Source of the DNA: Zymoseptoria tritici IPO323
Taxonomy: Eukaryota > Ascomycota > Dothideomycetes > Mycosphaerellales > Mycosphaerellaceae
NCBI RefSeq assembly: GCF_000219625.1
Contig: NC_018206.1
Span: 310,001-374,000 of the forward strand
Direction of reading: 5' to 3'
DNA: 64,000 nucleotides
A program made the translations under genes and the position numbers. This document shows, piece by piece, positions 1-64,000 of the stretch. Every line of letters starts with the position of its first letter. The first letter of the stretch is position 1. The notes beneath the pieces are model-generated. The model was not told the DNA's origin. It worked only from the letters and a program-made list of their open reading frames with translations, and made no database searches.

Positions 1-3180
<3,180 letters not shown>

Positions 3181-4492
3181 GATACCGGCTAGCTGCTACA
3201 AGATGCTTTAGATCGAAGAAGTCATTGACTCCAGAAAACCAAGACATAACGGAGAGTCTTTCGACATTCCTCTTCCTTAGGCTATCCCAATTCGCCCTTC
3301 TCCTGCTGCTGTTCCATATGCGGCCTGCACAAACTCCGCGCGCCGTAAGCAACCTCACCTCCTCTTTTCATCCCGACATCCGCACATCCCACAAGCCCGA
3401 CCGTGCGTCTGTGAGTAAGCTGGCATCGGCATGTGGAGAAGCACATGGGACATCGTAAGACGAGAGTGAACAGGCCAATTTCTTAGTAAACAGGGTCCAG
3501 TATGCCACATCACGTTCCACAAGGATCGATTCCCACCTTCTGCGGCGGCGAAAACTCCGTGGGAGACTCCGGATGATTCGAACGGCAAGTGGAGACACAT
3601 GGCCTGTGTCGCTGGTCTAGAATCCGAAAGCCGGGTCAATGTCAAGACGCTACGTGGTCAGGCATGACCTGGAACACACGAGATGCAAGGAGGAATACGA
3701 GGCCACCAGGGGAGCTGTTGGTTGCCCGGTGCGCTGACAACCGCGCTCGGTATGTCGATGGCATGTGGGGACAACCATCCTGTGACTCGTATGGGCGATT
3801 GATAGCTCCGAGGCCGGAAACGATCCTCTGGAGGAGGAGAGAACCATCTGCGGAGGTCAGTGTGGAGAGGAGCATGTGGAGCCATGTTCTTGGGCCGCAT
3901 AGGAGTCAATGCAAGCTGATGGCGGAGATGCTCAGTATGAGCCGTCGCTCGTGCGAGAGCCAAAGAACCCGGTGCCAGCGATTCGTGGGCGGGTAATGCT
4001 AGCCTGGTACTGCTTCTTTGCAGAAGGAATCCTTTGGTAAATCTTGCAGTGCATGGTGTTGTTCGAATCCGTGACTTTTGGCGTTTCCACGCATACGCGA
4101 ATGACTCATTGCCGCGGGTGTAGCCTGTGGCGGTGGAAATTCGACCGGTGCGCTGTAGACTCGCAGAGTACACTATTTTAGAAAGGTAAGGATGATAAGA
4201 CAAGACAAGACGGTGTGTGGTTGCATAGGGAAAGTAGGGTGCGGCGAATCGCGACGAAATCGTTGTATTTGGACTTGACAGGTCTATTTCGGAGCGCACT
4301 GGAGAAGGAGGCAGGCCTGTGCAATGAATGTGGTTACCCTTTGTTCGAATCGTATCCCCAGAAGAATGCATGGCTTGCGGGGTCTTATTTCCTCCCTCGG
4401 CGGTCCTGGCGCGGGTCGATGCAAGAATGAGTGTGTCGAATCGTGTATATCGCAGGTCCGGGGACGTCCGAGACCGTCGTTCTCGTGCGGCG
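3181..4492. other. Gene-free stretch, 1.3 kb
   Basis: Intergenic between the beta-galactosidase and the secreted-protein gene that ends at 4493. Long open frames exist on the minus strand, but they show no domain, no intron pattern and no plausible composition. I see no repeat or RNA gene here. Confidence 0.6.
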
Positions 4493-5079
4493 TTAATTTT
4501 CTTCCAACTGGACGAACCAGTGCGCATCCTCGCCGATTCCCAGGTCCACCAGGTTGATGCAGAGTCGACCGACAGCAGGGTGAGCCGGAGAACCCGCCTC
4601 GAATTCGATGTCCTGAATGCGGGTGTAATCGCTCTGACCAGTGGTAGCAGTTAGCGTTGAAGGAGCGAAGACGGGTTCGCATGATGGGAGACTTATCGTT
4701 CCCACATGGACACGAAGAGACGATTCGATCGTCTGGCTCTGTTCCACACCGTAAAGTCCACCAGAATGTGGTCTCTGCCCATGGCGCGAGCGTCGACGTT
4801 CACATCGACCAGGTTGGTGACATGATAGGTGTAGATCGAGTGGATGGAGATGGTGTGGGTGATGTCGACCAGGTAAGTATCGGTGTTGACGTTGTGGCTG
4901 ATGTGTGGCATTGTTGGGGAGTTGGGAATCATGTCCGCGTGTGCGACTCCTCTGCCGCAGATGTTTCCCTGTCGGGCGAAAAGGCGGGTGTTGTCCTCGG
5001 CTGCGAGGTTTGGAGGCAGGGCCTGGACGAGGGCGAAGAGCCCGGCCAGAAGCGTGATGATAGAAGACGAGAGGAGCAT
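4493..5079 (-). CDS. Small secreted protein, unknown family (168 aa, two exons)
   Basis: Not recognised. The start ATG at 5079-5077 opens a clear secretion signal (MLLSSSIITLLAGLFALVQA followed by LPP), so the product should enter the secretory pathway. Exon 1 is 4714-5079. An intron (4713-4634) has a CTAAC branch site 18 nt before a CAG acceptor, and exon 2 is 4493-4633; both junctions are phase 0. The donor GTGTCC is the less certain end, since another phase-0 GT lies 36 bases upstream. The mature part has only one obvious cysteine near its start and a tail ending FVQLEEN. A TATA box lies about 100 bp upstream. The copia element inserts only 560 bp further on, so the gene sits at a repeat border. 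It could be a candidate effector or a cell-surface protein. Confidence 0.7.
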
Positions 5080-5171
5080 CTTGAAGCGTGGTGAAGGCAG
5101 ATAGCAAGGGTAGTAGGAGACGGACGATGATCGTGGTTTGGACTGCTCACGACAATGAGGGAATGCGGATG

Positions 5172-5182
5172 CTGTTTTATAC
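5172..5182 (-). promoter_or_regulatory. TATA box of the secreted-protein gene
   Basis: On the minus strand this reads GGGTATAAAAC, about 100 bp upstream of the ATG at 5079. It is a textbook fungal TATA position and supports the choice of start and strand. Confidence 0.55.
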
Positions 5183-5638
5183 CCAACTTCAGAGTCCCCT
5201 GGTCCTCGGGCAGGCTCTCCATGACCCACAGAGATGACAACACGAGCGCCTGTCGCGACTTGCGAGGACCGCGAGCCTGGTTCGGTAGCTCATCAATTTA
5301 CAGCCTGTCACAGGCATCCAGGCATGCATCCATGAATTGGCGCTGGAAATGTTTCCACCAATATCTGCAATGCTTTCAAGTCAACAACGTGCTCTGACCT
5401 GGTCATGGTTACATCGAAGCAACTAACTTCTTGCTCTATCGAAACTCTCTGGGCAGAGTTCAATGAGCATCAGGAAGGCGTGATAGAACGACCCCGGTGA
5501 AGTCAGATCAAGTCCCACACCGCCAGGCTTCGAAAGGCGCCAACTTCAGGCCTTCAGGGCCGCCGGCATTGCTCGTCTTCGGCGCATTTCGCCAAAGCAA
5601 GGAACTAATGCGCATAGGGAACTCAATGTGATGAGCGC
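5183..5638. other. Intergenic, upstream of secreted-protein gene
   Basis: Non-RIPped sequence of ordinary composition between the TATA box and the target-site duplication of the Copia element. No gene or repeat seen. Confidence 0.5.
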
Positions 5639-5643
5639 AGTAC
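5639..5643. repeat. Target-site duplication AGTAC, left copy
   Basis: AGTAC directly precedes the 5' LTR and recurs directly after the 3' LTR at 12003-12007. A 5-bp duplication is the normal size for Copia-type integrases. Confidence 0.9.
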
Positions 5644-5814
5644 TGTTGTGGATCATCAGACTGACCATCAGTGAAGTGCACGTGACTAGTGCCAAGGCAT
5701 TCACACACACAGATAGCTAAAGTAAGAATCTTACACTTAAGATTCTCTCTGCATAACAATATATACCTGCTAATTAGAGGTGTTCTTCTACTTAGCTTAA
5801 GTCTAATTACAACA
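5644..5814 (+). repeat. 5' LTR of Copia element (171 bp)
   Basis: Runs from TGTTGTGGATC to AATTACAACA. It differs from the 3' LTR at 17 positions, all transitions. In this copy the mutated states occur only in its inner part (from 5724 on); its first ~80 bases carry the C/G state at every difference. Confidence 0.95.
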
Positions 5815-5830
5815 GGTTATAAGCCCGGCG
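5815..5830 (+). promoter_or_regulatory. Primer-binding site complementary to initiator tRNA-Met anticodon arm
   Basis: Immediately after the 5' LTR the sequence is GGTTATAAGCCC. The complement of the usual fungal initiator tRNA-Met anticodon stem-loop is GGTTATGAGCCC, so it matches with one G-to-A change of RIP type. Priming from a half-tRNA cut in the anticodon loop is known for Drosophila copia and yeast Ty5. The tRNA sequence is recalled family knowledge, not present in this window. Confidence 0.6.
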
Positions 5831-5951
5831 TAACTACTACACACTTAAGGAAGAATTGTCTGTTCTAAGCGCAGCCACTAGAACCTTACTATACACTGTT
5901 TAGACAGTTGACTAGCGAGCCGAGAAAGAGCTAGTTATAACAACAGCCGCA

Positions 5952-8900
5952 ATGCAGGCTAATAAGTTTAAGACTGCGAAGGAGAATAAAGTCCTAAGAA
6001 AGGGAAGCAACTTCTTAGACTAGTTAAGGATGCTTAAAGCAGCCCTTATAGACAAGGAGGTATTAGGCTATGTCTTTTATAACATTCCCTAGTGCCCTGC
6101 CTAACTAAAGCTAGGAATTAAAGTTAGATATCCCTCTCTACTAACTAAGGAGAGCACTACTTTATCCTCCTAGGCTCTAACTCCTTCTTAAAAAGAAGGA
6201 GGGGATACTCTAGTAACAGAACCTATTTTAACTAGTAGACTAAGACTAACTCCTCTCTAAGTCTAGTATAAGCATAACCTAATTGCATACAGGATTGTTA
6301 GCAAAAGGATTAACTAATCTCTAAGGCCTAACTTTAGGGATACAGAGAAGACAGCTAAGGAACTATATAATACTATTGCAGCTACCTACAGGCCTGTTAT
6401 AACTATAAACATTTATAATAGCCTAAGGATTCTTAGAATTAGCAACATTAAGATCTAAGGAACAAACACTTAGAAGTACTGTAAGGACTTCTAGAAGTAG
6501 CATTACAAGTACATCTCTGTAACAGAATAATACTCCAGGTCTAAGAGCATTCTAGTCTTAAAGCTTACCTTTAGTAATAAGCAGATTAGGCTATTCTTTA
6601 TCTAGGGCCTCTACTATCTAGAATACCTAAGAAGCTAGAGACAATCCTATTATATTAAGAACATAACTCTTAAAGAGCTAATTACCTTATTAATTAAGGA
6701 ACCTCCTCTATAGATATAGAGGACAGTAGGAGGATTTAGGGGTGCTGCAGTAGATAATAATTAGTGTACTAAGTGTACCTATTATATCCACACAAATGCA
6801 GATTGCTTTAAGAAGCACCCTAACAAGGCCCTAAAGTCCTAGGTACATAGAGGAAAAGGAGGATCTAATAAGGACAAGAAGAAGTCCTAAGACAAGAGCA
6901 AGAGACATAATAAGAAGGGAGGAAAGGGTGCTGCAGCAATTAAGCCTATCTCCTCTTCTAATGCAGGCTTAGGCTCTAATTTAGACAGCTTATTTGCAGG
7001 AGTAGCAATTGCTACCGCTGGAATACAAAAGAGTAACACTATTGTCTGGGATTCTAGTATATTATACTACTTCTTTAACAACAAGTCCTAGTTCTTAGAC
7101 CTTAAACCCCTAGAAACCCTAATTAGGTTCTCTTAAGCTATTAGACAAAGTATAGTTACACACTTAGGAAGTGTAAGGATTATAATAAAGTACAAGGGGA
7201 ATAAGTCAAACATTACCTTGCAAGATGTATTATACTCTCCTAACTCTAATTATAACCTTATCTTAGCAGAGACTCTCTAGCTAAAGTGTAAGGTCTACCT
7301 AGACAGGCTATCTTTATACATTCTAAGGAATAACAAGAAGATAGGCAAGGTTCAGTCTACTTATAATGTTCTAATCCTCTAGAATGCAATTGTGTCTCTC
7401 CCTAAGGGGAGTACTAAAGTTGCTTCTACAACCGATAAGAACATGTCCTATCTAGCCTTTGCTATGCCTAAGGCTAACATAACAAGATAGCACTAGAGAC
7501 TAGGCTATGTAGGGAACAAGATTCTTAGTGCAACAAAGGCTTAAGTCTAAGGACTTAAGCAGATTAACATATCTACACTTGAGCACTATAAGCTATGCAA
7601 GCTTGCAAGGTTACAGAGAGTAGTGTTAAGAACTCTAAGACTAACACCTTAATCCTTATTAGATAAGGTCCATATTAACATTATAGGACTAATCTTTCTA
7701 CTAGACATCTTTAGATGCAAGTATATCCTTATAATTACTAATGCAAAGTTAAGAAGGAGATAGGCTATCTTCTACAAGCTTAAATCACAAGCTGCACAAA
7801 TTATTAAGAAATAGACTACTAAGACATTTAACTAGTACAAAAAGATAGTTAAGATCTAGTTCTTAGATAGAGGAGGAGAGTTTAACAACAATAATCTGAT
7901 TACATTTGCAGAGAATAAGGGACTAAGATAGGATTTCTTAGCTCCCTATACTCCTAAGCAGAATAGAATTGTAGAATCATCTAACAAGGTTATCCTTAAT
8001 AAGGCAAGAGCAATGATAATTAACTCTAGCCTACCTCTCCCTCTCTAGAGTTTTGCAGTTGCACATATAATCTTCCTTACTAACAGGCTAGTATGCCTAT
8101 TAACTAACAAGATTCCTCTTTAGGAATTTAATTAAGATCTTAATACTAGAACTCTACATATTAATCTAACAAAGGTTAGGAGATTTAGATGCAGAGCATA
8201 TCTGCATAATTAGGGGAGACCTAATTTATAGAAGTTCCATCCTAGAGCAGAGAAATACTAGAATCTAGGATTCCAGGAGAACACTTTAACTAACTATATA
8301 GTTTAGAAGTTTGAACTATCTACCCTTGCTAGGTTTTAGCACAAGATTGTGACCTCTCCTTATGTAACACACAATAAGGATAAGGTATACAGCACAATAC
8401 CTGCTGCCCTAGACTTCTAGGGGGAGAGTTTCCTGCAACTAATGCAACCTATTGCTACAGAACAGGAAGTCTATGCTATCTACACTAAGGATTAAGATTA
8501 GGGCCAGGATGCCTAAGGGCAAGATGCCTAACCTCTTACTACTTCTTATCTTTAAGAAGTAGAGAACATGTTTAATACTATATAGAGAGAGAGAAACCAA
8601 GCCTCCCTTTTAACATCTTAGGGGGAGCAAACATTAGGTTAGGACATACAGTCCCAGGATAACTAACATAAGCAGTCTAAGCCTAATTAGCTAGAGGCTA
8701 CTAAGCATAAAGAAGCCTCCTAGCTAGCTTAGGGGGAGCATGTTTCTAAGGAAACAGGAAGTCCTAAGGGATTCTAAGGAAGTCCTAAGGGATTCCAGGA
8801 GCAGGCTAATGCCTTATTAATATAGCTACAACATTAAGCATTAGTAGAGAATTGCCCTAAAAGGGAAGACCTCTAAGATTATACTATAACTCCCTTCCTA

Positions 8901-10607
8901 GACATTTATGTTATAGGAAAGAGGAAAGTAGGGAGAAGCCCTAAGAGACCTAAGAAATTAGGCAATAAAGCAAGTCCTAAAAGCTCAGGCACATTTAGAC
9001 TCTTAAGAAGTGGAAGATTAGTTGTAAGAAAAGACTATAGCAAGATCCAGAAGATGGGACTTAAAGCAACAAATCCTAATCTGTCTAATCCTAAGACAGT
9101 TAAGGAAGCTCTCTCTAGATCTAACTACAAGGAATAGGAGAAAGCTATTATTAAGGAAGCTAAGTTACTTAAGTCCACAGGATGCCTTAAATGGAAACTT
9201 ATTAGCACCCTCCCTAAGGGGAGAGTCCCTCTTATAGGGAAATAGGTCTTTAAGATTAAGGTGCTCCTAGATAGAACTGTAGAGAAGTACAAGGCTAGAT
9301 AGACAGCTAGGGGATTCACACAAAGGAAGGGACTTAACTATGTTAATACCTTTGCTCCTACCCTAAGAGCTGCAACAGGGAGAATACTTCTGTCCCTCTT
9401 AGTTAACTTTAGCTAGAAGAGGAGACAAGTTGATGTTAAGACTGCATTCCTAAATCCAAACCTAGATAAGCAGATCTTTATTAAGCTACTAGAGGGAGCT
9501 TATCTCTTTAAGAAAGATGCCTACAAGTACATTATATATATTAAGAAAGGACTGTATAGGCTTAAGCAGGCAGCTGCTCTCTAGTACTACGATGCTGTAG
9601 ACACTCTCTAAAAGCTTAGTCTAACAAGAACTGTTAGTAATACTTGCCTCTTTTAAGGGAAAGGCATCCTTGTTCTCCTTTATGTAGATAACTTCTAGAT
9701 CTTTAGACAGTTAGACTATAAGATTAACAAGCTAATTAAGGGATTAGAGTAGAAGTACACAATTAAGGTTGTTAATACTAATGTCTTTCTTAGACTTTAC
9801 CTAAAGGAAGGGAAAGATAGCTCTATGTCTGTCTCTTAGGAACACTATTCTAGAGACAAACTTTAAGGACATAGTCTTAGCAATGCAAAGAGTGTTAAGT
9901 ACCCCCTTAACACCCTCCTTAAACCCCTCTAGGATAAGGGAACAAAGGAGGACTATAATCTCTTTAACAAGATTATTAGGGAACTGCAATATCTGTCAAA
10001 CTATACTAGACTAGACATTAGTTTTGCTGTTAACTACTATGCAAGGTTCCTTTAGAACCTAGGACCTCTATATGTTTAGGCAGCTAAACACATCTAGAGA
10101 TATGTTGCAGGCACAATTAACAAGTGCCTTATGTACAGGAAAACTAAGGAGCAAATTCAGATTAAGGCATTCTTAGACTCTAACTTTGCTAGTAATCCTA
10201 GCACATCTAGGTCTACCTTAGGAATACTCTTTAAAATTGCAGGAGGCCTAGTTGTCTAGAGATCTTAACTATAGAAAGAAGTAGTGCTATCTAGTACTAA
10301 GGCAGAGTACCTCTCTCTTACTAAGGCAACAAGAGAAGTAAATTAGGTAAGGAATCTTATTAATAAGCTCTAGCCCTTTACCTAGGCTAAAAGCATTTCT
10401 ACTATCCTTATTAAAGTGGACAATTAATCAGCTATTAGCCTTGTAGAAAACTATGCTAACTCCAAAAGATTAAGACATGTCTCTCTTAGGAACTATTACT
10501 GCAGAGAGCAACATAACAAGGGGAGTATTAAGGTAGAGTTTGTAAGGACAGACATGCAGCTTGCAGACTGTCTAACAAAACCAAAATCCCCAAACACTAT
10601 CCTCTAA
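5952..10607 (+). pseudogene. gag-pol polyprotein of Copia element, closed by many RIP-type stops
   Basis: ATG at 5952 and the final TAA at 10605-10607 lie in the same frame (1551 codons) and no frameshift is needed, so damage is almost wholly TAG/TAA from CAG, CAA and TGG. Order: Gag; a CX2CX4HX4C zinc knuckle at 6765-6806; protease region (VLYSPNSNYNL after it); GAG-pre-integrase (near 7490); integrase core with DRGGEF and TPKQNRIVE; reverse transcriptase with VDVKTAFLN and a YVDN in place of YVDD; RNase H with STKAEYLSL and ADCLTKP at the end. Asp-to-Asn changes at the first integrase Asp and at YVDD are G-to-A. Function is lost; the assignment is secure. Confidence 0.93.
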
Positions 10608-11831
10608 TGTAGGCGTCCACCAAAAAGAGCATCTCGTGCGAGCATAAGAGGAACACATCCTAACATGGTCGCACGAAATAAGAGGCTAATATAGGAATTG
10701 AACCTGTGACCTTCTGATTTGTGGTCAGAAATTATACTACTAGACCAACTAGCCCTTAATAAGAAGAGGGAAATTGCTCTTAAATTTATGCCTTAGTACC
10801 TGCATTCCTACCTAAGAAGGATTCCCTCCCTAGAATTACACCATTTTATTTGTCACAAAACTAAGAAGCACAACACTTAGAACACTTATTTTATTCTTAT
10901 CTGTACAAAGGAAAGGAGGCAACTACACACCTCTATAAAAGCATCTAAGAAACTATAAAAAAAACACCTAGCTAAAGGAAAACTTTTCTATAAAAACCCA
11001 AAAGCATTAGAGCATGTCCTAGAACCTGCAGCCTGCCCCCCCTAGAACTACTACTAAAAGACTAAGCTAATTCCCCTAGAATCTTAACTTAAAGCTTAGG
11101 AGAATGTTAGTTTCTATTAGGGAAGAAGGGATTTTAAGGAGAATATACACAGGATGCTGTGCTACTAACTACTACTTTATCTCTGCCTTATTAGAGCTTG
11201 ACATTTGGCTAAGAGGAGTCTAGTTATAGCATAACACAAATCCCTAAGGATTAGGAGTTGTTAGACTAGGGTAGTTTTCTACTAGGAAGGCCTACTCCCT
11301 TAGGTTATACAGCTCCTCTATTACTATATTAATAAGGTCTGTAGTAAGGAGATCCTTATTAAGCTTAGCTATAAACCTATTAAAGCAAGCTACAAAAGAG
11401 AAGGGACCCTAAGCCCTAATATTCACTCTGTTATAGTGTCTGTTTATCTCTCCTCTAATAAGTTAATGCATAGTCTAATATGCTACAGAACTATCTTTGT
11501 AGATCTATAGGAGATCTCTACTACTAATAGCTCTTGCTTTATCGATAACTTGCTAGAAGGTTTTCCTAGGGACAGAGAAAGCTACTCTTCTTCTAGAAGC
11601 TATAGCTAGTAATGTAGATTGTGTTGTTAATAGCTGTAAGGGATAGATAATAGATTAGCTAATAAATTAGCTAAATAGATAAGAGGTGTAGATTGTAAAG
11701 TAGAGGAATAAAAAAGCTAGAAGAAGATGCTTTTTAACAAGCTAAAGCCGAGCATTAGCTACGTAGTAGGTAAATACCTGCTATATTTAGGTAATAGACA
11801 GCTCGTAATAATGCAGCTGCTAATAGGGGAG
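10608..11831. other. Non-coding 3' part of Copia element
   Basis: About 1.2 kb between the polyprotein stop and the 3' LTR. It is RIPped and, apart from the tRNA-like sequence at 10684-10754 and the purine run (AATAGGGGAG) next to the LTR, shows no frame or motif I can name. Confidence 0.6.
10684..10754 (-). tRNA. tRNA-like sequence or tRNA pseudogene inside the Copia element
   Basis: Read on the minus strand, 71 nt fold as a cloverleaf. The 7-bp acceptor stem is GGCTAGT with ATTAGCC (one G-T pair); there is an A box-like TGGTCTAGTAGTA; the anticodon stem TTCTGA/TCAGAA has loop CCACAAA; the B box-like GGTTCAATTCC sits in a T arm ACAGG/CCTAT with one C-A mismatch that a G-to-A change would explain. 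The ungapped loop gives anticodon ACA (Cys-type) but lacks the usual U33, so function is doubtful. It sits antisense in the non-coding 3' part of the retrotransposon and has itself been RIPped. Confidence 0.5.
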
Positions 11832-12002
11832 TGTTGTAGATTATTAGACTAACTATTAGTGAAGTGCATGTGACTAGTGCTAAGGCATTCACACACACAG
11901 ATAGCTAAAGTGAGAATCTCACACTTAAGATTCTCTCTGCATGACAATATATACCTGCCAATCAGAGGTGTTCTTCCACTCAGCTTGAGTCCAATTACAA
12001 CA
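11832..12002 (+). repeat. 3' LTR of Copia element (171 bp)
   Basis: Same termini as the 5' LTR. Here the mutated states sit in the inner part (11832 to about 11881), while the outer ~90 bases keep C and G wherever the two LTRs differ. Confidence 0.95.
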
Positions 12003-12007
12003 AGTAC
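12003..12007. repeat. Target-site duplication AGTAC, right copy
   Basis: Perfect match to the left copy at 5639-5643. Confidence 0.9.
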
Positions 12008-13592
12008 GAGATGTCGTTATAAGGCTGACGCGATGTCTCGCCACGGACATGGAGTCTATGAGGTGGTCGAGGCAAGCGGTTCGTGCTTCCCCTGCGAAGT
12101 AGAAGCCCACCGGAGGAAGTTGAATTGATGAGATGGTTGCTAGTAGTGGCCACGTCCAGAGGCCGCAGGGTGGCAAAAGGTCCCCGTCCATTGTCTTACA
12201 TGCTTAGTCATAGCTCTTACTCGGGCTTCGGCAACATCCGACGACTACCTTGTTCTTGTCTTTCCTTCTGATATCGTTTGCGCAAGCGAGAGAGACTCCA
12301 CACCGCTCGTCAACCATCGGCAAGACCCTACACTGCACTTCTGACGCCGACAGTCATTCCAGATACGCGTCTGTGTTATCCTATCGGCTCGATGAAACCC
12401 GCTCGAGCGGCTCGCAGCCGAAGCCCGACTCGGTCTGTTGCTCGTATTCGCTGACCCGGAACTTCGACCTGTACAGTATGCAATCTTTGCCCTGTCACAG
12501 GCGGTCGTTCTGCATGCTGTCTTAGGGCTTCCTGTTCCAGGACATGGGGCGCGTTGGCAATGGACAGCCAATTACAGGGGTCGACCTATCGATGGTCGCC
12601 CGGGACGGGGTGAGAAGGTTCAGAGATCCTGGCAACCACATGAGTGCATGCCGGACCCCTCTCACACCTCGACTGAGGGCTGATGACCTGATTACGAGGG
12701 TGCGGACCAATTCGATCCCCGGACATGCTTCTAAAGCCTTGCAGGAACTGTTCGCACTGATGCGTTGACATGCTTCTTAAGCCTCACCAGCCACTGCTTC
12801 GGAAACAACTGCAGACACGAGCTTGTGTCAGTCTCTACGTACGCGAGGAGAGATGTCGCCATATACGAAATGGTGGAGACCATACGGCGGACTGGCACTT
12901 CGCAGACACACCTCATCTTCACAACCGAAGCTACTGCACCGGTGATGGACGCTTCCCAGGGGCGTGCTTACCATCCGCTCCCCCTGAGACATGGTTCAAG
13001 CATATGCAGACATCAAACTCCACACTTGCGCCGGTCTGTTCTCGGAAACCTGACCCTATGCAATCGGAAGCCCGCCTTCGTCGTTTGTCCAACAAGGAAG
13101 ACGAGCAGTCAGCACGCTTAGATGGGTCAGACTTGCAAAGCATCGCCATTCCGGATTTCCAAGGATCCGCACTCCGTTGCTTTTCGCCGCCAATGGTTTC
13201 ACGCTGCGATATGGAGTCACACGTCCCACAGCTGAAAGAGGCTGCCGCAAGGTACCATCGAAATTGAAGAGCACACATAGGCCATCAGTAAAGCAAGACG
13301 ACCCCACTCATGAACCATTGGAAGGGGAGATGTGCCTTCCTCCGACATCGACGGATTACAATGCCGACACGCAGTCAGGAACGCTACGACCTATCGGCAG
13401 GTCGAGAGGAAGCTATGCGCAAACTCCGACTCGATCTGCTCGGGTCTCAGTCACGTTCTCCCCACATTTCAGCCCGATTACGACTTTTCCCGTGCAGCAG
13501 CACGACTCCGTCATGCGGCATACTGTCGCAGGGTCGGTGACGGAGAACGTTGGGCAGGTTGGGAGTGACGCAATAAGTGTCCGCCGAATCAG
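12008..13592. other. Gene-free, non-RIPped stretch
   Basis: Ordinary composition with many overlapping short frames on both strands, none with a domain or a consistent exon structure. A short direct repeat (GACATGCTTCT followed by AAGCCT with small differences) occurs near 12722 and 12770. Nothing else supported. Confidence 0.5.
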
Positions 13593-13740
13593 TACAGCGG
13601 GTCGATGCATCGGAGTAGCCACCGCTAAAACCTTGCCTAAGGTTACGTGGCCTGTATACAAGTAATCGGACCAATCGAGTGACTCGAGTCCCTACTATAT
13701 GTATGGAGCGGTGGCTACACCGATGTGCCAACCCGCTGTA
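13593..13740. mobile_element. Candidate MITE copy 1 (148 bp with TA ends)
   Basis: 34-bp terminal inverted repeats at 13593-13626 and 13707-13740 (29 of 34 matching) enclose an 80-bp centre. Both ends are TACAGCG/CGCTGTA, so the element could be CAGCG...CGCTG flanked by a TA target duplication as in Tc1/mariner-type elements. Thirty end bases match copy 2 at 20 positions without gaps. No coding capacity. Confidence 0.6.
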
Positions 13741-14100
13741 GTTCAATCGCCGGGAATTGAGAAGTCTGGATATTCCAGGATACATCATACGAGGTGCAGC
13801 GTTGCGAACGCACCCCGAGCCGGACACGACGATGGCCTGATCAGTGGGGAACGAGCCAACGCAATCCTGCATATGCTTTCAAGCCTTGTCATGACGCTAT
13901 TCGCACCGCTTCTTTCACATTTCACATGCCCAACACTCAACTGGTCACTGCTTCGATGACAGTCTGTTGAATGCCTTTCAAAATTGCGTCTCGGAGGCTA
14001 CGCGATCTGGGCAAAGCGGAAAACCTTTGACCCAAGCAATGTCCTCAGGATTCCGTCTCGTTTTTACTCTGCAAGCGTTAGACTCGAGAGGGACCATATG

Positions 14101-14129
14101 TACAGCGAGTCAGCACATCCGACGGTTAC
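14101..14129. repeat. Orphan MITE-like terminus
   Basis: TACAGCGAGTCAGCACATC closely matches the ends of the element at 14264-14412 (TACAGCGTCTCAGCACATC). I found no partner terminus at the expected distance on either side, so this may be a broken copy. Confidence 0.4.
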
Positions 14130-14263
14130 AGCTTCTGTCATCCAAACATGGATTGCTTCACGAACGCTTCCCGAGCCAATACGAGCTTAGGCATCCGTCG
14201 ACCCTGCCCGAACCAGGCAATGATAAGGTCTTCGGAAGCCAGCGCTGATTCCCGTCAGCAGGA

Positions 14264-14412
14264 TAGAGCGTCTCAGCACATCGGAGGGATCACCGGCCAA
14301 TCCTTGTCCACAGGTTAATGGCCGGAGCACGAGGCAATTGCCCAATCCGACCCTTGATATGCCCCCTGGAGGCCCACCACAAGTGATCACTCCGATGTGC
14401 TGAGACGCTGTA
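14264..14412. mobile_element. Candidate MITE copy 2 (149 bp with TA ends)
   Basis: Terminal inverted repeats of 28 bp inside flanking TA: left 14266-14293, right 14383-14410, with two mismatches. Inside the left end a second short stem is possible (CCGGCCA at 14293-14299 with TGGCCGG at 14319-14325). Size, TA flanks and end sequence match the copy at 13593-13740. Confidence 0.65.
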
Positions 14413-15639
14413 CAGTCTGTGAGGTCCTCGTGTGAACAGGGCATAGCCTTGTAGCCAATATTCACGGGTATGAGCTCCCCGGGTCTAGCAGGAGGGTCTT
14501 TACAACGTCACTCAATGTATCGAATTCGCTGTATTTGAACAACTCAATGCTTTGCCGCCAGAGGGTCGGAAAGTCGCCCGAAGAGCCCGATGCTCATAAT
14601 TAGCTTTAGAGGCACTGTCGCCGAAGCAAGTGTCAGGTTTCACACAATCCTCCAACATCATCAAACCAAAGCATGCTGTGGGAGTCGTCTGCGGATACTC
14701 GCAACAATTCAAGACAGACTGTGTCAGCACTAGCGGTGGCATCAACAGATGTCAGCCAGGCTACCCACTATCCTCTCCAGGCATCCCCGTCGGTATGGTA
14801 AGGATGACAGTGCAGTCGTCGAGGGATACAATGGTGGAGTGCCTTGGAATCCGCCACCACATTCGAGCAGACCTTGTACGGTTTGCTAACGACAACAACA
14901 TGGGCGACTGACAGAACAACGAGGTCTGCCGACCAGGAAACCATGAGCCATTGGATAGCGTCAGCTTCCAAGCACCAGCCCAGTCAACATTCTTCGTTGA
15001 AGTTATAGATGAGAAATCGTGATCCACGTCTCGAGGGTAGAGCGAAGTTTCCGAGAGAGTTGTAAGTCTTGCACTTAATGATGAGCGGTCAAAGTCGACG
15101 GCGAGCGCAGTAGCGTGGACCCAGACTCTCCAGGTTCAGAGGCGGGCTAGGGACGCGTCCTCGTGTTCCGGGGGGCGGGTGAGTCAAGATTCAGCAAAGC
15201 AAGAAGCAAGGTTCCCCACTCATCGTCGAGTCGAAGGAAGTCGTCGTCGCACTCGTATCACGGACATCAAGGTCACGCTGCTGGTATTGGTGGAGGAGCT
15301 GCCGACGCCATTCCTGCGCATGGTTCATATGCTGGAGGGTTGGGACACCACACCTTGCTCTCGTTCTCACTCCACAAGCTTAGGTTATCGACCCTGACGG
15401 CCGCCGACGAGATTGTACCAGGACCAAGGGCATCTCGCTACCGATCTTGGTGATGAAGTCCGATGCCGCCAGAGCGGTGAGCCTCTCGCGAAGGGTATTA
15501 ATGCTCCCTAATCGTCTGCACGCTTGTCTTGACAGCATCGTCTCACTCCAACACCGATCCAAATATTCACACCCTCACGCCTTCGAACGATTACATCTAT
15601 CCCTCCAAGGCACGAGACGATCTCCATCCGCAACACAAC
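14413..15639. other. Gene-free stretch upstream of secreted Cys-rich protein
   Basis: No supported gene or repeat. The last part is presumably the promoter of the gene at 15640. I see no TATA box. Confidence 0.5.
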
Positions 15640-15976
15640 ATGCAGGTCTCCTCCACCCTTGTCACCTGGCTGTCGCTCGGCGCGGCTCTGTCCGCCGCCA
15701 CGCCAATGGCACCCGAAAAGTCAACACCCGAGATCTCGTCTCTCGAGAAGTCTCCACTCGAGAAGGCGTCGCTCGAAGCAAGGGCATATTGCGGAGTCCT
15801 CTATGGTCCGACTCACCACCTTATCAAGTCATCTCGGCTCGCTCACTGACATCGCTGCAGACGGTTGCAAGATCAAGAAGGATGGATCCGACACCTGCTG
15901 CTCGGACTATCAATGCACGAAGTACATCTGCAAACTTTTCAAAGTTTGCTACCACTGTCTCCCCTTCCCCGACTGA
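15640..15976 (+). CDS. Small secreted cysteine-rich protein with knottin-like cysteine pattern (93 aa)
   Basis: Two exons, 15640-15805 and 15861-15976, separated by a 55-nt intron with a CTGAC branch site and GCAG acceptor; splicing joins a split Asp codon. The N-terminus is a signal peptide (ATG, then a hydrophobic stretch ending LSAA). A lysine/glutamate-rich propeptide-like segment follows, with repeated SLEK/PLEK/SLEA units ending at EAR. The mature C-terminal part has eight cysteines spaced C-x6-C-x9-CC-x4-C-x4-C-x5-C-x2-C. The C...C...CC...C...C core is the order of inhibitor-cystine-knot folds. Family not recognised; the sequence alone does not show whether it is an effector, an antimicrobial or a toxin-like peptide. 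Donor GTCCGA is weak, but it is the only GT I found that keeps phase. Confidence 0.72.
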
Positions 15977-16471
15977 ACACAGTAAGACATCGCCTTGCAA
16001 CGACTTTCTTGCTGCTCGTACTGAACTCTGCATCAGATACATCCGCTCCCGCGTTGGTCTCTGGGACTGCGATGTAAGACTGGAGCACATCTGATTGCAG
16101 GAGGGATCGAGTGCCGTTCGGACGGTCGTGAGAGGAGGGAGAGATGGAAAGGGCTTCCACCTCTCCAGTCGTGGTAGATGAAGTTCCAACTACGAATTCA
16201 TTCTCTTGCAACGAACCCAGAGAGGTATTTCCCTCCGTCGAGGCTCGATATCACGCGTATGACAGTCCGGTTCAAGTTTTGTGCTCCGGCCGGGGTACGC
16301 ATACAGCCGATTGCCAGGTCTCGTCTGTGCCGTTCGTAGATGGCACTTTGATGAGTCGTGGGATGTAAAGGAAGACGAAAGATCAAGAGTGATGCTGGCA
16401 AAAGCGGCAATTACAGCCGAAAGGGGTTAGACTGTGGGGTCCATTTCTGGGGATGAAATGTGGGGAGGTAG
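15977..16471. other. Intergenic between secreted protein and RIPped 13.6-kb element
   Basis: Non-RIPped. Near its right end (16466-16494) lies a perfect 10-bp inverted repeat GAGGTAGTCT/AGACTACCTC. It overlaps the left junction of the next element. No gene seen. Confidence 0.5.
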
Positions 16472-16480
16472 TCTCAGGCG
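16472..16480. repeat. Candidate target-site duplication, left (TCTCAGGCG)
   Basis: The 9-mer TCTCAGGCG recurs at 30123-30131, exactly where RIPped sequence ends on the right. It may be an 8- or 9-bp target duplication of the 13.6-kb element. Confidence 0.45.
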
Positions 16481-16860
16481 CTCAGACTACCTCGCTTAAC
16501 GGGCCTATTAGCTGCAAGTAGCTGGCCCTACTGTAGGTAGTCTAAGGGTCTAGACGCGCTTTTTTCGTAATAGAGCGTAGTATTAGTATGTAAACACTAC
16601 TAACATACAGTGTAGCATTAATAACGGCTAGTAGCGACGATAGCGACACTAGGTATAATATTCAAATTTCGGATACTATAACTTTATATAACTAGACCTG
16701 CTAAACAACCTCCTGCTATCTATTTGTCTATACCTCCTTAGTAGCGACCTCTAATAGAGCTCGCGTACCTCGCATCTTAACAACGCGTTTATATAGCAGG
16801 ACGCGAGCTCTATCAGAGGTCGTAGTTAGCGACTAATGCTAACAAAACTATATCTACTAG
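16481..16860. other. Left end of 13.6-kb element, non-coding
   Basis: Holds the terminal repeats and RIPped sequence of no clear frame upstream of the helicase pseudogene. The true helicase start is not visible and may lie here. Confidence 0.5.
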
Positions 16861-19800
16861 AACCGTACGCGCTCCCTCTACAAAGTTACAGTCCCCGATT
16901 CTCTAATAGCTCCCCTAAAGGCCCGCCGTAGACAACTTAAGGTTGCTAATCCCCGATCTTACGCTAGCGATATCTCGAGTAGCTTTAGTACTAGCAGCAC
17001 CGGACAAGATAAGAACAGTACAGGGACGTCGGTCGTCGAGGAAAATCGATCGTAAGAGTAGTCTCCTAGTGTAGATATCGAGCGTATAGCTACCCTGCTC
17101 GACTAGTTCGATAGGTGCCCGGGCGACGACGACAGCAGTAATAGCGGGCTTTCGGACGTACCTAGTAACTTCGACGATGCAGGAGGGCTTTAGGGTAGTC
17201 TACAAGCATCTGTTAAGGCGTCCGAGGAAGATTTGTCTATATAGAAGGTCCTAGGTAGAGGGGATATAAGGATCTATTTCGCTAGGCGACGCGAATAGGT
17301 AGCTAAGATAACTGCCGCTCTGTTACGTACGCTAGTAGAGGTTAACAACGCAGGCATAGAGAAGGTCGTGCTTTAGGCGCTATATAATGCATAGCGGCAA
17401 AACACTAACCTGGAAGCTGTACGTTCTACCTAGCTTAGTCCGGTAGGCGCTAACGGCAAGCTAACCCTCGAGATACCTAAAGACATAGTTAGTAGTCTGT
17501 TTATGCTGTCGCGCCGGCGGGCGTTTCTTTAGGTACGCAATGCAATTAACTAGGCGATCGACGAGCCTATCCCTGTCGATAGCGGGCTACCTATAACTAC
17601 CGCTTAGCAGATACATTTAGTTTAGTAGGCGGTACGACTTCTCCTTCCCTACTACGCTCGCCCGCCGTAGGTCCGGGCACTCTACTAGCTGCTATTTAAC
17701 AACCGAGATCTTGTCTAGATCGCTGCTATGTCCGTAGGCAAGAGCCTCGTCTTCTAGGTGTAGCCTATTATCCGCAATAAGATGTCGATCCTAATCTTGC
17801 CCTTAAACTAGATTAGCAGGGAACAGTTTAAAAGGATCGAAGGCATAGGAGGTAAGCTAATTGCACTAACACATAATACGAAGGCTAGTACTACGGCGGA
17901 CGACTAGAAACTCCTGTATTCTAGCAGGTGCACCTACTTAATATTGTCTCTAGAGATAGCTATACAGTCCTAGTTCTAGAAGCTTATAACAAGGACCGAC
18001 GTATAGAAAAGGCTAGGAATACTCGTCTACGATAAGTTTTATCTCGTCTACTAGTAGGGCATTAAGGGAGGAGGATTCCGGAAATAGTATACCTAGCTAA
18101 AGAACCTCCGGACTATACTTTACAAGCGGGTAAAGTTTTACGGCTGCTCTACGACGCTTAATACGTCTACTCTACTCAAATATTAGAAGGCGGCTAGGTT
18201 CGACCCGGATACTTAGCTTATTCGCGATCTAATCGATCGGCCGGAGATATCGATGCGGTGTTATACTATTCCGGACGGGATGCTAACGAACTAGTAGGCG
18301 CTTCGGTATCTGCTCGCAGACCTAGTCGGCCCGGACGGCATTACTAGACCTTAGAGCGTAGAGAAGACGGTCGTCTTTATTAACAGCCGTGCCGGCATCT
18401 ATACCGCTACTACTAGTCTCCGGGCCTATATCTAAGTAAGGTATCCTAGTTAGCTAAGTTCGGACGAAGTACACTAGCTCGTAAGGACTTACTACGGCAG
18501 GACTGTAAGGAGGACTTAGGCAAATGTTATCCGAGAGTTCCAGAAGCCCGACTCCTATATCCGCATCCTTCTAGCTACTAAGGCGCTTAGCCTAGGGGTT
18601 AACTTACCTAACATTAAACGCATTGTGCAGTACCGACTAGCTATAAACAGCACTATGCGTACTATTATCTAGCGTACTAGCCGCGTAGTCCGAGATAGTC
18701 GAAAATAGGGAGCTAGTTCGTTTACGTTCCTACATAATCCGTAGATGCTCGGTAATTAGGTTATACAAAGGCCGCCGGACTCTTAGGTCCCTACGAGATA
18801 GCAGAGCTAAGCAGACGACGATACCGCAACGCCTACGAGCTCTAACGCTAACATAGATTGCCTGTTAGACACTAGTTTAGATGTTAATAAGCCTCTTTAG
18901 GTTAGCTAGTCGAAGAAAAAGAAGGGTAAACTAACGAATTAGCAGAAGCGCGACAAGATAGATAGATGTGTTTAGAAGTTTGTTAACGCTTGTCCGCCGA
19001 GCAGTATGTCCTTTCTACCGTCTTGTCGCCGCGTTGCAGCACTTAAGTTGTTTTCCGAGGTACCTAGGCCGGTAGCAGGACGTATCTGTTGCGATATCTG
19101 CTCGCCGGCGTCCGCTCTGCCTTCGGATTATGTGCTCGAATAGGCGACTAATCTAGGTACTCGTACAGCAGCAAGCATTACCCGGCTATACCTTAAGTCG
19201 ATCCGCGATAGTCTAATTAAATAGGAGTCCGGAGCCGCTCGGTTATACTATAGCAACGCTATCTTTCCGGGAGTTCTTAGGTCTCTACTACCTTCGTATG
19301 TAGTTAACTACCTTGCTAAAGCGTACAGTATAGAGGACGCGCTACCTAATTTTAGCTATAGCCGGATTTAGGGACTCTATATAGGTGTCGACTTCGCAGT
19401 CTCTTCTAAGTTGTGCGACATACTAGCACTACAGTTGTCGACCCTACGCAAGGTCGCGGAGTCTATTAAAGCCTAGCGGCTATAGGAGCTTGCGACTAAG
19501 CGCGAAGGTCGGGAGAGGGAGCGCTAGGAGGAGCGCTAGCGCTAGCGGCTCCGACGAGAAGAGGCCTCTTCTAGTCGAGAACGGGATTGTTTCGCAGCCT
19601 CTTAGGAAGTAAGGTCTGCTAGTGCTCCGGACCCTCGTATTGTCGCCTTTACTGCTAGCAGTGCTCGTTCGGTCCTTGCTTATATACCCTCCCCGGTATT
19701 GCCTACCTCCTTAGTCGTTACTAGTTCTAAGCGCCGCCGAGGGAAGGCAAAAGCTCCTCCTCTGCCTGCTCCCGGCCTGTCTGCTAGCGCCTAGCCTCTA

Positions 19801-20127
19801 CCTCCTACGGCAGTTCCTAGCCCTACAGCGGTAGGCTCTCGGAAGGGCAAGAGCGCGGCTTCTAGTCCTATTATCGCCCGAGCCTCGCCGGTGCGCAGAT
19901 TCGGCATAGAATTAGATCCTAATCGTCGAGGCTCTCGTGCGCCTACTCCTGTTTCTCTAGCATCCTCCGAAGCAGCCTAGTCGCCTATAACTATAGAAAC
20001 ATCTTAAGGCAGGAAGCGGGTCGTAAACGGGGTTTATTAGCGGCATCGACTCGGGTAGATTAATAGTTATATAGATAAGCTAAATAGAGAGAAGAGGTAG
20101 TCGGCGCTAGGTAGTTTGTTTTACTAA
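16861..20127 (+). pseudogene. RecQ-like superfamily 2 DNA helicase, closed by RIP-type stops
   Basis: A single frame runs for about 3.2 kb with no frameshift, broken only by TAG/TAA codons. Seen in order: Walker A region AAMSVGKSLVF (17722 on); motif II as D-K-F-Y (18031-18042), explained from D-E-x-H by G-to-A and C-to-T; motif IV KTVVFINSRA; motif V LLATKALSLGVNLPNIKRIV; motif VI RTSRVVRDSRK (18673 on); then a RecQ-type zinc region CRRVAALKLFSE...ICCDIC (about 19025-19105). A basic, Pro/Ser/Ala-rich tail follows. The protein would have unwound DNA; helicases of this sort are known in subtelomeric and mobile fungal repeats. Start and end are approximate. Confidence 0.75.
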
Positions 20128-20239
20128 GAATGCTAAGTTATAAGTGTATTTTTAGCTACTAGGCTCTTAGTTAACATTAGTTAATACTATCGTCGACCTT
20201 ATCTTAAGCTAAGTTAATATTAATATCTTATAATATAGA

Positions 20240-23200
20240 TTAACAATAGTTAGCTTCTAGTTCTCGCCGTATACGTAGTCCTCGTCTACCTGCCCCCTAG
20301 TCGCTATCTAATTCGCCTAAGGGCTCGCTGCTACCTACGACCAAAGCTAGCTAGCAGACGAAACCTAAGCCGACTAGGAGGAAGAGAGGGAACAACTAGT
20401 ATAGCGACTCGAAGTCCGCTCGCGAGAAAGTGGACTTTATACTACAGACTATTCGCGGGCAGCACCTGTCGTTCGAGGACTTCCTAACGCTTTATATAAC
20501 GACTAAGAAAGAATAGAACATACCTAACTAGGGCGAGCGGGCGGCTACTAGGGCGGCAAAGTTAGTACGGATTCTATAGGAGGATAAAGTAGTAAAGTGC
20601 ATCGCACTATATATGTCTAATAGTAAGTAGCTAAGTACTGCGAGTCTAGCGAAAGAGCTCGAGGATCTAAAGGGACGGAAGGTAAGCAATATTAGTACGT
20701 ATAGGTTCTATTACTAAGTCTATATAGGAATTCGGGTCTTAGGACAGAAAACTGCCCGCAGAAGAACTAGATTACAGAGACGCGGTAGTAGCTATAGGTT
20801 AGTACGTCCTATCTATTTAGGCTCTTATAAAGGAGCTCTTAGGCTTGCCGGCAACTTAGGATCTCTCTAAGTTAATGCTCCGCTACATTAGTCTTATTTC
20901 TAGTATGCTTCTGCGTATAAGACATCCTCGATCCGGGAACTAGTTCGCTATGTAGTTAGGAGTGTACCTGTAGAGTTAAGGTGTCAAACGTCGCGTTCTT
21001 GTAGTCCTAGCTAGACTAGGTATATGCGGATACCTAAAGAGTATATACCGTTACAACCGGATGCTCTACGACCTAGCTGCCGGTCGTATTAAGGCATTCG
21101 GCCGGTCTAACCTTACCTATAGTATATTCGACAACCTAGACTACTTTGCCCGCGTCGGCTAGCATAGCTTCGGTAGGCGGGACGTCCTAAAACATGTTAC
21201 TACCGCAAAATAGTTTAAGAGTATCGAGGTGCTACGCTTAGGCCTAAAGAAAGAACTATTCCGAAAGGATAGGCCGCTTTAGCTACAAGACATCCTAGAT
21301 AGCCCGGGCAACTAGCACGACGCTTAGTAGAAGGCGATCTTACTCTACTTAATCGCAAGCGCTATAGTAAGGGTATATTTAGCTAACGTTGCATAGGCAT
21401 TCGGTATCGAATCTAACGATTCTGTTTTAAAAAAGAAACCGAAGAAGAAGAAGAATGTTAGCTAGGACCCTAGTATTAGTAGAGATACCGCTACTAGTAG
21501 CGAAGCTAACCCTAACGGCATCGACTAGACTAAAGTAAAGGGCTTCCCTTAATTCCCGGCTTTTAATCGTATAGTAAAGTAGAAAACTATTAGTACTACT
21601 ATAAATCTAATCTACGAACAAGAGGGTACGACCGAAGGTACTTATAACATTATAAAGAATATACTAGAGGAGTAACTTAAGCTTAGGGAATTGTATAAAC
21701 AGGCCGTTAAAGGATAGAACGTAGACTAGATCTGCCGCCCTAGTAATTTCGACTGCTACGAACGCCCTCCTACTACTTAGACCTAGCTCTCTACTAGGCA
21801 GACCTAAGTGCCCGCTCCTCTAAATTAGTCGCCTATAGCTAATAACTATCGTCCCGGCATACAAATTTAGCCCCCCTCCTCGCAATATTAGCCGCCTACC
21901 TCGCAAAGCTGCCCTCCTAGCTTATAATATTAGCCGCCTACCTCGTAAAGCTGCCCTCCTAGCTTATAATACCAGCCGCCTACCTCGTAAAGCTGCCCTC
22001 CTAGCTCGCAATATTAGCCGCCTACCTCGTAGAGTTAGCCTCCTAGCTTATAGTACTAGCTGCCTACCTTATAGAGTTAGCCTCCTAGCTTATAATACTA
22101 GCTGCCTACCTCGTAGAACCGCCTCCCTACGCTACGGAATCCGCCTCCTACTAGTCGAGACTAGCCCCCTAGTACTCGTAATCGACTACCTACGGACGGA
22201 GAACGTGCTAAGGACGACGTTCTGCGTGTTCGACGGCTAGTCGAGGACTTTATAGGTAGTACGTATAACCCCTCTAGGTATATTCTACTAATGTACGGCG
22301 ATTAGCTCTCCGTAAGCAATATGTAGACGTGGCTAAAGGAGTCCCGGGAGAATAAGGACGATTTTAACTACATATAATAGGTACTGCTATTGCCTAGGCT
22401 CTTCTACCTTAAGATGTGTCTAATATAGGCAATCGAGAATAATTTTAATAGCAGAGAGGGCTGCCGGGCTAAATCGTTACTCCTAGTACACTAGGAGATA
22501 ATAGAGCAGAAGATATGTCTATTATTTTACGCGCCGCATAGCTACCTAGAACGACTGACACTCGACAGCTTTAATACAAGGGTGCTAGCATTCGTATATA
22601 AAGAAATCGACCCGGTAGTTCCTAAGAGGTATGTTATATCTAACTACATCCAGGCGCTGTTAGCTAACGGCTTTATAGGTCTGGTCGGAAAGGTGTACGA
22701 GAAGGTGTTCTCGCCGTCTGCTCGTCGCCTAGAACCCGATGCTATTAAAGCTAATACCTAGAAGGCAAAGAATTTATACTCCTCGAAGAAGTAGTAGGGG
22801 AAGAAGGCAAAGGCGACTAAAAAGGCAGCTGCCCGGATTAATAGAAACGAAGAGCGGAGAAACTATGTCCGATTCCTATATATCGTCGAGACGTATTATA
22901 TACTTAGCCGGGCTATTAAATATGCGGACATTAGCCTACTACGTCGAGTCGTTAACCGCTGTATCCTAATCTTCTATGTACGTAGCTACAAGAATTACGC
23001 TTTTATTATACTATAGATAAAATGGCTAACCGATTCTAAGGCGTTAGATCTAGTGCTATAAAGAGCGATACTAGCAAACGGGTTCGTAAACATAGCGGGT
23101 GCTAAGGACAGTTAGTTCGAGATTAACCGGGCAAACGAGTTCCTTAATTAATACCTAAAGACTCTTATTAGTAGCCGCCGTAATAGGACATTCGACGTCG

Positions 23201-23691
23201 AGAATTAGCTAGAAGAGGCAACCCTCTTAGTAACGCATACTAGCTATCTACGAGAGGTTATAGAGGCTGGCTTCGGGGAGTCTACAAACACAAAGCACAC
23301 GTCCCTAAAATTAGTTAAAGAGGTATATGCTATCGCAGCGGCATGCTAGGACGAGACGTTAAAGACTAAAGAAGTCGATCCGGATCCTAACGTAGTAGCC
23401 TAGTTTTACGCTATAGACCTGTATGCTATAGGTGTTAAGAACCTAGTAACTCTAATTAAGAATGTTAGCCGTCTAGAACGCTTTAATAAGAACGTAGTAG
23501 TTAAAGGACAACAGATTGTATAGGCCGACTAGCCCTTATTGTCTATTAGCATAGAGCTTCCGGACCTAAGGACGGACCCTTACTTGCAACGAGCGGTAGC
23601 GACCGACCTAACACCTAGACTTATTATATTATCCTAGGATCCGATAGACGGATACGAATTAGAGCTTTTACAACAAGGCGAGGTAGAGTAA
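20240..23691 (+). pseudogene. DUF6589-like protein, RIP-inactivated, one intron
   Basis: Exon 1 (frame from about 20240 to 20681) encodes a basic N-terminus followed by VDFILQTIRGQHLSFEDFL. A GTAAGC...TCTTAG intron (20682-20742) leads into exon 2, which stays in one frame to TAA at 23689-23691. Exon 2 carries GVKRRVLVVLARLGIC, YSIFDNLDYFARVG, HSFGRRDVLKHVTT, then the 42-bp minisatellite and, near the end, LQRAILANGFVN-like and FEINRANEFLN motifs (one residue read through a stop). From memory these resemble the fungal DUF6589 family, whose function is unknown. All interruptions are stops made by transitions. About 1130 codons. Confidence 0.62.
21892..22101 (+). repeat. 42-bp coding minisatellite, five units
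   Basis: Five consecutive 42-bp units (14 codons each) with partial units on both sides. The encoded unit is PPTSQSC PPSSQYQ with stops read as Gln, a Pro/Ser/Gln linker in the middle of the DUF6589-like frame. Units differ mainly by transitions. Confidence 0.85.
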
Positions 23692-24008
23692 TGTTAGTTA
23701 CTTCGCTAGTCGCTACGTACTATATAGGAGCAAACCGGGCGTAGTAGGGCGCTATTATGCGCCTGCTATCGTTAGCTGATTTACCGAAATTTACAGGCAT
23801 TAATTGTGTTAACTACATAGGTGCCTCCTAGTATATCTACCGCCCTATCGACATTATTACTCGGAACTCTTCTATCTACTAACAACATCTCGACTCTACT
23901 TTATTATCTACTTCCTTATCTACTCTCTTGTCTACTTTATCTACTAATTAACTATCTCTTCTATTACCTACCTTCGCAAACGTACGCGAACTCGAATACT
24001 AGCTTACT
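23692..24008. other. Spacer with pyrimidine-rich tract upstream of paralogue A
   Basis: Contains a run of CTACT/TATCTACT-like units (about 23830-23990), probably the promoter of paralogue A. A similar tract precedes paralogue B (26560-26640). The open frame across it is low-complexity and not a gene. Confidence 0.5.
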
Positions 24009-25604
24009 ATAAGCACTCTTACGAGCGGTAGAAGCCTCTCGGGTCTCTAGCGACTAGCCGACTTTAGCGAAGCCCTACTAGGCACTAATTAAGACTAGTA
24101 CAACGCGGCATACATCTAGATATAGGCGAACTAGTTCAGCTAGCTAAAAATACGGATATTAGAGCTCGAGGTAACAGCGTTTATCGTTAAGCTTTATAGC
24201 GTCCTTACATAGGAGGATAGTGCTATACTAGATCTACTTAAGAGATTTATACCTAGGTTACACGCCTCTAGCAGACCGTACACCGAACTTATGCTTCTCC
24301 TCGACAGCCGAGCCGACTAGGCGAAGCTTATTCCCTAGGACAAGATCGCTACGCGTATGCGCGGCCGCAACGATTTCTACCTATATATAAGCACTACTTC
24401 GCTTTCTGCGATCCTAGCTAGCTTTATAGTAGGTGCCGAGCGCATAGGCGAGCCGGAGGAGAAGGATAGTTAATACGGCTGCAACTAATACGGTCTATAC
24501 GATAACTAGAAAGGCTTCGTTAAAGGCTGCTATACATTCCCGGCGCCGGATAGTTTGTCTAAGCTCTGGTCGGGCGCGTATACTAACTGCCTACTAGACG
24601 GCAATAAGAAGGGATGCAGCATTAGCAGAAGGAAGTTATCGCAAGTTTACGATAGGCTAGCATCTAAAAACATAGCTAATACGTCGACTAGATAGCGCAA
24701 CGATCCGCTATTAGTATTACTTGGACGCGTCCTGGCCGAAGTTAATATTATAGACATCTTCGACGGAGATAGTGTCCTAGATGCCGTTAGCTATCCTACT
24801 TCGAACGACTCTATCCTACAAGAAGACTGCCTAGTAGGTACACTTAACATTCTATTCGTCTTTAGCTAGTACGATACTATAGAGGCTTACGTCGGTTAGA
24901 TAGAAAGCGTAGCGGCTAAGACTATAGAAGCATATCGGACTACTATTAGGAATACCGCTATAGCTCGAGACCAAACTAAGATAGCCGCGGCTGAGGAGAG
25001 ACAGGTGTCCTTATCCAGATCTAAAGACTCTATACTAGTGTTTAGCATGCCGAAGGCTAAGGTCCGAGAGCGCAAGCAGTATAGGAGTACGAGATTAGAG
25101 CAACTAACTTAAGGTAGGAGGGTTCCTGTTAACGAGGACCGTTCTAGGCGCCGCTCGGATCGAAAGAATTTGCCTAGCAGCTTCGGAGAAATAGACGTCG
25201 AAGATAAAGACGATCTAGTCGTCCCTTCGGCCTAGAAATCCAGAAGGAAGAAACTAGTACTTACCGACCTGTTTAGTAGCCCCGAGCCGGAGACTACGCT
25301 AGCGAAGAAGCAAGCTTTAATAATAAGCAACATCTTTAGCAGCTTGCTAAGCAGTCGTAATAAGAGTCGCATAGTAACCTAGCCTTCCTAGCCTCGCGCC
25401 TCGTAGCCGCCTAGGCGGAGGGTCTACAAGCCGCGACAAATTTCAGACGAGGAGATAGTCGACGCTAGAGGGGACCGAGATGTTACTATAGAGTCCGTAC
25501 CTACGGGCACTATAAGGCCCAGTAGGAGCAACAAAGTAAACAAGAGTAATCGCCGCCGTAAGCGGTAGTTAGATAGCTATACTAAGATACTAGAGCTTGC
25601 TTAA
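24009..25604 (+). pseudogene. Paralogue A of an unknown gene family in the 13.6-kb element
   Basis: About 530 codons in one frame with RIP-type stops only. The codon aligned with paralogue B's ATG is ATA here (24009-24011), a TG-to-TA change that removes the start. Shared with B: LSAILASFI, IGEP, QYG, KG or VNGC(Y/F)TFP, AYTNCLL and a long basic, Ser/Arg-rich C-terminal half. I recognise no domain. Two hairpins of a conserved type follow at 25674 and 25825. The stop chosen (TAA at 25602) could itself be a mutated CAA. Confidence 0.55.
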
Positions 25605-25673
25605 TTTATAGCGCCTATACTGCTATTTTGGATTCGCGTTTTGCTTTATTACCTACGTAGCTGCTATGCTGCC

Positions 25674-25702
25674 GTCCTGTCGTTAGGATGGCCCTGTAGG
25701 AC
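25674..25702 (+). ncRNA. Conserved hairpin, copy A1
   Basis: Stem GTCCT (25674-25678) with AGGAC (25698-25702) around the core GTCGTTAGGATGGCCCT. First of four copies; see the finding on covariation. It may act as RNA or as folded DNA. Confidence 0.5.
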
Positions 25703-25824
25703 TAGCGACCGCTTCTTAGCATTTGTTTAGCGCATTGCGCCTTAGATTTTACGAACGGTAGTTGCTCTAACACGACATGCTAATTAGCAATAGACTACAA
25801 GCCTGTTATTAAAGGTCTGTTCGC

Positions 25825-25851
25825 ACCTGTCGTTAGGATAGCCCTACAGGT
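25825..25851 (+). ncRNA. Conserved hairpin, copy A2
   Basis: Stem ACCTGT with ACAGGT around CGTTAGGATAGCCCT. Lies about 150 bp after copy A1, downstream of paralogue A. Confidence 0.5.
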
Positions 25852-26006
25852 CGATAGCAAGTTGCTAGATACATTCTTCGAATTAAACCTTAGTATCCCT
25901 ATTAGCTATCGCCTTACATTACTTAGGTGTTGCGTAAACCTAGTAGTGTTATAAATAGGAGCGCAGCTTCTTCATCCGTATTATACTTATTATCCGAGCT
26001 GCTATA

Positions 26007-26296
26007 ATGCCGGAGTCTAGGACTTACATTATGCCTACGCTAAAGTAGGCGGGCCTAGTACATATACACGGACTAAGGAGTCTAACATAGCCTCGAGGCT
26101 CGTAAATATAAGAGGAGCTATAAGACGAGGTCTGAACCGTAGACCGGAATGAATCTTAGATCCGGCTATACCGCATACCTTATAATTCCTAGTACTACTA
26201 GAATAGCTAAAGTTACTACTAAGTCCTTACTACCGGAGCGAGGCTAATAAGCTATATAACCGACTTTACGGCTAAGATCTTACTACTAAAGTGAGC
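26007..26296 (+). pseudogene. Possible small gene, RIP-inactivated, unknown
   Basis: ATG at 26007 opens a frame of roughly 95 codons closed by TAG, TAA and TGA codons that are all one transition from CAG, CAA or TGG. With those read through, the composition is protein-like (Gln, Tyr, Arg, Leu-rich). No family recognised. It may equally be chance. Confidence 0.25.
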
Positions 26297-26773
26297 CTAG
26301 TAAACTATGTAACCTAACCGCGACGATAAGTGATATCGTGCTCCCTAAACACCTACGTGCAAGGCGCGATAGTAAACCTATTACGCGCTGTCATACGCGT
26401 AGGAGGGGCCGCGTAGTGAATTCACGAGCTAGCTAACGCACTAACTAGCCGACTCGAAAGCGGTAATTATGCTGGCTACATAGAGGGCAACCTGCGTATA
26501 TCTACAGCCCTACTAACCTCGTTTCTTAATCTTCTTTCTCTATCCTTTATTAACCTCCTTCCCCTTCTGCCTTCCTTACATTATCTACTATATTATCTAT
26601 TATACTATCTATTATACTATCCGCTATACTATCCGCTATCGTCCGCTTACGTCGAGTAGGCTACTATTCGTAACTGCGCTGCCTTATTAGAAGCAGCTAT
26701 TGTAAGCTTATAACTTCCTAACATTTACCGCGATTTATAATCTAAAGACTAACGAGACTATAGTACTACCGAA

Positions 26774-28462
26774 ATGTCTAAGACTCTAGGAAAACGCGCG
26801 AAGATTATCCGCGACGGTCTCGAGCGCCTAGCGAGCTAGGGCAATGCGCTATCCGGAACAGACTAGGAGGAGTACAAGGCTATTATAAGGTAGCTATAGA
26901 AGTATTAGTTCGGCTACAAGCGAGTCGAGCATACGAAGAAGAGTATCGCGGAGTTTATTAGAAAGCTTTATTAGGCTTTATTATAGGAGGATAGAGCGGC
27001 GGTACAAAAATGTAGAGAGTTTATCCTATCGACTTATACAAATAGTCGCCCTTATAGCGAACTAGAGTCTATCCTGGATTCTTTAGCAAGCTAGGCGAGG
27101 CTTATTAGCCCGTAGGAAATTAAGGACCGTCTGCGCAGCAACATAAACGTTAACCTATAAGGAAGCGCTACGAAGCTTAGCGCTATCCTAGCTAGCTTTA
27201 TAAAGGGTACAAATAAAATAGGCGAGCCAGACGATAAGGTAAGTTAACGTAGCTACAACTAATACGGACTATCTTTAGACGCGAAAGGCCTGGTTAACGG
27301 CTGCTTTACGTTTCCTACGCTAGACGGCAAATCTCTCCTCTTCGGCGGCGCCTATACGAACTGCCTACTTAATAGTAGTTACTACTTATACAGCATTAGT
27401 ATAGTCCCGGTAAAGAAGCGCGTATCGCGTGCGAGCAAAGGTGGTAAGCAAGAAGAAACTTAGCTGTTGTTATTGCTAAATAGAGTTACCTAGCAAGTGC
27501 GCATTAGCGAGATCTTTAATAATAGTGCTAGTATCCTAGACTCTGTTACCTATCCTACCTTAGACGACTCTATCCGGGTAACTAACCGCATAGTAGGTAT
27601 GCTAAGCGTTCCCTTTACCTTTAGCCGGAACGACAATGCTGCTATATACGTTAGACGGATTAAGAGCGCATTAAAGGACGGAGTAGAGGAGTGTCGGTCG
27701 ATACTACGTAATTAAGAGCTCCGGAACTTATCTAAGTCCGATGCTAGAGATGCTTAGTCGATAGGATCGGGTATTTCGAGGCTAAGAATAAAGACTGTAA
27801 GTCTAAAGAAGAAGACGCCTCGGAGGACAACTAGTAGGATAGAGGAGGAGCTAGAGGAACTAAGGAGGGAGCCTAAAGACTTCGCGCGTAATTAGCGCCG
27901 TATTACCCGCTCGCAGAGCACTACCTAGTAGCCCTAGGCGGACGAGATAGAGGTAGACGATTAGCTAGTAAGCCGCCGACGTCGTCGCCGCTCTAAGAAG
28001 ACTTCCTAACTCTCGCTAGAGTTTGTACGGGAGGACTTAGATAAGGATCTCGAGGGGATCTAGACGTCTAGCCGTCCCCCCTTTAAGGATAGTAGGATAG
28101 TTAGTTCGAAGGTAGATAAGACACCTAGCAAGAAGAAGAAGGGTAGTGTTTTCTCGGATATAAACTTAGGCTTAGGTTTTAGCCCGGATCCTAGTGTAGA
28201 ACCGGAACCCCGGACTAGAGCGATAGGGATGTTCGACAGGTTCCGTAGCCGTAGTAGCTGCTTAGTTGCGCTATTAAGTGCAGTAAAGCCTCGTACAGCG
28301 GAGGTACTAGCTCGTCGAGCATACAAGCCTCGGGATTAGGACACGCGTATAAAGGATCTCGGTAAGGACGACATAACCTAGGACCTTATTAACACGTCTA
28401 CTAAGGCAGGAAAGTAGAAGCGCCGCGAGTCTAGCTAGGGCGGTCGCTACCGCGACCGCTAA
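26774..28462 (+). pseudogene. Paralogue B of the unknown gene family in the 13.6-kb element
   Basis: ATG at 26774 (MSKTLGKRAKIIRDGLERLA) starts a frame of about 560 codons with TAG/TAA stops and no frameshift. The N-terminal half aligns with paralogue A throughout, for example LSAILASFIKGTNKIGEP, GLVNGCFTFP and GAYTNCLLN. The C-terminal half is rich in Lys, Arg, Ser and acidic residues and lacks visible domains. The 3' end is uncertain: TAA at 28460 is taken as the end but may be a mutated Gln codon. It is followed by the second pair of conserved hairpins, as A is by the first pair. Confidence 0.55.
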
Positions 28463-28593
28463 GAAACGGAGCGACAGGTGCGGATAATAGGAGGGCACTA
28501 CAGAGCATACAGATGTTTTAACTTGGATTTTAGTACTTTTATTGCATTTACTAGCATCGCGCTACGACTTTAGTAGAGTAGCATCGAACTTAG

Positions 28594-28618
28594 CCCGTCG
28601 TTAGGATAGCCCTACGGG
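28594..28618 (+). ncRNA. Conserved hairpin, copy B1
   Basis: Stem CCCGT with ACGGG around CGTTAGGATAGCCCT. One stem pair is C-G where copy A2 has T-A. Confidence 0.5.
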
Positions 28619-28741
28619 TAGAGCGATTGCTAAGCGAGCATTAGATTTTACGCATCGCGACTCCTATATAAGATAGGAGTAGAGACGAGACATAACGCGG
28701 ACAGCAGTAGACTACAAGTCCTAACATCGCTGTCTAATTCT

Positions 28742-28768
28742 ACCTGTCGACAGGATAGCCCTATAGGT
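28742..28768 (+). ncRNA. Conserved hairpin, copy B2
   Basis: Stem ACCTGT with ATAGGT (one G-T pair) around CGACAGGATAGCCCT. About 150 bp after copy B1. Confidence 0.45.
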
Positions 28769-29164
28769 TAAAAGCATACTTATAGTTAAGTCCTTTTTAA
28801 TACAACCCTAGTGCCTTTATAACCCGAACCGTCTTATTTACTAGTACTCTAGCAAACGTAAGGCTCCCTTTTATTAAACATTGCTATATAACAATAGAGT
28901 TCGCTGTAAGATCATAGAACACGCGAGGCGATTACTATTCTTATAGCACTTTAGCATAACTATTTATTAGATAAAGGCCGGCAACGTAGATAAGTCGACA
29001 GCTACGTACGAATAGCAATTAGTAGCTAACAGAATTTACTAACGAGATGCTAACGTTGCGCCGCGTAGCTAGGCGACCGAATAGCATACAAAATAACCCC
29101 GTAAGAGCCTCTAAGACTTCTCTCGAACACTAATATTAACAACTATTAAGCGAGACTAGTAAGC

Positions 29165-30088
29165 ATGCCTTAGCTGCCTAGGCAAACATCCGAACTATAC
29201 TAACATTCGCTAGACACTATATGCTTCTCCTTAGACGACTAGTTAGTCTATCGTAGTGTTAACCGCTACCCGAAGTAAGGTCTACGAAAGTTACGCGCCT
29301 TCCGGAACTACTTAGAAGAAGAGCGCTAGGCGCAGCGGCAGGACGAGCGTATAGCGTAAGAACAAGACTTCGAATCCGTATACGATCTTCTAGTACGGCG
29401 CCTATCCGACAACCGCGATTAGTTACGATACGGAGGCTTAAGATACTATATAGGAAGCTCTAACTACTACTATATAGATAAGACACAAGAATCACATTTA
29501 GGACAGCGCGTAGAGGGGAGGCTAGGGATAAGGCTAGATAACGGACGTAATACTAGAGATACTAGGCGGACGACCCGAAATCTATGGCCCGCCTAAGTTA
29601 ACAACCTGTTTATAACGCGGCTAGCGCCTCGTAGCATAGCGCCGTCGACTTATCGTAATACAGGACAGCATCCCTGTGTCGAGACTATAGCAACTTAGTT
29701 AAGTGTATATAGTCGCTTAAGCCGACGACTAAGAGCTTATCAACCGCTATTAACGAAGCAGAACCTAGCGGATTAGCAGAGCAGGGCGGCAGCAATTAAG
29801 GCCAAGGAGGAACGCGCGCGGCAGCGTCTTACTATAGCGGACAAATAATATAGTACTAGCGACGGATATAGGGGCGCAATAGACATAGGCATAGTAATTT
29901 TAAGCTTTTAGCATAAGAATCTAGCTACGATACTAGTTAGAAACTAATACCCCTACTACGCACGACAGCGATAGAATTACAGCATAATTTTTATAGTAGT
30001 ACAATTAGATCGACATGTAGCTTCTTATATATACCTTAATTATACGATAAAAGTAGTTTTGAATTTTCGATGTCGCGGCGCTACATAG
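29165..30088 (+). pseudogene. Unknown gene at right end of the 13.6-kb element, RIP-inactivated
   Basis: ATG at 29165 begins a frame with RIP-type stops only, reading on to about 30088. The middle is clearly protein-like (LRKLRAFRNYLEEER, then FESVYDLLVRRLSDNRD and LRYGGLRYYIGSSNYYYID), with charged coiled-coil-like stretches. No domain recognised. Coding probably ends before 30088. Confidence 0.45.
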
Positions 30089-30122
30089 CATTACCTAAAA
30101 ACGCTGCTGGGCCCTCAGACCC

Positions 30123-30131
30123 TCTCAGGCG
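30123..30131. repeat. Candidate target-site duplication, right (TCTCAGGCG)
   Basis: Same 9-mer as 16472-16480, at the point where RIPped sequence gives way to normal DNA. Confidence 0.45.
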
Positions 30132-30724
30132 AGGCGCTCGAAGAGGTTAGTGCTCGCCAAGAGGGTCTGTGCTTCTGAGACTAGTGGGGAGGAAGTCGTG
30201 TGTGTTGAGCGACCTCACTTCCATCACAGTCCAACGCTTGCTGCGGTAGCAAGACACGCTGCAAAAGTCCATCGTCGTGTCGATGTTGCTCTGGAACAGC
30301 TTTGCCCACATGCGTCAGACTGGGAGCTCGATGTACAGCAAGAGGGAGCAGAAGGCGCAGGTAAGTTCGAAGGATGGAGCTGCCTCGCCGAGGACGGCAA
30401 ATGTGGGACGGAGATCCCTACTACCTGTGCTGATCGGCCGTGTGAGGTGAATGAGGGAGAGGTATGTTCTGGATGGCTCTTCGTCCCTTTTTGACCTTTC
30501 TTTGATACTCTCATTCCTCATACTCTGAACAACGACCTGGGAATTCCGACTGGCCTGCTGACATTGCACCACTGTGATCTACTGGACTGCCTCGGTCGTG
30601 GTGTCGAAACTGGAATATACGCTTGCGATTCACTGCCGACGCAATTGAAGTTCACATTCATCCGAAAAGAAGCCTACCAAAGGTTCTCAAACCGCATCCA
30701 AGAATCTTTCCTACCACTTGAGCC
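30132..30724. other. Intergenic, upstream of alcohol dehydrogenase
   Basis: Non-RIPped. Open frames on both strands overlap each other and show no domain. Taken as promoter and 5' leader of the gene at 30725. Confidence 0.5.
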
Positions 30725-32464
30725 ATGGCCTTCCCTCGCCCAACCCGCGCCTTCAGATCTCCTCTCACCGCGGAAAATCTTACCAAGACGACCGCCATCG
30801 TTGCTTCTGAGCCCGGCGAAGATCACAAACCCGCCGCCAACTGGTCTCTTCAGGAAGTCTATATTCCGACGGAGTTGAACGATGGAGAAGTGCTGGTAGA
30901 AATGGTCGCCACTGGAATCTGTCATACCGACATCTCGTTGACAGGACCTGGGATGGCGCAGGGGTTTCCGATTGTGCCAGGGCATGAAGGTGAGTGTTTG
31001 TGTGGTCTTTGTTCGAACGGCGATCCATGTGGATGCGGTCTCAGTGAGCTCGCAGCTGGTAGAGGAGCTTTGAAGTCCGGTATCAATGGCAGCTCGCTTC
31101 AGGTGGAACATCAAGGATCCAGACGGTCAAAGGCCCAGCAGCCGTCCACGAGTTATCGGCGGCAAGCAGAAGGGAGACGGAGACAAGCCAGCACCACCTG
31201 TCAATCACAGCTAACCCGATTCGCCTCCAGGCTCAGGCTACATCCGTGCCCTCGGCCCATCCATTACCAAATCCTCCCTCCAAGTCGGCGACCCCATCCT
31301 CCTCTCCTTCGACCACTGCACCGCCTGCCCATCCTGTACCTCTTCTTCACCGGCCTACTGCGACACCTTCGCTCCCTTAAATCTCTTCGGCGAGTCCTCC
31401 GTCTTCCACTCGTCCTCCTCTCCCTCGGAGTCCAATGCTATCGGAGGCAAGTTCTTCGGCCACTCTTCCTTCAGCAAGCTCTCAATCGTCAAGGAGACGA
31501 GTATCCTCAGCGCAAAGGGTTTGGTGAAGGATGTGGAGGAACTGAGATTGTTCGCGCCACTCGGATGTGGGATTCAGACGGGTGCGGGTGCGATTTTGAA
31601 TCTGGTGAAGCCGGGAAAGGAGGATGTCGTGGCTGTCATGGGCTTGGGAGGAGTGGGGTTGAGTGCTGTTATGGTGAGTTTGTCTTTGACGCTTTGTTGC
31701 TGGAGGACCTTGTGAGAAAATGGCAAGATGGTGAATCACGATAGCCAAGTGCTAACGAGGTCATGAATAGGCTGCGAAGATTGCTGGCTGCAAGTCAATC
31801 ATTGCCGTTGACCGGGTGGAGTCAAGGATTGAGGAGGCCAAGTCCCTCTTTGGTGCCACGCACGGCTTGAACACGACTGGTATAGAAGATCTCGCAGCAG
31901 CCTTGAAGGAGATCACAGGCGGCAGAGGACCCAACGTTGTGATAGAGAGTACGTCTCCCACTCCTCTCAGCCTCCAGGGTTCCAGCCCTCCTCGATGCTG
32001 ACCACCACCCCATAGCAACCGGCCACCCCGCCGTCCTCGAACCAGCCTACGCCTCCGTCGCAACAAAAGGTTCCTTTGTCATCATCGGCGGCCCACCTCA
32101 AGGCTACGAGATGAAATTCGACTACGTCCAGCACTTGTTCCGCGGGATCAAAGTGTTTGGATGCGTGGAAGGGGATTCCGTGCCAGAGAAGTTCATCCCG
32201 GAGATGATCGCGTATTATCGAGAGGGGAAGTTGCCTGGTATGGTGTGCCTTGTTTGTCTATTGGAAAGTCTTGAGCGGCCTGGTGGGTACGTTGCTGATC
32301 TAACGGTGTAGTGGACAAGATGGTCAAGTTCTACAAGGCGGAGGACTTTAAAGAGGCGCTGCATGTAAGTTGGATCTTTGCGATTTGGTTTGTTCCGGAA
32401 CTGACAAGAAGGTCAACAGGATATGCACGCCGGCAAAGCGATCAAGCCAGTGCTTGTATGGTAG
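30725..32464 (+). CDS. Zinc-dependent alcohol dehydrogenase (aryl-alcohol/NAD-type), 401 aa, six exons
   Basis: Medium-chain dehydrogenase that oxidises alcohols with NAD(P). Exons 30725-30989, 31231-31673, 31771-31948, 32016-32237, 32312-32364 and 32420-32464 keep phase throughout. Catalytic zinc ligands are in GICHTD (Cys about 66) and PGHEGSGY. The structural zinc loop has four cysteines (HCTACPSCTSSSPAYC). The dinucleotide-binding turn is GLGGVGLSAVM, preceded by PLGCGIQTGAGA, and the C-terminus is KAIKPVLVW. The first intron (241 nt) is long for this locus. The gene begins 600 bp from the RIPped element. Substrate is not determined; the GCGIQTGAGA segment recalls aryl-alcohol dehydrogenases. 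It converges on the next gene, 205 bp apart. Confidence 0.9.
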
Positions 32465-32668
32465 GTAGGTAGGTAGACTTCTCCATTGGCGCACCCCCAA
32501 CTGTGCTTTCGGGAGCGGGTCGCAGCGTTGCAGAGCGAGGACCTCGAGCAGATACTTTGGACCGTCTCGATGCAGTAGTAGCCCTTCAAATGAACGCATA
32601 TGGTACAAGCGTGGAACTGAAATGTACACCAAACCCTATCAACGATTCTACATCCACACATTTCTACA

Positions 32669-34402
32669 TCACTCACAATCCGGATTCAACCCACTTCTCT
32701 TGCCCAAGACCGGCACCTCATCCCTGACCTCCCTCGCGACAACCGCCTTCTTGCCCATGACCATCTGCATGAAGCTGTAATTCACCACACACTTCACTCC
32801 TAATTCCTCGCCTCTCCTCACGATATATCCATTAATGTACTCGATCTCCGTCCGCCTCCCCGCCCTGACATCCGCGAGCATAGAGCTTACATTCCCAGCC
32901 GTCTTCTTTGCCACAATCGTGTACAATTTTTCCAGTCGCTTGGCCGAGAAGCGCCACTCGACATTCGGTAGGTGGCGGAGTTCAGGTAGCGACCGCATGA
33001 CGAGTGACGTTTCAGCGAGCAGCATACGCGCTGTGCGGACGAGGTGGAAGGAGGAGGAGCCGAGGACTGCACCGTTGCGGGCGTCGAGGAGAGCAGTGAG
33101 AGGATTGATGATAGAGTTGACGGCAAGTTTTTCGAGTTGCAGTTGAAGAAGGTCGAGAGGGGTGTAGCCTACGGCTGCAAGGGCGGGAGTGCGGGTCAAC
33201 GTGCGGATGATGTAGCGGGCGGTTTCGGGGTAGTGTCTTTGAGATGTCCCAGGGACGTCTGCGGAGGATGGAGTAATGGGGACGAAGGATGTAGGGTTTG
33301 AGAGGTCGGCTTCGGATTGTTCAGCGGCTGTGTCGGATGGAGTGGGTTGCGGCTCCTCTCGAGGGAGAATCGCAAGAGAGATTGTGCCGTGGCCGGCGTG
33401 GATGACATAGAAAGGGTCGCTTTCAGCTTTCTCGGGAGGAGTGTTCGCGCCGTGATTTATTACACCTTGGACATATGTCGGTCGGGTGGCCTCGTTGGGG
33501 AAGACCTGCTCATTGACGACGTCGATGACGCCCATTCCATTTTGCAAAAAGCAGATTGTGCTGTTCCGATTCAAGCGATGTTTGACCGATGCTAGAGCCC
33601 CAACGGTCGTCACGGTCTTGGTCGTGACAATCAGATTGTGGATCATGTCGTCCTTGACGTATGGCAACCCGGCTCCGCGTGGATTCATGGTAATGCTCTG
33701 TGGATTGGTGTCGATCGGCTCGGAAGCCATCTGCTGTGGCTCCGAATCTTCTTCAGCTGAAATCTCCTGAACGTGCTCTTCCTGTGCTGGCGCTTCCTGG
33801 ATAGACTGCTCCTGTGCAGACTCTTCCTGGCGAGAAGTTTCCTCCTGCGCAGCAGCCTTCTGCCCAGCTTGCTGTTGCTTCACGATCGCCGCCACATTAT
33901 GCGGCAGCATGCCTGTCGAATCTGCCATGTCCCAGACTGAATTCTGTCCCCGCTGTAGCTCAATCCCATGCTGCCTAGTAACCATAGGCCGTAGTTCAAC
34001 ATCAAACCCTCCTCTCGGAACCTCCGCCTCTCCATCCGCCACTGTAATCACCTTCCTCCCCTTGTTCCACGCTTGCAACAATTTATACCGATGAAACAGC
34101 AGCGTGATTGGCGGTGGATCCGGGATTCCTCTCAAAGCATGCGCCACGAGCTTTCCTATACTCCCTGTCCCGATAATGTGTATCCTTCGATCCGCGGGTT
34201 GAATCGGCGCGTGCTGACGATCGATTGGCGACATGGACTCTTGTACACTCCGTTCAAAGGCCTCCCGATCCGGGAGGTGCTGTCTTAACTCCCGTTCCCT
34301 CAACTCGTTGCCTTCCTCATCGCTCTCCACCTCTTCTTGCGAAACTGCTTCTTCCTCCTCATTATGCCTCCGATCATTTTCCGCCTGCGCCTGAGCTTCC
34401 AT
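32669..34402 (-). CDS. 2-dehydropantoate 2-reductase (ketopantoate reductase), 577 aa
   Basis: Reduces ketopantoate to pantoate with NADPH in pantothenate/CoA synthesis (PanE/ApbA family; yeast PAN5). Single exon. The N-terminal 70 residues are acidic and charged. A Rossmann turn IHIIGTGSIGKL (about 74-85) is followed by a cofactor-domain segment with TTKTV and FLQNGMGV. The C-terminal domain has LEKLAVNSIINPLTAL and TEIEYINGYIVRRG, the helices that carry the catalytic Lys/Asn and the substrate Glu. A Gln/Glu-rich insertion (about 174-230), longer than in bacterial enzymes, splits the N-terminal domain. Start at 34402 is the first ATG of the frame. It is transcribed divergently from COQ4. Confidence 0.88.
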   Translation of the reverse strand: MEAQAQAENDRRHNEEEEAVSQEEVESDEEGNELRERELRQHLPDREAFERSVQESMSPIDRQHAPIQPADRRIHIIGTGSIGKLVAHALRGIPDPPPITLLFHRYKLLQAWNKGRKVITVADGEAEVPRGGFDVELRPMVTRQHGIELQRGQNSVWDMADSTGMLPHNVAAIVKQQQAGQKAAAQEETSRQEESAQEQSIQEAPAQEEHVQEISAEEDSEPQQMASEPIDTNPQSITMNPRGAGLPYVKDDMIHNLIVTTKTVTTVGALASVKHRLNRNSTICFLQNGMGVIDVVNEQVFPNEATRPTYVQGVINHGANTPPEKAESDPFYVIHAGHGTISLAILPREEPQPTPSDTAAEQSEADLSNPTSFVPITPSSADVPGTSQRHYPETARYIIRTLTRTPALAAVGYTPLDLLQLQLEKLAVNSIINPLTALLDARNGAVLGSSSFHLVRTARMLLAETSLVMRSLPELRHLPNVEWRFSAKRLEKLYTIVAKKTAGNVSSMLADVRAGRRTEIEYINGYIVRRGEELGVKCVVNYSFMQMVMGKKAVVAREVRDEVPVLGKRSGLNPDCE

Positions 34403-34843
34403 CGTGATCTCTTGTCCTTGATTCCACCACGGTCGCAGTCGTCCGGTTGTCGTCGTGAAGAATCGCCGATGTTGGTACCTGGCAACCCTGCCGACCGTCT
34501 GGTCACCGATGCTCCATGGAGTGGAGAACCTCGGTATTGAAACCGGAATGCGGAGGGCTGTAAGATGCAGCTTTGCTGTGGTATAGGGAGGCTATGAAGG
34601 TGAGATCATAGCGGTATGGAGAGATGAAGGAAGTGCTATCGGGGCGTTTCTTGGAGCTATATATCGGGAAGCTCTTCTCGCGTCGTGCAAGTGATCGAGA
34701 GCGTCATGAAATTTGGGCAGGGGTGTCATCGAAATGTCGGGCATGCGAGATGGATGACTAAGGCGGGAAAGAGCTCCCCGCCGATCAAGCACATTCACTT
34801 CGACCTCTTTCACATGCTTTAGTGCTTTCAATCTTACTGCAAA
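34403..34843. promoter_or_regulatory. Divergent promoter between ketopantoate reductase and COQ4
   Basis: 441 bp separate the two start codons on opposite strands, so both promoters must lie here. No TATA box or known site stands out. Confidence 0.6.
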
Positions 34844-35763
34844 ATGGCATCTCCCAGAATGACGGTCATGGCGACTCAAAGCAGGACTTTCTCCCGAATA
34901 CTCTGTCTCCCTCCGCCGCTCCGTGTCCGAGCATTCTCGGTCCTCAGCCGTCCCAAACCCAACTACGAAGGTTATGAGAAGCAATAGCTCCAGCTGAATC
35001 CACATATATTGACTGTTTCCTAGGCCACGTCCCTCTCAACATAATCGAACGAACCTCCCTTGCTCTCGGCTCAGCCTTTGGCTCCCTCCTCAATCCCTAC
35101 CGACATGATCTCATCGCATCTCTCGGCGAAGCCACCGCAAAGCCATACTTCATCGCACGTCTCCGCCGCGCTATGCTGTCCAACCCTACCGGCCGACGAA
35201 TACTCCGCGACAAGCCCCGCATAACGAGTAAGACGATCAGTCTGGAAGAGCTTCGTACATATCCCGAGAACAGCGTCGGCAGAGCATACGCAGCATGGCT
35301 GGATCGCGAAGGCGTCACGCCGGACACGAGGGATAGCGTACGGTATATCGATGATCCCGAGGAAGCGTATGTTATGCAGAGGTATCGGGAAACCCACGAC
35401 TTCACGCATGCGATTACGGGACTGCCGGTGATCATCGAGGGCGAGCTGGCTGTCAAAGCCTTCGAGTTTGCCAATACGCTGTTGCCCATGACGGCCTTGA
35501 GTTTGGTTGCGATCGTGAGGTTGAAGAAATTGGAACGGGCCAGGTTCTGGGAGGTCTACTTTCCGTGGGCGGTAAGGAATGGTCTGAAGGCGGAAGAGGT
35601 GGTCAATGTGTACTGGGAAGAGGAGCTGATGACCGACGTGGAGGTGCTCAGGGCAAGATTGGGCATTGAAGTGCCGCCGGATTTGAGGGCTACGAGGAAA
35701 GCTGAGCGGGAGAAGCAGAGGGCGCAGAAGAAGGCGGAGCAAGTAAGAGACGGGCTGAGATGA
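34844..35763 (+). CDS. COQ4: Ubiquinone biosynthesis protein COQ4, mitochondrial (288 aa)
   Basis: Organises the coenzyme Q synthesis complex on the matrix face of the inner mitochondrial membrane. Exons 34844-34970 and 35024-35763; the 53-nt intron falls just before [17 protein letters not shown], a conserved COQ4 start. The first exon is a presequence rich in Arg and Ser without acidic residues. The zinc-type motif HDxxH-x11-E is present in [17 protein letters not shown]. Other family stretches are [26 protein letters not shown]-like near TLLPMTALS, and [12 protein letters not shown] Lys/Arg-rich tail ends the protein. The upstream in-frame ATG at 34844 is preferred over the next at 34859. 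Confidence 0.93.
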
Positions 35764-35830
35764 TCGCAAGCGTGCAGGCAACAGACAAAGTCGACAGTCC
35801 GATACGCTCTTGCTGTCTCTCTGCCATAGA

Positions 35831-36840
35831 TTATTCCATCGACACGTCCGACGGCTTATACGCAAACCACTGATAAACCGACAGCTCCTTGGCGGACATT
35901 CTGTCTTCGAGCAACCACTTCAACAGCTTCCTCAGCATGTCGGCGAACAGCGTCTCTTCCTTCTCATCATGGAAACCGCCGTCCAGCGCTGTTCCCTTTC
36001 AATACACATTCCCGACCAGCACATCTTGGATCGATGCTCGGCAGACGAGTGTCCTATTGCTCGTACAAGTACGCTTCCCTGGATCGGAGGCGACAATCTG
36101 GAGGGTCCTTCCGATGTGATCCGTCTCTGCTGGGCAATACCGCTCGCGGACATCCAACTTTCTCCACCAATGGCCTGATCTTTTCCCAAAGATCTTGAAA
36201 AGTTGCCGAGCGACTCGTTTGAATTATCCATGAACGCGCCGAACAGCCCACAGCCTCTTCTCAGCCCGCAGAGCAAGCTGGCGAGCGCCCACATCACTTT
36301 CGACTCCGATCCGATTGTCCATAATCAGCTCAGGGCTACTGCGGATTCGTAGTAGACCCAGCCTGTCCGGGAATTCGATCACTGCGAAAGATATGCCAAA
36401 GTCGATCATACAAGTTCGGGAGCTATGCCACTTTTGCAACGAGCCTTTGGAAAGTGACTGAATGGACGAGGTGCTGAAGCTCCGACGGGTCCGCACGGGT
36501 TTCGTCATCGAAGTTTGTGACTTGGACGAACTCAGATGGTGAATCGATCAGGTGCTGCTCGGAGAGGCTTTTCGGGACTTTGGTTTGGATCATAATGTTG
36601 GAAGGCGTCAGACCTGCAGAGTTACTGTTAGTATCGGAGAAGCATACCTGCAGGGAAGATTGCTCATCATCATGATCGATTCTGTGCTCATGCAGCATTG
36701 CAAGTTCCCGCACTATGGACCGACAGGTTACGTTCAGAGCGCAGACGTCTCCCGAGCCCTGAGTATCGATGACTCGCTGTCTTCGTTGCTTGGTTCGCCG
36801 CACGGAGGCATGACAAGACACAGATGACCTTCACTGGTAC
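35831..36840 (-). pseudogene. Protein kinase pseudogene (SRPK-like catalytic domain), several frameshifts
   Basis: Kinase motifs appear on the minus strand in order but in different frames. First ELAMLHEHRIDH..., with a probable intron (GTATGC...CTGCAG with ACTAAC), then LTPSNIMIQ in place of the catalytic-loop D-L-x-x-x-N. Next is MIDFGISF (DFG), SSPELIMDN, SDV then WALASLL in a shifted frame, and WWRK in another frame. Last is ADMLRKLLKWLLEDRMSAKEL ending at a stop at 35831. At least three frame changes are required, and no start or glycine loop is visible. The gene is tail-to-tail with COQ4, 67 bp apart. It is a relic of the fungal SRPK-like kinase expansions. Confidence 0.72.
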
Positions 36841-37275
36841 CCTCTTCGAGCGGAAGCTATAGGAACCTTGCATCGAAGCATTGGAAAGTTGGCGCTTTCA
36901 TGGCTTCGAGGACTTCACCTGGCGTTGAACTGGCCACCCCAACAGTGCACAAGCTGCGTCGAGTGACAGCTGTGGGAGTTGGAGAGTGCTACTAATGCTG
37001 GTAACTCACGAACAAGTGAGTTCCCACTTGGTATAAGGAAGAATCTGATGGTTTATGATAGCGAAGTGAAGCTCACAGAGATGTCCTCAACTCCCGGCGC
37101 GAGCGCATGTTGTCACATGTCAAACTCTGTAAGCCGCTGGCGTCCACATCACTCGCATGACCGGAGCCGCAGAGCCCGACTGCGACACGACTATTTCACC
37201 GTCACCCGCTCCCATTCGACACCCTCCTTCACACATCAGCATCGCACTTCTTCGATACAATCAAACCCATTCAGC
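36841..37275. other. Intergenic before the F-box array
   Basis: Between the kinase relic and the first array gene. Contains TGTCACATGT at 37111. Otherwise nothing supported. Confidence 0.5.
37111..37120 (+). promoter_or_regulatory. Shared upstream motif TGTCACATGT, array gene 1
   Basis: 165 bp upstream of the ATG at 37276. The same 9-base core occurs upstream of array genes 3, 5 and 6. CACATG is an E-box-like hexamer; the binding factor is unknown. Confidence 0.4.
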
Positions 37276-38526
37276 ATGGCAGACCTTCAGCCTGCGTCCG
37301 CCTCGCATCGCGCAAACACAAGACCGCAAGCCGCGTCGCCTGCCGACGATAGGTCCATCAATATCAGTCAAGCAGCCGACCGCACTGATCTCAGGACGAT
37401 GTCCCACACCAACAGTCTCGGCGGACTCCCGCCAGAAATCTTCGATCATGTCGCCGGCCTCACTACGCCGGAAGATCTGATGTCTCTCCGGCTCGTGTCT
37501 CGAGACGTCGCGGCCAAGGTCCTCTGCATCTGCAAGCCTGTTCTCTTCTCGACCAAGAAGATCATGCTGTGTCACGAGGCAAGCATGCTCTCTGCCCTGG
37601 AGCATGCGCAGCATCCCACCTTGGGAAACGCTATCCGTCGAATCGTTCTATTCGACAACGTTCTTGAAGATCCAGACGAGTCCTACATGAGCATCAAACC
37701 CACTCGTGGTTACATTCGGGAATGGGAAGGGGCCTACCAGACTCAGAAACGCATGTTCGGCCACGGAGATGCTCTTCGCTTACTTACGGACTTTCTCAAG
37801 ACGGTCTCAAAAAGTGGAGTTCTATCCGATCTGCGCATTCAGAGGTGCGATGGGACAGAGTTGAGCTCTCGGCAACCGTCCTTACCACGTGGATGTTACA
37901 AAAACAAACATCCTTCGGACGACTTCTTTCTCAGCACGCTATTGACGGCGATCATTACATCAGGATTTGCCGCGGATACCTTCGCAATGATCATTGACAC
38001 GAAATACAATCTGAGCACAACACTTCTGCCAGTCGTTCATCACGGAGCTCAGGCCTCGAGCATGTCTCGGTACGAGCTGGCCTTCTCCAGGTTCAAGGCA
38101 CTTGAGTTGGTCCTGTCCGTTCAAGACACCCATCGCTCGTTGGGCGATGATACAGAGGCCATCAGAAATTTCTGCCGCGCCAAATTCTGCCAAAAGATCG
38201 TCTCACTCATCATAACGGGCGATTGCCATTGGGATAACAGGTTGGATTCGGAGAGTGAAGAAACCGCTCATCAGTTCAATGAGCTGATGAGCATGGAGTG
38301 TCCTCGCCTGGAGGTGCTGAAACTGCATGGCTACCATGTCGAGTGTGATGCACTAATGGCTTTTGCCAAACGCCACAAATGCCTCTCGAAGGCGGCGTTT
38401 GGCTACGGAACTCTCAATGATGCATCTGGTCCAATTGATTACGAGGATAATTGGGACTTCTACCAAGACATGGCCTCTTCCACTGAGATCGCGGAGGTGA
38501 TACACGATGAGAAATTGATGGGTTGA
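37276..38526 (+). CDS. F-box-like protein, array gene 1 (416 aa)
   Basis: First of seven tandem paralogues. The F-box-like segment is GGLPPEIFDHVAGLTTPEDL followed by LRLVSRDVAAKVL (about residues 51-90). In F-box proteins this part binds Skp1 and makes the protein a substrate receptor of an SCF ubiquitin ligase. The remainder is a divergent leucine-rich region with conserved family stretches (FSRFKALELVLSV-like, LEVLKLHGY). Single exon. The ATG at 37276 opens a Ser/Ala-rich leader; a second ATG at 37399 lies 14 codons before the F-box, and the frame is also open upstream of 37276. Substrate unknown. Confidence 0.82.
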   Translation: MADLQPASASHRANTRPQAASPADDRSINISQAADRTDLRTMSHTNSLGGLPPEIFDHVAGLTTPEDLMSLRLVSRDVAAKVLCICKPVLFSTKKIMLCHEASMLSALEHAQHPTLGNAIRRIVLFDNVLEDPDESYMSIKPTRGYIREWEGAYQTQKRMFGHGDALRLLTDFLKTVSKSGVLSDLRIQRCDGTELSSRQPSLPRGCYKNKHPSDDFFLSTLLTAIITSGFAADTFAMIIDTKYNLSTTLLPVVHHGAQASSMSRYELAFSRFKALELVLSVQDTHRSLGDDTEAIRNFCRAKFCQKIVSLIITGDCHWDNRLDSESEETAHQFNELMSMECPRLEVLKLHGYHVECDALMAFAKRHKCLSKAAFGYGTLNDASGPIDYEDNWDFYQDMASSTEIAEVIHDEKLMG

Positions 38527-39338
38527 GTGCCATGCTGTCGCGATACACATGCCTGGCAAGCATCATGTGGTCCAGCTCTGAACTGCAAAGTTTCCGATGC
38601 AATACAGTCCTTTCCATGGCACCAAGCTGTGCGCGGACGATTGGAGTGGCATGCGATTCTTGCCAGTTTCAGGCAACATGAGCGTACGTGTTGAGCTTCT
38701 TTCGCGTTGGAAACCGAAAGTACTTTGCTTAGGTTCCACTTGCTGTTGCACATCAAAAGTACGTACCTATCCTTCAATCTCTACTCACCAAATTGTCTGC
38801 CTGTCGTCAAACAAGATGGACGCTTAATTTCGAAATGAGCGTGCATTAGATGACAGAACATCATTGGAAGTCCGGTCATACAACCTAGGGGATTTCCGAG
38901 TCCGATGGCTGACACAGAAGTGTGCCTGCAAAGGCCTCCGGCACTCTGATGAACAGTGCTGATGCGAGGCATCGGACCATGAATTCGAATCAGCACCAAG
39001 ACAACACCGCTTCGCCGGGGGAGGTTTCCAGTGACTGAGACATTGGTTCATCCACTTCAGGCCCTGGACTTCAGTGAGCTTCCGGGTCTATGCGTGCAGA
39101 GTCTCAGACTTTGGGATATTAAAATAAGACAGTCTTACGCGAGTTCGGCATCATCGTCATTCTAGAAGCCGTATATAACAGCGAGTCAGTGATTCATTGA
39201 ACAGACAGCAACCGAACCAGCATACATCCTTCGCACCTAACGAACATCCTGCAGTTCCCTCCGCCTTCAGATTATTGGGTCACTTCTAGCCCATCGAAGT
39301 CCGGAATACTGCCGACAAACACACTTCTACCAAGAAAG
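38527..39338. other. Intergenic between array genes 1 and 2
   Basis: About 0.8 kb. TATATAA at 39172 is probably the TATA box of array gene 2. A short stretch near 39058-39130 (ALDFSELPG...VQSLRLWD) resembles the array's leucine-rich part and may be a relic; weak. Confidence 0.4.
39172..39178 (+). promoter_or_regulatory. TATA box of array gene 2
   Basis: TATATAA, 167 bp upstream of the ATG at 39339. Confidence 0.4.
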
Positions 39339-40352
39339 ATGACCCAATTCATCATCCAAGGAACCTCGCTGGCCGAGCCCAAATACCAAATGCAAGTGGA
39401 TCTCGCAAGTATGACCAGCATGCGGGCTGCCATCGAGTACGTCGAAGATACATCAAGCGGACCGTCAGTCGACACTCTCATCCTCCGTGACAATTCCATA
39501 CCGGATCCTAGTACCGCTAGCGATACTTCTGTGGATATCTACCCACAGCTGAAAGCCCGCTACGACGAACAATCCCACATGCGCCGACGGCGGGAAGATT
39601 TCAGGCTCCTCTGTGAGCTTTTCCACAAGTGCAAACAGCATCAGAGGATCACGACAGTACGGTTCGAAACGTACAGCCATCCATTGGACGTCCTGCACTT
39701 CTTCGATGAGTACGACGACGCATTCCTAGACACTGGTCACTATGCATTACTCCTTGTCTTAATGGCCGCAGCAAACTGCGGGTCTTTCGCGCAAGCGTTC
39801 ATCATGGATACGAGGAACTTCCAGGCACTGCCTATTGCTCGTTATGGACTCCACGGAAGCACTACGGAGACTTGTCAAAGAGCTTTCAACCGCTTTCAGC
39901 ATCTTGATCTCGTCCTACAACTGTCCGAGAGTGGGGAGAAAGATCAATCTAACGAAACGAAGCACGCTGAGAGATTCTTCGCAGCTATTCCGCTGGAGAA
40001 AGTTCGTTCACTCAAGATTGTTCCTTTCGCGGGGGAGGGTTGTACCCTAGAGGCAACAGATGCACTTCTTCTCTCCGACTTTCCGAGCTTGGAAAGGCTC
40101 GAAATCTCACAAGCCGCCTTCGATGGCTTCACAATGGTGAGGTTCCTGCAATCTGCAGAGGCCTTGCAGAGTCTGCACCTTACGCTATGCGATGTGGAAG
40201 AGGTACCGGCAGCATTTCTCGACTCACAGAAGTGGTGTGAAGGCATATCGAGCGGCCTTGGCATTGCAGATGTTGCTGCAGAAGACTCAATCTTCTCTGG
40301 AGGAGAATGCCAGGACGAACGGGCGAGGGGAGGATTCTTCGAGCTCATTTGA
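39339..40352 (+). CDS. Array gene 2, family member without an F-box (337 aa)
   Basis: Aligns with the paralogues from the segment after their F-box: QVDLASMTSMRAAIEYVED corresponds to the MLSTTSSIRNAIEVVDH region of array gene 3, followed by the common L(V/R)D(N/D)S(L/I)PDPS motif and the family's LRR-like C-terminal part (FNRFQHLDLVLQL, LEKVRSLKIV). The first ~45 residues of the other members, which include the F-box, are missing, and I found no F-box remnant upstream. Such a protein could not join an SCF complex by itself. It may be a decoy, a truncated copy or a degenerating gene. Single exon, intact frame. Confidence 0.72.
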   Translation: MTQFIIQGTSLAEPKYQMQVDLASMTSMRAAIEYVEDTSSGPSVDTLILRDNSIPDPSTASDTSVDIYPQLKARYDEQSHMRRRREDFRLLCELFHKCKQHQRITTVRFETYSHPLDVLHFFDEYDDAFLDTGHYALLLVLMAAANCGSFAQAFIMDTRNFQALPIARYGLHGSTTETCQRAFNRFQHLDLVLQLSESGEKDQSNETKHAERFFAAIPLEKVRSLKIVPFAGEGCTLEATDALLLSDFPSLERLEISQAAFDGFTMVRFLQSAEALQSLHLTLCDVEEVPAAFLDSQKWCEGISSGLGIADVAAEDSIFSGGECQDERARGGFFELI

Positions 40353-40901
40353 TCTCGTGCATGTGTTACGCCGGCCATGGCATGCGTAGGCATAATAAGG
40401 AGGCGGCCACTTCTGTTGGATGAGACTACGCACTACGCCTTGTTCAGGTCAGCGACCCTTGAAAATGCTTTGTCACATGCTGAAATCTTACCTTAGTTCC
40501 GGAATTCACTCGCTAAATTCTGGCGCGAGACATCCAGACTTCGCCAACGCTTAAACACTTTCCCATCAACCTTCATCTCCAGATTCTCGGTACGCTCAAC
40601 ATCAAGTCTGCTTTCGCAATTTGCGCCTAATACAAAGCGCTTAAGCAGCCTCCATCGAACACCACTACCAGGACAAAATCCGAAGCGGCGTTTGCACTCG
40701 CGCATCGATTGCACCTTCTTAATTCACTTCAACACCTTCATCGGACTCTACAACAGTGGTAGGTCCGCCGTGTGCACCGTTCGCCTGTCTCATTATCCCT
40801 TTCCGAAGCCGCTCACCGCTGACACGATCTGTCGCAGCTTCTTTACATCAACAGCAAGACACCACTTCATCAAACCCGGTTGAGACAACATTATCTCTAC
40901 C
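40353..40901. other. Intergenic between array genes 2 and 3
   Basis: Promoter of array gene 3; contains TGTCACATGC at 40471-40480. No gene seen. Confidence 0.5.
40471..40480 (+). promoter_or_regulatory. Shared upstream motif TGTCACATGC, array gene 3
   Basis: 431 bp upstream of the ATG at 40902. Confidence 0.4.
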
Positions 40902-41984
40902 ATGGAGCAATCTCCCACCCTGCTTGGACTGCCGGTCGAGATGTTCCAGCGCATCGCCGAACTCACCTCAAAGGAGGAGCTGATGTGTCTCCGCTTGGTA
41001 TCGCGCGACTGCGCCGCCAAGGTGCTGAAGGTGTACAAAGAAGTGCTCTTCTCTGAGCAAAAAGTCATGCTATCTACCACTTCGAGCATTCGAAATGCCA
41101 TTGAAGTCGTTGATCATCCGGTATTCGGCGGTGTGGTTCAGAAACTGGTGCTGGTGGACGATTCATTGCCGGATCCATCCGATATCGACTTTACTAGCAG
41201 CACCGAAACTGGTCGCGAGGAATCGGCTTGCGCACGTCTACTCACGGCTACGCATCGTGCACAGAACTCGACATGGAAGCAAGGAGAAAGCCTCCGCTTG
41301 CTCACCCTCCTTCTCCGCAAGTACTCCCAGGGTGCCAAGAACTCGATCATTCATCTGGAGACAATCTCCGAGCTTGAGATTGAGGACGGGCGGGAACTAT
41401 GGAGCGGGAACGATGTGGGCAGCTTGGAGATGGTACTGAGGGCTGTGGTGGCGTCAAAGGCTCGCTTCGGGACGCTCTCCATGGACAAAACGGTCGTCGA
41501 TGGGATATGTCCTGTCAAATCCGGACGGGACGACTCTAGGAGCCAACTGTGTACAGAGGCGCTCCGTGATAACTTCAAGGAGCTTGACATCGTCATCGAA
41601 GCATACCGTTGTAGTCACATGCACGATGTCAAGCGGGCGCGCCATTTCTATTCCTCAATATCGCACGCCAAGCTCAGATCGGTCAAGATCGTTGGTGGGC
41701 CCGTTCCCGAACATCAACCCTCTGCACAAGAACCCGCGATCGCTGCATTGATGGACCAGGAGTTCAAATCTCTGGAGTTCCTCGAGTTCGGCCGAGTTGG
41801 TCTTCAGTGGCATAGGCTTGTGCCCTTCCTGACCCGCCAGCGGAACTTGCGCGAACTTCGTTTCTCCGACACCTGGGTGTACGACACTCCGGAGACTTAT
41901 TACGACGTGGAAACAGCATGCGGATTTCTCTCCCGGGCCTGTGATATCGCGAAGGTGACAGAAGAGGCTACTGTATTTGATTGA
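40902..41984 (+). CDS. F-box-like protein, array gene 3 (360 aa)
   Basis: Short N-terminus, then F-box-like LGLPVEMFQRIAELTSKEEL and LRLVSRDCAAKVLKVYKE (residues about 8-48), closest to the general F-box consensus in the array. Next come the LVDDSLPDPS motif and leucine-rich C-terminal segments ending LVPFLTRQRNLRELRF. Single exon with an unambiguous start. Expected to act as an SCF substrate receptor; target unknown. Confidence 0.85.
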   Translation: MEQSPTLLGLPVEMFQRIAELTSKEELMCLRLVSRDCAAKVLKVYKEVLFSEQKVMLSTTSSIRNAIEVVDHPVFGGVVQKLVLVDDSLPDPSDIDFTSSTETGREESACARLLTATHRAQNSTWKQGESLRLLTLLLRKYSQGAKNSIIHLETISELEIEDGRELWSGNDVGSLEMVLRAVVASKARFGTLSMDKTVVDGICPVKSGRDDSRSQLCTEALRDNFKELDIVIEAYRCSHMHDVKRARHFYSSISHAKLRSVKIVGGPVPEHQPSAQEPAIAALMDQEFKSLEFLEFGRVGLQWHRLVPFLTRQRNLRELRFSDTWVYDTPETYYDVETACGFLSRACDIAKVTEEATVFD

Positions 41985-42653
41985 GGCTAGGATCGATTTC
42001 CACGCGAGACATCAGGGCAATGCAGTCATCTCGACCAAGTAGGGCTCGAAGACAGCCATGGAAACAATCCGGAGACACATATGTCTGGGCTGTTTTCACT
42101 ATTTCGTTCGCAATGCAGATTCTGCTAGGTAGATCGTACGGCATTTGAGATGCTTTGGGGTATATCAGCTGTGCCATTTGAAAGACGTGCTACTTGTCCG
42201 TTCTCTTTCCTCGGGTAGTAACGGCACTCAGCTTTCAACATCTCCACCATGTGTATGTACTGGAGGTCAAGCTCTGAGAAAGCTGCTGGGTGCGTTGTGC
42301 ATCTCAAAATGGTTTCTGCAGCGATCCACTTTGCGCTGCCAGGTTTGTTGCTGTCATGCTGAGAGCTTTGCCATAGTTTGCCGCGCTGCTTGTCCGACTG
42401 AGAGATTTCGCTGTTGTCATCTGCTGGAACATTCCTCTTCCGACCCAAGCTGCTTGCTTGCGAAGTGCAAACATGGCCGGTTAACACACAAGCCCTTTGA
42501 ACCATGCTTAACTTCTAGTGCTTGCAATTCCCTCCGATCCGAGACGACGATCGTGCCCAGAACGCCGTCACATCAAAAGGACTTTCTTGTCTTGCGAGAG
42601 ACACCAAATCTTCGCTGCATACATCCGCTTTCTTTCTGACGAACTCCCGAACC
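41985..42653. other. Intergenic between array genes 3 and 4
   Basis: No gene, repeat or shared TGTCACATG motif seen. The frame of array gene 4 is open upstream to 42522, but the sequence there looks like leader. Confidence 0.5.
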
Positions 42654-43793
42654 ATGAGCACTCCTGACATGCTGAGCAGCCTCCCGGTCGAGCTATTCGA
42701 GCTCATCGCCGAGGATGTCATGAGCGGCTCGAGCGAAGACCTTACAGGTCTCCGGCAGACGAGCTCTCAAAGTGCAGCCAAGGTGATGAGGCTCTACAAG
42801 AAGTGTCGCTTCGCGGAGATTGCTGTACGCCTGGTCCGCCCTTCCAGCATAGTCAACGCCACAAAGATCATCGAAAGCCGTATTGTAGGATCTGCAGTCC
42901 GCAAAATTACCTTCGTGGACAACTCACTGCCAGACCCATCTCGCAAGGACGAAGAAGGTTCCGAACAGCACTCGAGCTCAGCTGACGACAATCAATCTGA
43001 CTCCGGGGAGGACGAGCATTCCGATTCCGAGAATGCTGATGCAGACGAGTCGAATGCCGACTCGGCGGACAGCTCTCCTGAAGACAAGGCTTATCACACA
43101 CAGCAAGCCATGCGGGAGACCGGACAAGATCGAGACCTGCTCATCAAGCTCTTCGACAAGTTTGGGCGTGGTGGGAGAAGAAGCAGGAAGCTGAGCGTCG
43201 TCTTTCGATCCCGTCGCGAAGAAGGAGAAGGGACGTTGCATGATGGCCACTGCCTTGCGATCGTCATGCTTGCCATTGCATCTTCCAGTGCGACTTTCAA
43301 GGCCTTTACCATGGATGTTGGGAGGGCACAGGGTATTCCGGTCACTCAATATGGGAAGAACTTCCAGAGTGGCATCATCTGCAAGTCCGCCCTTTCGCAC
43401 TTCAAGGCCCTTGATCTTGTGCTGAACGTCGACGAGGACGACCTCGCCCGAGCGCGCGACTTCGTTGACATGATCAGCAAGCTCAAGATCCGCTCGTTGA
43501 CGTTCAAGACTCTGGTGGATGGAGAAATGACGAAATTCATCGACATCGATACGTTGATGAAGCTGAAGTTTCCAGATACGGAGAACTTTGAGTTCGAGCA
43601 TGTGTTCGTTTCCTGGGACAAGCTGGTATCGTTTCTCAAACGCCAGAAGAGCTTGCGAAACCTGGTCATCACCTTTCACGAGGCTACGGTAGACGAGGAG
43701 CCGCAGATTTTCCAGTGTCGGTCTCAGGAGGCACGCAACGAGCTCTCCCGCCTCACTGAGAATGCTGATTTGATCTTCAATGGGTTCCACTGA
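42654..43793 (+). CDS. F-box-like protein with acidic insert, array gene 4 (379 aa)
   Basis: F-box-like segment LSSLPVELFELIAEDV...LRQTSSQSAAKVM (residues about 6-48), then FVDNSLPDPS and a strongly acidic Asp/Glu/Ser-rich insert (about residues 100-145) that the other members have only in shorter form. The conserved middle (RDLLIKLFDKFG, CLAIVMLAIASSSATFKAFTMDVG, SALSHFKALDLVLNV) and the LVSFLKRQKSLRNL end are shared with genes 5-7. Single exon. ATG at 42654 is chosen because it lies just before the F-box, as in the paralogues. Confidence 0.83.
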   Translation: MSTPDMLSSLPVELFELIAEDVMSGSSEDLTGLRQTSSQSAAKVMRLYKKCRFAEIAVRLVRPSSIVNATKIIESRIVGSAVRKITFVDNSLPDPSRKDEEGSEQHSSSADDNQSDSGEDEHSDSENADADESNADSADSSPEDKAYHTQQAMRETGQDRDLLIKLFDKFGRGGRRSRKLSVVFRSRREEGEGTLHDGHCLAIVMLAIASSSATFKAFTMDVGRAQGIPVTQYGKNFQSGIICKSALSHFKALDLVLNVDEDDLARARDFVDMISKLKIRSLTFKTLVDGEMTKFIDIDTLMKLKFPDTENFEFEHVFVSWDKLVSFLKRQKSLRNLVITFHEATVDEEPQIFQCRSQEARNELSRLTENADLIFNGFH

Positions 43794-44425
43794 AGCTCTT
43801 GCGGTCGAAGAGAACATCAGGGCATCACATGCCGGAGAAGGAAAGGGCATGTCATCCAGGGAGAATGGTAAGGTATGCTTTCAACTCCAATAGAGCGCCA
43901 CCTGAAGGTTGTGCTTTGCTCCCGAGCATTGCGAGCTGTTTCCCGGGGGCTCTTTCGCCGCGGTCGTGCTTCAGGGGCCGAAGTAGTCAGTTGTGGCAGT
44001 GTTGAAGCGTTATGATAGATTCAGTCCGATGCAAAGAGATCTGATGGTACATGATATCCTTTCCAAACAAAGCTCCTAAAAGTCGTGATGTACTGCGCCG
44101 AGCTGCGGAGCTCTATGCGTCTGAGATTGTGTCACATGCAAGAGTTCAAAGTCTTGAAAGTGTCACAGGCGACTTATCGCCGAGCTTAGGCATCAACCGT
44201 ATGTTTCTCATTTGAACCTTCCTCCAATCACCACAAACTCAACATCACCTGCACGCTTATCGAGCCGATCAGAAGAGCTTCCAGACTCGCACTCGCCGCA
44301 CCTGCGCTCGCATCCGTCAGTTCGTCTTTCCGGTCTTGCAAACGCCTTCACTTCACTTCATCATCGAACAGCCAAGTCCGTCCATGCCACAGGACCCGCA
44401 AACAACATACATCGACTACCACAGT
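43794..44425. other. Intergenic between array genes 4 and 5
   Basis: Promoter of array gene 5, with TGTCACATGC at 44130-44139. Nothing else seen. Confidence 0.5.
44130..44139 (+). promoter_or_regulatory. Shared upstream motif TGTCACATGC, array gene 5
   Basis: 296 bp upstream of the preferred ATG at 44426, almost the same distance as in array gene 6 (297 bp). Confidence 0.45.
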
Positions 44426-45568
44426 ATGGCGCTCTTCCGCCCGTTCGATAACGGCATGCTACCAGCCGAGATGGTCGAGTTGATTGCCCAAAAACTCCCG
44501 CAAGAAGATCTGGGCAGCTTTCGTCAGGCTTCTCGCATGTGTGCTGCAGGCGTCTCGAAAGTCTTCAAGGAAAATCTCCGGTCCTTGCGCGTGAGGCTTG
44601 CCACAGAGTCGAGCATTGCGAATGCCATCAAGATCGTCAATCATGCAGACTTGGGCGCGGCGGTTCAAGAACTGATTCTCGTCGACAATCATGCCGATGA
44701 CCCAGCGAACCACGACTTCTCGTCAAGCCGTGACGGAGACGAACTGCGCCTAGGACACGCAAGGGCAGCTCGTAGAAAAGCTCGGACGACGTATTCTCAG
44801 CAAACCTCGATGCGGGAATGTGGAAGCGACCGACGCTTACTTACGCAGCTCTTTGACAAGTGCGACGAGATCGGGATCAAGGAAATGGTCTTTGAGTCGG
44901 AAAATTGCGGAGACTGGGACGAGGAAGGGTACTGGAACGAGGATCTTCAGAAAGACTGTCGCAAGGGACAATGGGAGGCGTGCGACAACCACTGCTTTAT
45001 GGCCGTGATGCTCGCAGTAGTGTCCTCCGGTACGAGCTTTGACACATTCAGAATGAATGTCGGTGAAGGCTGCGGTATTCCAATGACCCTATACGGAGCG
45101 CAGCTCGAGAAGGGAATGATATGCCGCGCTGCGCTGTCCCGATTCAAGCATCTGGATCTTATGCTGAACGTGGAGAGCCGAGACACCGGCTTCGAGAGCG
45201 CCCAAGCTCGCGAGTTTCTTGCAACCATGGCGAAACTCGACATCCGCGGCCTGGCAATCGCATATCTGAGCACTGAGAGTGCCGATCACGACTATGCCCC
45301 AGCGCTGCACCAAATTTTGGAGCAGCAATTCCCAACGATCCAAATGCTGGTATTTGGAGAAGTGAACCTCTCCTGGCGCAGTCTCGTGCCATTCCTGAAG
45401 CGTCACAAGAGCTTGCGCAGAATGAAACTTCTTGATACCACAATTGAAGACGTACCGCGAGAAGTGTCGCACAAAGATTTCTGCGACGAGCTCTCGCGAG
45501 CGAGTGAAATTCCTGAGGTGACCGAGACATGCTTATGGTTAGGCTTTGAGGGATCGGACTCAGAGTGA
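44426..45568 (+). CDS. F-box-like protein, array gene 5 (380 aa)
   Basis: F-box-like MLPAEMVELIAQKLPQEDL and FRQASRMCAAGVSKVFKE (about residues 11-50), LVDNHADDPA, then the family's conserved core with RRLLTQLFDKCDE, HCFMAVMLAVVSSGTSFDTF, SRFKHLDLMLNV and LVPFLKRHKSLRRM. ATG at 44426 gives an N-terminus like the paralogues; an upstream in-frame ATG at 44336 is possible. Single exon. Confidence 0.83.
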   Translation: MALFRPFDNGMLPAEMVELIAQKLPQEDLGSFRQASRMCAAGVSKVFKENLRSLRVRLATESSIANAIKIVNHADLGAAVQELILVDNHADDPANHDFSSSRDGDELRLGHARAARRKARTTYSQQTSMRECGSDRRLLTQLFDKCDEIGIKEMVFESENCGDWDEEGYWNEDLQKDCRKGQWEACDNHCFMAVMLAVVSSGTSFDTFRMNVGEGCGIPMTLYGAQLEKGMICRAALSRFKHLDLMLNVESRDTGFESAQAREFLATMAKLDIRGLAIAYLSTESADHDYAPALHQILEQQFPTIQMLVFGEVNLSWRSLVPFLKRHKSLRRMKLLDTTIEDVPREVSHKDFCDELSRASEIPEVTETCLWLGFEGSDSE

Positions 45569-46303
45569 CGGGCGCTCTTGTCCCACAGAAAAGACAAGGA
45601 CACCGACGGTCGTTTCGGGCGGAAGCCTATCTTGCTAACACCCAAGATGCTACGGTCTCGTTCTGCAGCGTTCGATCTCGACAGGTCAAAGCGGTGCGGC
45701 ATGACGGATAGAGGGACGAGGCATTTTTCTCAAAGAACGGGTCCGGCGAGTCGTACCGATGGATCGGTGGGAATGACAACAGAAGGTCTGAGATTTGTGC
45801 CCTCCATTCCGACGCTGCGATACTCTTATCCATGTTTTGCTGCGTTCCTTCTCGAGTGGCCAGGGTAGTGCGTTAAAGCAGCATCGATCAGCATGATAAG
45901 TCCGCAATGCAGCAGTATCAGATGCCAAGCATGATCCCATTCACTCGAATCGAATCTCTCTCAAGCTTGTTGTGCAATGCGTCCCTTTGTGATCATGTAT
46001 GTTTTCTGTCACATGCGAAAACCTTGAATCTTCACGTTTGCCCTTCACTTTGCTTCACTCTTCAGGATGCAAACGTGCACACATCGCAACGTCCACTTCC
46101 TTTTGCGACGTCGATTCCTTCGACCACCATCAACACCGACACTCCGCACCGAGCGACATACTCTCAAGAAGCCACTGCGCACGGAGCGACAGCAACAGAG
46201 ATTTGCATCCGTGCCGCCGTCACCTTGATCACCTCGCCATCACTTCCAATTCCGTAAGTCCAGCGCTGAAAGGGCTTCAGCAAGAGAGGGAAAACGGCCA
46301 GCT
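45569..46303. other. Intergenic between array genes 5 and 6
   Basis: Contains TGTCACATGC at 46007-46016. No gene seen. Confidence 0.5.
46007..46016 (+). promoter_or_regulatory. Shared upstream motif TGTCACATGC, array gene 6
   Basis: 297 bp upstream of the ATG at 46304. Confidence 0.45.
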
Positions 46304-47422
46304 ATGGCGCAGTCAGCTACTCTACCAGGCATGCCGGCGGAGATGTTTGACTTGATCGTTGAGTCTACAGAACGAAAGGACCTGAAGCATCTCCGATTGG
46401 TTTCGCGCGAGTGCGCTGCAAAGGTGTTGAATACCTTCAGAAAGAGATGTTTCACGCGTCTGGAAGTCATGCTCGCCACGGAATCCAGCATTACCAACAC
46501 GATCGATATCATCAAGCACCCTGACTTCGGGAGAACAGTCAAGTGTCTTTGGCTTGTGGACGACACGGCTACCGACCCCACACGCTTTTGGTCCAACCCG
46601 GAGTATGACCGTCTCAACCGCGATACCATGTCTCTCGAGAAGGCTGTAGCTGCTTTCAACGCACAGCGGTCGATGAGAGGAAGCGGACAAGACCGCCGCC
46701 TACTCAAACAGCTCTTCCGCGAGTGTGGCGAGGTCGCAGTAAAGAGCGTGCACTTTCAATCCTATGATGGAGGACAATGGAGTGCTACCGGAGAATGGCA
46801 AGTCGAAGCGGACATTCCGACGGAATGGCAGGCGGGGGACGACCACTGCCTCTTCACCGTAATGCTCGCGATTGCCTCCTCAACCGTGCAGTTCGACAAT
46901 TTCTCGATGACCGCTGAGCATGGTCGAGGCATCCCGATCTCTCAATATGGATCCCAGCCTCAAAAGGGTGTTATCTGCAAGGCTGCGCTCTCACATTTCG
47001 ACGTTCTCAATCTATGCGTGTGCGCTCACGATCTCGATGACGGGCGCCTCAAGCAAGATGCGCGGGAATTCTGGTCCATGATGACCGAGCTTAAGATACG
47101 CTCCCTGGAGGTCCAAGGTTGGAAGCACGATGAGGGAGAAGACGGCCCTACGTTGACCACACTCATGGAGCACGACTTTCCCTATATGACCTCGTTAATA
47201 TTGCACCAATTTCGGCTTGGTTGGGACGATCTCGTGTCATTTCTCAGACGTCAGAAGAGCCTGCGTAACCTCGAGCTCCTGTTCACGACGGTCTGCAACA
47301 CCCCGCAGGATCTGGACAACAAGGTATGCGCAGAGCTCTCACGAGTGAGTGGCGTCCCACACGTAGAGGAAGAAGGTGCTCGATCCGATTGGTTCGATTG
47401 GGAGGAAATAGACTCTGCATAA
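46304..47422 (+). CDS. F-box-like protein, array gene 6 (372 aa)
   Basis: F-box-like LPGMPAEMFDLIVESTERKDL and LRLVSRECAAKVLNTFRK, then MLATESSITNTIDIIKHPDFG, WLVDDTATDPT and the conserved core (RRLLKQLFRECGE, HCLFTVMLAIASS, AALSHFDVLNLCV, LVSFLRRQKSLRNLEL). Single exon, clear start. Closest in layout to genes 4, 5 and 7. Confidence 0.85.
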   Translation: MAQSATLPGMPAEMFDLIVESTERKDLKHLRLVSRECAAKVLNTFRKRCFTRLEVMLATESSITNTIDIIKHPDFGRTVKCLWLVDDTATDPTRFWSNPEYDRLNRDTMSLEKAVAAFNAQRSMRGSGQDRRLLKQLFRECGEVAVKSVHFQSYDGGQWSATGEWQVEADIPTEWQAGDDHCLFTVMLAIASSTVQFDNFSMTAEHGRGIPISQYGSQPQKGVICKAALSHFDVLNLCVCAHDLDDGRLKQDAREFWSMMTELKIRSLEVQGWKHDEGEDGPTLTTLMEHDFPYMTSLILHQFRLGWDDLVSFLRRQKSLRNLELLFTTVCNTPQDLDNKVCAELSRVSGVPHVEEEGARSDWFDWEEIDSA

Positions 47423-47931
47423 GACTCTCGGTCTGCGACATCGACCAGAACAAGGGGAGTCATGTCGGTGGGAGTGCATCTCTTCTCTCTCTCGGGATTC
47501 TGTGGTCTCGCAAGCAGGTTTCGGTCTCGGCGGGCTCGACAGGCTGCGGCAATCAAGCATAGTAGGTCGGCGGGTGCGGCATGCTGGTTGCATGACGGTA
47601 CTCTAATCGTATCGATAAATCGGGGAGGCCGCTACTCGATAGGCGTAGCAGATCCAGAGTCATGCAGCAGTGTCCATTCGATTCCAAATGAAAGACGTTT
47701 TGAGGCTTTCTGGTGGTCGTCCATCTGTCAGGATCTTCACCTTGAACCGTGATGTCGGCGGACTTTCCAGGCTGAATCTGCAGTGAGATGCGCAAATTAC
47801 GCCAAACTCCTACGACGAATTTCTCTTCGGTCAGGCGCCAAAGTCCGCCGCCCAAAAGTCAACTTATTCCTTGTTGCTCGCCCTTAGGTCAGGCTTTGCA
47901 AACCAGCAAGCAGGAAAGCGAGGAGGACGCA
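47423..47931. other. Intergenic between array genes 6 and 7
   Basis: No gene or shared TGTCACATG motif seen. Confidence 0.5.
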
Positions 47932-49132
47932 ATGAAGCGCTCAACCACTCTCACCAGTCTACCTGTCGAGCTCGTCGAGCGCATCGCCCAACTCACCAGC
48001 CAAGAAGACCGAAAGTGCCTGCGCATGGTCTCGCGCGACTGCGGCGCGAAAGTGCTGAACGTCTACAAAGACAGCGTCTTCCACGAAGTGAGGGTAACGC
48101 TCTGCTCAGAGTCCAGCATCCGGAACGCGATCAACATCATCGCTCATCCATTGTACGGTACCGCCGTCAAAAACTTCATCTTGGACCAACACTTCGGAAC
48201 CAGACCCGGCGGACTACCATTTCGCGCATGCACATGGCAAGAGCATCGCTGTAGCAGCGCATCAAGCCCAGAAACGGAGGCGAGAGTACGGAAATGATCG
48301 CAAGCTGCTCACGGAGCTTTTCGACAAGTGCAGGGAGAACGGTCGCATGCCGAGCATACACTTCAAATCCCACCGGGATGGCAGCAGGAGCCTGCAGTGG
48401 CTACGAGATGCCGGGTGCAGAACCAACTGGAGCAATGCGGATGTGACGAAGAACAAAGAGCCGGACAGCGACGACTACTGTCTGACAACGGTGATGCTCG
48501 CTATAGTCTCGTCCGGTGCGAGCGTCGATACCTTCTCCATGGATGTTGCCGCTGGTCAAGGGATCCACCTCGGTCGTAACGAAAGAGACATGCACAAGGG
48601 CACCGTGTACGTGGCGGCGCTGTACCACTTCAAAGCTCTCGACCTGGTGTTGAATGTGTGTGAGCAGGATCAGGAGGACAGCCACCAGTTCGCCAGAGAC
48701 TTCATCACCAAGATCGCGAAGCTGAACGTTCGATCACTCAAGATCATACCCGTGTCCCGGTATGAGTGGCATCTCGATCTCTCGCCCGTCGCAGCACTCA
48801 TGAAACTCGAGTTCCCGCTCCTGGAATCGCTGGACTTCGAATACGTTTCCGTCGACTGGAAGATCCTCATAGCTTTCTGCAAGCGCCATAAGAAACTGCG
48901 CCAACTTGCTCTACCCGGGAGTCTCGTCACAGGAACGCCTGATGGTATCGACGCAGGCTACGTCTTATGCGCTGAGATCGAATTTCTGACCGGAGTCGCG
49001 GAGGTGATGCCAGCACGGCCTTATGGAAGCTGGAAGACGTACAATAGCGTCGGAAGTCTACCGAGCAGATACGATGGCCTACTATGGGCTGACAGGCGGA
49101 CAAGTCGTGCGCCTGCTCGAAATGTGGGCTGA
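47932..49132 (+). pseudogene. F-box-like protein, array gene 7, one frameshift
   Basis: ATG at 47932, F-box-like LTSLPVELVERIAQLTSQEDR and LRMVSRDCGAKVLNVYKD, then SSIRNAINIIAHPLYG. Around 48190-48195 the frame must shift by one base (CAC-TTCGG, consistent with one extra T) to enter the frame that carries the family's S-x-PDPA motif, RKLLTELFDKCRENG, CLTTVMLAIVSSGAS, ALYHFKALDLVLNV and the LRR-like end, stopping at 49132. In the unshifted frame a stop comes at 48295. Everything else is intact, so the lesion is recent or a sequencing error. Confidence 0.78.
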
Positions 49133-49610
49133 GATATGGAATCCTGCGCTCAAATGCGGTCCTACACCTGCAGCAACTCGGAATGAAGAATTGAAGCGAG
49201 GCTTTTGCAGCTGGACACCTCGGGAGGAAGACCAACCCGAACGAAAGACGTGCTTTCTTCCTTCATTCTGATTCTTTTTGCAGAGTCCGGGAAGCGGCCG
49301 AAGGATCGCGGTCAGGTAGCACAGTCCAAGAGCTCGAATCGCTTCGTCTTCGTCTTCGTTCCCACCTCTCTTCGTGACAAGTACGTGTATGTACATATGT
49401 ACAGCTGCTTCGCTCGTGACAGCCAAATCGCTTTTCAATCGCCAAACGCACACGATCCAGTAATTTTCGTCGTCGAAGCCCTCCATCCCGGTCATCCAGC
49501 ATTCGAGCATTCGAAACCGCCGAGGAAGCCGCTCGTGACAGCCACATCGCCTTTCAATCGCCAAAAGCACACGATCCAGTAATTTCCGTCGTCGAGTCGT
49601 TCCATCCCGG
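49133..49610. other. Intergenic with 119-bp tandem duplication
   Basis: Between array gene 7 and the converging regulator gene. See the repeat at 49413. No gene seen. Confidence 0.5.
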
Positions 49611-49630
49611 TCATCCAGCATTCGAAACCG
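49413..49630. repeat. Tandem duplication, 119-bp period
   Basis: CTCGTGACAGCCA at 49413 recurs at 49532, and similarity continues through CACGATCCAGTAATTT and TCATCCAGCATTCG. The second copy overlaps the last codons of the Zn2Cys6 gene (stop at 49611-49613), so the unit includes the gene's 3' end and downstream sequence. Confidence 0.8.
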
Positions 49631-51381
49631 TCTTCCTCGGCGGATTGACCGGCAAAAAATTCCCCACAATAAGCGAAGGTCTATTCTCACTCGTCAGCAT
49701 CACCCATCCTCCAACCCATCCTCCCCAATCAAACTCACATATTATGCGAATCCCTTCGAATCGTGAACGAAAAACAACACTTCAACACCTCCATCTCCTC
49801 CTCCCCACCATCCCCCTCCTCTTTCCCATCCCTCCTCCTCATCAAACTACAACTCGTCAAAATCGCCTTCTGCGTCCCATCAAACGCAATCGCCCCGAAT
49901 TTCTCCCAATAACTCACCAAACTCTCCTCCGCGATAATCTCATGAATCGCGACTTTCCCATCCCTCAGCTTCCCCAGCGGAACGCGGACCAACTCCGCCA
50001 TTTCCGTGTTCCCGCGAAAAATCTCCCCTGTGCGTCTCCAACAACACGCTGGAATCGCCATGCTCGCAAATACTCGATCGTAGTCCATCAAACTCCTTTC
50101 GAACCACATCTCCACCAAAACCAATTGCATGTCAGTCAAACTCTGCATCGCCTCGCGGAATTTCGGACGAAACCGTTCGAGTTGACGGAGGATGCGCAGC
50201 GCGGAGTCCCGGGTGAGGTGCGCGGACATGTAGGTTGACAAGCGAGCGTAGCCGCGGACGTAGTTGAAGGGTTTGAGCATTCCGGCGTCGTATTTGGCGC
50301 GGAGGAGTTTGTGCAGGCGGTCTTCGGCGGAGGAGAGGCCGGCGGGGTCGGCGGCTGTCATGTAGAATTTGTCGCGGGCGTTGGGGTCGATGGGGAAGGT
50401 CGAGGGGGGGCGGGAGATTTCTTGGGCTGCTGAGGTGGAGGGGGCGGTTGTCGTGGGAGGTAGGTTGGTGGGGGCGGGGGGTGGGAGGGTGGTGGGTTGG
50501 GTGAGGGTTTCAGTGGAGATGTTGGGGTTCGTCAGTGCGGAGAGGGAGGAGGTGAGGAGTAAGGGATCGTCGAATAAGGCCTGCGCGTCATCCGGATTCT
50601 GGTACACGCCTCCATCGTCGATCAGGGAATTACTGAGGAAGTCGTTGAGTAAGTTATACTCATTCGTCGCCTCGGATGTATTGAACATGTAATTCGGATG
50701 CAGATGGTGCATGTCCTGGAACTGGTTGACAACGCCACTGTTGTTCCAGTCGTAGTTTTGGAGGAAGCCTCCTGCGTCGGTGGAGTTGCCGCCTTGAGGA
50801 ACGGGTCGTTGGATGGCGGGCGGGGATGCGAATTTTAGCTGGGCGGTTTGCGGACGTGGTGCTTCTCCTGCTGTTGAACCTTCGCCGTTGAGAACGCTCA
50901 CGCTGATATCTCCACCGCCCTGTCCGTACTGCGCGGTCCCATTGCCATTTCCCATTGCCAGCCCTCCATTGCTTTCACTCCCCTCCGCGGGCACCGACGT
51001 CACAGGCGCAGGCGCCAACTCCACCCCACCACCAACATCACTCTTTGATCTCCTCGGCGGATCCCTCGGCTCATCATGACACAAATGTCCAATATCCCTC
51101 TTGACACATCTCGCGCAAGGTCTTTGTAGATCACATGTCATATGCGATCGCCGGCAGTAGACGCAGGCATGATTGACTTTTCTCCGCTTCTTTTTGTTGG
51201 CTTCGGCATCTTCTGTGCTTGTCGTCGTTGCTGTCGAGGTCGTAGGAGCTGTCGTTGCGGTCGTTGCGGTGGTTGCGGTCGTAGCTGACGCTGCTTCGGA
51301 AGCTTTTCGTTTAGGAGATCGGTGCCCATTAGTGGGAGATCTGGGCTGTTGCTGCCGTTCTGCTGTCACCGGAGAGGCCAT
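49611..51381 (-). CDS. Zn2Cys6 transcription factor, AcuM-like gluconeogenesis regulator (570 aa)
   Basis: Exon 1 is 51381-49739, exon 2 is 49680-49611, with a 58-nt GTGAGT...ATAG intron that joins RRDSHNI to PSLIVGNFLPV, the usual end of this family. The DNA-binding domain is NHACVYCRRSHMTCDLQRPC plus ARCVKRDIGHLC, six cysteines in Zn2Cys6 spacing, preceded by a basic KKKRRK. A Thr-rich stretch, a Gly/Asn-rich linker and a C-terminal PAS-like part follow (VFASMAIPACCWRRTGEI, EESLVSYWEKFGAIAFD). AcuK/AcuM proteins activate gluconeogenic and iron genes as partners. AcuM is the better match from memory of NHACVYCRRSH; a GSM1-type relative is the alternative. Start at 51381 is inferred; the frame is open further upstream. 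Confidence 0.85.
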
Positions 51382-52240
51382 AGTGGAAGAGGGGACATTG
51401 GCGGATTGGAGGTCTCGTGCCGAACGGAGCTCTTTCGAGGTCGTGGGAGAGAGGCGCGAGAGGATGTCGTGTTCGTCGCGTAGAAGGAATCGTAGAGTAT
51501 TCGCGATCGCCGAGTCCGTGAGAAAGACTTCGCGTCGTCGTGTTGTCGAGGAGAAGAAGAAGAAGAAGGAAAGAAGCCCAGCACAATTCAAGACATGAAG
51601 TCGACGCTCGTGCGGACCCGCGAAGCGAAAGACGCCCTCGCCTTTCTGCGGGGAATAGAACTAGCTGAGTAGGTCTAAGGCTGAATGAAATCCTTCGATC
51701 AATAGACGAGGCTGGGCAGTTACAAGATCATAACACTACTCGACTTGTTTGATTCCATGGCCACATTGTCCTGTTCAAGAGAATTGAACGTTCTGGTTCC
51801 TTGTCCTCGTCAACGAGGCGAAGTAAGTTGCTGCATTGCACAAATCCACGGCCTCCACTCCGCTCTGCACAACACATGTCATTGCAGGCATGTCAACAAC
51901 CCTGTTCCTAGGAAAGGGTCCCACAGCCCGGGTCGTGCTCATGAGGCAGGAGATGCTGCACAAACGTTGTCGAAAAGCAGAAGGTCAAGCAGTAAGGTAG
52001 AGCGCGTGGAAGCTGGGTTGTCTGTCCGCGTATCATTATTCTTTACAGCATCATGTATATGTGCATCATCCTTCCTCCATTCATGCTCTCGTGTTGTATG
52101 TCCAGTCCTCCGTCCATGCCACTGTATCGTATGTCCATCATCCATCGTCCATCGTCCATTCATATCCACACATCCCTTTCTCAAACCCCAAAACGCCATC
52201 GCTAAACCGCACCATCAAAAAAAAATCCAATCCCATCTCA
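51382..52240. other. Promoter region of the Zn2Cys6 gene
   Basis: Open sequence between two minus-strand genes. Near 52130-52160 are several CCATCGT/CCATCAT short repeats. No gene seen. Confidence 0.5.
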
Positions 52241-55118
52241 TCACCGTTCCCGATCAACCCCGACCCACTCCCTCCCATCCCTACCAGTCCACTTCCCAAA
52301 CCCAAACCTCATCCCCTTTAACCCCTCCCACCCCTCCGGCGTGTCTCTCCCTCCTGCAGCACTCTGCTTCCTCGCGTTGCCGAAACCCCTCAGACTGTCC
52401 GCCAGACTGACTTTACTCGCGCCCGCACCGGCACCACCAGTCGCACCAGCAGGTCCACTCATAACAACAGTCTCCACCCCGCAATCCAGACGACAACTGC
52501 GTCGTGTGCGGTTCGTAGACGAAAGTAGCCGCGTCACAAGATCGACTTTGCTCCTCGGCGAGCGGAATGCGAGATCATCGAGGAGACGGGATTGCGCCAC
52601 TAGGTCGCGAACGCCGGCGAAAGTGTTAACGTCCCGTGGTAGGTGCGCGTTGCGAAGGCTTCCAGGCGGATAGATGGCGATGTACGCAAAGGCGTAGAGC
52701 GCGAGGAAGACGGAGAGGGCGTAGTATGCGGGCATATGAGCCGTTACGCGTATGGACTGGGTGGAAGGGTAGAACAGAGCCCAGAAGACGCCTCCAGCGA
52801 GGATGGGGAGGGTGGCGGCGAGGAGGGTCGTGAATGAAGTCAAAGCCGGACGCCAGTGGGTGTTGATGAGAGAGGTGAGGGTGGCTTGGACGGGGAGATC
52901 GGCGGGGTAGGAGGGGAGGAGGGTCCGTTCTGCGGAGTCGCCGAGGTGGTCCACGTGGTAGCCTGCCAGGGAGGCGAATGGTTGGAGGCGGCGGTGGGCG
53001 AGATCGATGGAGAGCCAGAAGAGGAGACAGAGCATGGCGAGGCTGGCCGGGAGGAAGCTGTATAAGAAGTTTGTGTTGTTGTATCCTTGCCGTGACACGA
53101 ATGAGGAGACTCTGGGGTCGAAACCGTTGGCCACGGTCGTAGAGGGCAGGTAAGAGATGACGAGGAAGGCGATGAGCAAGACGATCGCGATGATCGGCCA
53201 GAGTAGGGCGAAGAATGGCTTGAGGAACCAAGGCAGGGCGCCACCGCGGGAATGTTGGCTTCCAAGATTACTGTCAGAGTTCCTCGCGAGGATCGCCTCC
53301 TTGGAGGTTCTTATCCGTCCTGCTTCAATATCCATTTCCGGGTCCGAGTATCGTTTCTCGGTGATCCGACCATCCTGAACACCGTAGCTGCGGGCTGGCT
53401 TGTCCTCAACACCATAGCCGTGGAAGATTTCGTTCGGTCGATGACTGGTGCGCCATTGTCCGAGTTTAGCGACATCCTCGCTCTCGCCATCGAAAGCATT
53501 ACTCCGCTCGAGAAGAACGATCAGATCAGCCAAAGAGCGAGGATCCCACTTCAGCCCTGTTGCCGTTCGCGAGAGCCAGAACAGCAACATGACAAGTGCG
53601 ACGACCAGGAGGATATAGAGTGACACTGCGACCCAAATCACAGGCTGCACCGCAAGCCAGCGCCACACGCCGTTCTGCTGGTAAGAGTTGAAGCTGCTCG
53701 CCAGAAGCGGAATGGTGAACAGCTGCAGCCAGGAGATGAGGATGAATGCGCCGATCACAGGCTGACCAGCGCTAAAGTGCTTGAAGTAGGGCAAGACGAA
53801 GCCTTGCGGTACCAGAGGGAGCTGCGCACCAGCAAGCCTGTTCCGTGGGAAAGGCGAAGTCATCGCAATGAAGGGTGCAATGCGGTAGAGCGCAATCTCG
53901 ATCTGGAACAGCCACATCAAGAGGATCATACCCAGGAGTGTTGGTAAGTATCGGAAGACAAAGTATCGCGCATCTCCAAAGCGGCCGTAGTCCGTCAGAG
54001 TTGTGTTGGCCCTGCTCCAGACCGCTGTGAAGATCAAGCAAGCGAGAAAGATCACGACCAGCGCAAGGTAGGCGCCCAGCTGGATTGGCCTCAGAATCCC
54101 GGGGAGAAAGTCGAGCTTCGAGTATTGCGAATCCGGTACAGCCATGAAGACATTCTGCCCTCGTGATTGTGCTTCGTCGGACGATTGCGGGTGTAGTGCG
54201 GTGCCCAATCTTTGAGGATTCCGTTGCGGGACCTGCTCGAAGGATGACTTCTTCTCTTCTTGAGGCACCGACTCGTAGCGGTGCGTCGCTGGAAGAGGCC
54301 ATGCTCCTGCCGGGTAGCTGCCGTGTCCTCCCACTCCAGTGCCGGGGTACAGTCTGCTGCCTCGAACCTCCTCGTCCCTGGTCAACTGGTCCAGTGCGAA
54401 CTGAATATATGGCGTGTCGTCGACACCAGGCGTTGGTGCATCGCTTCCACGATTGATGTCCTTTGCTGCAGAGCTTTGAGCGAACGTTGGCGAGATCCGG
54501 CTTTCTCTCTTAGAAGTGTCGTCGGAGTCCATGATCACACTGGGTACTGGCTTTCGTTTGACTCCGCTGAACCGTTGTTGACTGGGTGCTGGTTCTTGTA
54601 TCTTTCCACCAACCGCAACTCCACTCGCACCTTCAAGCTCAGATACACTTGATCGTCTCTTTCCCTCACCTCTCATCGGTGTCTTGCGAACTTCTTCCTC
54701 CTCGACTGTTGCATGCTGCTGTTCTAACAGATTGTCTCTCGATCGCTGTGGTAAGTAGTCTCGCGACTGTTGGGGTGTTCGATATCGTGAAGGTGGTGTT
54801 TGAAAGCGAGTGATTGTATGTTGCGATGCTGCGTGTACTGCTGCTGATTCGTTGCTGTTGGTCGATGATCCAGATAACGAGTAGTAGTCGTCGGATGCGG
54901 CGAAAGATTGTTGTGAAGGACGGCTGTGAATGATGGAAGGATTGGAGACTGTTGGAGGAATAAGTGTCAGCAATCTTGCTTGTTGTCGCCGTGGTGATGA
55001 CTTTGGCAAGAGCGATAGTTCTATATCGACCAGGATGTTGATGCGGGGGATGGAGGTACTCACCATTGGTAAGAGTCCGAATGAAAGGTGCGTCGGGCGA
55101 CGGCAGAGGGCCCGACAT
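52241..55118 (-). CDS. DUF3433-type fungal membrane protein (about 920 aa)
   Basis: Exon 1 is 55118-55064 (or from 55151), exon 2 is 54948-52241; a 115-nt GTGAGT...ACAG intron joins TLTN to VSNPSIIHS. The N-terminal ~300 residues are hydrophilic and Ser/Gln/Arg-rich. Then come two similar blocks of membrane helices. The first includes PIQLGAYLALVVIFLACLIF, RYLPTLLGMILLMWLFQIEI, IGAFILISWLQLFTIPLLAS and a LYILLVVALVMLLFWLS helix. The second includes FFALLWPIIAIVLLIAFLVI, FLPASLAMLCLLFWLSIDL, LPILAGGVFWALFY and LSVFLALYAFAYIAIYP. This repeated layout is typical of the DUF3433 family, of unknown function, probably at the plasma membrane. The C-terminus is Gly/Ala-rich. Confidence 0.78.
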
Positions 55119-55151
55119 TGGTCTCGTTGACCGGAGGAAGTCTTTCTGCAA

Positions 55152-55774
55152 TAATTACGACCTCGAAAGCATAGTATTGAAAGCACTGTTGTTGAAGATG
55201 TCGTCGACCCGGCAGATGGTGAACAAACGGGAAGAGAACGGTAGCGAACAACGTGGGAAGAAAAGAATGCGCGTGATCTGGAATGTTTGAAGCGAACAAC
55301 AAAGATCGTGAAACGGTTCCTTACATGTATCTAACGGTCTGCATGTCCTTCGCGGTCAAGATGGCGGGTTGGTTCATTGAATGTGGCAGGGAGTGGGGGA
55401 GGCTGGGGATGTATGACTTTTGACCTTTGCTGCACTTGTGCATCATGAAAATGACTGTGAAGAGCAGAATGTGTAGCGTGAAGAGGTGCGATAATACGAC
55501 CGAAGTGTAGGACGAGGTATACAACAGCAGGTTTTCATATTGTCGTCGACATGTTGCGTGACGGTAGAGAAGATGGCGCCTGAAGCCGCACGACTTTGAA
55601 GAAAGCTGGAGTAAACAGGGCGGTCCTCAAAATCCCGTCGTGCTGAAAGCTTCCTCACTCGGCTACAGCCGAGAACTTGATGCAAGCTCTCACCAAAGCC
55701 TCACATCACCCGCAGAACGACTCCGGCACGGCAATAACTCAACCACAAAACCGACTCAAGAACCACCGCTCATC
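55152..55774. promoter_or_regulatory. Divergent promoter between DUF3433 gene and ATP18
   Basis: About 0.6 kb between opposite starts. No TATA box stands out. Confidence 0.5.
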
Positions 55775-56247
55775 ATGCCTGGTATCCTCACAAAGAAGTT
55801 CCCTGCGCAGATTGGTATGTTGGATACCTCAATGGCTGATGCTGCGGCGCGCCGAAGTCTTACGGAGTAAGCCGACCGAGACTGACAATCATCGCAGCGC
55901 GGCCAATGTGGCCATTCTACACAGCCGGTATGTCTTTACGAGGATCAGGAGCGGACGGAGAGGACTTTGGAGGGGTGGAGGGAAGTGGAAAAGACTTCGG
56001 AGTGCTGACATGGTGATGCAGGCGTCGTTGTCCTCTACGGCATCAGCTCCTTCGCGAACGTGCTCGCAAACAGTACGTCTATCCACTCGACTGGCGGCGC
56101 ACGCCACGATATCTACTCCAGGCCATACATTCCCCTCACGAAGCCCGGGCACATTGACTGACATTTGCTCTCCCCACAGCCGACGAGTACAAGAACGACC
56201 CCCGAAACCCCAACATCAACGCCAACTCGAAGGGAAACCAACACTAG
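55775..56247 (+). CDS. ATP18: Mitochondrial ATP synthase subunit J (Atp18), 62 aa, four exons
   Basis: Small membrane subunit of the F1Fo ATP synthase, in the inner mitochondrial membrane. Exons 55775-55814, 55898-55927, 56022-56072 and 56180-56247, all GT-AG with matching phases. The spliced product has the family layout: MPGILTKKFPAQIARPMWPF, one hydrophobic helix (YTAGVVVLYGISSFANVLANT), then DEYKNDPRNPNINANSKG. Yeast Atp18 has the same WPF...DPRNP frame at 59 residues. The gene is too split to be seen as one reading frame, so it is easily missed. Confidence 0.92.
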
Positions 56248-58362
56248 ATGCATGCTCAAGGGAGAGAAACGGAGAGCAGAGAAGGATGGGGAGTCAAGCA
56301 TGAGGATTGAAGTACGATGGAGAACATCGGAGGTGTTGAGCGAAAGATGGCATGGAGGATGGAGAGCACGATCTGGGATGCGTAGAAGCTCGGCTGTGTA
56401 CAAATATCGCCGCTGAAACCATACACTTCGCATTCACGCATGTCTTTGCAGAAGAATATGAATTTCCCTTCTAGATACACGCATGTATGTCTGGGAAGAG
56501 AGAGCTCGGTTTCCTGTCTACTCGCCCTTCATCAGATCGACCTTCCACTGGAAGTCATCGAGTGCTGAGAGAGTCACGTGATCGCTTGGTTGTCGGAGAA
56601 GCCCGAGGAGTCGAACAATCTTCCCTTTGTCTTCTCCTCAACACGATTCGCAATAACTGTTTTCATTTGCAGACCTTTGTACTCCGAAAGCTCGGAATCA
56701 GTGGTACAAAGCATCAAGACCTGAGACTCTGCCAATGTGATGAAGATGTACGCCCGCAGACAGCCAAGCGCCATATGCGCCGGTGTAAGATTTATTCTTA
56801 GAACATCATCACTCGGCACATATGAGCAAACGGTCACCAGCACATTTTCCGCCGATGCTCTTGGCATATGTAGTATGCTTATCCGAGGCGGATTTCCGGT
56901 AGTTGAAGCTCGGAAGATTGGGCATGAATGTGACCGGGTATCGTCATGCTTGGAGCTGTGCTGCAGCCCAAGGATTGCATGCATCAGCGGTTCAAGGGAG
57001 AGTGAGGCGGATCTGCAGGGAGCATGAAGAGATGATGACAACAGGGCGATGGACAACAGATGGAGAGGAAGAAGAGAATTATTGGCATCGTGAAAGAAGA
57101 GGGCGATCGAGAGGTGTATATGTAGAGTCTGAATCATGGGCAGTGACAGCTTCAATGGGTTGCTTGCATTAGCTGTATAGTGGATCGTCTCATGATGAAC
57201 TGTTTGTATGGTTGTACGACTCGTGTTTCATCGTAATATAAAGATGTGGTACGGTGAGATTGATCGTTTCCGTTGGATCGTGGCGCCGGCTTTGAAGAGA
57301 ATGGAAAGCGCTGGCCGGAATTGGACGCGGGAGGCCCTTGTGAAATTCGACCGGGGATCCAGACTCTTCCTGCCTTGTCTTTCTGCCTTGCTTCCACCCA
57401 AATAATCTCACTCTCGCCAGACAAGAGCCTTGAGGATCTGCTTGCTTGCTTGCTTGCTTCTTCACAACAAGTCAGCGCCCAAACACCCGACGACGCATCG
57501 ACCGCCTTCACGAGCTTGACGGAACCTGTCAGCTGGGACCAGGTCTTTGACACACCCGCACGCGCCCTTTGGACTACATCTTCGTCCTTTGGTCTTTTGT
57601 TTCTCTCCGTCTTCAACTCTCATCAATCCGCTTTCAGCCCCACATCACACCTTCGGCTTCGTACCGTGTGCATCACGTTGCACGCTACCCTCTACCCTCT
57701 ACACACCACCGACGATCCGACTCCTCGTTCCGCGGCTCGCTCTGAACCGTTCCGAAAACACCGCACACCTCACCACTCGTCTCAGACAAACACTCACAGC
57801 GAAAAAGGTACGTTTGTGCGCTATCACCTGCCTATCTCCCCCGACTCCTCACTCCGCTCTTCTCTGAGCTCTCCCTCACCGACCATTTCCCGACGGCGGC
57901 CGCCTCAGTGTCACGGGTTTCACAATCTCCCTCACAATCTTGCCTCGCCTCGCTTGCTGGGACCACCTTACTCTGCACTTCACCTGTCATCACTCCCTTC
58001 ACGCGCCGCCCACAAACACACACACACACGCTCTGCACATTCACCGCTGTCGTGGGTGCTGCTGCATCCGTGTTTCCTCTCATCTCCTTCCCTTTCATCT
58101 CTTTGTTGGCCGCACTTGACCTGCTTCAAGCCCAACCTCCCTTCTTCCCGAGATCGCCCAACACTGCCCCATCTTGGCACACCGCTTGCCGGCCCTTCTC
58201 AAGCTCTTCACCCACTGACACCACCTCCTACGACCTCAGTCTCCGCGACTTCACCTCCTCGATATCGACCACGATACATCCTACGCTCAGTAGAAATACT
58301 GAGCATCACTCCACACCCGCCCGACACCGAAAAGCCCTCACTCGTGAGGCCTCCCTGCAGCC
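56248..58362. other. Long intergenic/leader region upstream of casein kinase 1
   Basis: 2.1 kb. The last ~700 bp is pyrimidine-rich with a (CA)n run near 58015-58030, typical of the promoter and 5' leader of a highly expressed gene. A minus-strand frame at 56574-57155 has no domain and is not accepted. Nothing else seen. Confidence 0.5.
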
Positions 58363-59801
58363 ATGACGACCATGGTACGTTCGACGTTCCACAACGGCAC
58401 ACGCTGCCATGACAAGAGGAAATGAATGAGGACAAACACTAACACACAAGCAGGATCTTCGTGTGGGCAACAAGTACCGTATCGGTCGCAAGATCGGTAG
58501 CGGCAGTTTCGGTGACATCTACTTGGGTATGTGCAGACATGTCAAGCCACACGTCTCACGCACCTAACTGACCTCTCTCACAGGCACCAACATCATCTCC
58601 GGAGAGGAGATTGCCATCAAGCTCGAGTCTGTCAAGGCCAAGCACCCTCAACTCGAATACGAGGCACGCGTCTACAAATCCCTCGCCGGCGGTGTCGGTA
58701 TCCCTTTCGTGAGATGGTTCGGAACAGAGTGCGACTACAACGCCATGGTGCTCGACCTGCTCGGCCCATCGCTCGAGGATCTCTTCAACTTCTGCAACCG
58801 CAAGTTCTCCCTCAAGACGGTCCTCCTCCTCGCCGACCAGCTCATCTCCCGCATTGAGTACATCCACGCCAAGTCCTTCATCCACCGCGACATCAAGCCC
58901 GACAACTTTCTCATGGGTATCGGCAAGCGTGGCAACCAGGTCAACGTGATCGATTTCGGTCTGGCCAAGAAGTACCGTGACCCGAAGACGCACTTCCACA
59001 TTCCATACAGAGAGAACAAGAACTTGACTGGTACCGCCCGATACGCTTCTATCAACACGCACTTGGGCGTTGGTATGTTTTATTGTATCCGCCGTTCATC
59101 TCACTCATACTAACACCTCTACAGAACAGTCTCGCCGTGACGACATGGAGTCGCTCGGGTACGTCATGCTGTACTTCTGCCGTGGCTCTCTCCCATGGCA
59201 GGGTCTTAAGGCGGCCACCAAGAAGCAGAAGTACGACCGCATCATGGAGAAGAAGATGACTACTCCCACTGAGGTCCTCTGCCGCGGCTTCCCCAACGAG
59301 TTCGCCATCTACCTCAACTACACCCGCAGTCTCCGCTTCGACGACAAGCCAGACTACTCCTACCTCCGCAAGATCTTCCGTGATCTCTTCGTGCGTGAAG
59401 GCTTCCAGTACGACTACGTCTTTGACTGGACCGTCTACAAGTACCAGAAGAACGCGCAGGCCATCGCTCAGGCGCAGGGCAACGGCGCTGCCGCTGAGGA
59501 GGGTGATGACAAGGCTGGCCGCAATCGCTCCGCTCAGGCTACTGGAGGACAGACTGGTCTCTCCAAGGACCGTCGTGGCGGCGTCCAACCGAGAGCTGAG
59601 GGCACTGGAATGTGAGTGCGCACATACACATGACCTGCCTCCATACTCTCCGTCTTGTAAGGCGCCTTCTCCTCTGCGCAGAGTTCGAACTTGCTTTGGC
59701 ACGAGGGGACTAAGGAGACTTTGGCTAACGATCATTTCTGCTCTAGGCAACTTCGCTCCAGCAAGCGCGGCGCTGATCAGCCCGGTTACAACAACTACTG
59801 A
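58363..59801 (+). CDS. Casein kinase 1 (Hrr25/CK1-delta type), 371 aa, five exons
   Basis: Ser/Thr kinase acting in vesicle traffic, DNA repair and division. Exons 58363-58374, 58454-58526, 58584-59072, 59125-59611 and 59747-59801 give 371 codons plus stop. The first exon codes only MTTM. Motifs: [13 protein letters not shown] glycine loop, EEIAIKLES lysine, [43 protein letters not shown] and [14 protein letters not shown], all diagnostic for CK1. The tail is short, Ala/Gln/Gly-rich and ends PGYNNY. A retained last intron would end the protein two codons after the fourth exon's GTGM. Very well conserved; assignment secure. Confidence 0.95.
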
Positions 59802-61255
59802 AAGGCCCAAAGAGCATCGGCAGGGTTGCCTCACACTCTCAACTTTTGGTGAAGAATTCAATGATGTCCTCGAGATCCATTGACTTTTCACTCTTCTTTC
59901 TGGCTCAGGACCCACTGGCGGACTGGACTGGAAGGAAACTTTTCATATCGGTTATCGGTGTACACACATGGCTGTCTGGTCGTTTCGCTTCTCGCATGGT
60001 TCTCTGTTCAGGTGCATGCAGCTCGGCTCGAGTTGCATCAAAGCTTGGACATGAAGAACTATGCATTCAAGAGAAGCGGACGCAGATGACTGCGGATACA
60101 CACGCAAACATCCAAGCAGCATTTCTGGCAGTGTCACTCGGCAGGGTTTTCGGCTTCTCATCTCGGCAAATGAACCACTCTCCCCTTTTCAATCCGACTG
60201 GGAAGTGCACGATGATGGAGCTGGATTCACCTGCAGGTCATGGAGAGGACTACTAGATCTTTCCGACCACCCAAACGACCGATTGAACTTTGTTCTCCTT
60301 TTCGCGGATTTTCCTTGTCATCTTCGACGTCCCCAACATGCACTACATCGCAACAACCCCTACATGATCAACAACAACTTTCCACCACCATCATACACAA
60401 GCACGAATCCATCACATGCCCTTTGCAATACATCATCTACACAATCACACCACCCCTATCCGGACCTGGACTTTCCCAACAGCACACTTCCCAGCACAAT
60501 TTCTCGCGGACTTTCTAAGCGCACGGGCTGCTTTTCAACGAACATCGAACCAGGAAATCAACACATCACAACGGCGGAGTACGGGGCGAATGGGACAAGT
60601 GGTAATGGGTGGTCTGAGAAATCAGAGCGAGGGGCGGAATCGGAATGCAGCGAAGGGAGTGAAGACTTCCGGGGTTGCGTTGCGGATGGAGGAAAAGTGC
60701 AGCTGCTGTTCGGACTACATGTGGAGGGCGGAAAGCTTGATGCGTGGAGTGAAGGACGGCGGACGACGGATGTGTGTTTTCTTTGATGCGAGGTTTACGG
60801 TAGTTTAGCTTCCCCTTTCGACTTTATCAAACTTTTGTCTGGGTCCACATGCTGTGCCTCCCTTGTTTCTCTGCTGCTATCACCAGACTCGTTGGCCGAA
60901 TGGTCGTGGTACTCGCCGTTGCGTTGATGTCCAAGGTACACACATCCGTTTCCAGGCAGTGCACCTGCAGGATGAAAGGCAATCAGCTTGAAGTTCATTG
61001 GCTGCGGAGGTGATGTCCGTAGCTTGAAAGTCTAAATATTTAGATCGAGGAAAGTTGAAAGTGTAATGGAAGCTCGCTCGCCTCTCACACCTTCATCCAC
61101 CATTTCCTTCCGTACTGTAGAGCTTGTTTTGTGCCCATCGGCATTGCAGTCCGCATAATCGCCACTCCGTTTCGCTGACGAGACATCCTGGGCGTGCCGC
61201 CGACCGGACACGGGAGACTGGAGAGTGAAAAGAAGAACAGGACCACGAACGAACG
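59802..61255. other. Gene-free stretch between casein kinase 1 and RSM22
   Basis: 1.45 kb. Frames on the plus strand (60061-60786 and neighbours) overlap each other, have no domain and look like untranslated sequence. Nothing supported. Confidence 0.5.
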
Positions 61256-63970
61256 ATGTACCATCTCCTCGCCGCGACGACTCGCCCGAGTTGCAATACC
61301 TGTCGATTGAGAAGTTTGATTAGAGGATTGGAAGATGCGAGGAGAGGACGGAGCGCGTCGTTGTATACGGGTCAAAGATTATGGAGGGGCGAAGTTAATG
61401 ATGAGGGAAAGGATGGAAGGGCAAGAGGAGCAGGAAGCACAGGAGCAGAAGGACAAGTCGGGATACAGTCGAGGAGGGCGTACATGACAACTGCTGTGGG
61501 TTCTTCTCGGACGGCATGGATCTCAGCGGCTTCGAGTCGGAAGAGTTGGAACGGAACAGCCAGCACAACCCGGACTTTCAGCACGACTCCACGGTCCCAA
61601 GCGAGATTCACACGCCAACAAGAAATCGACTTAGTCGAAGGACTCTTCACTTCCGGACAAATTACCAGAGCAGAATGGAGAGAAAGCGTCTTCATGCAAG
61701 CGGGCGTGCGGGAGGCGAGTGGAGTCGAAGAGAGAGTGAGGTTAGTGAGGGAGTGGTTTGGTGGGGAGGGTGTGCCGGGAGAGGTGCTCGAGGGGGAAGA
61801 GGGGAGGGTTTATGAGAGGTTGTTTGGGGGATTGAGGGAGGTTGTTGTGCAGGATAATGGCGTTGAGGGGGTGGGAGGGGCGGATGTGGCAGGATTGCAG
61901 GTGCTGCGGGAGGATGGGAGGGAGGTGGAGTTTGAAGAAGATGATGTCGAGGACGAGGTGGATGGAAAGAGGAAGAGGAGGTGGAAGGAGACGGGCAATG
62001 AGATGCTGGCGAGGGATCTGGAGAGGACTTTCGGGGATGAAGGGGAGGCATATACACCTTTCTCCGAGGACGAGGTGCAGGATGATGTATACCCCCGGGA
62101 CCAACATGAGCGCGTGGAAGAAGAAGACCCAGGCTTCGTCCGCATCCACCCTCTCACGCTCGCAAACCGCTTCGGCTCCACGGTCGACATCCCGAAAACC
62201 ACCCTCATAGACCCGATCACTCTCCTCATCTCCGACCGCAACAAGCACATCCCCGAACACGCCCTCCGCATTTTCGGCGGGCCGGGTCTACCCTACTCGA
62301 CGTCCACTCCTGCTCGTGGGAGATTGATGCAGCAGAAACCCATTGCTCTGGACGCTACGCAGGGGAACATGGCGGAGATGGACGGCGATGTGTTTCTCGC
62401 TACCTTGATGCCAGGGATCTTTGCGAGTGTTACGAGTGTGCTCGTCGAGACGAGGAAGAGGCTCGGGACGGAGTGGGCGGAGGGCTTGGTGCGGAAAGCG
62501 GAAGAGGGAGAGTTGCGAATTCTGGACGCGGGAGGGGCGGGCGCAGGCGTACTGGCTGTGAGGGAGATGTTGAGAGCGGAGTGGGAGAGGATGCATGAGG
62601 GGGGCATCGATGGACCTGATTCACCCTTGGCGCTGGCAGAGGCGGATGGAAGAGTTGGAGGAGCGGGTCTTTCGCCTCCGCTGGGTAGCGCTACAGTGTT
62701 GGCGGGAAGTGATGCGTTAAGACGCAGGGCTGCGAAGTTATTGGACAACACGACTTTCATCCCGAGACTACCTGACTACCTGCACGCGGAAGAGGCGAAG
62801 GTGAAGGGCAAATTCGACATTGTCATCGCGCCCCACTCGTTGTGGCCATTGAGGGAAGACCACCTCCGAAAAGCACACGTGCAGAATCTCTGGCATCTGC
62901 TCAATGCCGACGGCGGCGTGCTTCTGCTCATCGAAAAAGGTGTCTCCCGCGGTTTTGAAATGATCGCCGGCGCGAGGGACATGTTGTTGGACCGCCACAT
63001 CTCCTCTCCCGACTCCACTGAGCGATCCACGAATATCGACGAGCCTGGTGCGCATGAGTACGCGGACCTCCTCATGCAGCCGAAAGAAACGGGTATGATC
63101 ATCGCTCCGTGTACGAACCACACCGCTTGTCCGCTATACAGCCAGAAGGGAATGGTGAAAGGTCGGCGAACGATTTGTTCCTTCGAACAACGCTACCACC
63201 GCCCAGCATTCTTACAGTCGATTTTCGGACAAAGCGGAAAGAACCACGAAGACGTGGAGTTTTCCTACCTCTCCGTTCTTCGCGGGCAAGATCTCCGTCA
63301 GCAGCCGCAGCCCACCTCCGCAGACATCGTCCAGGGCGAAGACGCCACCTCGCTCGCTTTTGCCGGCTACGAAGAAGTAATACCTTCTGCATCTCGGTTA
63401 TTCGCTCCGCCGAATGGTCTTTCCCTCCCGCGAGCCATCCTGCCACCGATGAAGAGGACGGGACATGTGATTCTGGACGTGTGCACGCCGAGCGGCACTC
63501 TGGAACGATGGACTGTTCCGCGGAGTTTCAGCAAACAGGCTTTCCGCGATGCGAGGAAGAGTGGATGGGGAGATTTATGGGCTTTGGGGGCGAAGACGAG
63601 AGTTCTACGTAATGGGACGACTGCGAAGTCTAAAGCCACTACTCAAGGCAAGGTGGATATGGAAGCCGCGCTCGTCAAGAAGGGCAATGCACGCAATAAG
63701 AGGAGTGGAGGCTATGGACGTGAGAAGGTTCCGAACGCGGTGAAGGATGAGAGTGGAGGGGTGTTGGTGCAGGAGGGAGTGGTAGCGGAGTTTGGGAGGT
63801 TGGAGGATGGGAGTACGAGGGAGAGGCTGAGGGGACGGAAGGTTAAGGGGGTGAGGGAGAAGAGGGATAAGAAGGGGACTGGGAATGGGAGGGTCAAGAT
63901 GGGAGGGGAGGGGAGGAGGGTGTTGAGGGAGGCGGAGATGGTTGCGGAGGGGGGGAGGAGGGACGGGTAA
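61256..63970 (+). CDS. RSM22: Rsm22/METTL17-like mitochondrial ribosome assembly methyltransferase (904 aa)
   Basis: Associates with the mitochondrial small ribosomal subunit during assembly. Single exon. The N-terminus is Arg/Ser-rich and lacks early acidic clusters, fitting a mitochondrial presequence. A long acidic variable region (about 170-280) precedes the conserved core HIPEHALRIFGGPGLP. The Rossmann-like motif ILDAGGAGAGVLA follows, then FDIVIAPHSLWPL and LLLIEKGVSRGFEMI. Next is a four-cysteine set, APCTNHTACPLYSQKGM...RTICSFEQRY, in the place where METTL17 binds an iron-sulphur cluster. The C-terminus (after ~790) is a Lys/Arg/Gly-rich tail. Complete, ending 30 bp before the window edge. 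Confidence 0.85.
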   Translation: MYHLLAATTRPSCNTCRLRSLIRGLEDARRGRSASLYTGQRLWRGEVNDEGKDGRARGAGSTGAEGQVGIQSRRAYMTTAVGSSRTAWISAASSRKSWNGTASTTRTFSTTPRSQARFTRQQEIDLVEGLFTSGQITRAEWRESVFMQAGVREASGVEERVRLVREWFGGEGVPGEVLEGEEGRVYERLFGGLREVVVQDNGVEGVGGADVAGLQVLREDGREVEFEEDDVEDEVDGKRKRRWKETGNEMLARDLERTFGDEGEAYTPFSEDEVQDDVYPRDQHERVEEEDPGFVRIHPLTLANRFGSTVDIPKTTLIDPITLLISDRNKHIPEHALRIFGGPGLPYSTSTPARGRLMQQKPIALDATQGNMAEMDGDVFLATLMPGIFASVTSVLVETRKRLGTEWAEGLVRKAEEGELRILDAGGAGAGVLAVREMLRAEWERMHEGGIDGPDSPLALAEADGRVGGAGLSPPLGSATVLAGSDALRRRAAKLLDNTTFIPRLPDYLHAEEAKVKGKFDIVIAPHSLWPLREDHLRKAHVQNLWHLLNADGGVLLLIEKGVSRGFEMIAGARDMLLDRHISSPDSTERSTNIDEPGAHEYADLLMQPKETGMIIAPCTNHTACPLYSQKGMVKGRRTICSFEQRYHRPAFLQSIFGQSGKNHEDVEFSYLSVLRGQDLRQQPQPTSADIVQGEDATSLAFAGYEEVIPSASRLFAPPNGLSLPRAILPPMKRTGHVILDVCTPSGTLERWTVPRSFSKQAFRDARKSGWGDLWALGAKTRVLRNGTTAKSKATTQGKVDMEAALVKKGNARNKRSGGYGREKVPNAVKDESGGVLVQEGVVAEFGRLEDGSTRERLRGRKVKGVREKRDKKGTGNGRVKMGGEGRRVLREAEMVAEGGRRDG

Positions 63971-64000
63971 GGGAACTGCTTGTGAACTGGACTGGCGGTA

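Follow-up and report, generated by a model that had tools for sequence, protein, structure and literature searches.

A 13.7-kb RIP-inactivated DNA transposon of probable AcademH type, with a DUF6589 gene as candidate transposase, in Zymoseptoria tritici

The window analysed here, a stretch of 64,000 nucleotides from Zymoseptoria tritici IPO323 (contig NC_018206.1, positions 310,001 to 374,000), contains a block that we read, with a probability of about 0.83, as a cut-and-paste DNA transposon, complete but inactivated by RIP, whose likeliest placement is in the Academ superfamily, lineage AcademH. The element is set beside AcademH by published description, on the grounds of its terminal inverted repeats (TIRs), its 9-bp target-site duplication (TSD) and its RecQ-type helicase. 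The sequence-only reading of this DNA had called the block a mobile or subtelomere-type element of a class it could not name, with no transposase visible. The three features just listed point to a known class, and the DUF6589 gene discussed below is the likely transposase.

Reading the ends across copies places the complete transposon at window positions 16469-30183 (13,715 bp). The block first delimited at 16481-30122 is real, but those bounds fell 12 and 61 bp short of the true ends. The element has imperfect 19-bp TIRs, TAGTCTCAGGCGCTCAGAC at 16469..16487 (+), whose start is identical in ten other full-length copies, and TAGTCTCAGAAGCACAGAC at 30165..30183 (−), located by end comparison and a TIR pattern search. 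The same 9 bp, GTGGGGAGG, directly flank both ends, at 16460..16468 and 30184..30192, forming a perfect TSD. The TIR pattern TAGTCTCAGNNGCNCAGAC has 84 matches genome-wide versus none for a reversed control. Moreover, the 9-bp duplication is perfect in 25 of 26 long copies with ends read, in two families, and the remaining copy matches at 8 of 9 positions. This sample comprises the window copy and ten others, read from their flanks (10/11 perfect, one 8/9), a further set of five family-1 and nine family-2 pairs (14/14 perfect), and one additional family-2 copy, also perfect.

The genome search for further copies returned about 18 long copies of the window's family (family 1) with the same ends, interspersed in the genome. 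The unit is indeed repeated, as had been proposed, and the common ends and target duplications bear out its mobility. The RIP-damaged block with sharp edges that was originally described is also confirmed: the TA/AT ratio is 1.9-2.3 in every 1-kb bin starting from 17,000 to 29,000 and 0.4-0.7 in the flanks (bins starting 12,000-15,000 and 30,000-33,000), and where the window copy aligns at length with ten others, transitions account for 7,839 of 7,907 mismatches, 5,750 of them in a CpA/TpA or TpG/TpA context. Once indels and RIP are set aside, there is hardly any difference among the 11 aligned copies. Only 33 of 2,393 variable sites are other than C/T or G/A, and 21 of the 22 two-state sites among these are private to a single copy, a pattern that points to a star-like burst. 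A gene-less short subfamily that shares its right end with family 1 has multiplied as well and is found at 17 places; with both ends present, elements measuring 123, 421 and 1371 bp have perfect duplications in 3/3 cases.

All recognizable frames of the element lie on the plus strand, as originally noted. The leftmost is a RecQ-type helicase gene (16861..19980, frame +3) broken by 59 TAG/TAA codons, with a DEAD domain at 17662..18168 (residues 268-436 of translation P0002; Pfam E 8.7e-8) and a Helicase_C domain at 18352..18693 (residues 498-611; E 2.8e-11). Its match to NCBIfam recQ_fam has an E value of 5.1e-15 but scores 55 bits, far under the cut-off of 220, and the PDB RecQ structure 4tmu is matched at E 1.2e-9. 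These matches uphold the RecQ-like helicase of the sequence-only reading. The zinc-cysteine part claimed with it is weakly supported: RECQ1 chains match the helicase at 4.5e-5, and it is their C-terminal region, containing the zinc and winged-helix part, that aligns best (probably 19015..19512, residues 719-884), but no individual stretch passes alone.

Downstream lies a stop-broken DUF6589 gene, the probable transposase gene (20722..23643, +, frame +3), preceded by a probable 5' exon in frame +2 (20112..20684, +; 35% amino acid identity to family 2, E 4.6e-21), an inferred exon structure. The gene includes a 42-bp tandem repeat (21884..22115, +), at which the alignments of several copies break, and the DUF6589 domain itself (22267..23298, +; residues 533-876 of translation P0001, profile positions 101-410). 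In a Pfam search of the six stop-read-through frames of the element (E ≤0.05), DUF6589 and Helicase_C were found in one and the same frame and the other five were empty. The DUF6589 match, E 1.8e-28 in this whole-frame scan and 3.9e-30 for the gene alone, substantiates the DUF6589-like protein proposed earlier. An AlphaFold model from four sequences had a mean pLDDT of 31.9 and was set aside. By eye, the aspartates of an FDN and a GDQ stand out as candidates for the first two acidic residues of a D-D-D/E triad.

That DUF6589 is probably the transposase of the element follows from the fit of the TIRs, the 9-bp duplication and the helicase to AcademH, and from genomic association: a RecQ-type helicase is found within 20 kb of 36 of 38 DUF6589 loci, and 3.8% of the genome is that close to one. 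Families 1 and 2 contribute 29 of these 38 loci, which are therefore not independent, yet seven of the nine distant loci also have a helicase within 20 kb, all in convergent arrangement. A convergent helicase/DUF6589 pair at C18:115874-122945 has long undamaged frames. A search for its ends gave best TIR-plus-TSD candidates matching at 11 of 20 positions, which does not exceed the 9-12 obtained in 20 shuffles.

The right half of the element holds two further stop-broken genes, A (23970..25580, +, frame +2) and B (26669..28465, +, frame +1). With 34% amino acid identity across 561 residues (E 2e-63) they are diverged copies of each other, in agreement with the two paralogues recognized at the outset. 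Both are called DUF3716-like on the strength of matches in other copies. Gene A matches DUF3716 above cut-off in three of ten other copies scanned and at E <0.01 in eight, with no match in two, while the window's own A is under cut-off (E 0.28). Gene B scores above cut-off in L016, the sole other copy scanned, and the window's own B has no DUF3716 match in Pfam. Among the DUF3716 matches listed genome-wide are ten family-1 places (five A, five B), nine of them above cut-off, including four of the five B. The duplicated gene probably encodes a zinc protein; DUF3716 was not found by name in the literature searched, and an AlphaFold model of B from five sequences (mean pLDDT 33.9) was set aside.

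Each of the two genes is followed by two copies of an 18-nt motif, at 25679..25696 and 25829..25846 (GTCGTTAGGATAGCCCTA) after A and at 28597..28614 and 28746..28763 after B (all +). All four were identified by sequence comparison, and the second copy after A and the first after B also by a genome-wide motif search, in which every one of 57 matches falls downstream of an A/B-type gene, in family 1 or 2. As an RNA hairpin the motif gave z-scores of -2.6, -0.7, -1.8 and -1.6, and at Rfam gathering thresholds the interval 5000-31000 yielded one tRNA outside the element and nothing within it. The additional frame of the earlier description corresponds to 29204..29848 (+, frame +1), the longest stop-free stretch common to 11/11 copies (214 codons). 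It is a possible further gene, with no family-2 counterpart and no Pfam match.

Family 2 is a distant sister of family 1 with 11 copies, for example C5:1396002-1407575 (11,574 bp). It has the same TIR core, 9-bp duplications, the same motif and the gene order helicase, DUF6589, A-type gene. The helicases are 40% identical in amino acid sequence over window positions 16624-20100, the DUF6589 proteins 53% over about 1005 residues and the A/B-type proteins about 25%. Unlike family 1, family 2 has a single A-type gene, and this gene lacks a DUF3716 match, with no Pfam match even at E 5. The helicase and DUF6589 had been taken to form, together with the A/B family, a new gene set. As a pair they are not new, since family 2 and seven more distant loci of this genome have them too and since a helicase is published for fungal Academ elements; the DUF3716-like A/B genes may be the novelty, as compared within this genome.

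Several named classes were considered and rejected. KolobokH elements have TTAA target duplications, whereas those found here are 9 bp long and of varied sequence. Mavericks/Polintons have a DNA polymerase B, an integrase and 5-6 bp duplications; the duplication here is 9 bp and neither domain was found in the six frames. Starships carry a DUF3435 tyrosine-recombinase captain, which was likewise not found in those frames. Helitrons have neither TIRs nor target duplications, and both are present here; nor do the six frames contain the PIF1 or Helitron_like_N domains that characterize Helitrons according to an excerpt of PMC10799480. A subtelomeric, telomere-linked RecQ repeat would account for a repeated unit with a RecQ-like helicase, but we give this reading practically no weight: the copies, with their TIRs and target duplications, are interspersed inside contigs (one copy on C2, a contig of 3.86 Mb, lies 1.98 Mb in, and even the one closest to an end, on C20, is some 40 kb away from it), and the target duplications refute it. 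The placement of the copies likewise speaks against the subtelomere-type alternative of the sequence-only reading.

Three transposon readings compete with membership of AcademH as stated. Mutator-like elements (MULEs) usually make 9-11 bp duplications, so that the TIRs and 9-bp TSDs would suit a MULE carrying a helicase by chance. This is very unlikely, because no MULE or other named transposase domain was found in the six read-through frames at Pfam E 0.05 or better and because helicase and DUF6589 recur jointly, including at seven of nine distant loci. Equally slim is the chance that DUF6589 marks an unrecognized transposase class of a new TIR superfamily outside Academ. The name was not found in the literature searched, which favours this reading, but TSD length and RecQ-type helicase agree with AcademH and fungal Academ in the published excerpts consulted. 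Somewhat less improbable, though still unlikely, is that the copies spread as a long non-autonomous unit served by the proteins of another element, for instance one like the C18 pair, which would be compatible with membership of AcademH. Each of 18 B genes has at least 23 stops, 30 helicase codons are stops in 11/11 aligned copies, so that a source already damaged by RIP may have been mobilized, and the gene-less subfamily at 17 places has spread. However, the common stops may be RIP hot spots, and RIP differed by copy, two copies retaining C/G at 179 of the 264 sites where the ten others are changed; moreover, the C18 pair has no recognizable ends and its helicase has an identity of only about 28-31%.

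For an element of AcademH type, the DUF6589 protein would act as a DDD/E transposase, binding the TIRs and carrying out integration with a 9-bp stagger. The RecQ-type helicase could serve to unwind DNA in the course of excision, of strand transfer or of gap repair, and A and B may be DUF3716-like accessory zinc proteins with a DNA-binding or regulatory role. Family 1 would have spread in one recent burst, followed by RIP damage to every copy. More tentatively, the two families may represent an AcademH sub-lineage equipped with a module for regulation or targeting, which would consist of a DUF3716-like zinc-protein gene plus a strongly conserved motif just downstream and would have been duplicated in family 1. 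Such elements would have three to four genes with built-in control, the zinc protein possibly binding the motif and DUF6589 being the Academ transposase domain.

A large, seemingly unclassifiable repeat thereby gains a name and an anatomy of ends, duplications, sister family and short relatives, and an AcademH-type element is described in a RIP-active fungus. Pfam family DUF6589 is offered a testable function as Academ transposase, A/B becomes a candidate for an accessory gene to which a DNA motif is linked, and the undamaged frames of the C18 pair are usable in biochemistry.

Elements of the Academ superfamily have terminal inverted repeats. AcademH, attributed to Kojima 2020 (cited in PMC10045372 and PMC10799480), is described in excerpts of these papers as having 9 or 10 bp target-site duplications (PMC10045372) and an element-encoded DEAD/Helicase_C helicase (PMC10799480), and as a low-copy element in Ascomycota among other fungi. 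The window element shares the TIRs, the 9-bp duplication and the DEAD/Helicase_C helicase, whereas its family has a copy number of about 18, at 13.7 kb per copy, and carries two DUF3716-like genes together with their linked motif. AcademX, of the same superfamily, differs in that its duplications are 3 or 4 bp long and that it has a nuclease (excerpt of PMC10045372), against 9 bp and a helicase here. Excerpts of PMC9970103, PMC8290104 and PMC12210899 added nothing further on gene content. The fungal Academ copies of PMC6416283 (2019) resemble the window element in their PF00270 and recQ_fam helicase domains; the Academ passage of that paper names neither DUF6589 nor DUF3716.

A BLASTN comparison of the window with ten other copies from the same genome, of the kind that the sequence-only reading had proposed for finding further copies and true ends, gave identical borders each time and defines an element of 13,715 bp at window 16469 to 30183. 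The sharp edges claimed for a block at 16481-30122 are real, but the true ends lie further out than those positions, by 12 bp on the left and 61 bp on the right. Imperfect inverted repeats (TIRs) lie at both borders (left TAGTCTCAGGCGCTCAGAC and right TAGTCTCAGAAGCACAGAC in the window copy, 16 of 19 bases alike), immediately flanked by a direct duplication of 9 bp (GTGGGGAGG in the window copy). The block is a complete transposon, beyond a mere RIP-damaged stretch. A genome-wide search (39.7 Mb) for the TIR pattern TAGTCTCAGNNGCNCAGAC gives 84 matches, against 0 for its reversed control.

The copy, gene and motif searches cover the source genome alone, in which a 2-kb piece of the element is matched along almost all of its length at 17 places, at 93-100% identity, and a search with protein B finds at least 18 B genes and at least 18 A genes of this family (family 1), bearing out the earlier claim that the unit is repeated. 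Two additional matches to the 2-kb query resemble pieces of one split copy. Read from the flanks, the target-site duplications (TSDs) of the window copy and ten other family-1 copies are perfect in 10 of 11 cases, with 8 of 9 bases agreeing in the remaining one; 14 of 14 are perfect among five more family-1 end pairs and nine from family 2, a distant sister family, as is that of one more family-2 copy. Across both families, 25 of the 26 long copies whose ends were read have a perfect 9-bp TSD, a count that omits two family-1 copies and one family-2 copy in which one end each mismatches the exact TIR pattern. The element has discrete ends, and its integration is staggered by 9 bp.

A Pfam scan of all six read-through frames of the element yields matches in frame +3 only, to DUF6589 (E 1.8e-28) and to Helicase_C. 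Taken alone, the DUF6589 gene reaches E 3.9e-30 and the helicase gene matches DEAD (E 8.7e-8) and Helicase_C (E 2.8e-11). The helicase also matches recQ_fam with an E of 5.1e-15, although its score of 55 bits falls short of the cut-off, 220; in the PDB it matches RecQ structures (4tmu, E 1.2e-9). Both the RecQ-like helicase and the DUF6589-like gene first recognized from the sequence are upheld; as for the RecQ zinc cysteines proposed with them, the strongest stretch of the match to RECQ1 falls in the C-terminal zinc/winged-helix part, which fails to pass by itself. The suggested pair of paralogues likewise stands, the A and B proteins sharing 34% identity over 561 residues and being paralogues as judged by this alignment. 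For the window's own genes, Pfam gives DUF3716 below the cut-off in A (E 0.28) and no match in B. In A from ten other copies, 3 are above the cut-off, 8 have E <0.01 and 2 are without a match; with B scanned in two copies, the one on stretch L016 is above it, and a genome-wide DUF3716 search lists 10 family-1 places (5 in A, 5 in B), 9 of them above the cut-off. We read the A and B rows, compared across copies, as indicating that RIP has replaced zinc cysteines by tyrosine in many of them.

With at most one mismatch, the motif GTCGTTAGGATAGCCCTA has 57 matches in the genome and its reversed control 0. Each of these 57 is on the coding strand and follows an A/B-type gene: all 18 A genes are followed by the motif (30 matches), as are 16 of 18 B genes (18 matches) and 9 of 11 family-2 genes (9 matches). 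Measured from where the protein match ends, the distances downstream are 132-576 bp, with one of 7,490. Within the window the motifs are paired, 149-150 bp apart, after A and likewise after B, and gene and motif pair were therefore probably duplicated together as a module. Both post-A motifs, the first post-B motif and the family-2 motif appear, in our reading, to lie in the frame of the preceding gene, so the motif may be of coding origin. Also downstream of A, families 1 and 2 share a 53-bp segment (window 26050-26102) at 85% identity.

Of the 7,907 mismatches that separate the window copy from ten other copies, 7,839 are transitions; 5,750 are in a CpA/TpA or TpG/TpA context. The 11-copy alignment has 13,336 ungapped columns, 2,393 of them variable and 33 of these not C/T or G/A; two-state transversion columns are private to a single copy in 21 of 22 cases, the exception lying inside the tandem repeat of the DUF6589 gene. 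Insertions or a deletion alter the length of some copies, for example ~1.5 kb more (stretches L021/L022), ~0.75 kb more (L011/L012) and ~0.36 kb less (L017/L018). RIP and indels aside, family-1 copies are almost identical, and their history is a recent star-like burst. Every one of the 18 B genes carries at least 23 stops, and stops are present in every family-1 helicase match and every family-1 DUF6589 match; 30 helicase codons are stops in 11 of 11 aligned copies, as would follow either from hot spots of RIP or from a source that was damaged beforehand. A 42-bp tandem repeat (window 21884-22115) lies within the DUF6589 gene, and alignments of several copies break there, probably through variable unit number. 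The window's other RIP-damaged block, at 5600-11900, is a Ty1/copia-type element (RVT_2, E 1.3e-24), within which ARAGORN places a tRNA-Cys gene (anticodon aca) on the minus strand at 10683-10754.

Three elements, 123, 421 and 1371 bp long, combine the two family-1 ends with internal deletions and perfect 9-bp duplications; as each is single, either movement as short units or deletion in place may explain them. There is also a gene-less short subfamily with the family-1 right end: unpaired ends match the element's right end in 9 of 9 fetched cases (82-99% over 73-125 bp), and a 502-bp piece of the subfamily is found at 17 places, query included, with at least 491 bases matched at 88-100% identity. 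This subfamily has clearly multiplied.

Family 2, exemplified by the 11,574-bp copy at C5:1396002-1407575 with a perfect TSD, resembles family 1 in its TIR core and in the order helicase, DUF6589, A-type gene (protein identities 40%, 53% and ~25%), whereas it has one A-type gene and the window's family two. The protein query P0005 finds this gene once in each of at least 11 family-2 copies (one copy split over two rows), and the family-2 A-type protein has zero Pfam matches. At more distant loci, helicase and DUF6589 genes are convergent on opposite strands, and neither protein searches at E 0.001 nor the genome-wide DUF3716 search detected A/B-type genes there. A RecQ-type helicase lies within 20 kb of 36 of 38 DUF6589 loci, 3.8% of the genome being that close; the 38 comprise 18 family-1 copies, 11 family-2 copies and 9 distant loci, the copies of the two families being non-independent. 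Among the 9, 7 have a helicase nearby, all convergent, the exceptions being C18:474716 and C3:1594739. The convergent pair at C18:114284-122798 (stretch L031) is without RIP and has stop-free frames of 575 (DUF6589) and 682 (helicase) codons; the other 40 of the 41 DUF6589 matches carry stops. An end search at this locus found neither TIRs nor a duplication, and the pair is possibly a surviving or co-opted copy. Next to it, in DNA low in RIP, a remnant of 51 bp at C18:125263 shares 94% identity with the right end of the element. A 344-codon stop-free frame at C18:131544-132452 is similar, at 28% identity, to the helicase of this pair over the latter's C-terminal half. DUF3716 also matches outside the transposon families at C7:1709132, C7:1715393 and C1:5994392, where the stop-free frames run to 663, 386 and 231 codons; two of these places are separated by 6 kb, and all three are possible host relatives of A and B.

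The DUF6589 protein would act on the TIRs as transposase, the RecQ-type helicase could remodel DNA in excision, strand transfer or repair, and A and B might serve as accessory zinc proteins. In the passages cited here, AcademH duplications are 9 or 10 bp and those of AcademX 3 or 4, linked to the encoded helicase or nuclease (PMC10045372), PF00270 and recQ_fam domains are present in fungal Academ copies (PMC6416283), and AcademH is reported, at low copy number, from Basidiomycota, Ascomycota and Mucoromycota (PMC10799480). The element has the TIRs, the TSD length and the RecQ-type helicase expected of AcademH. On these three features it is therefore most likely an AcademH element, in which the fourth mark of the group, an Academ-type transposase, would be the DUF6589 protein.
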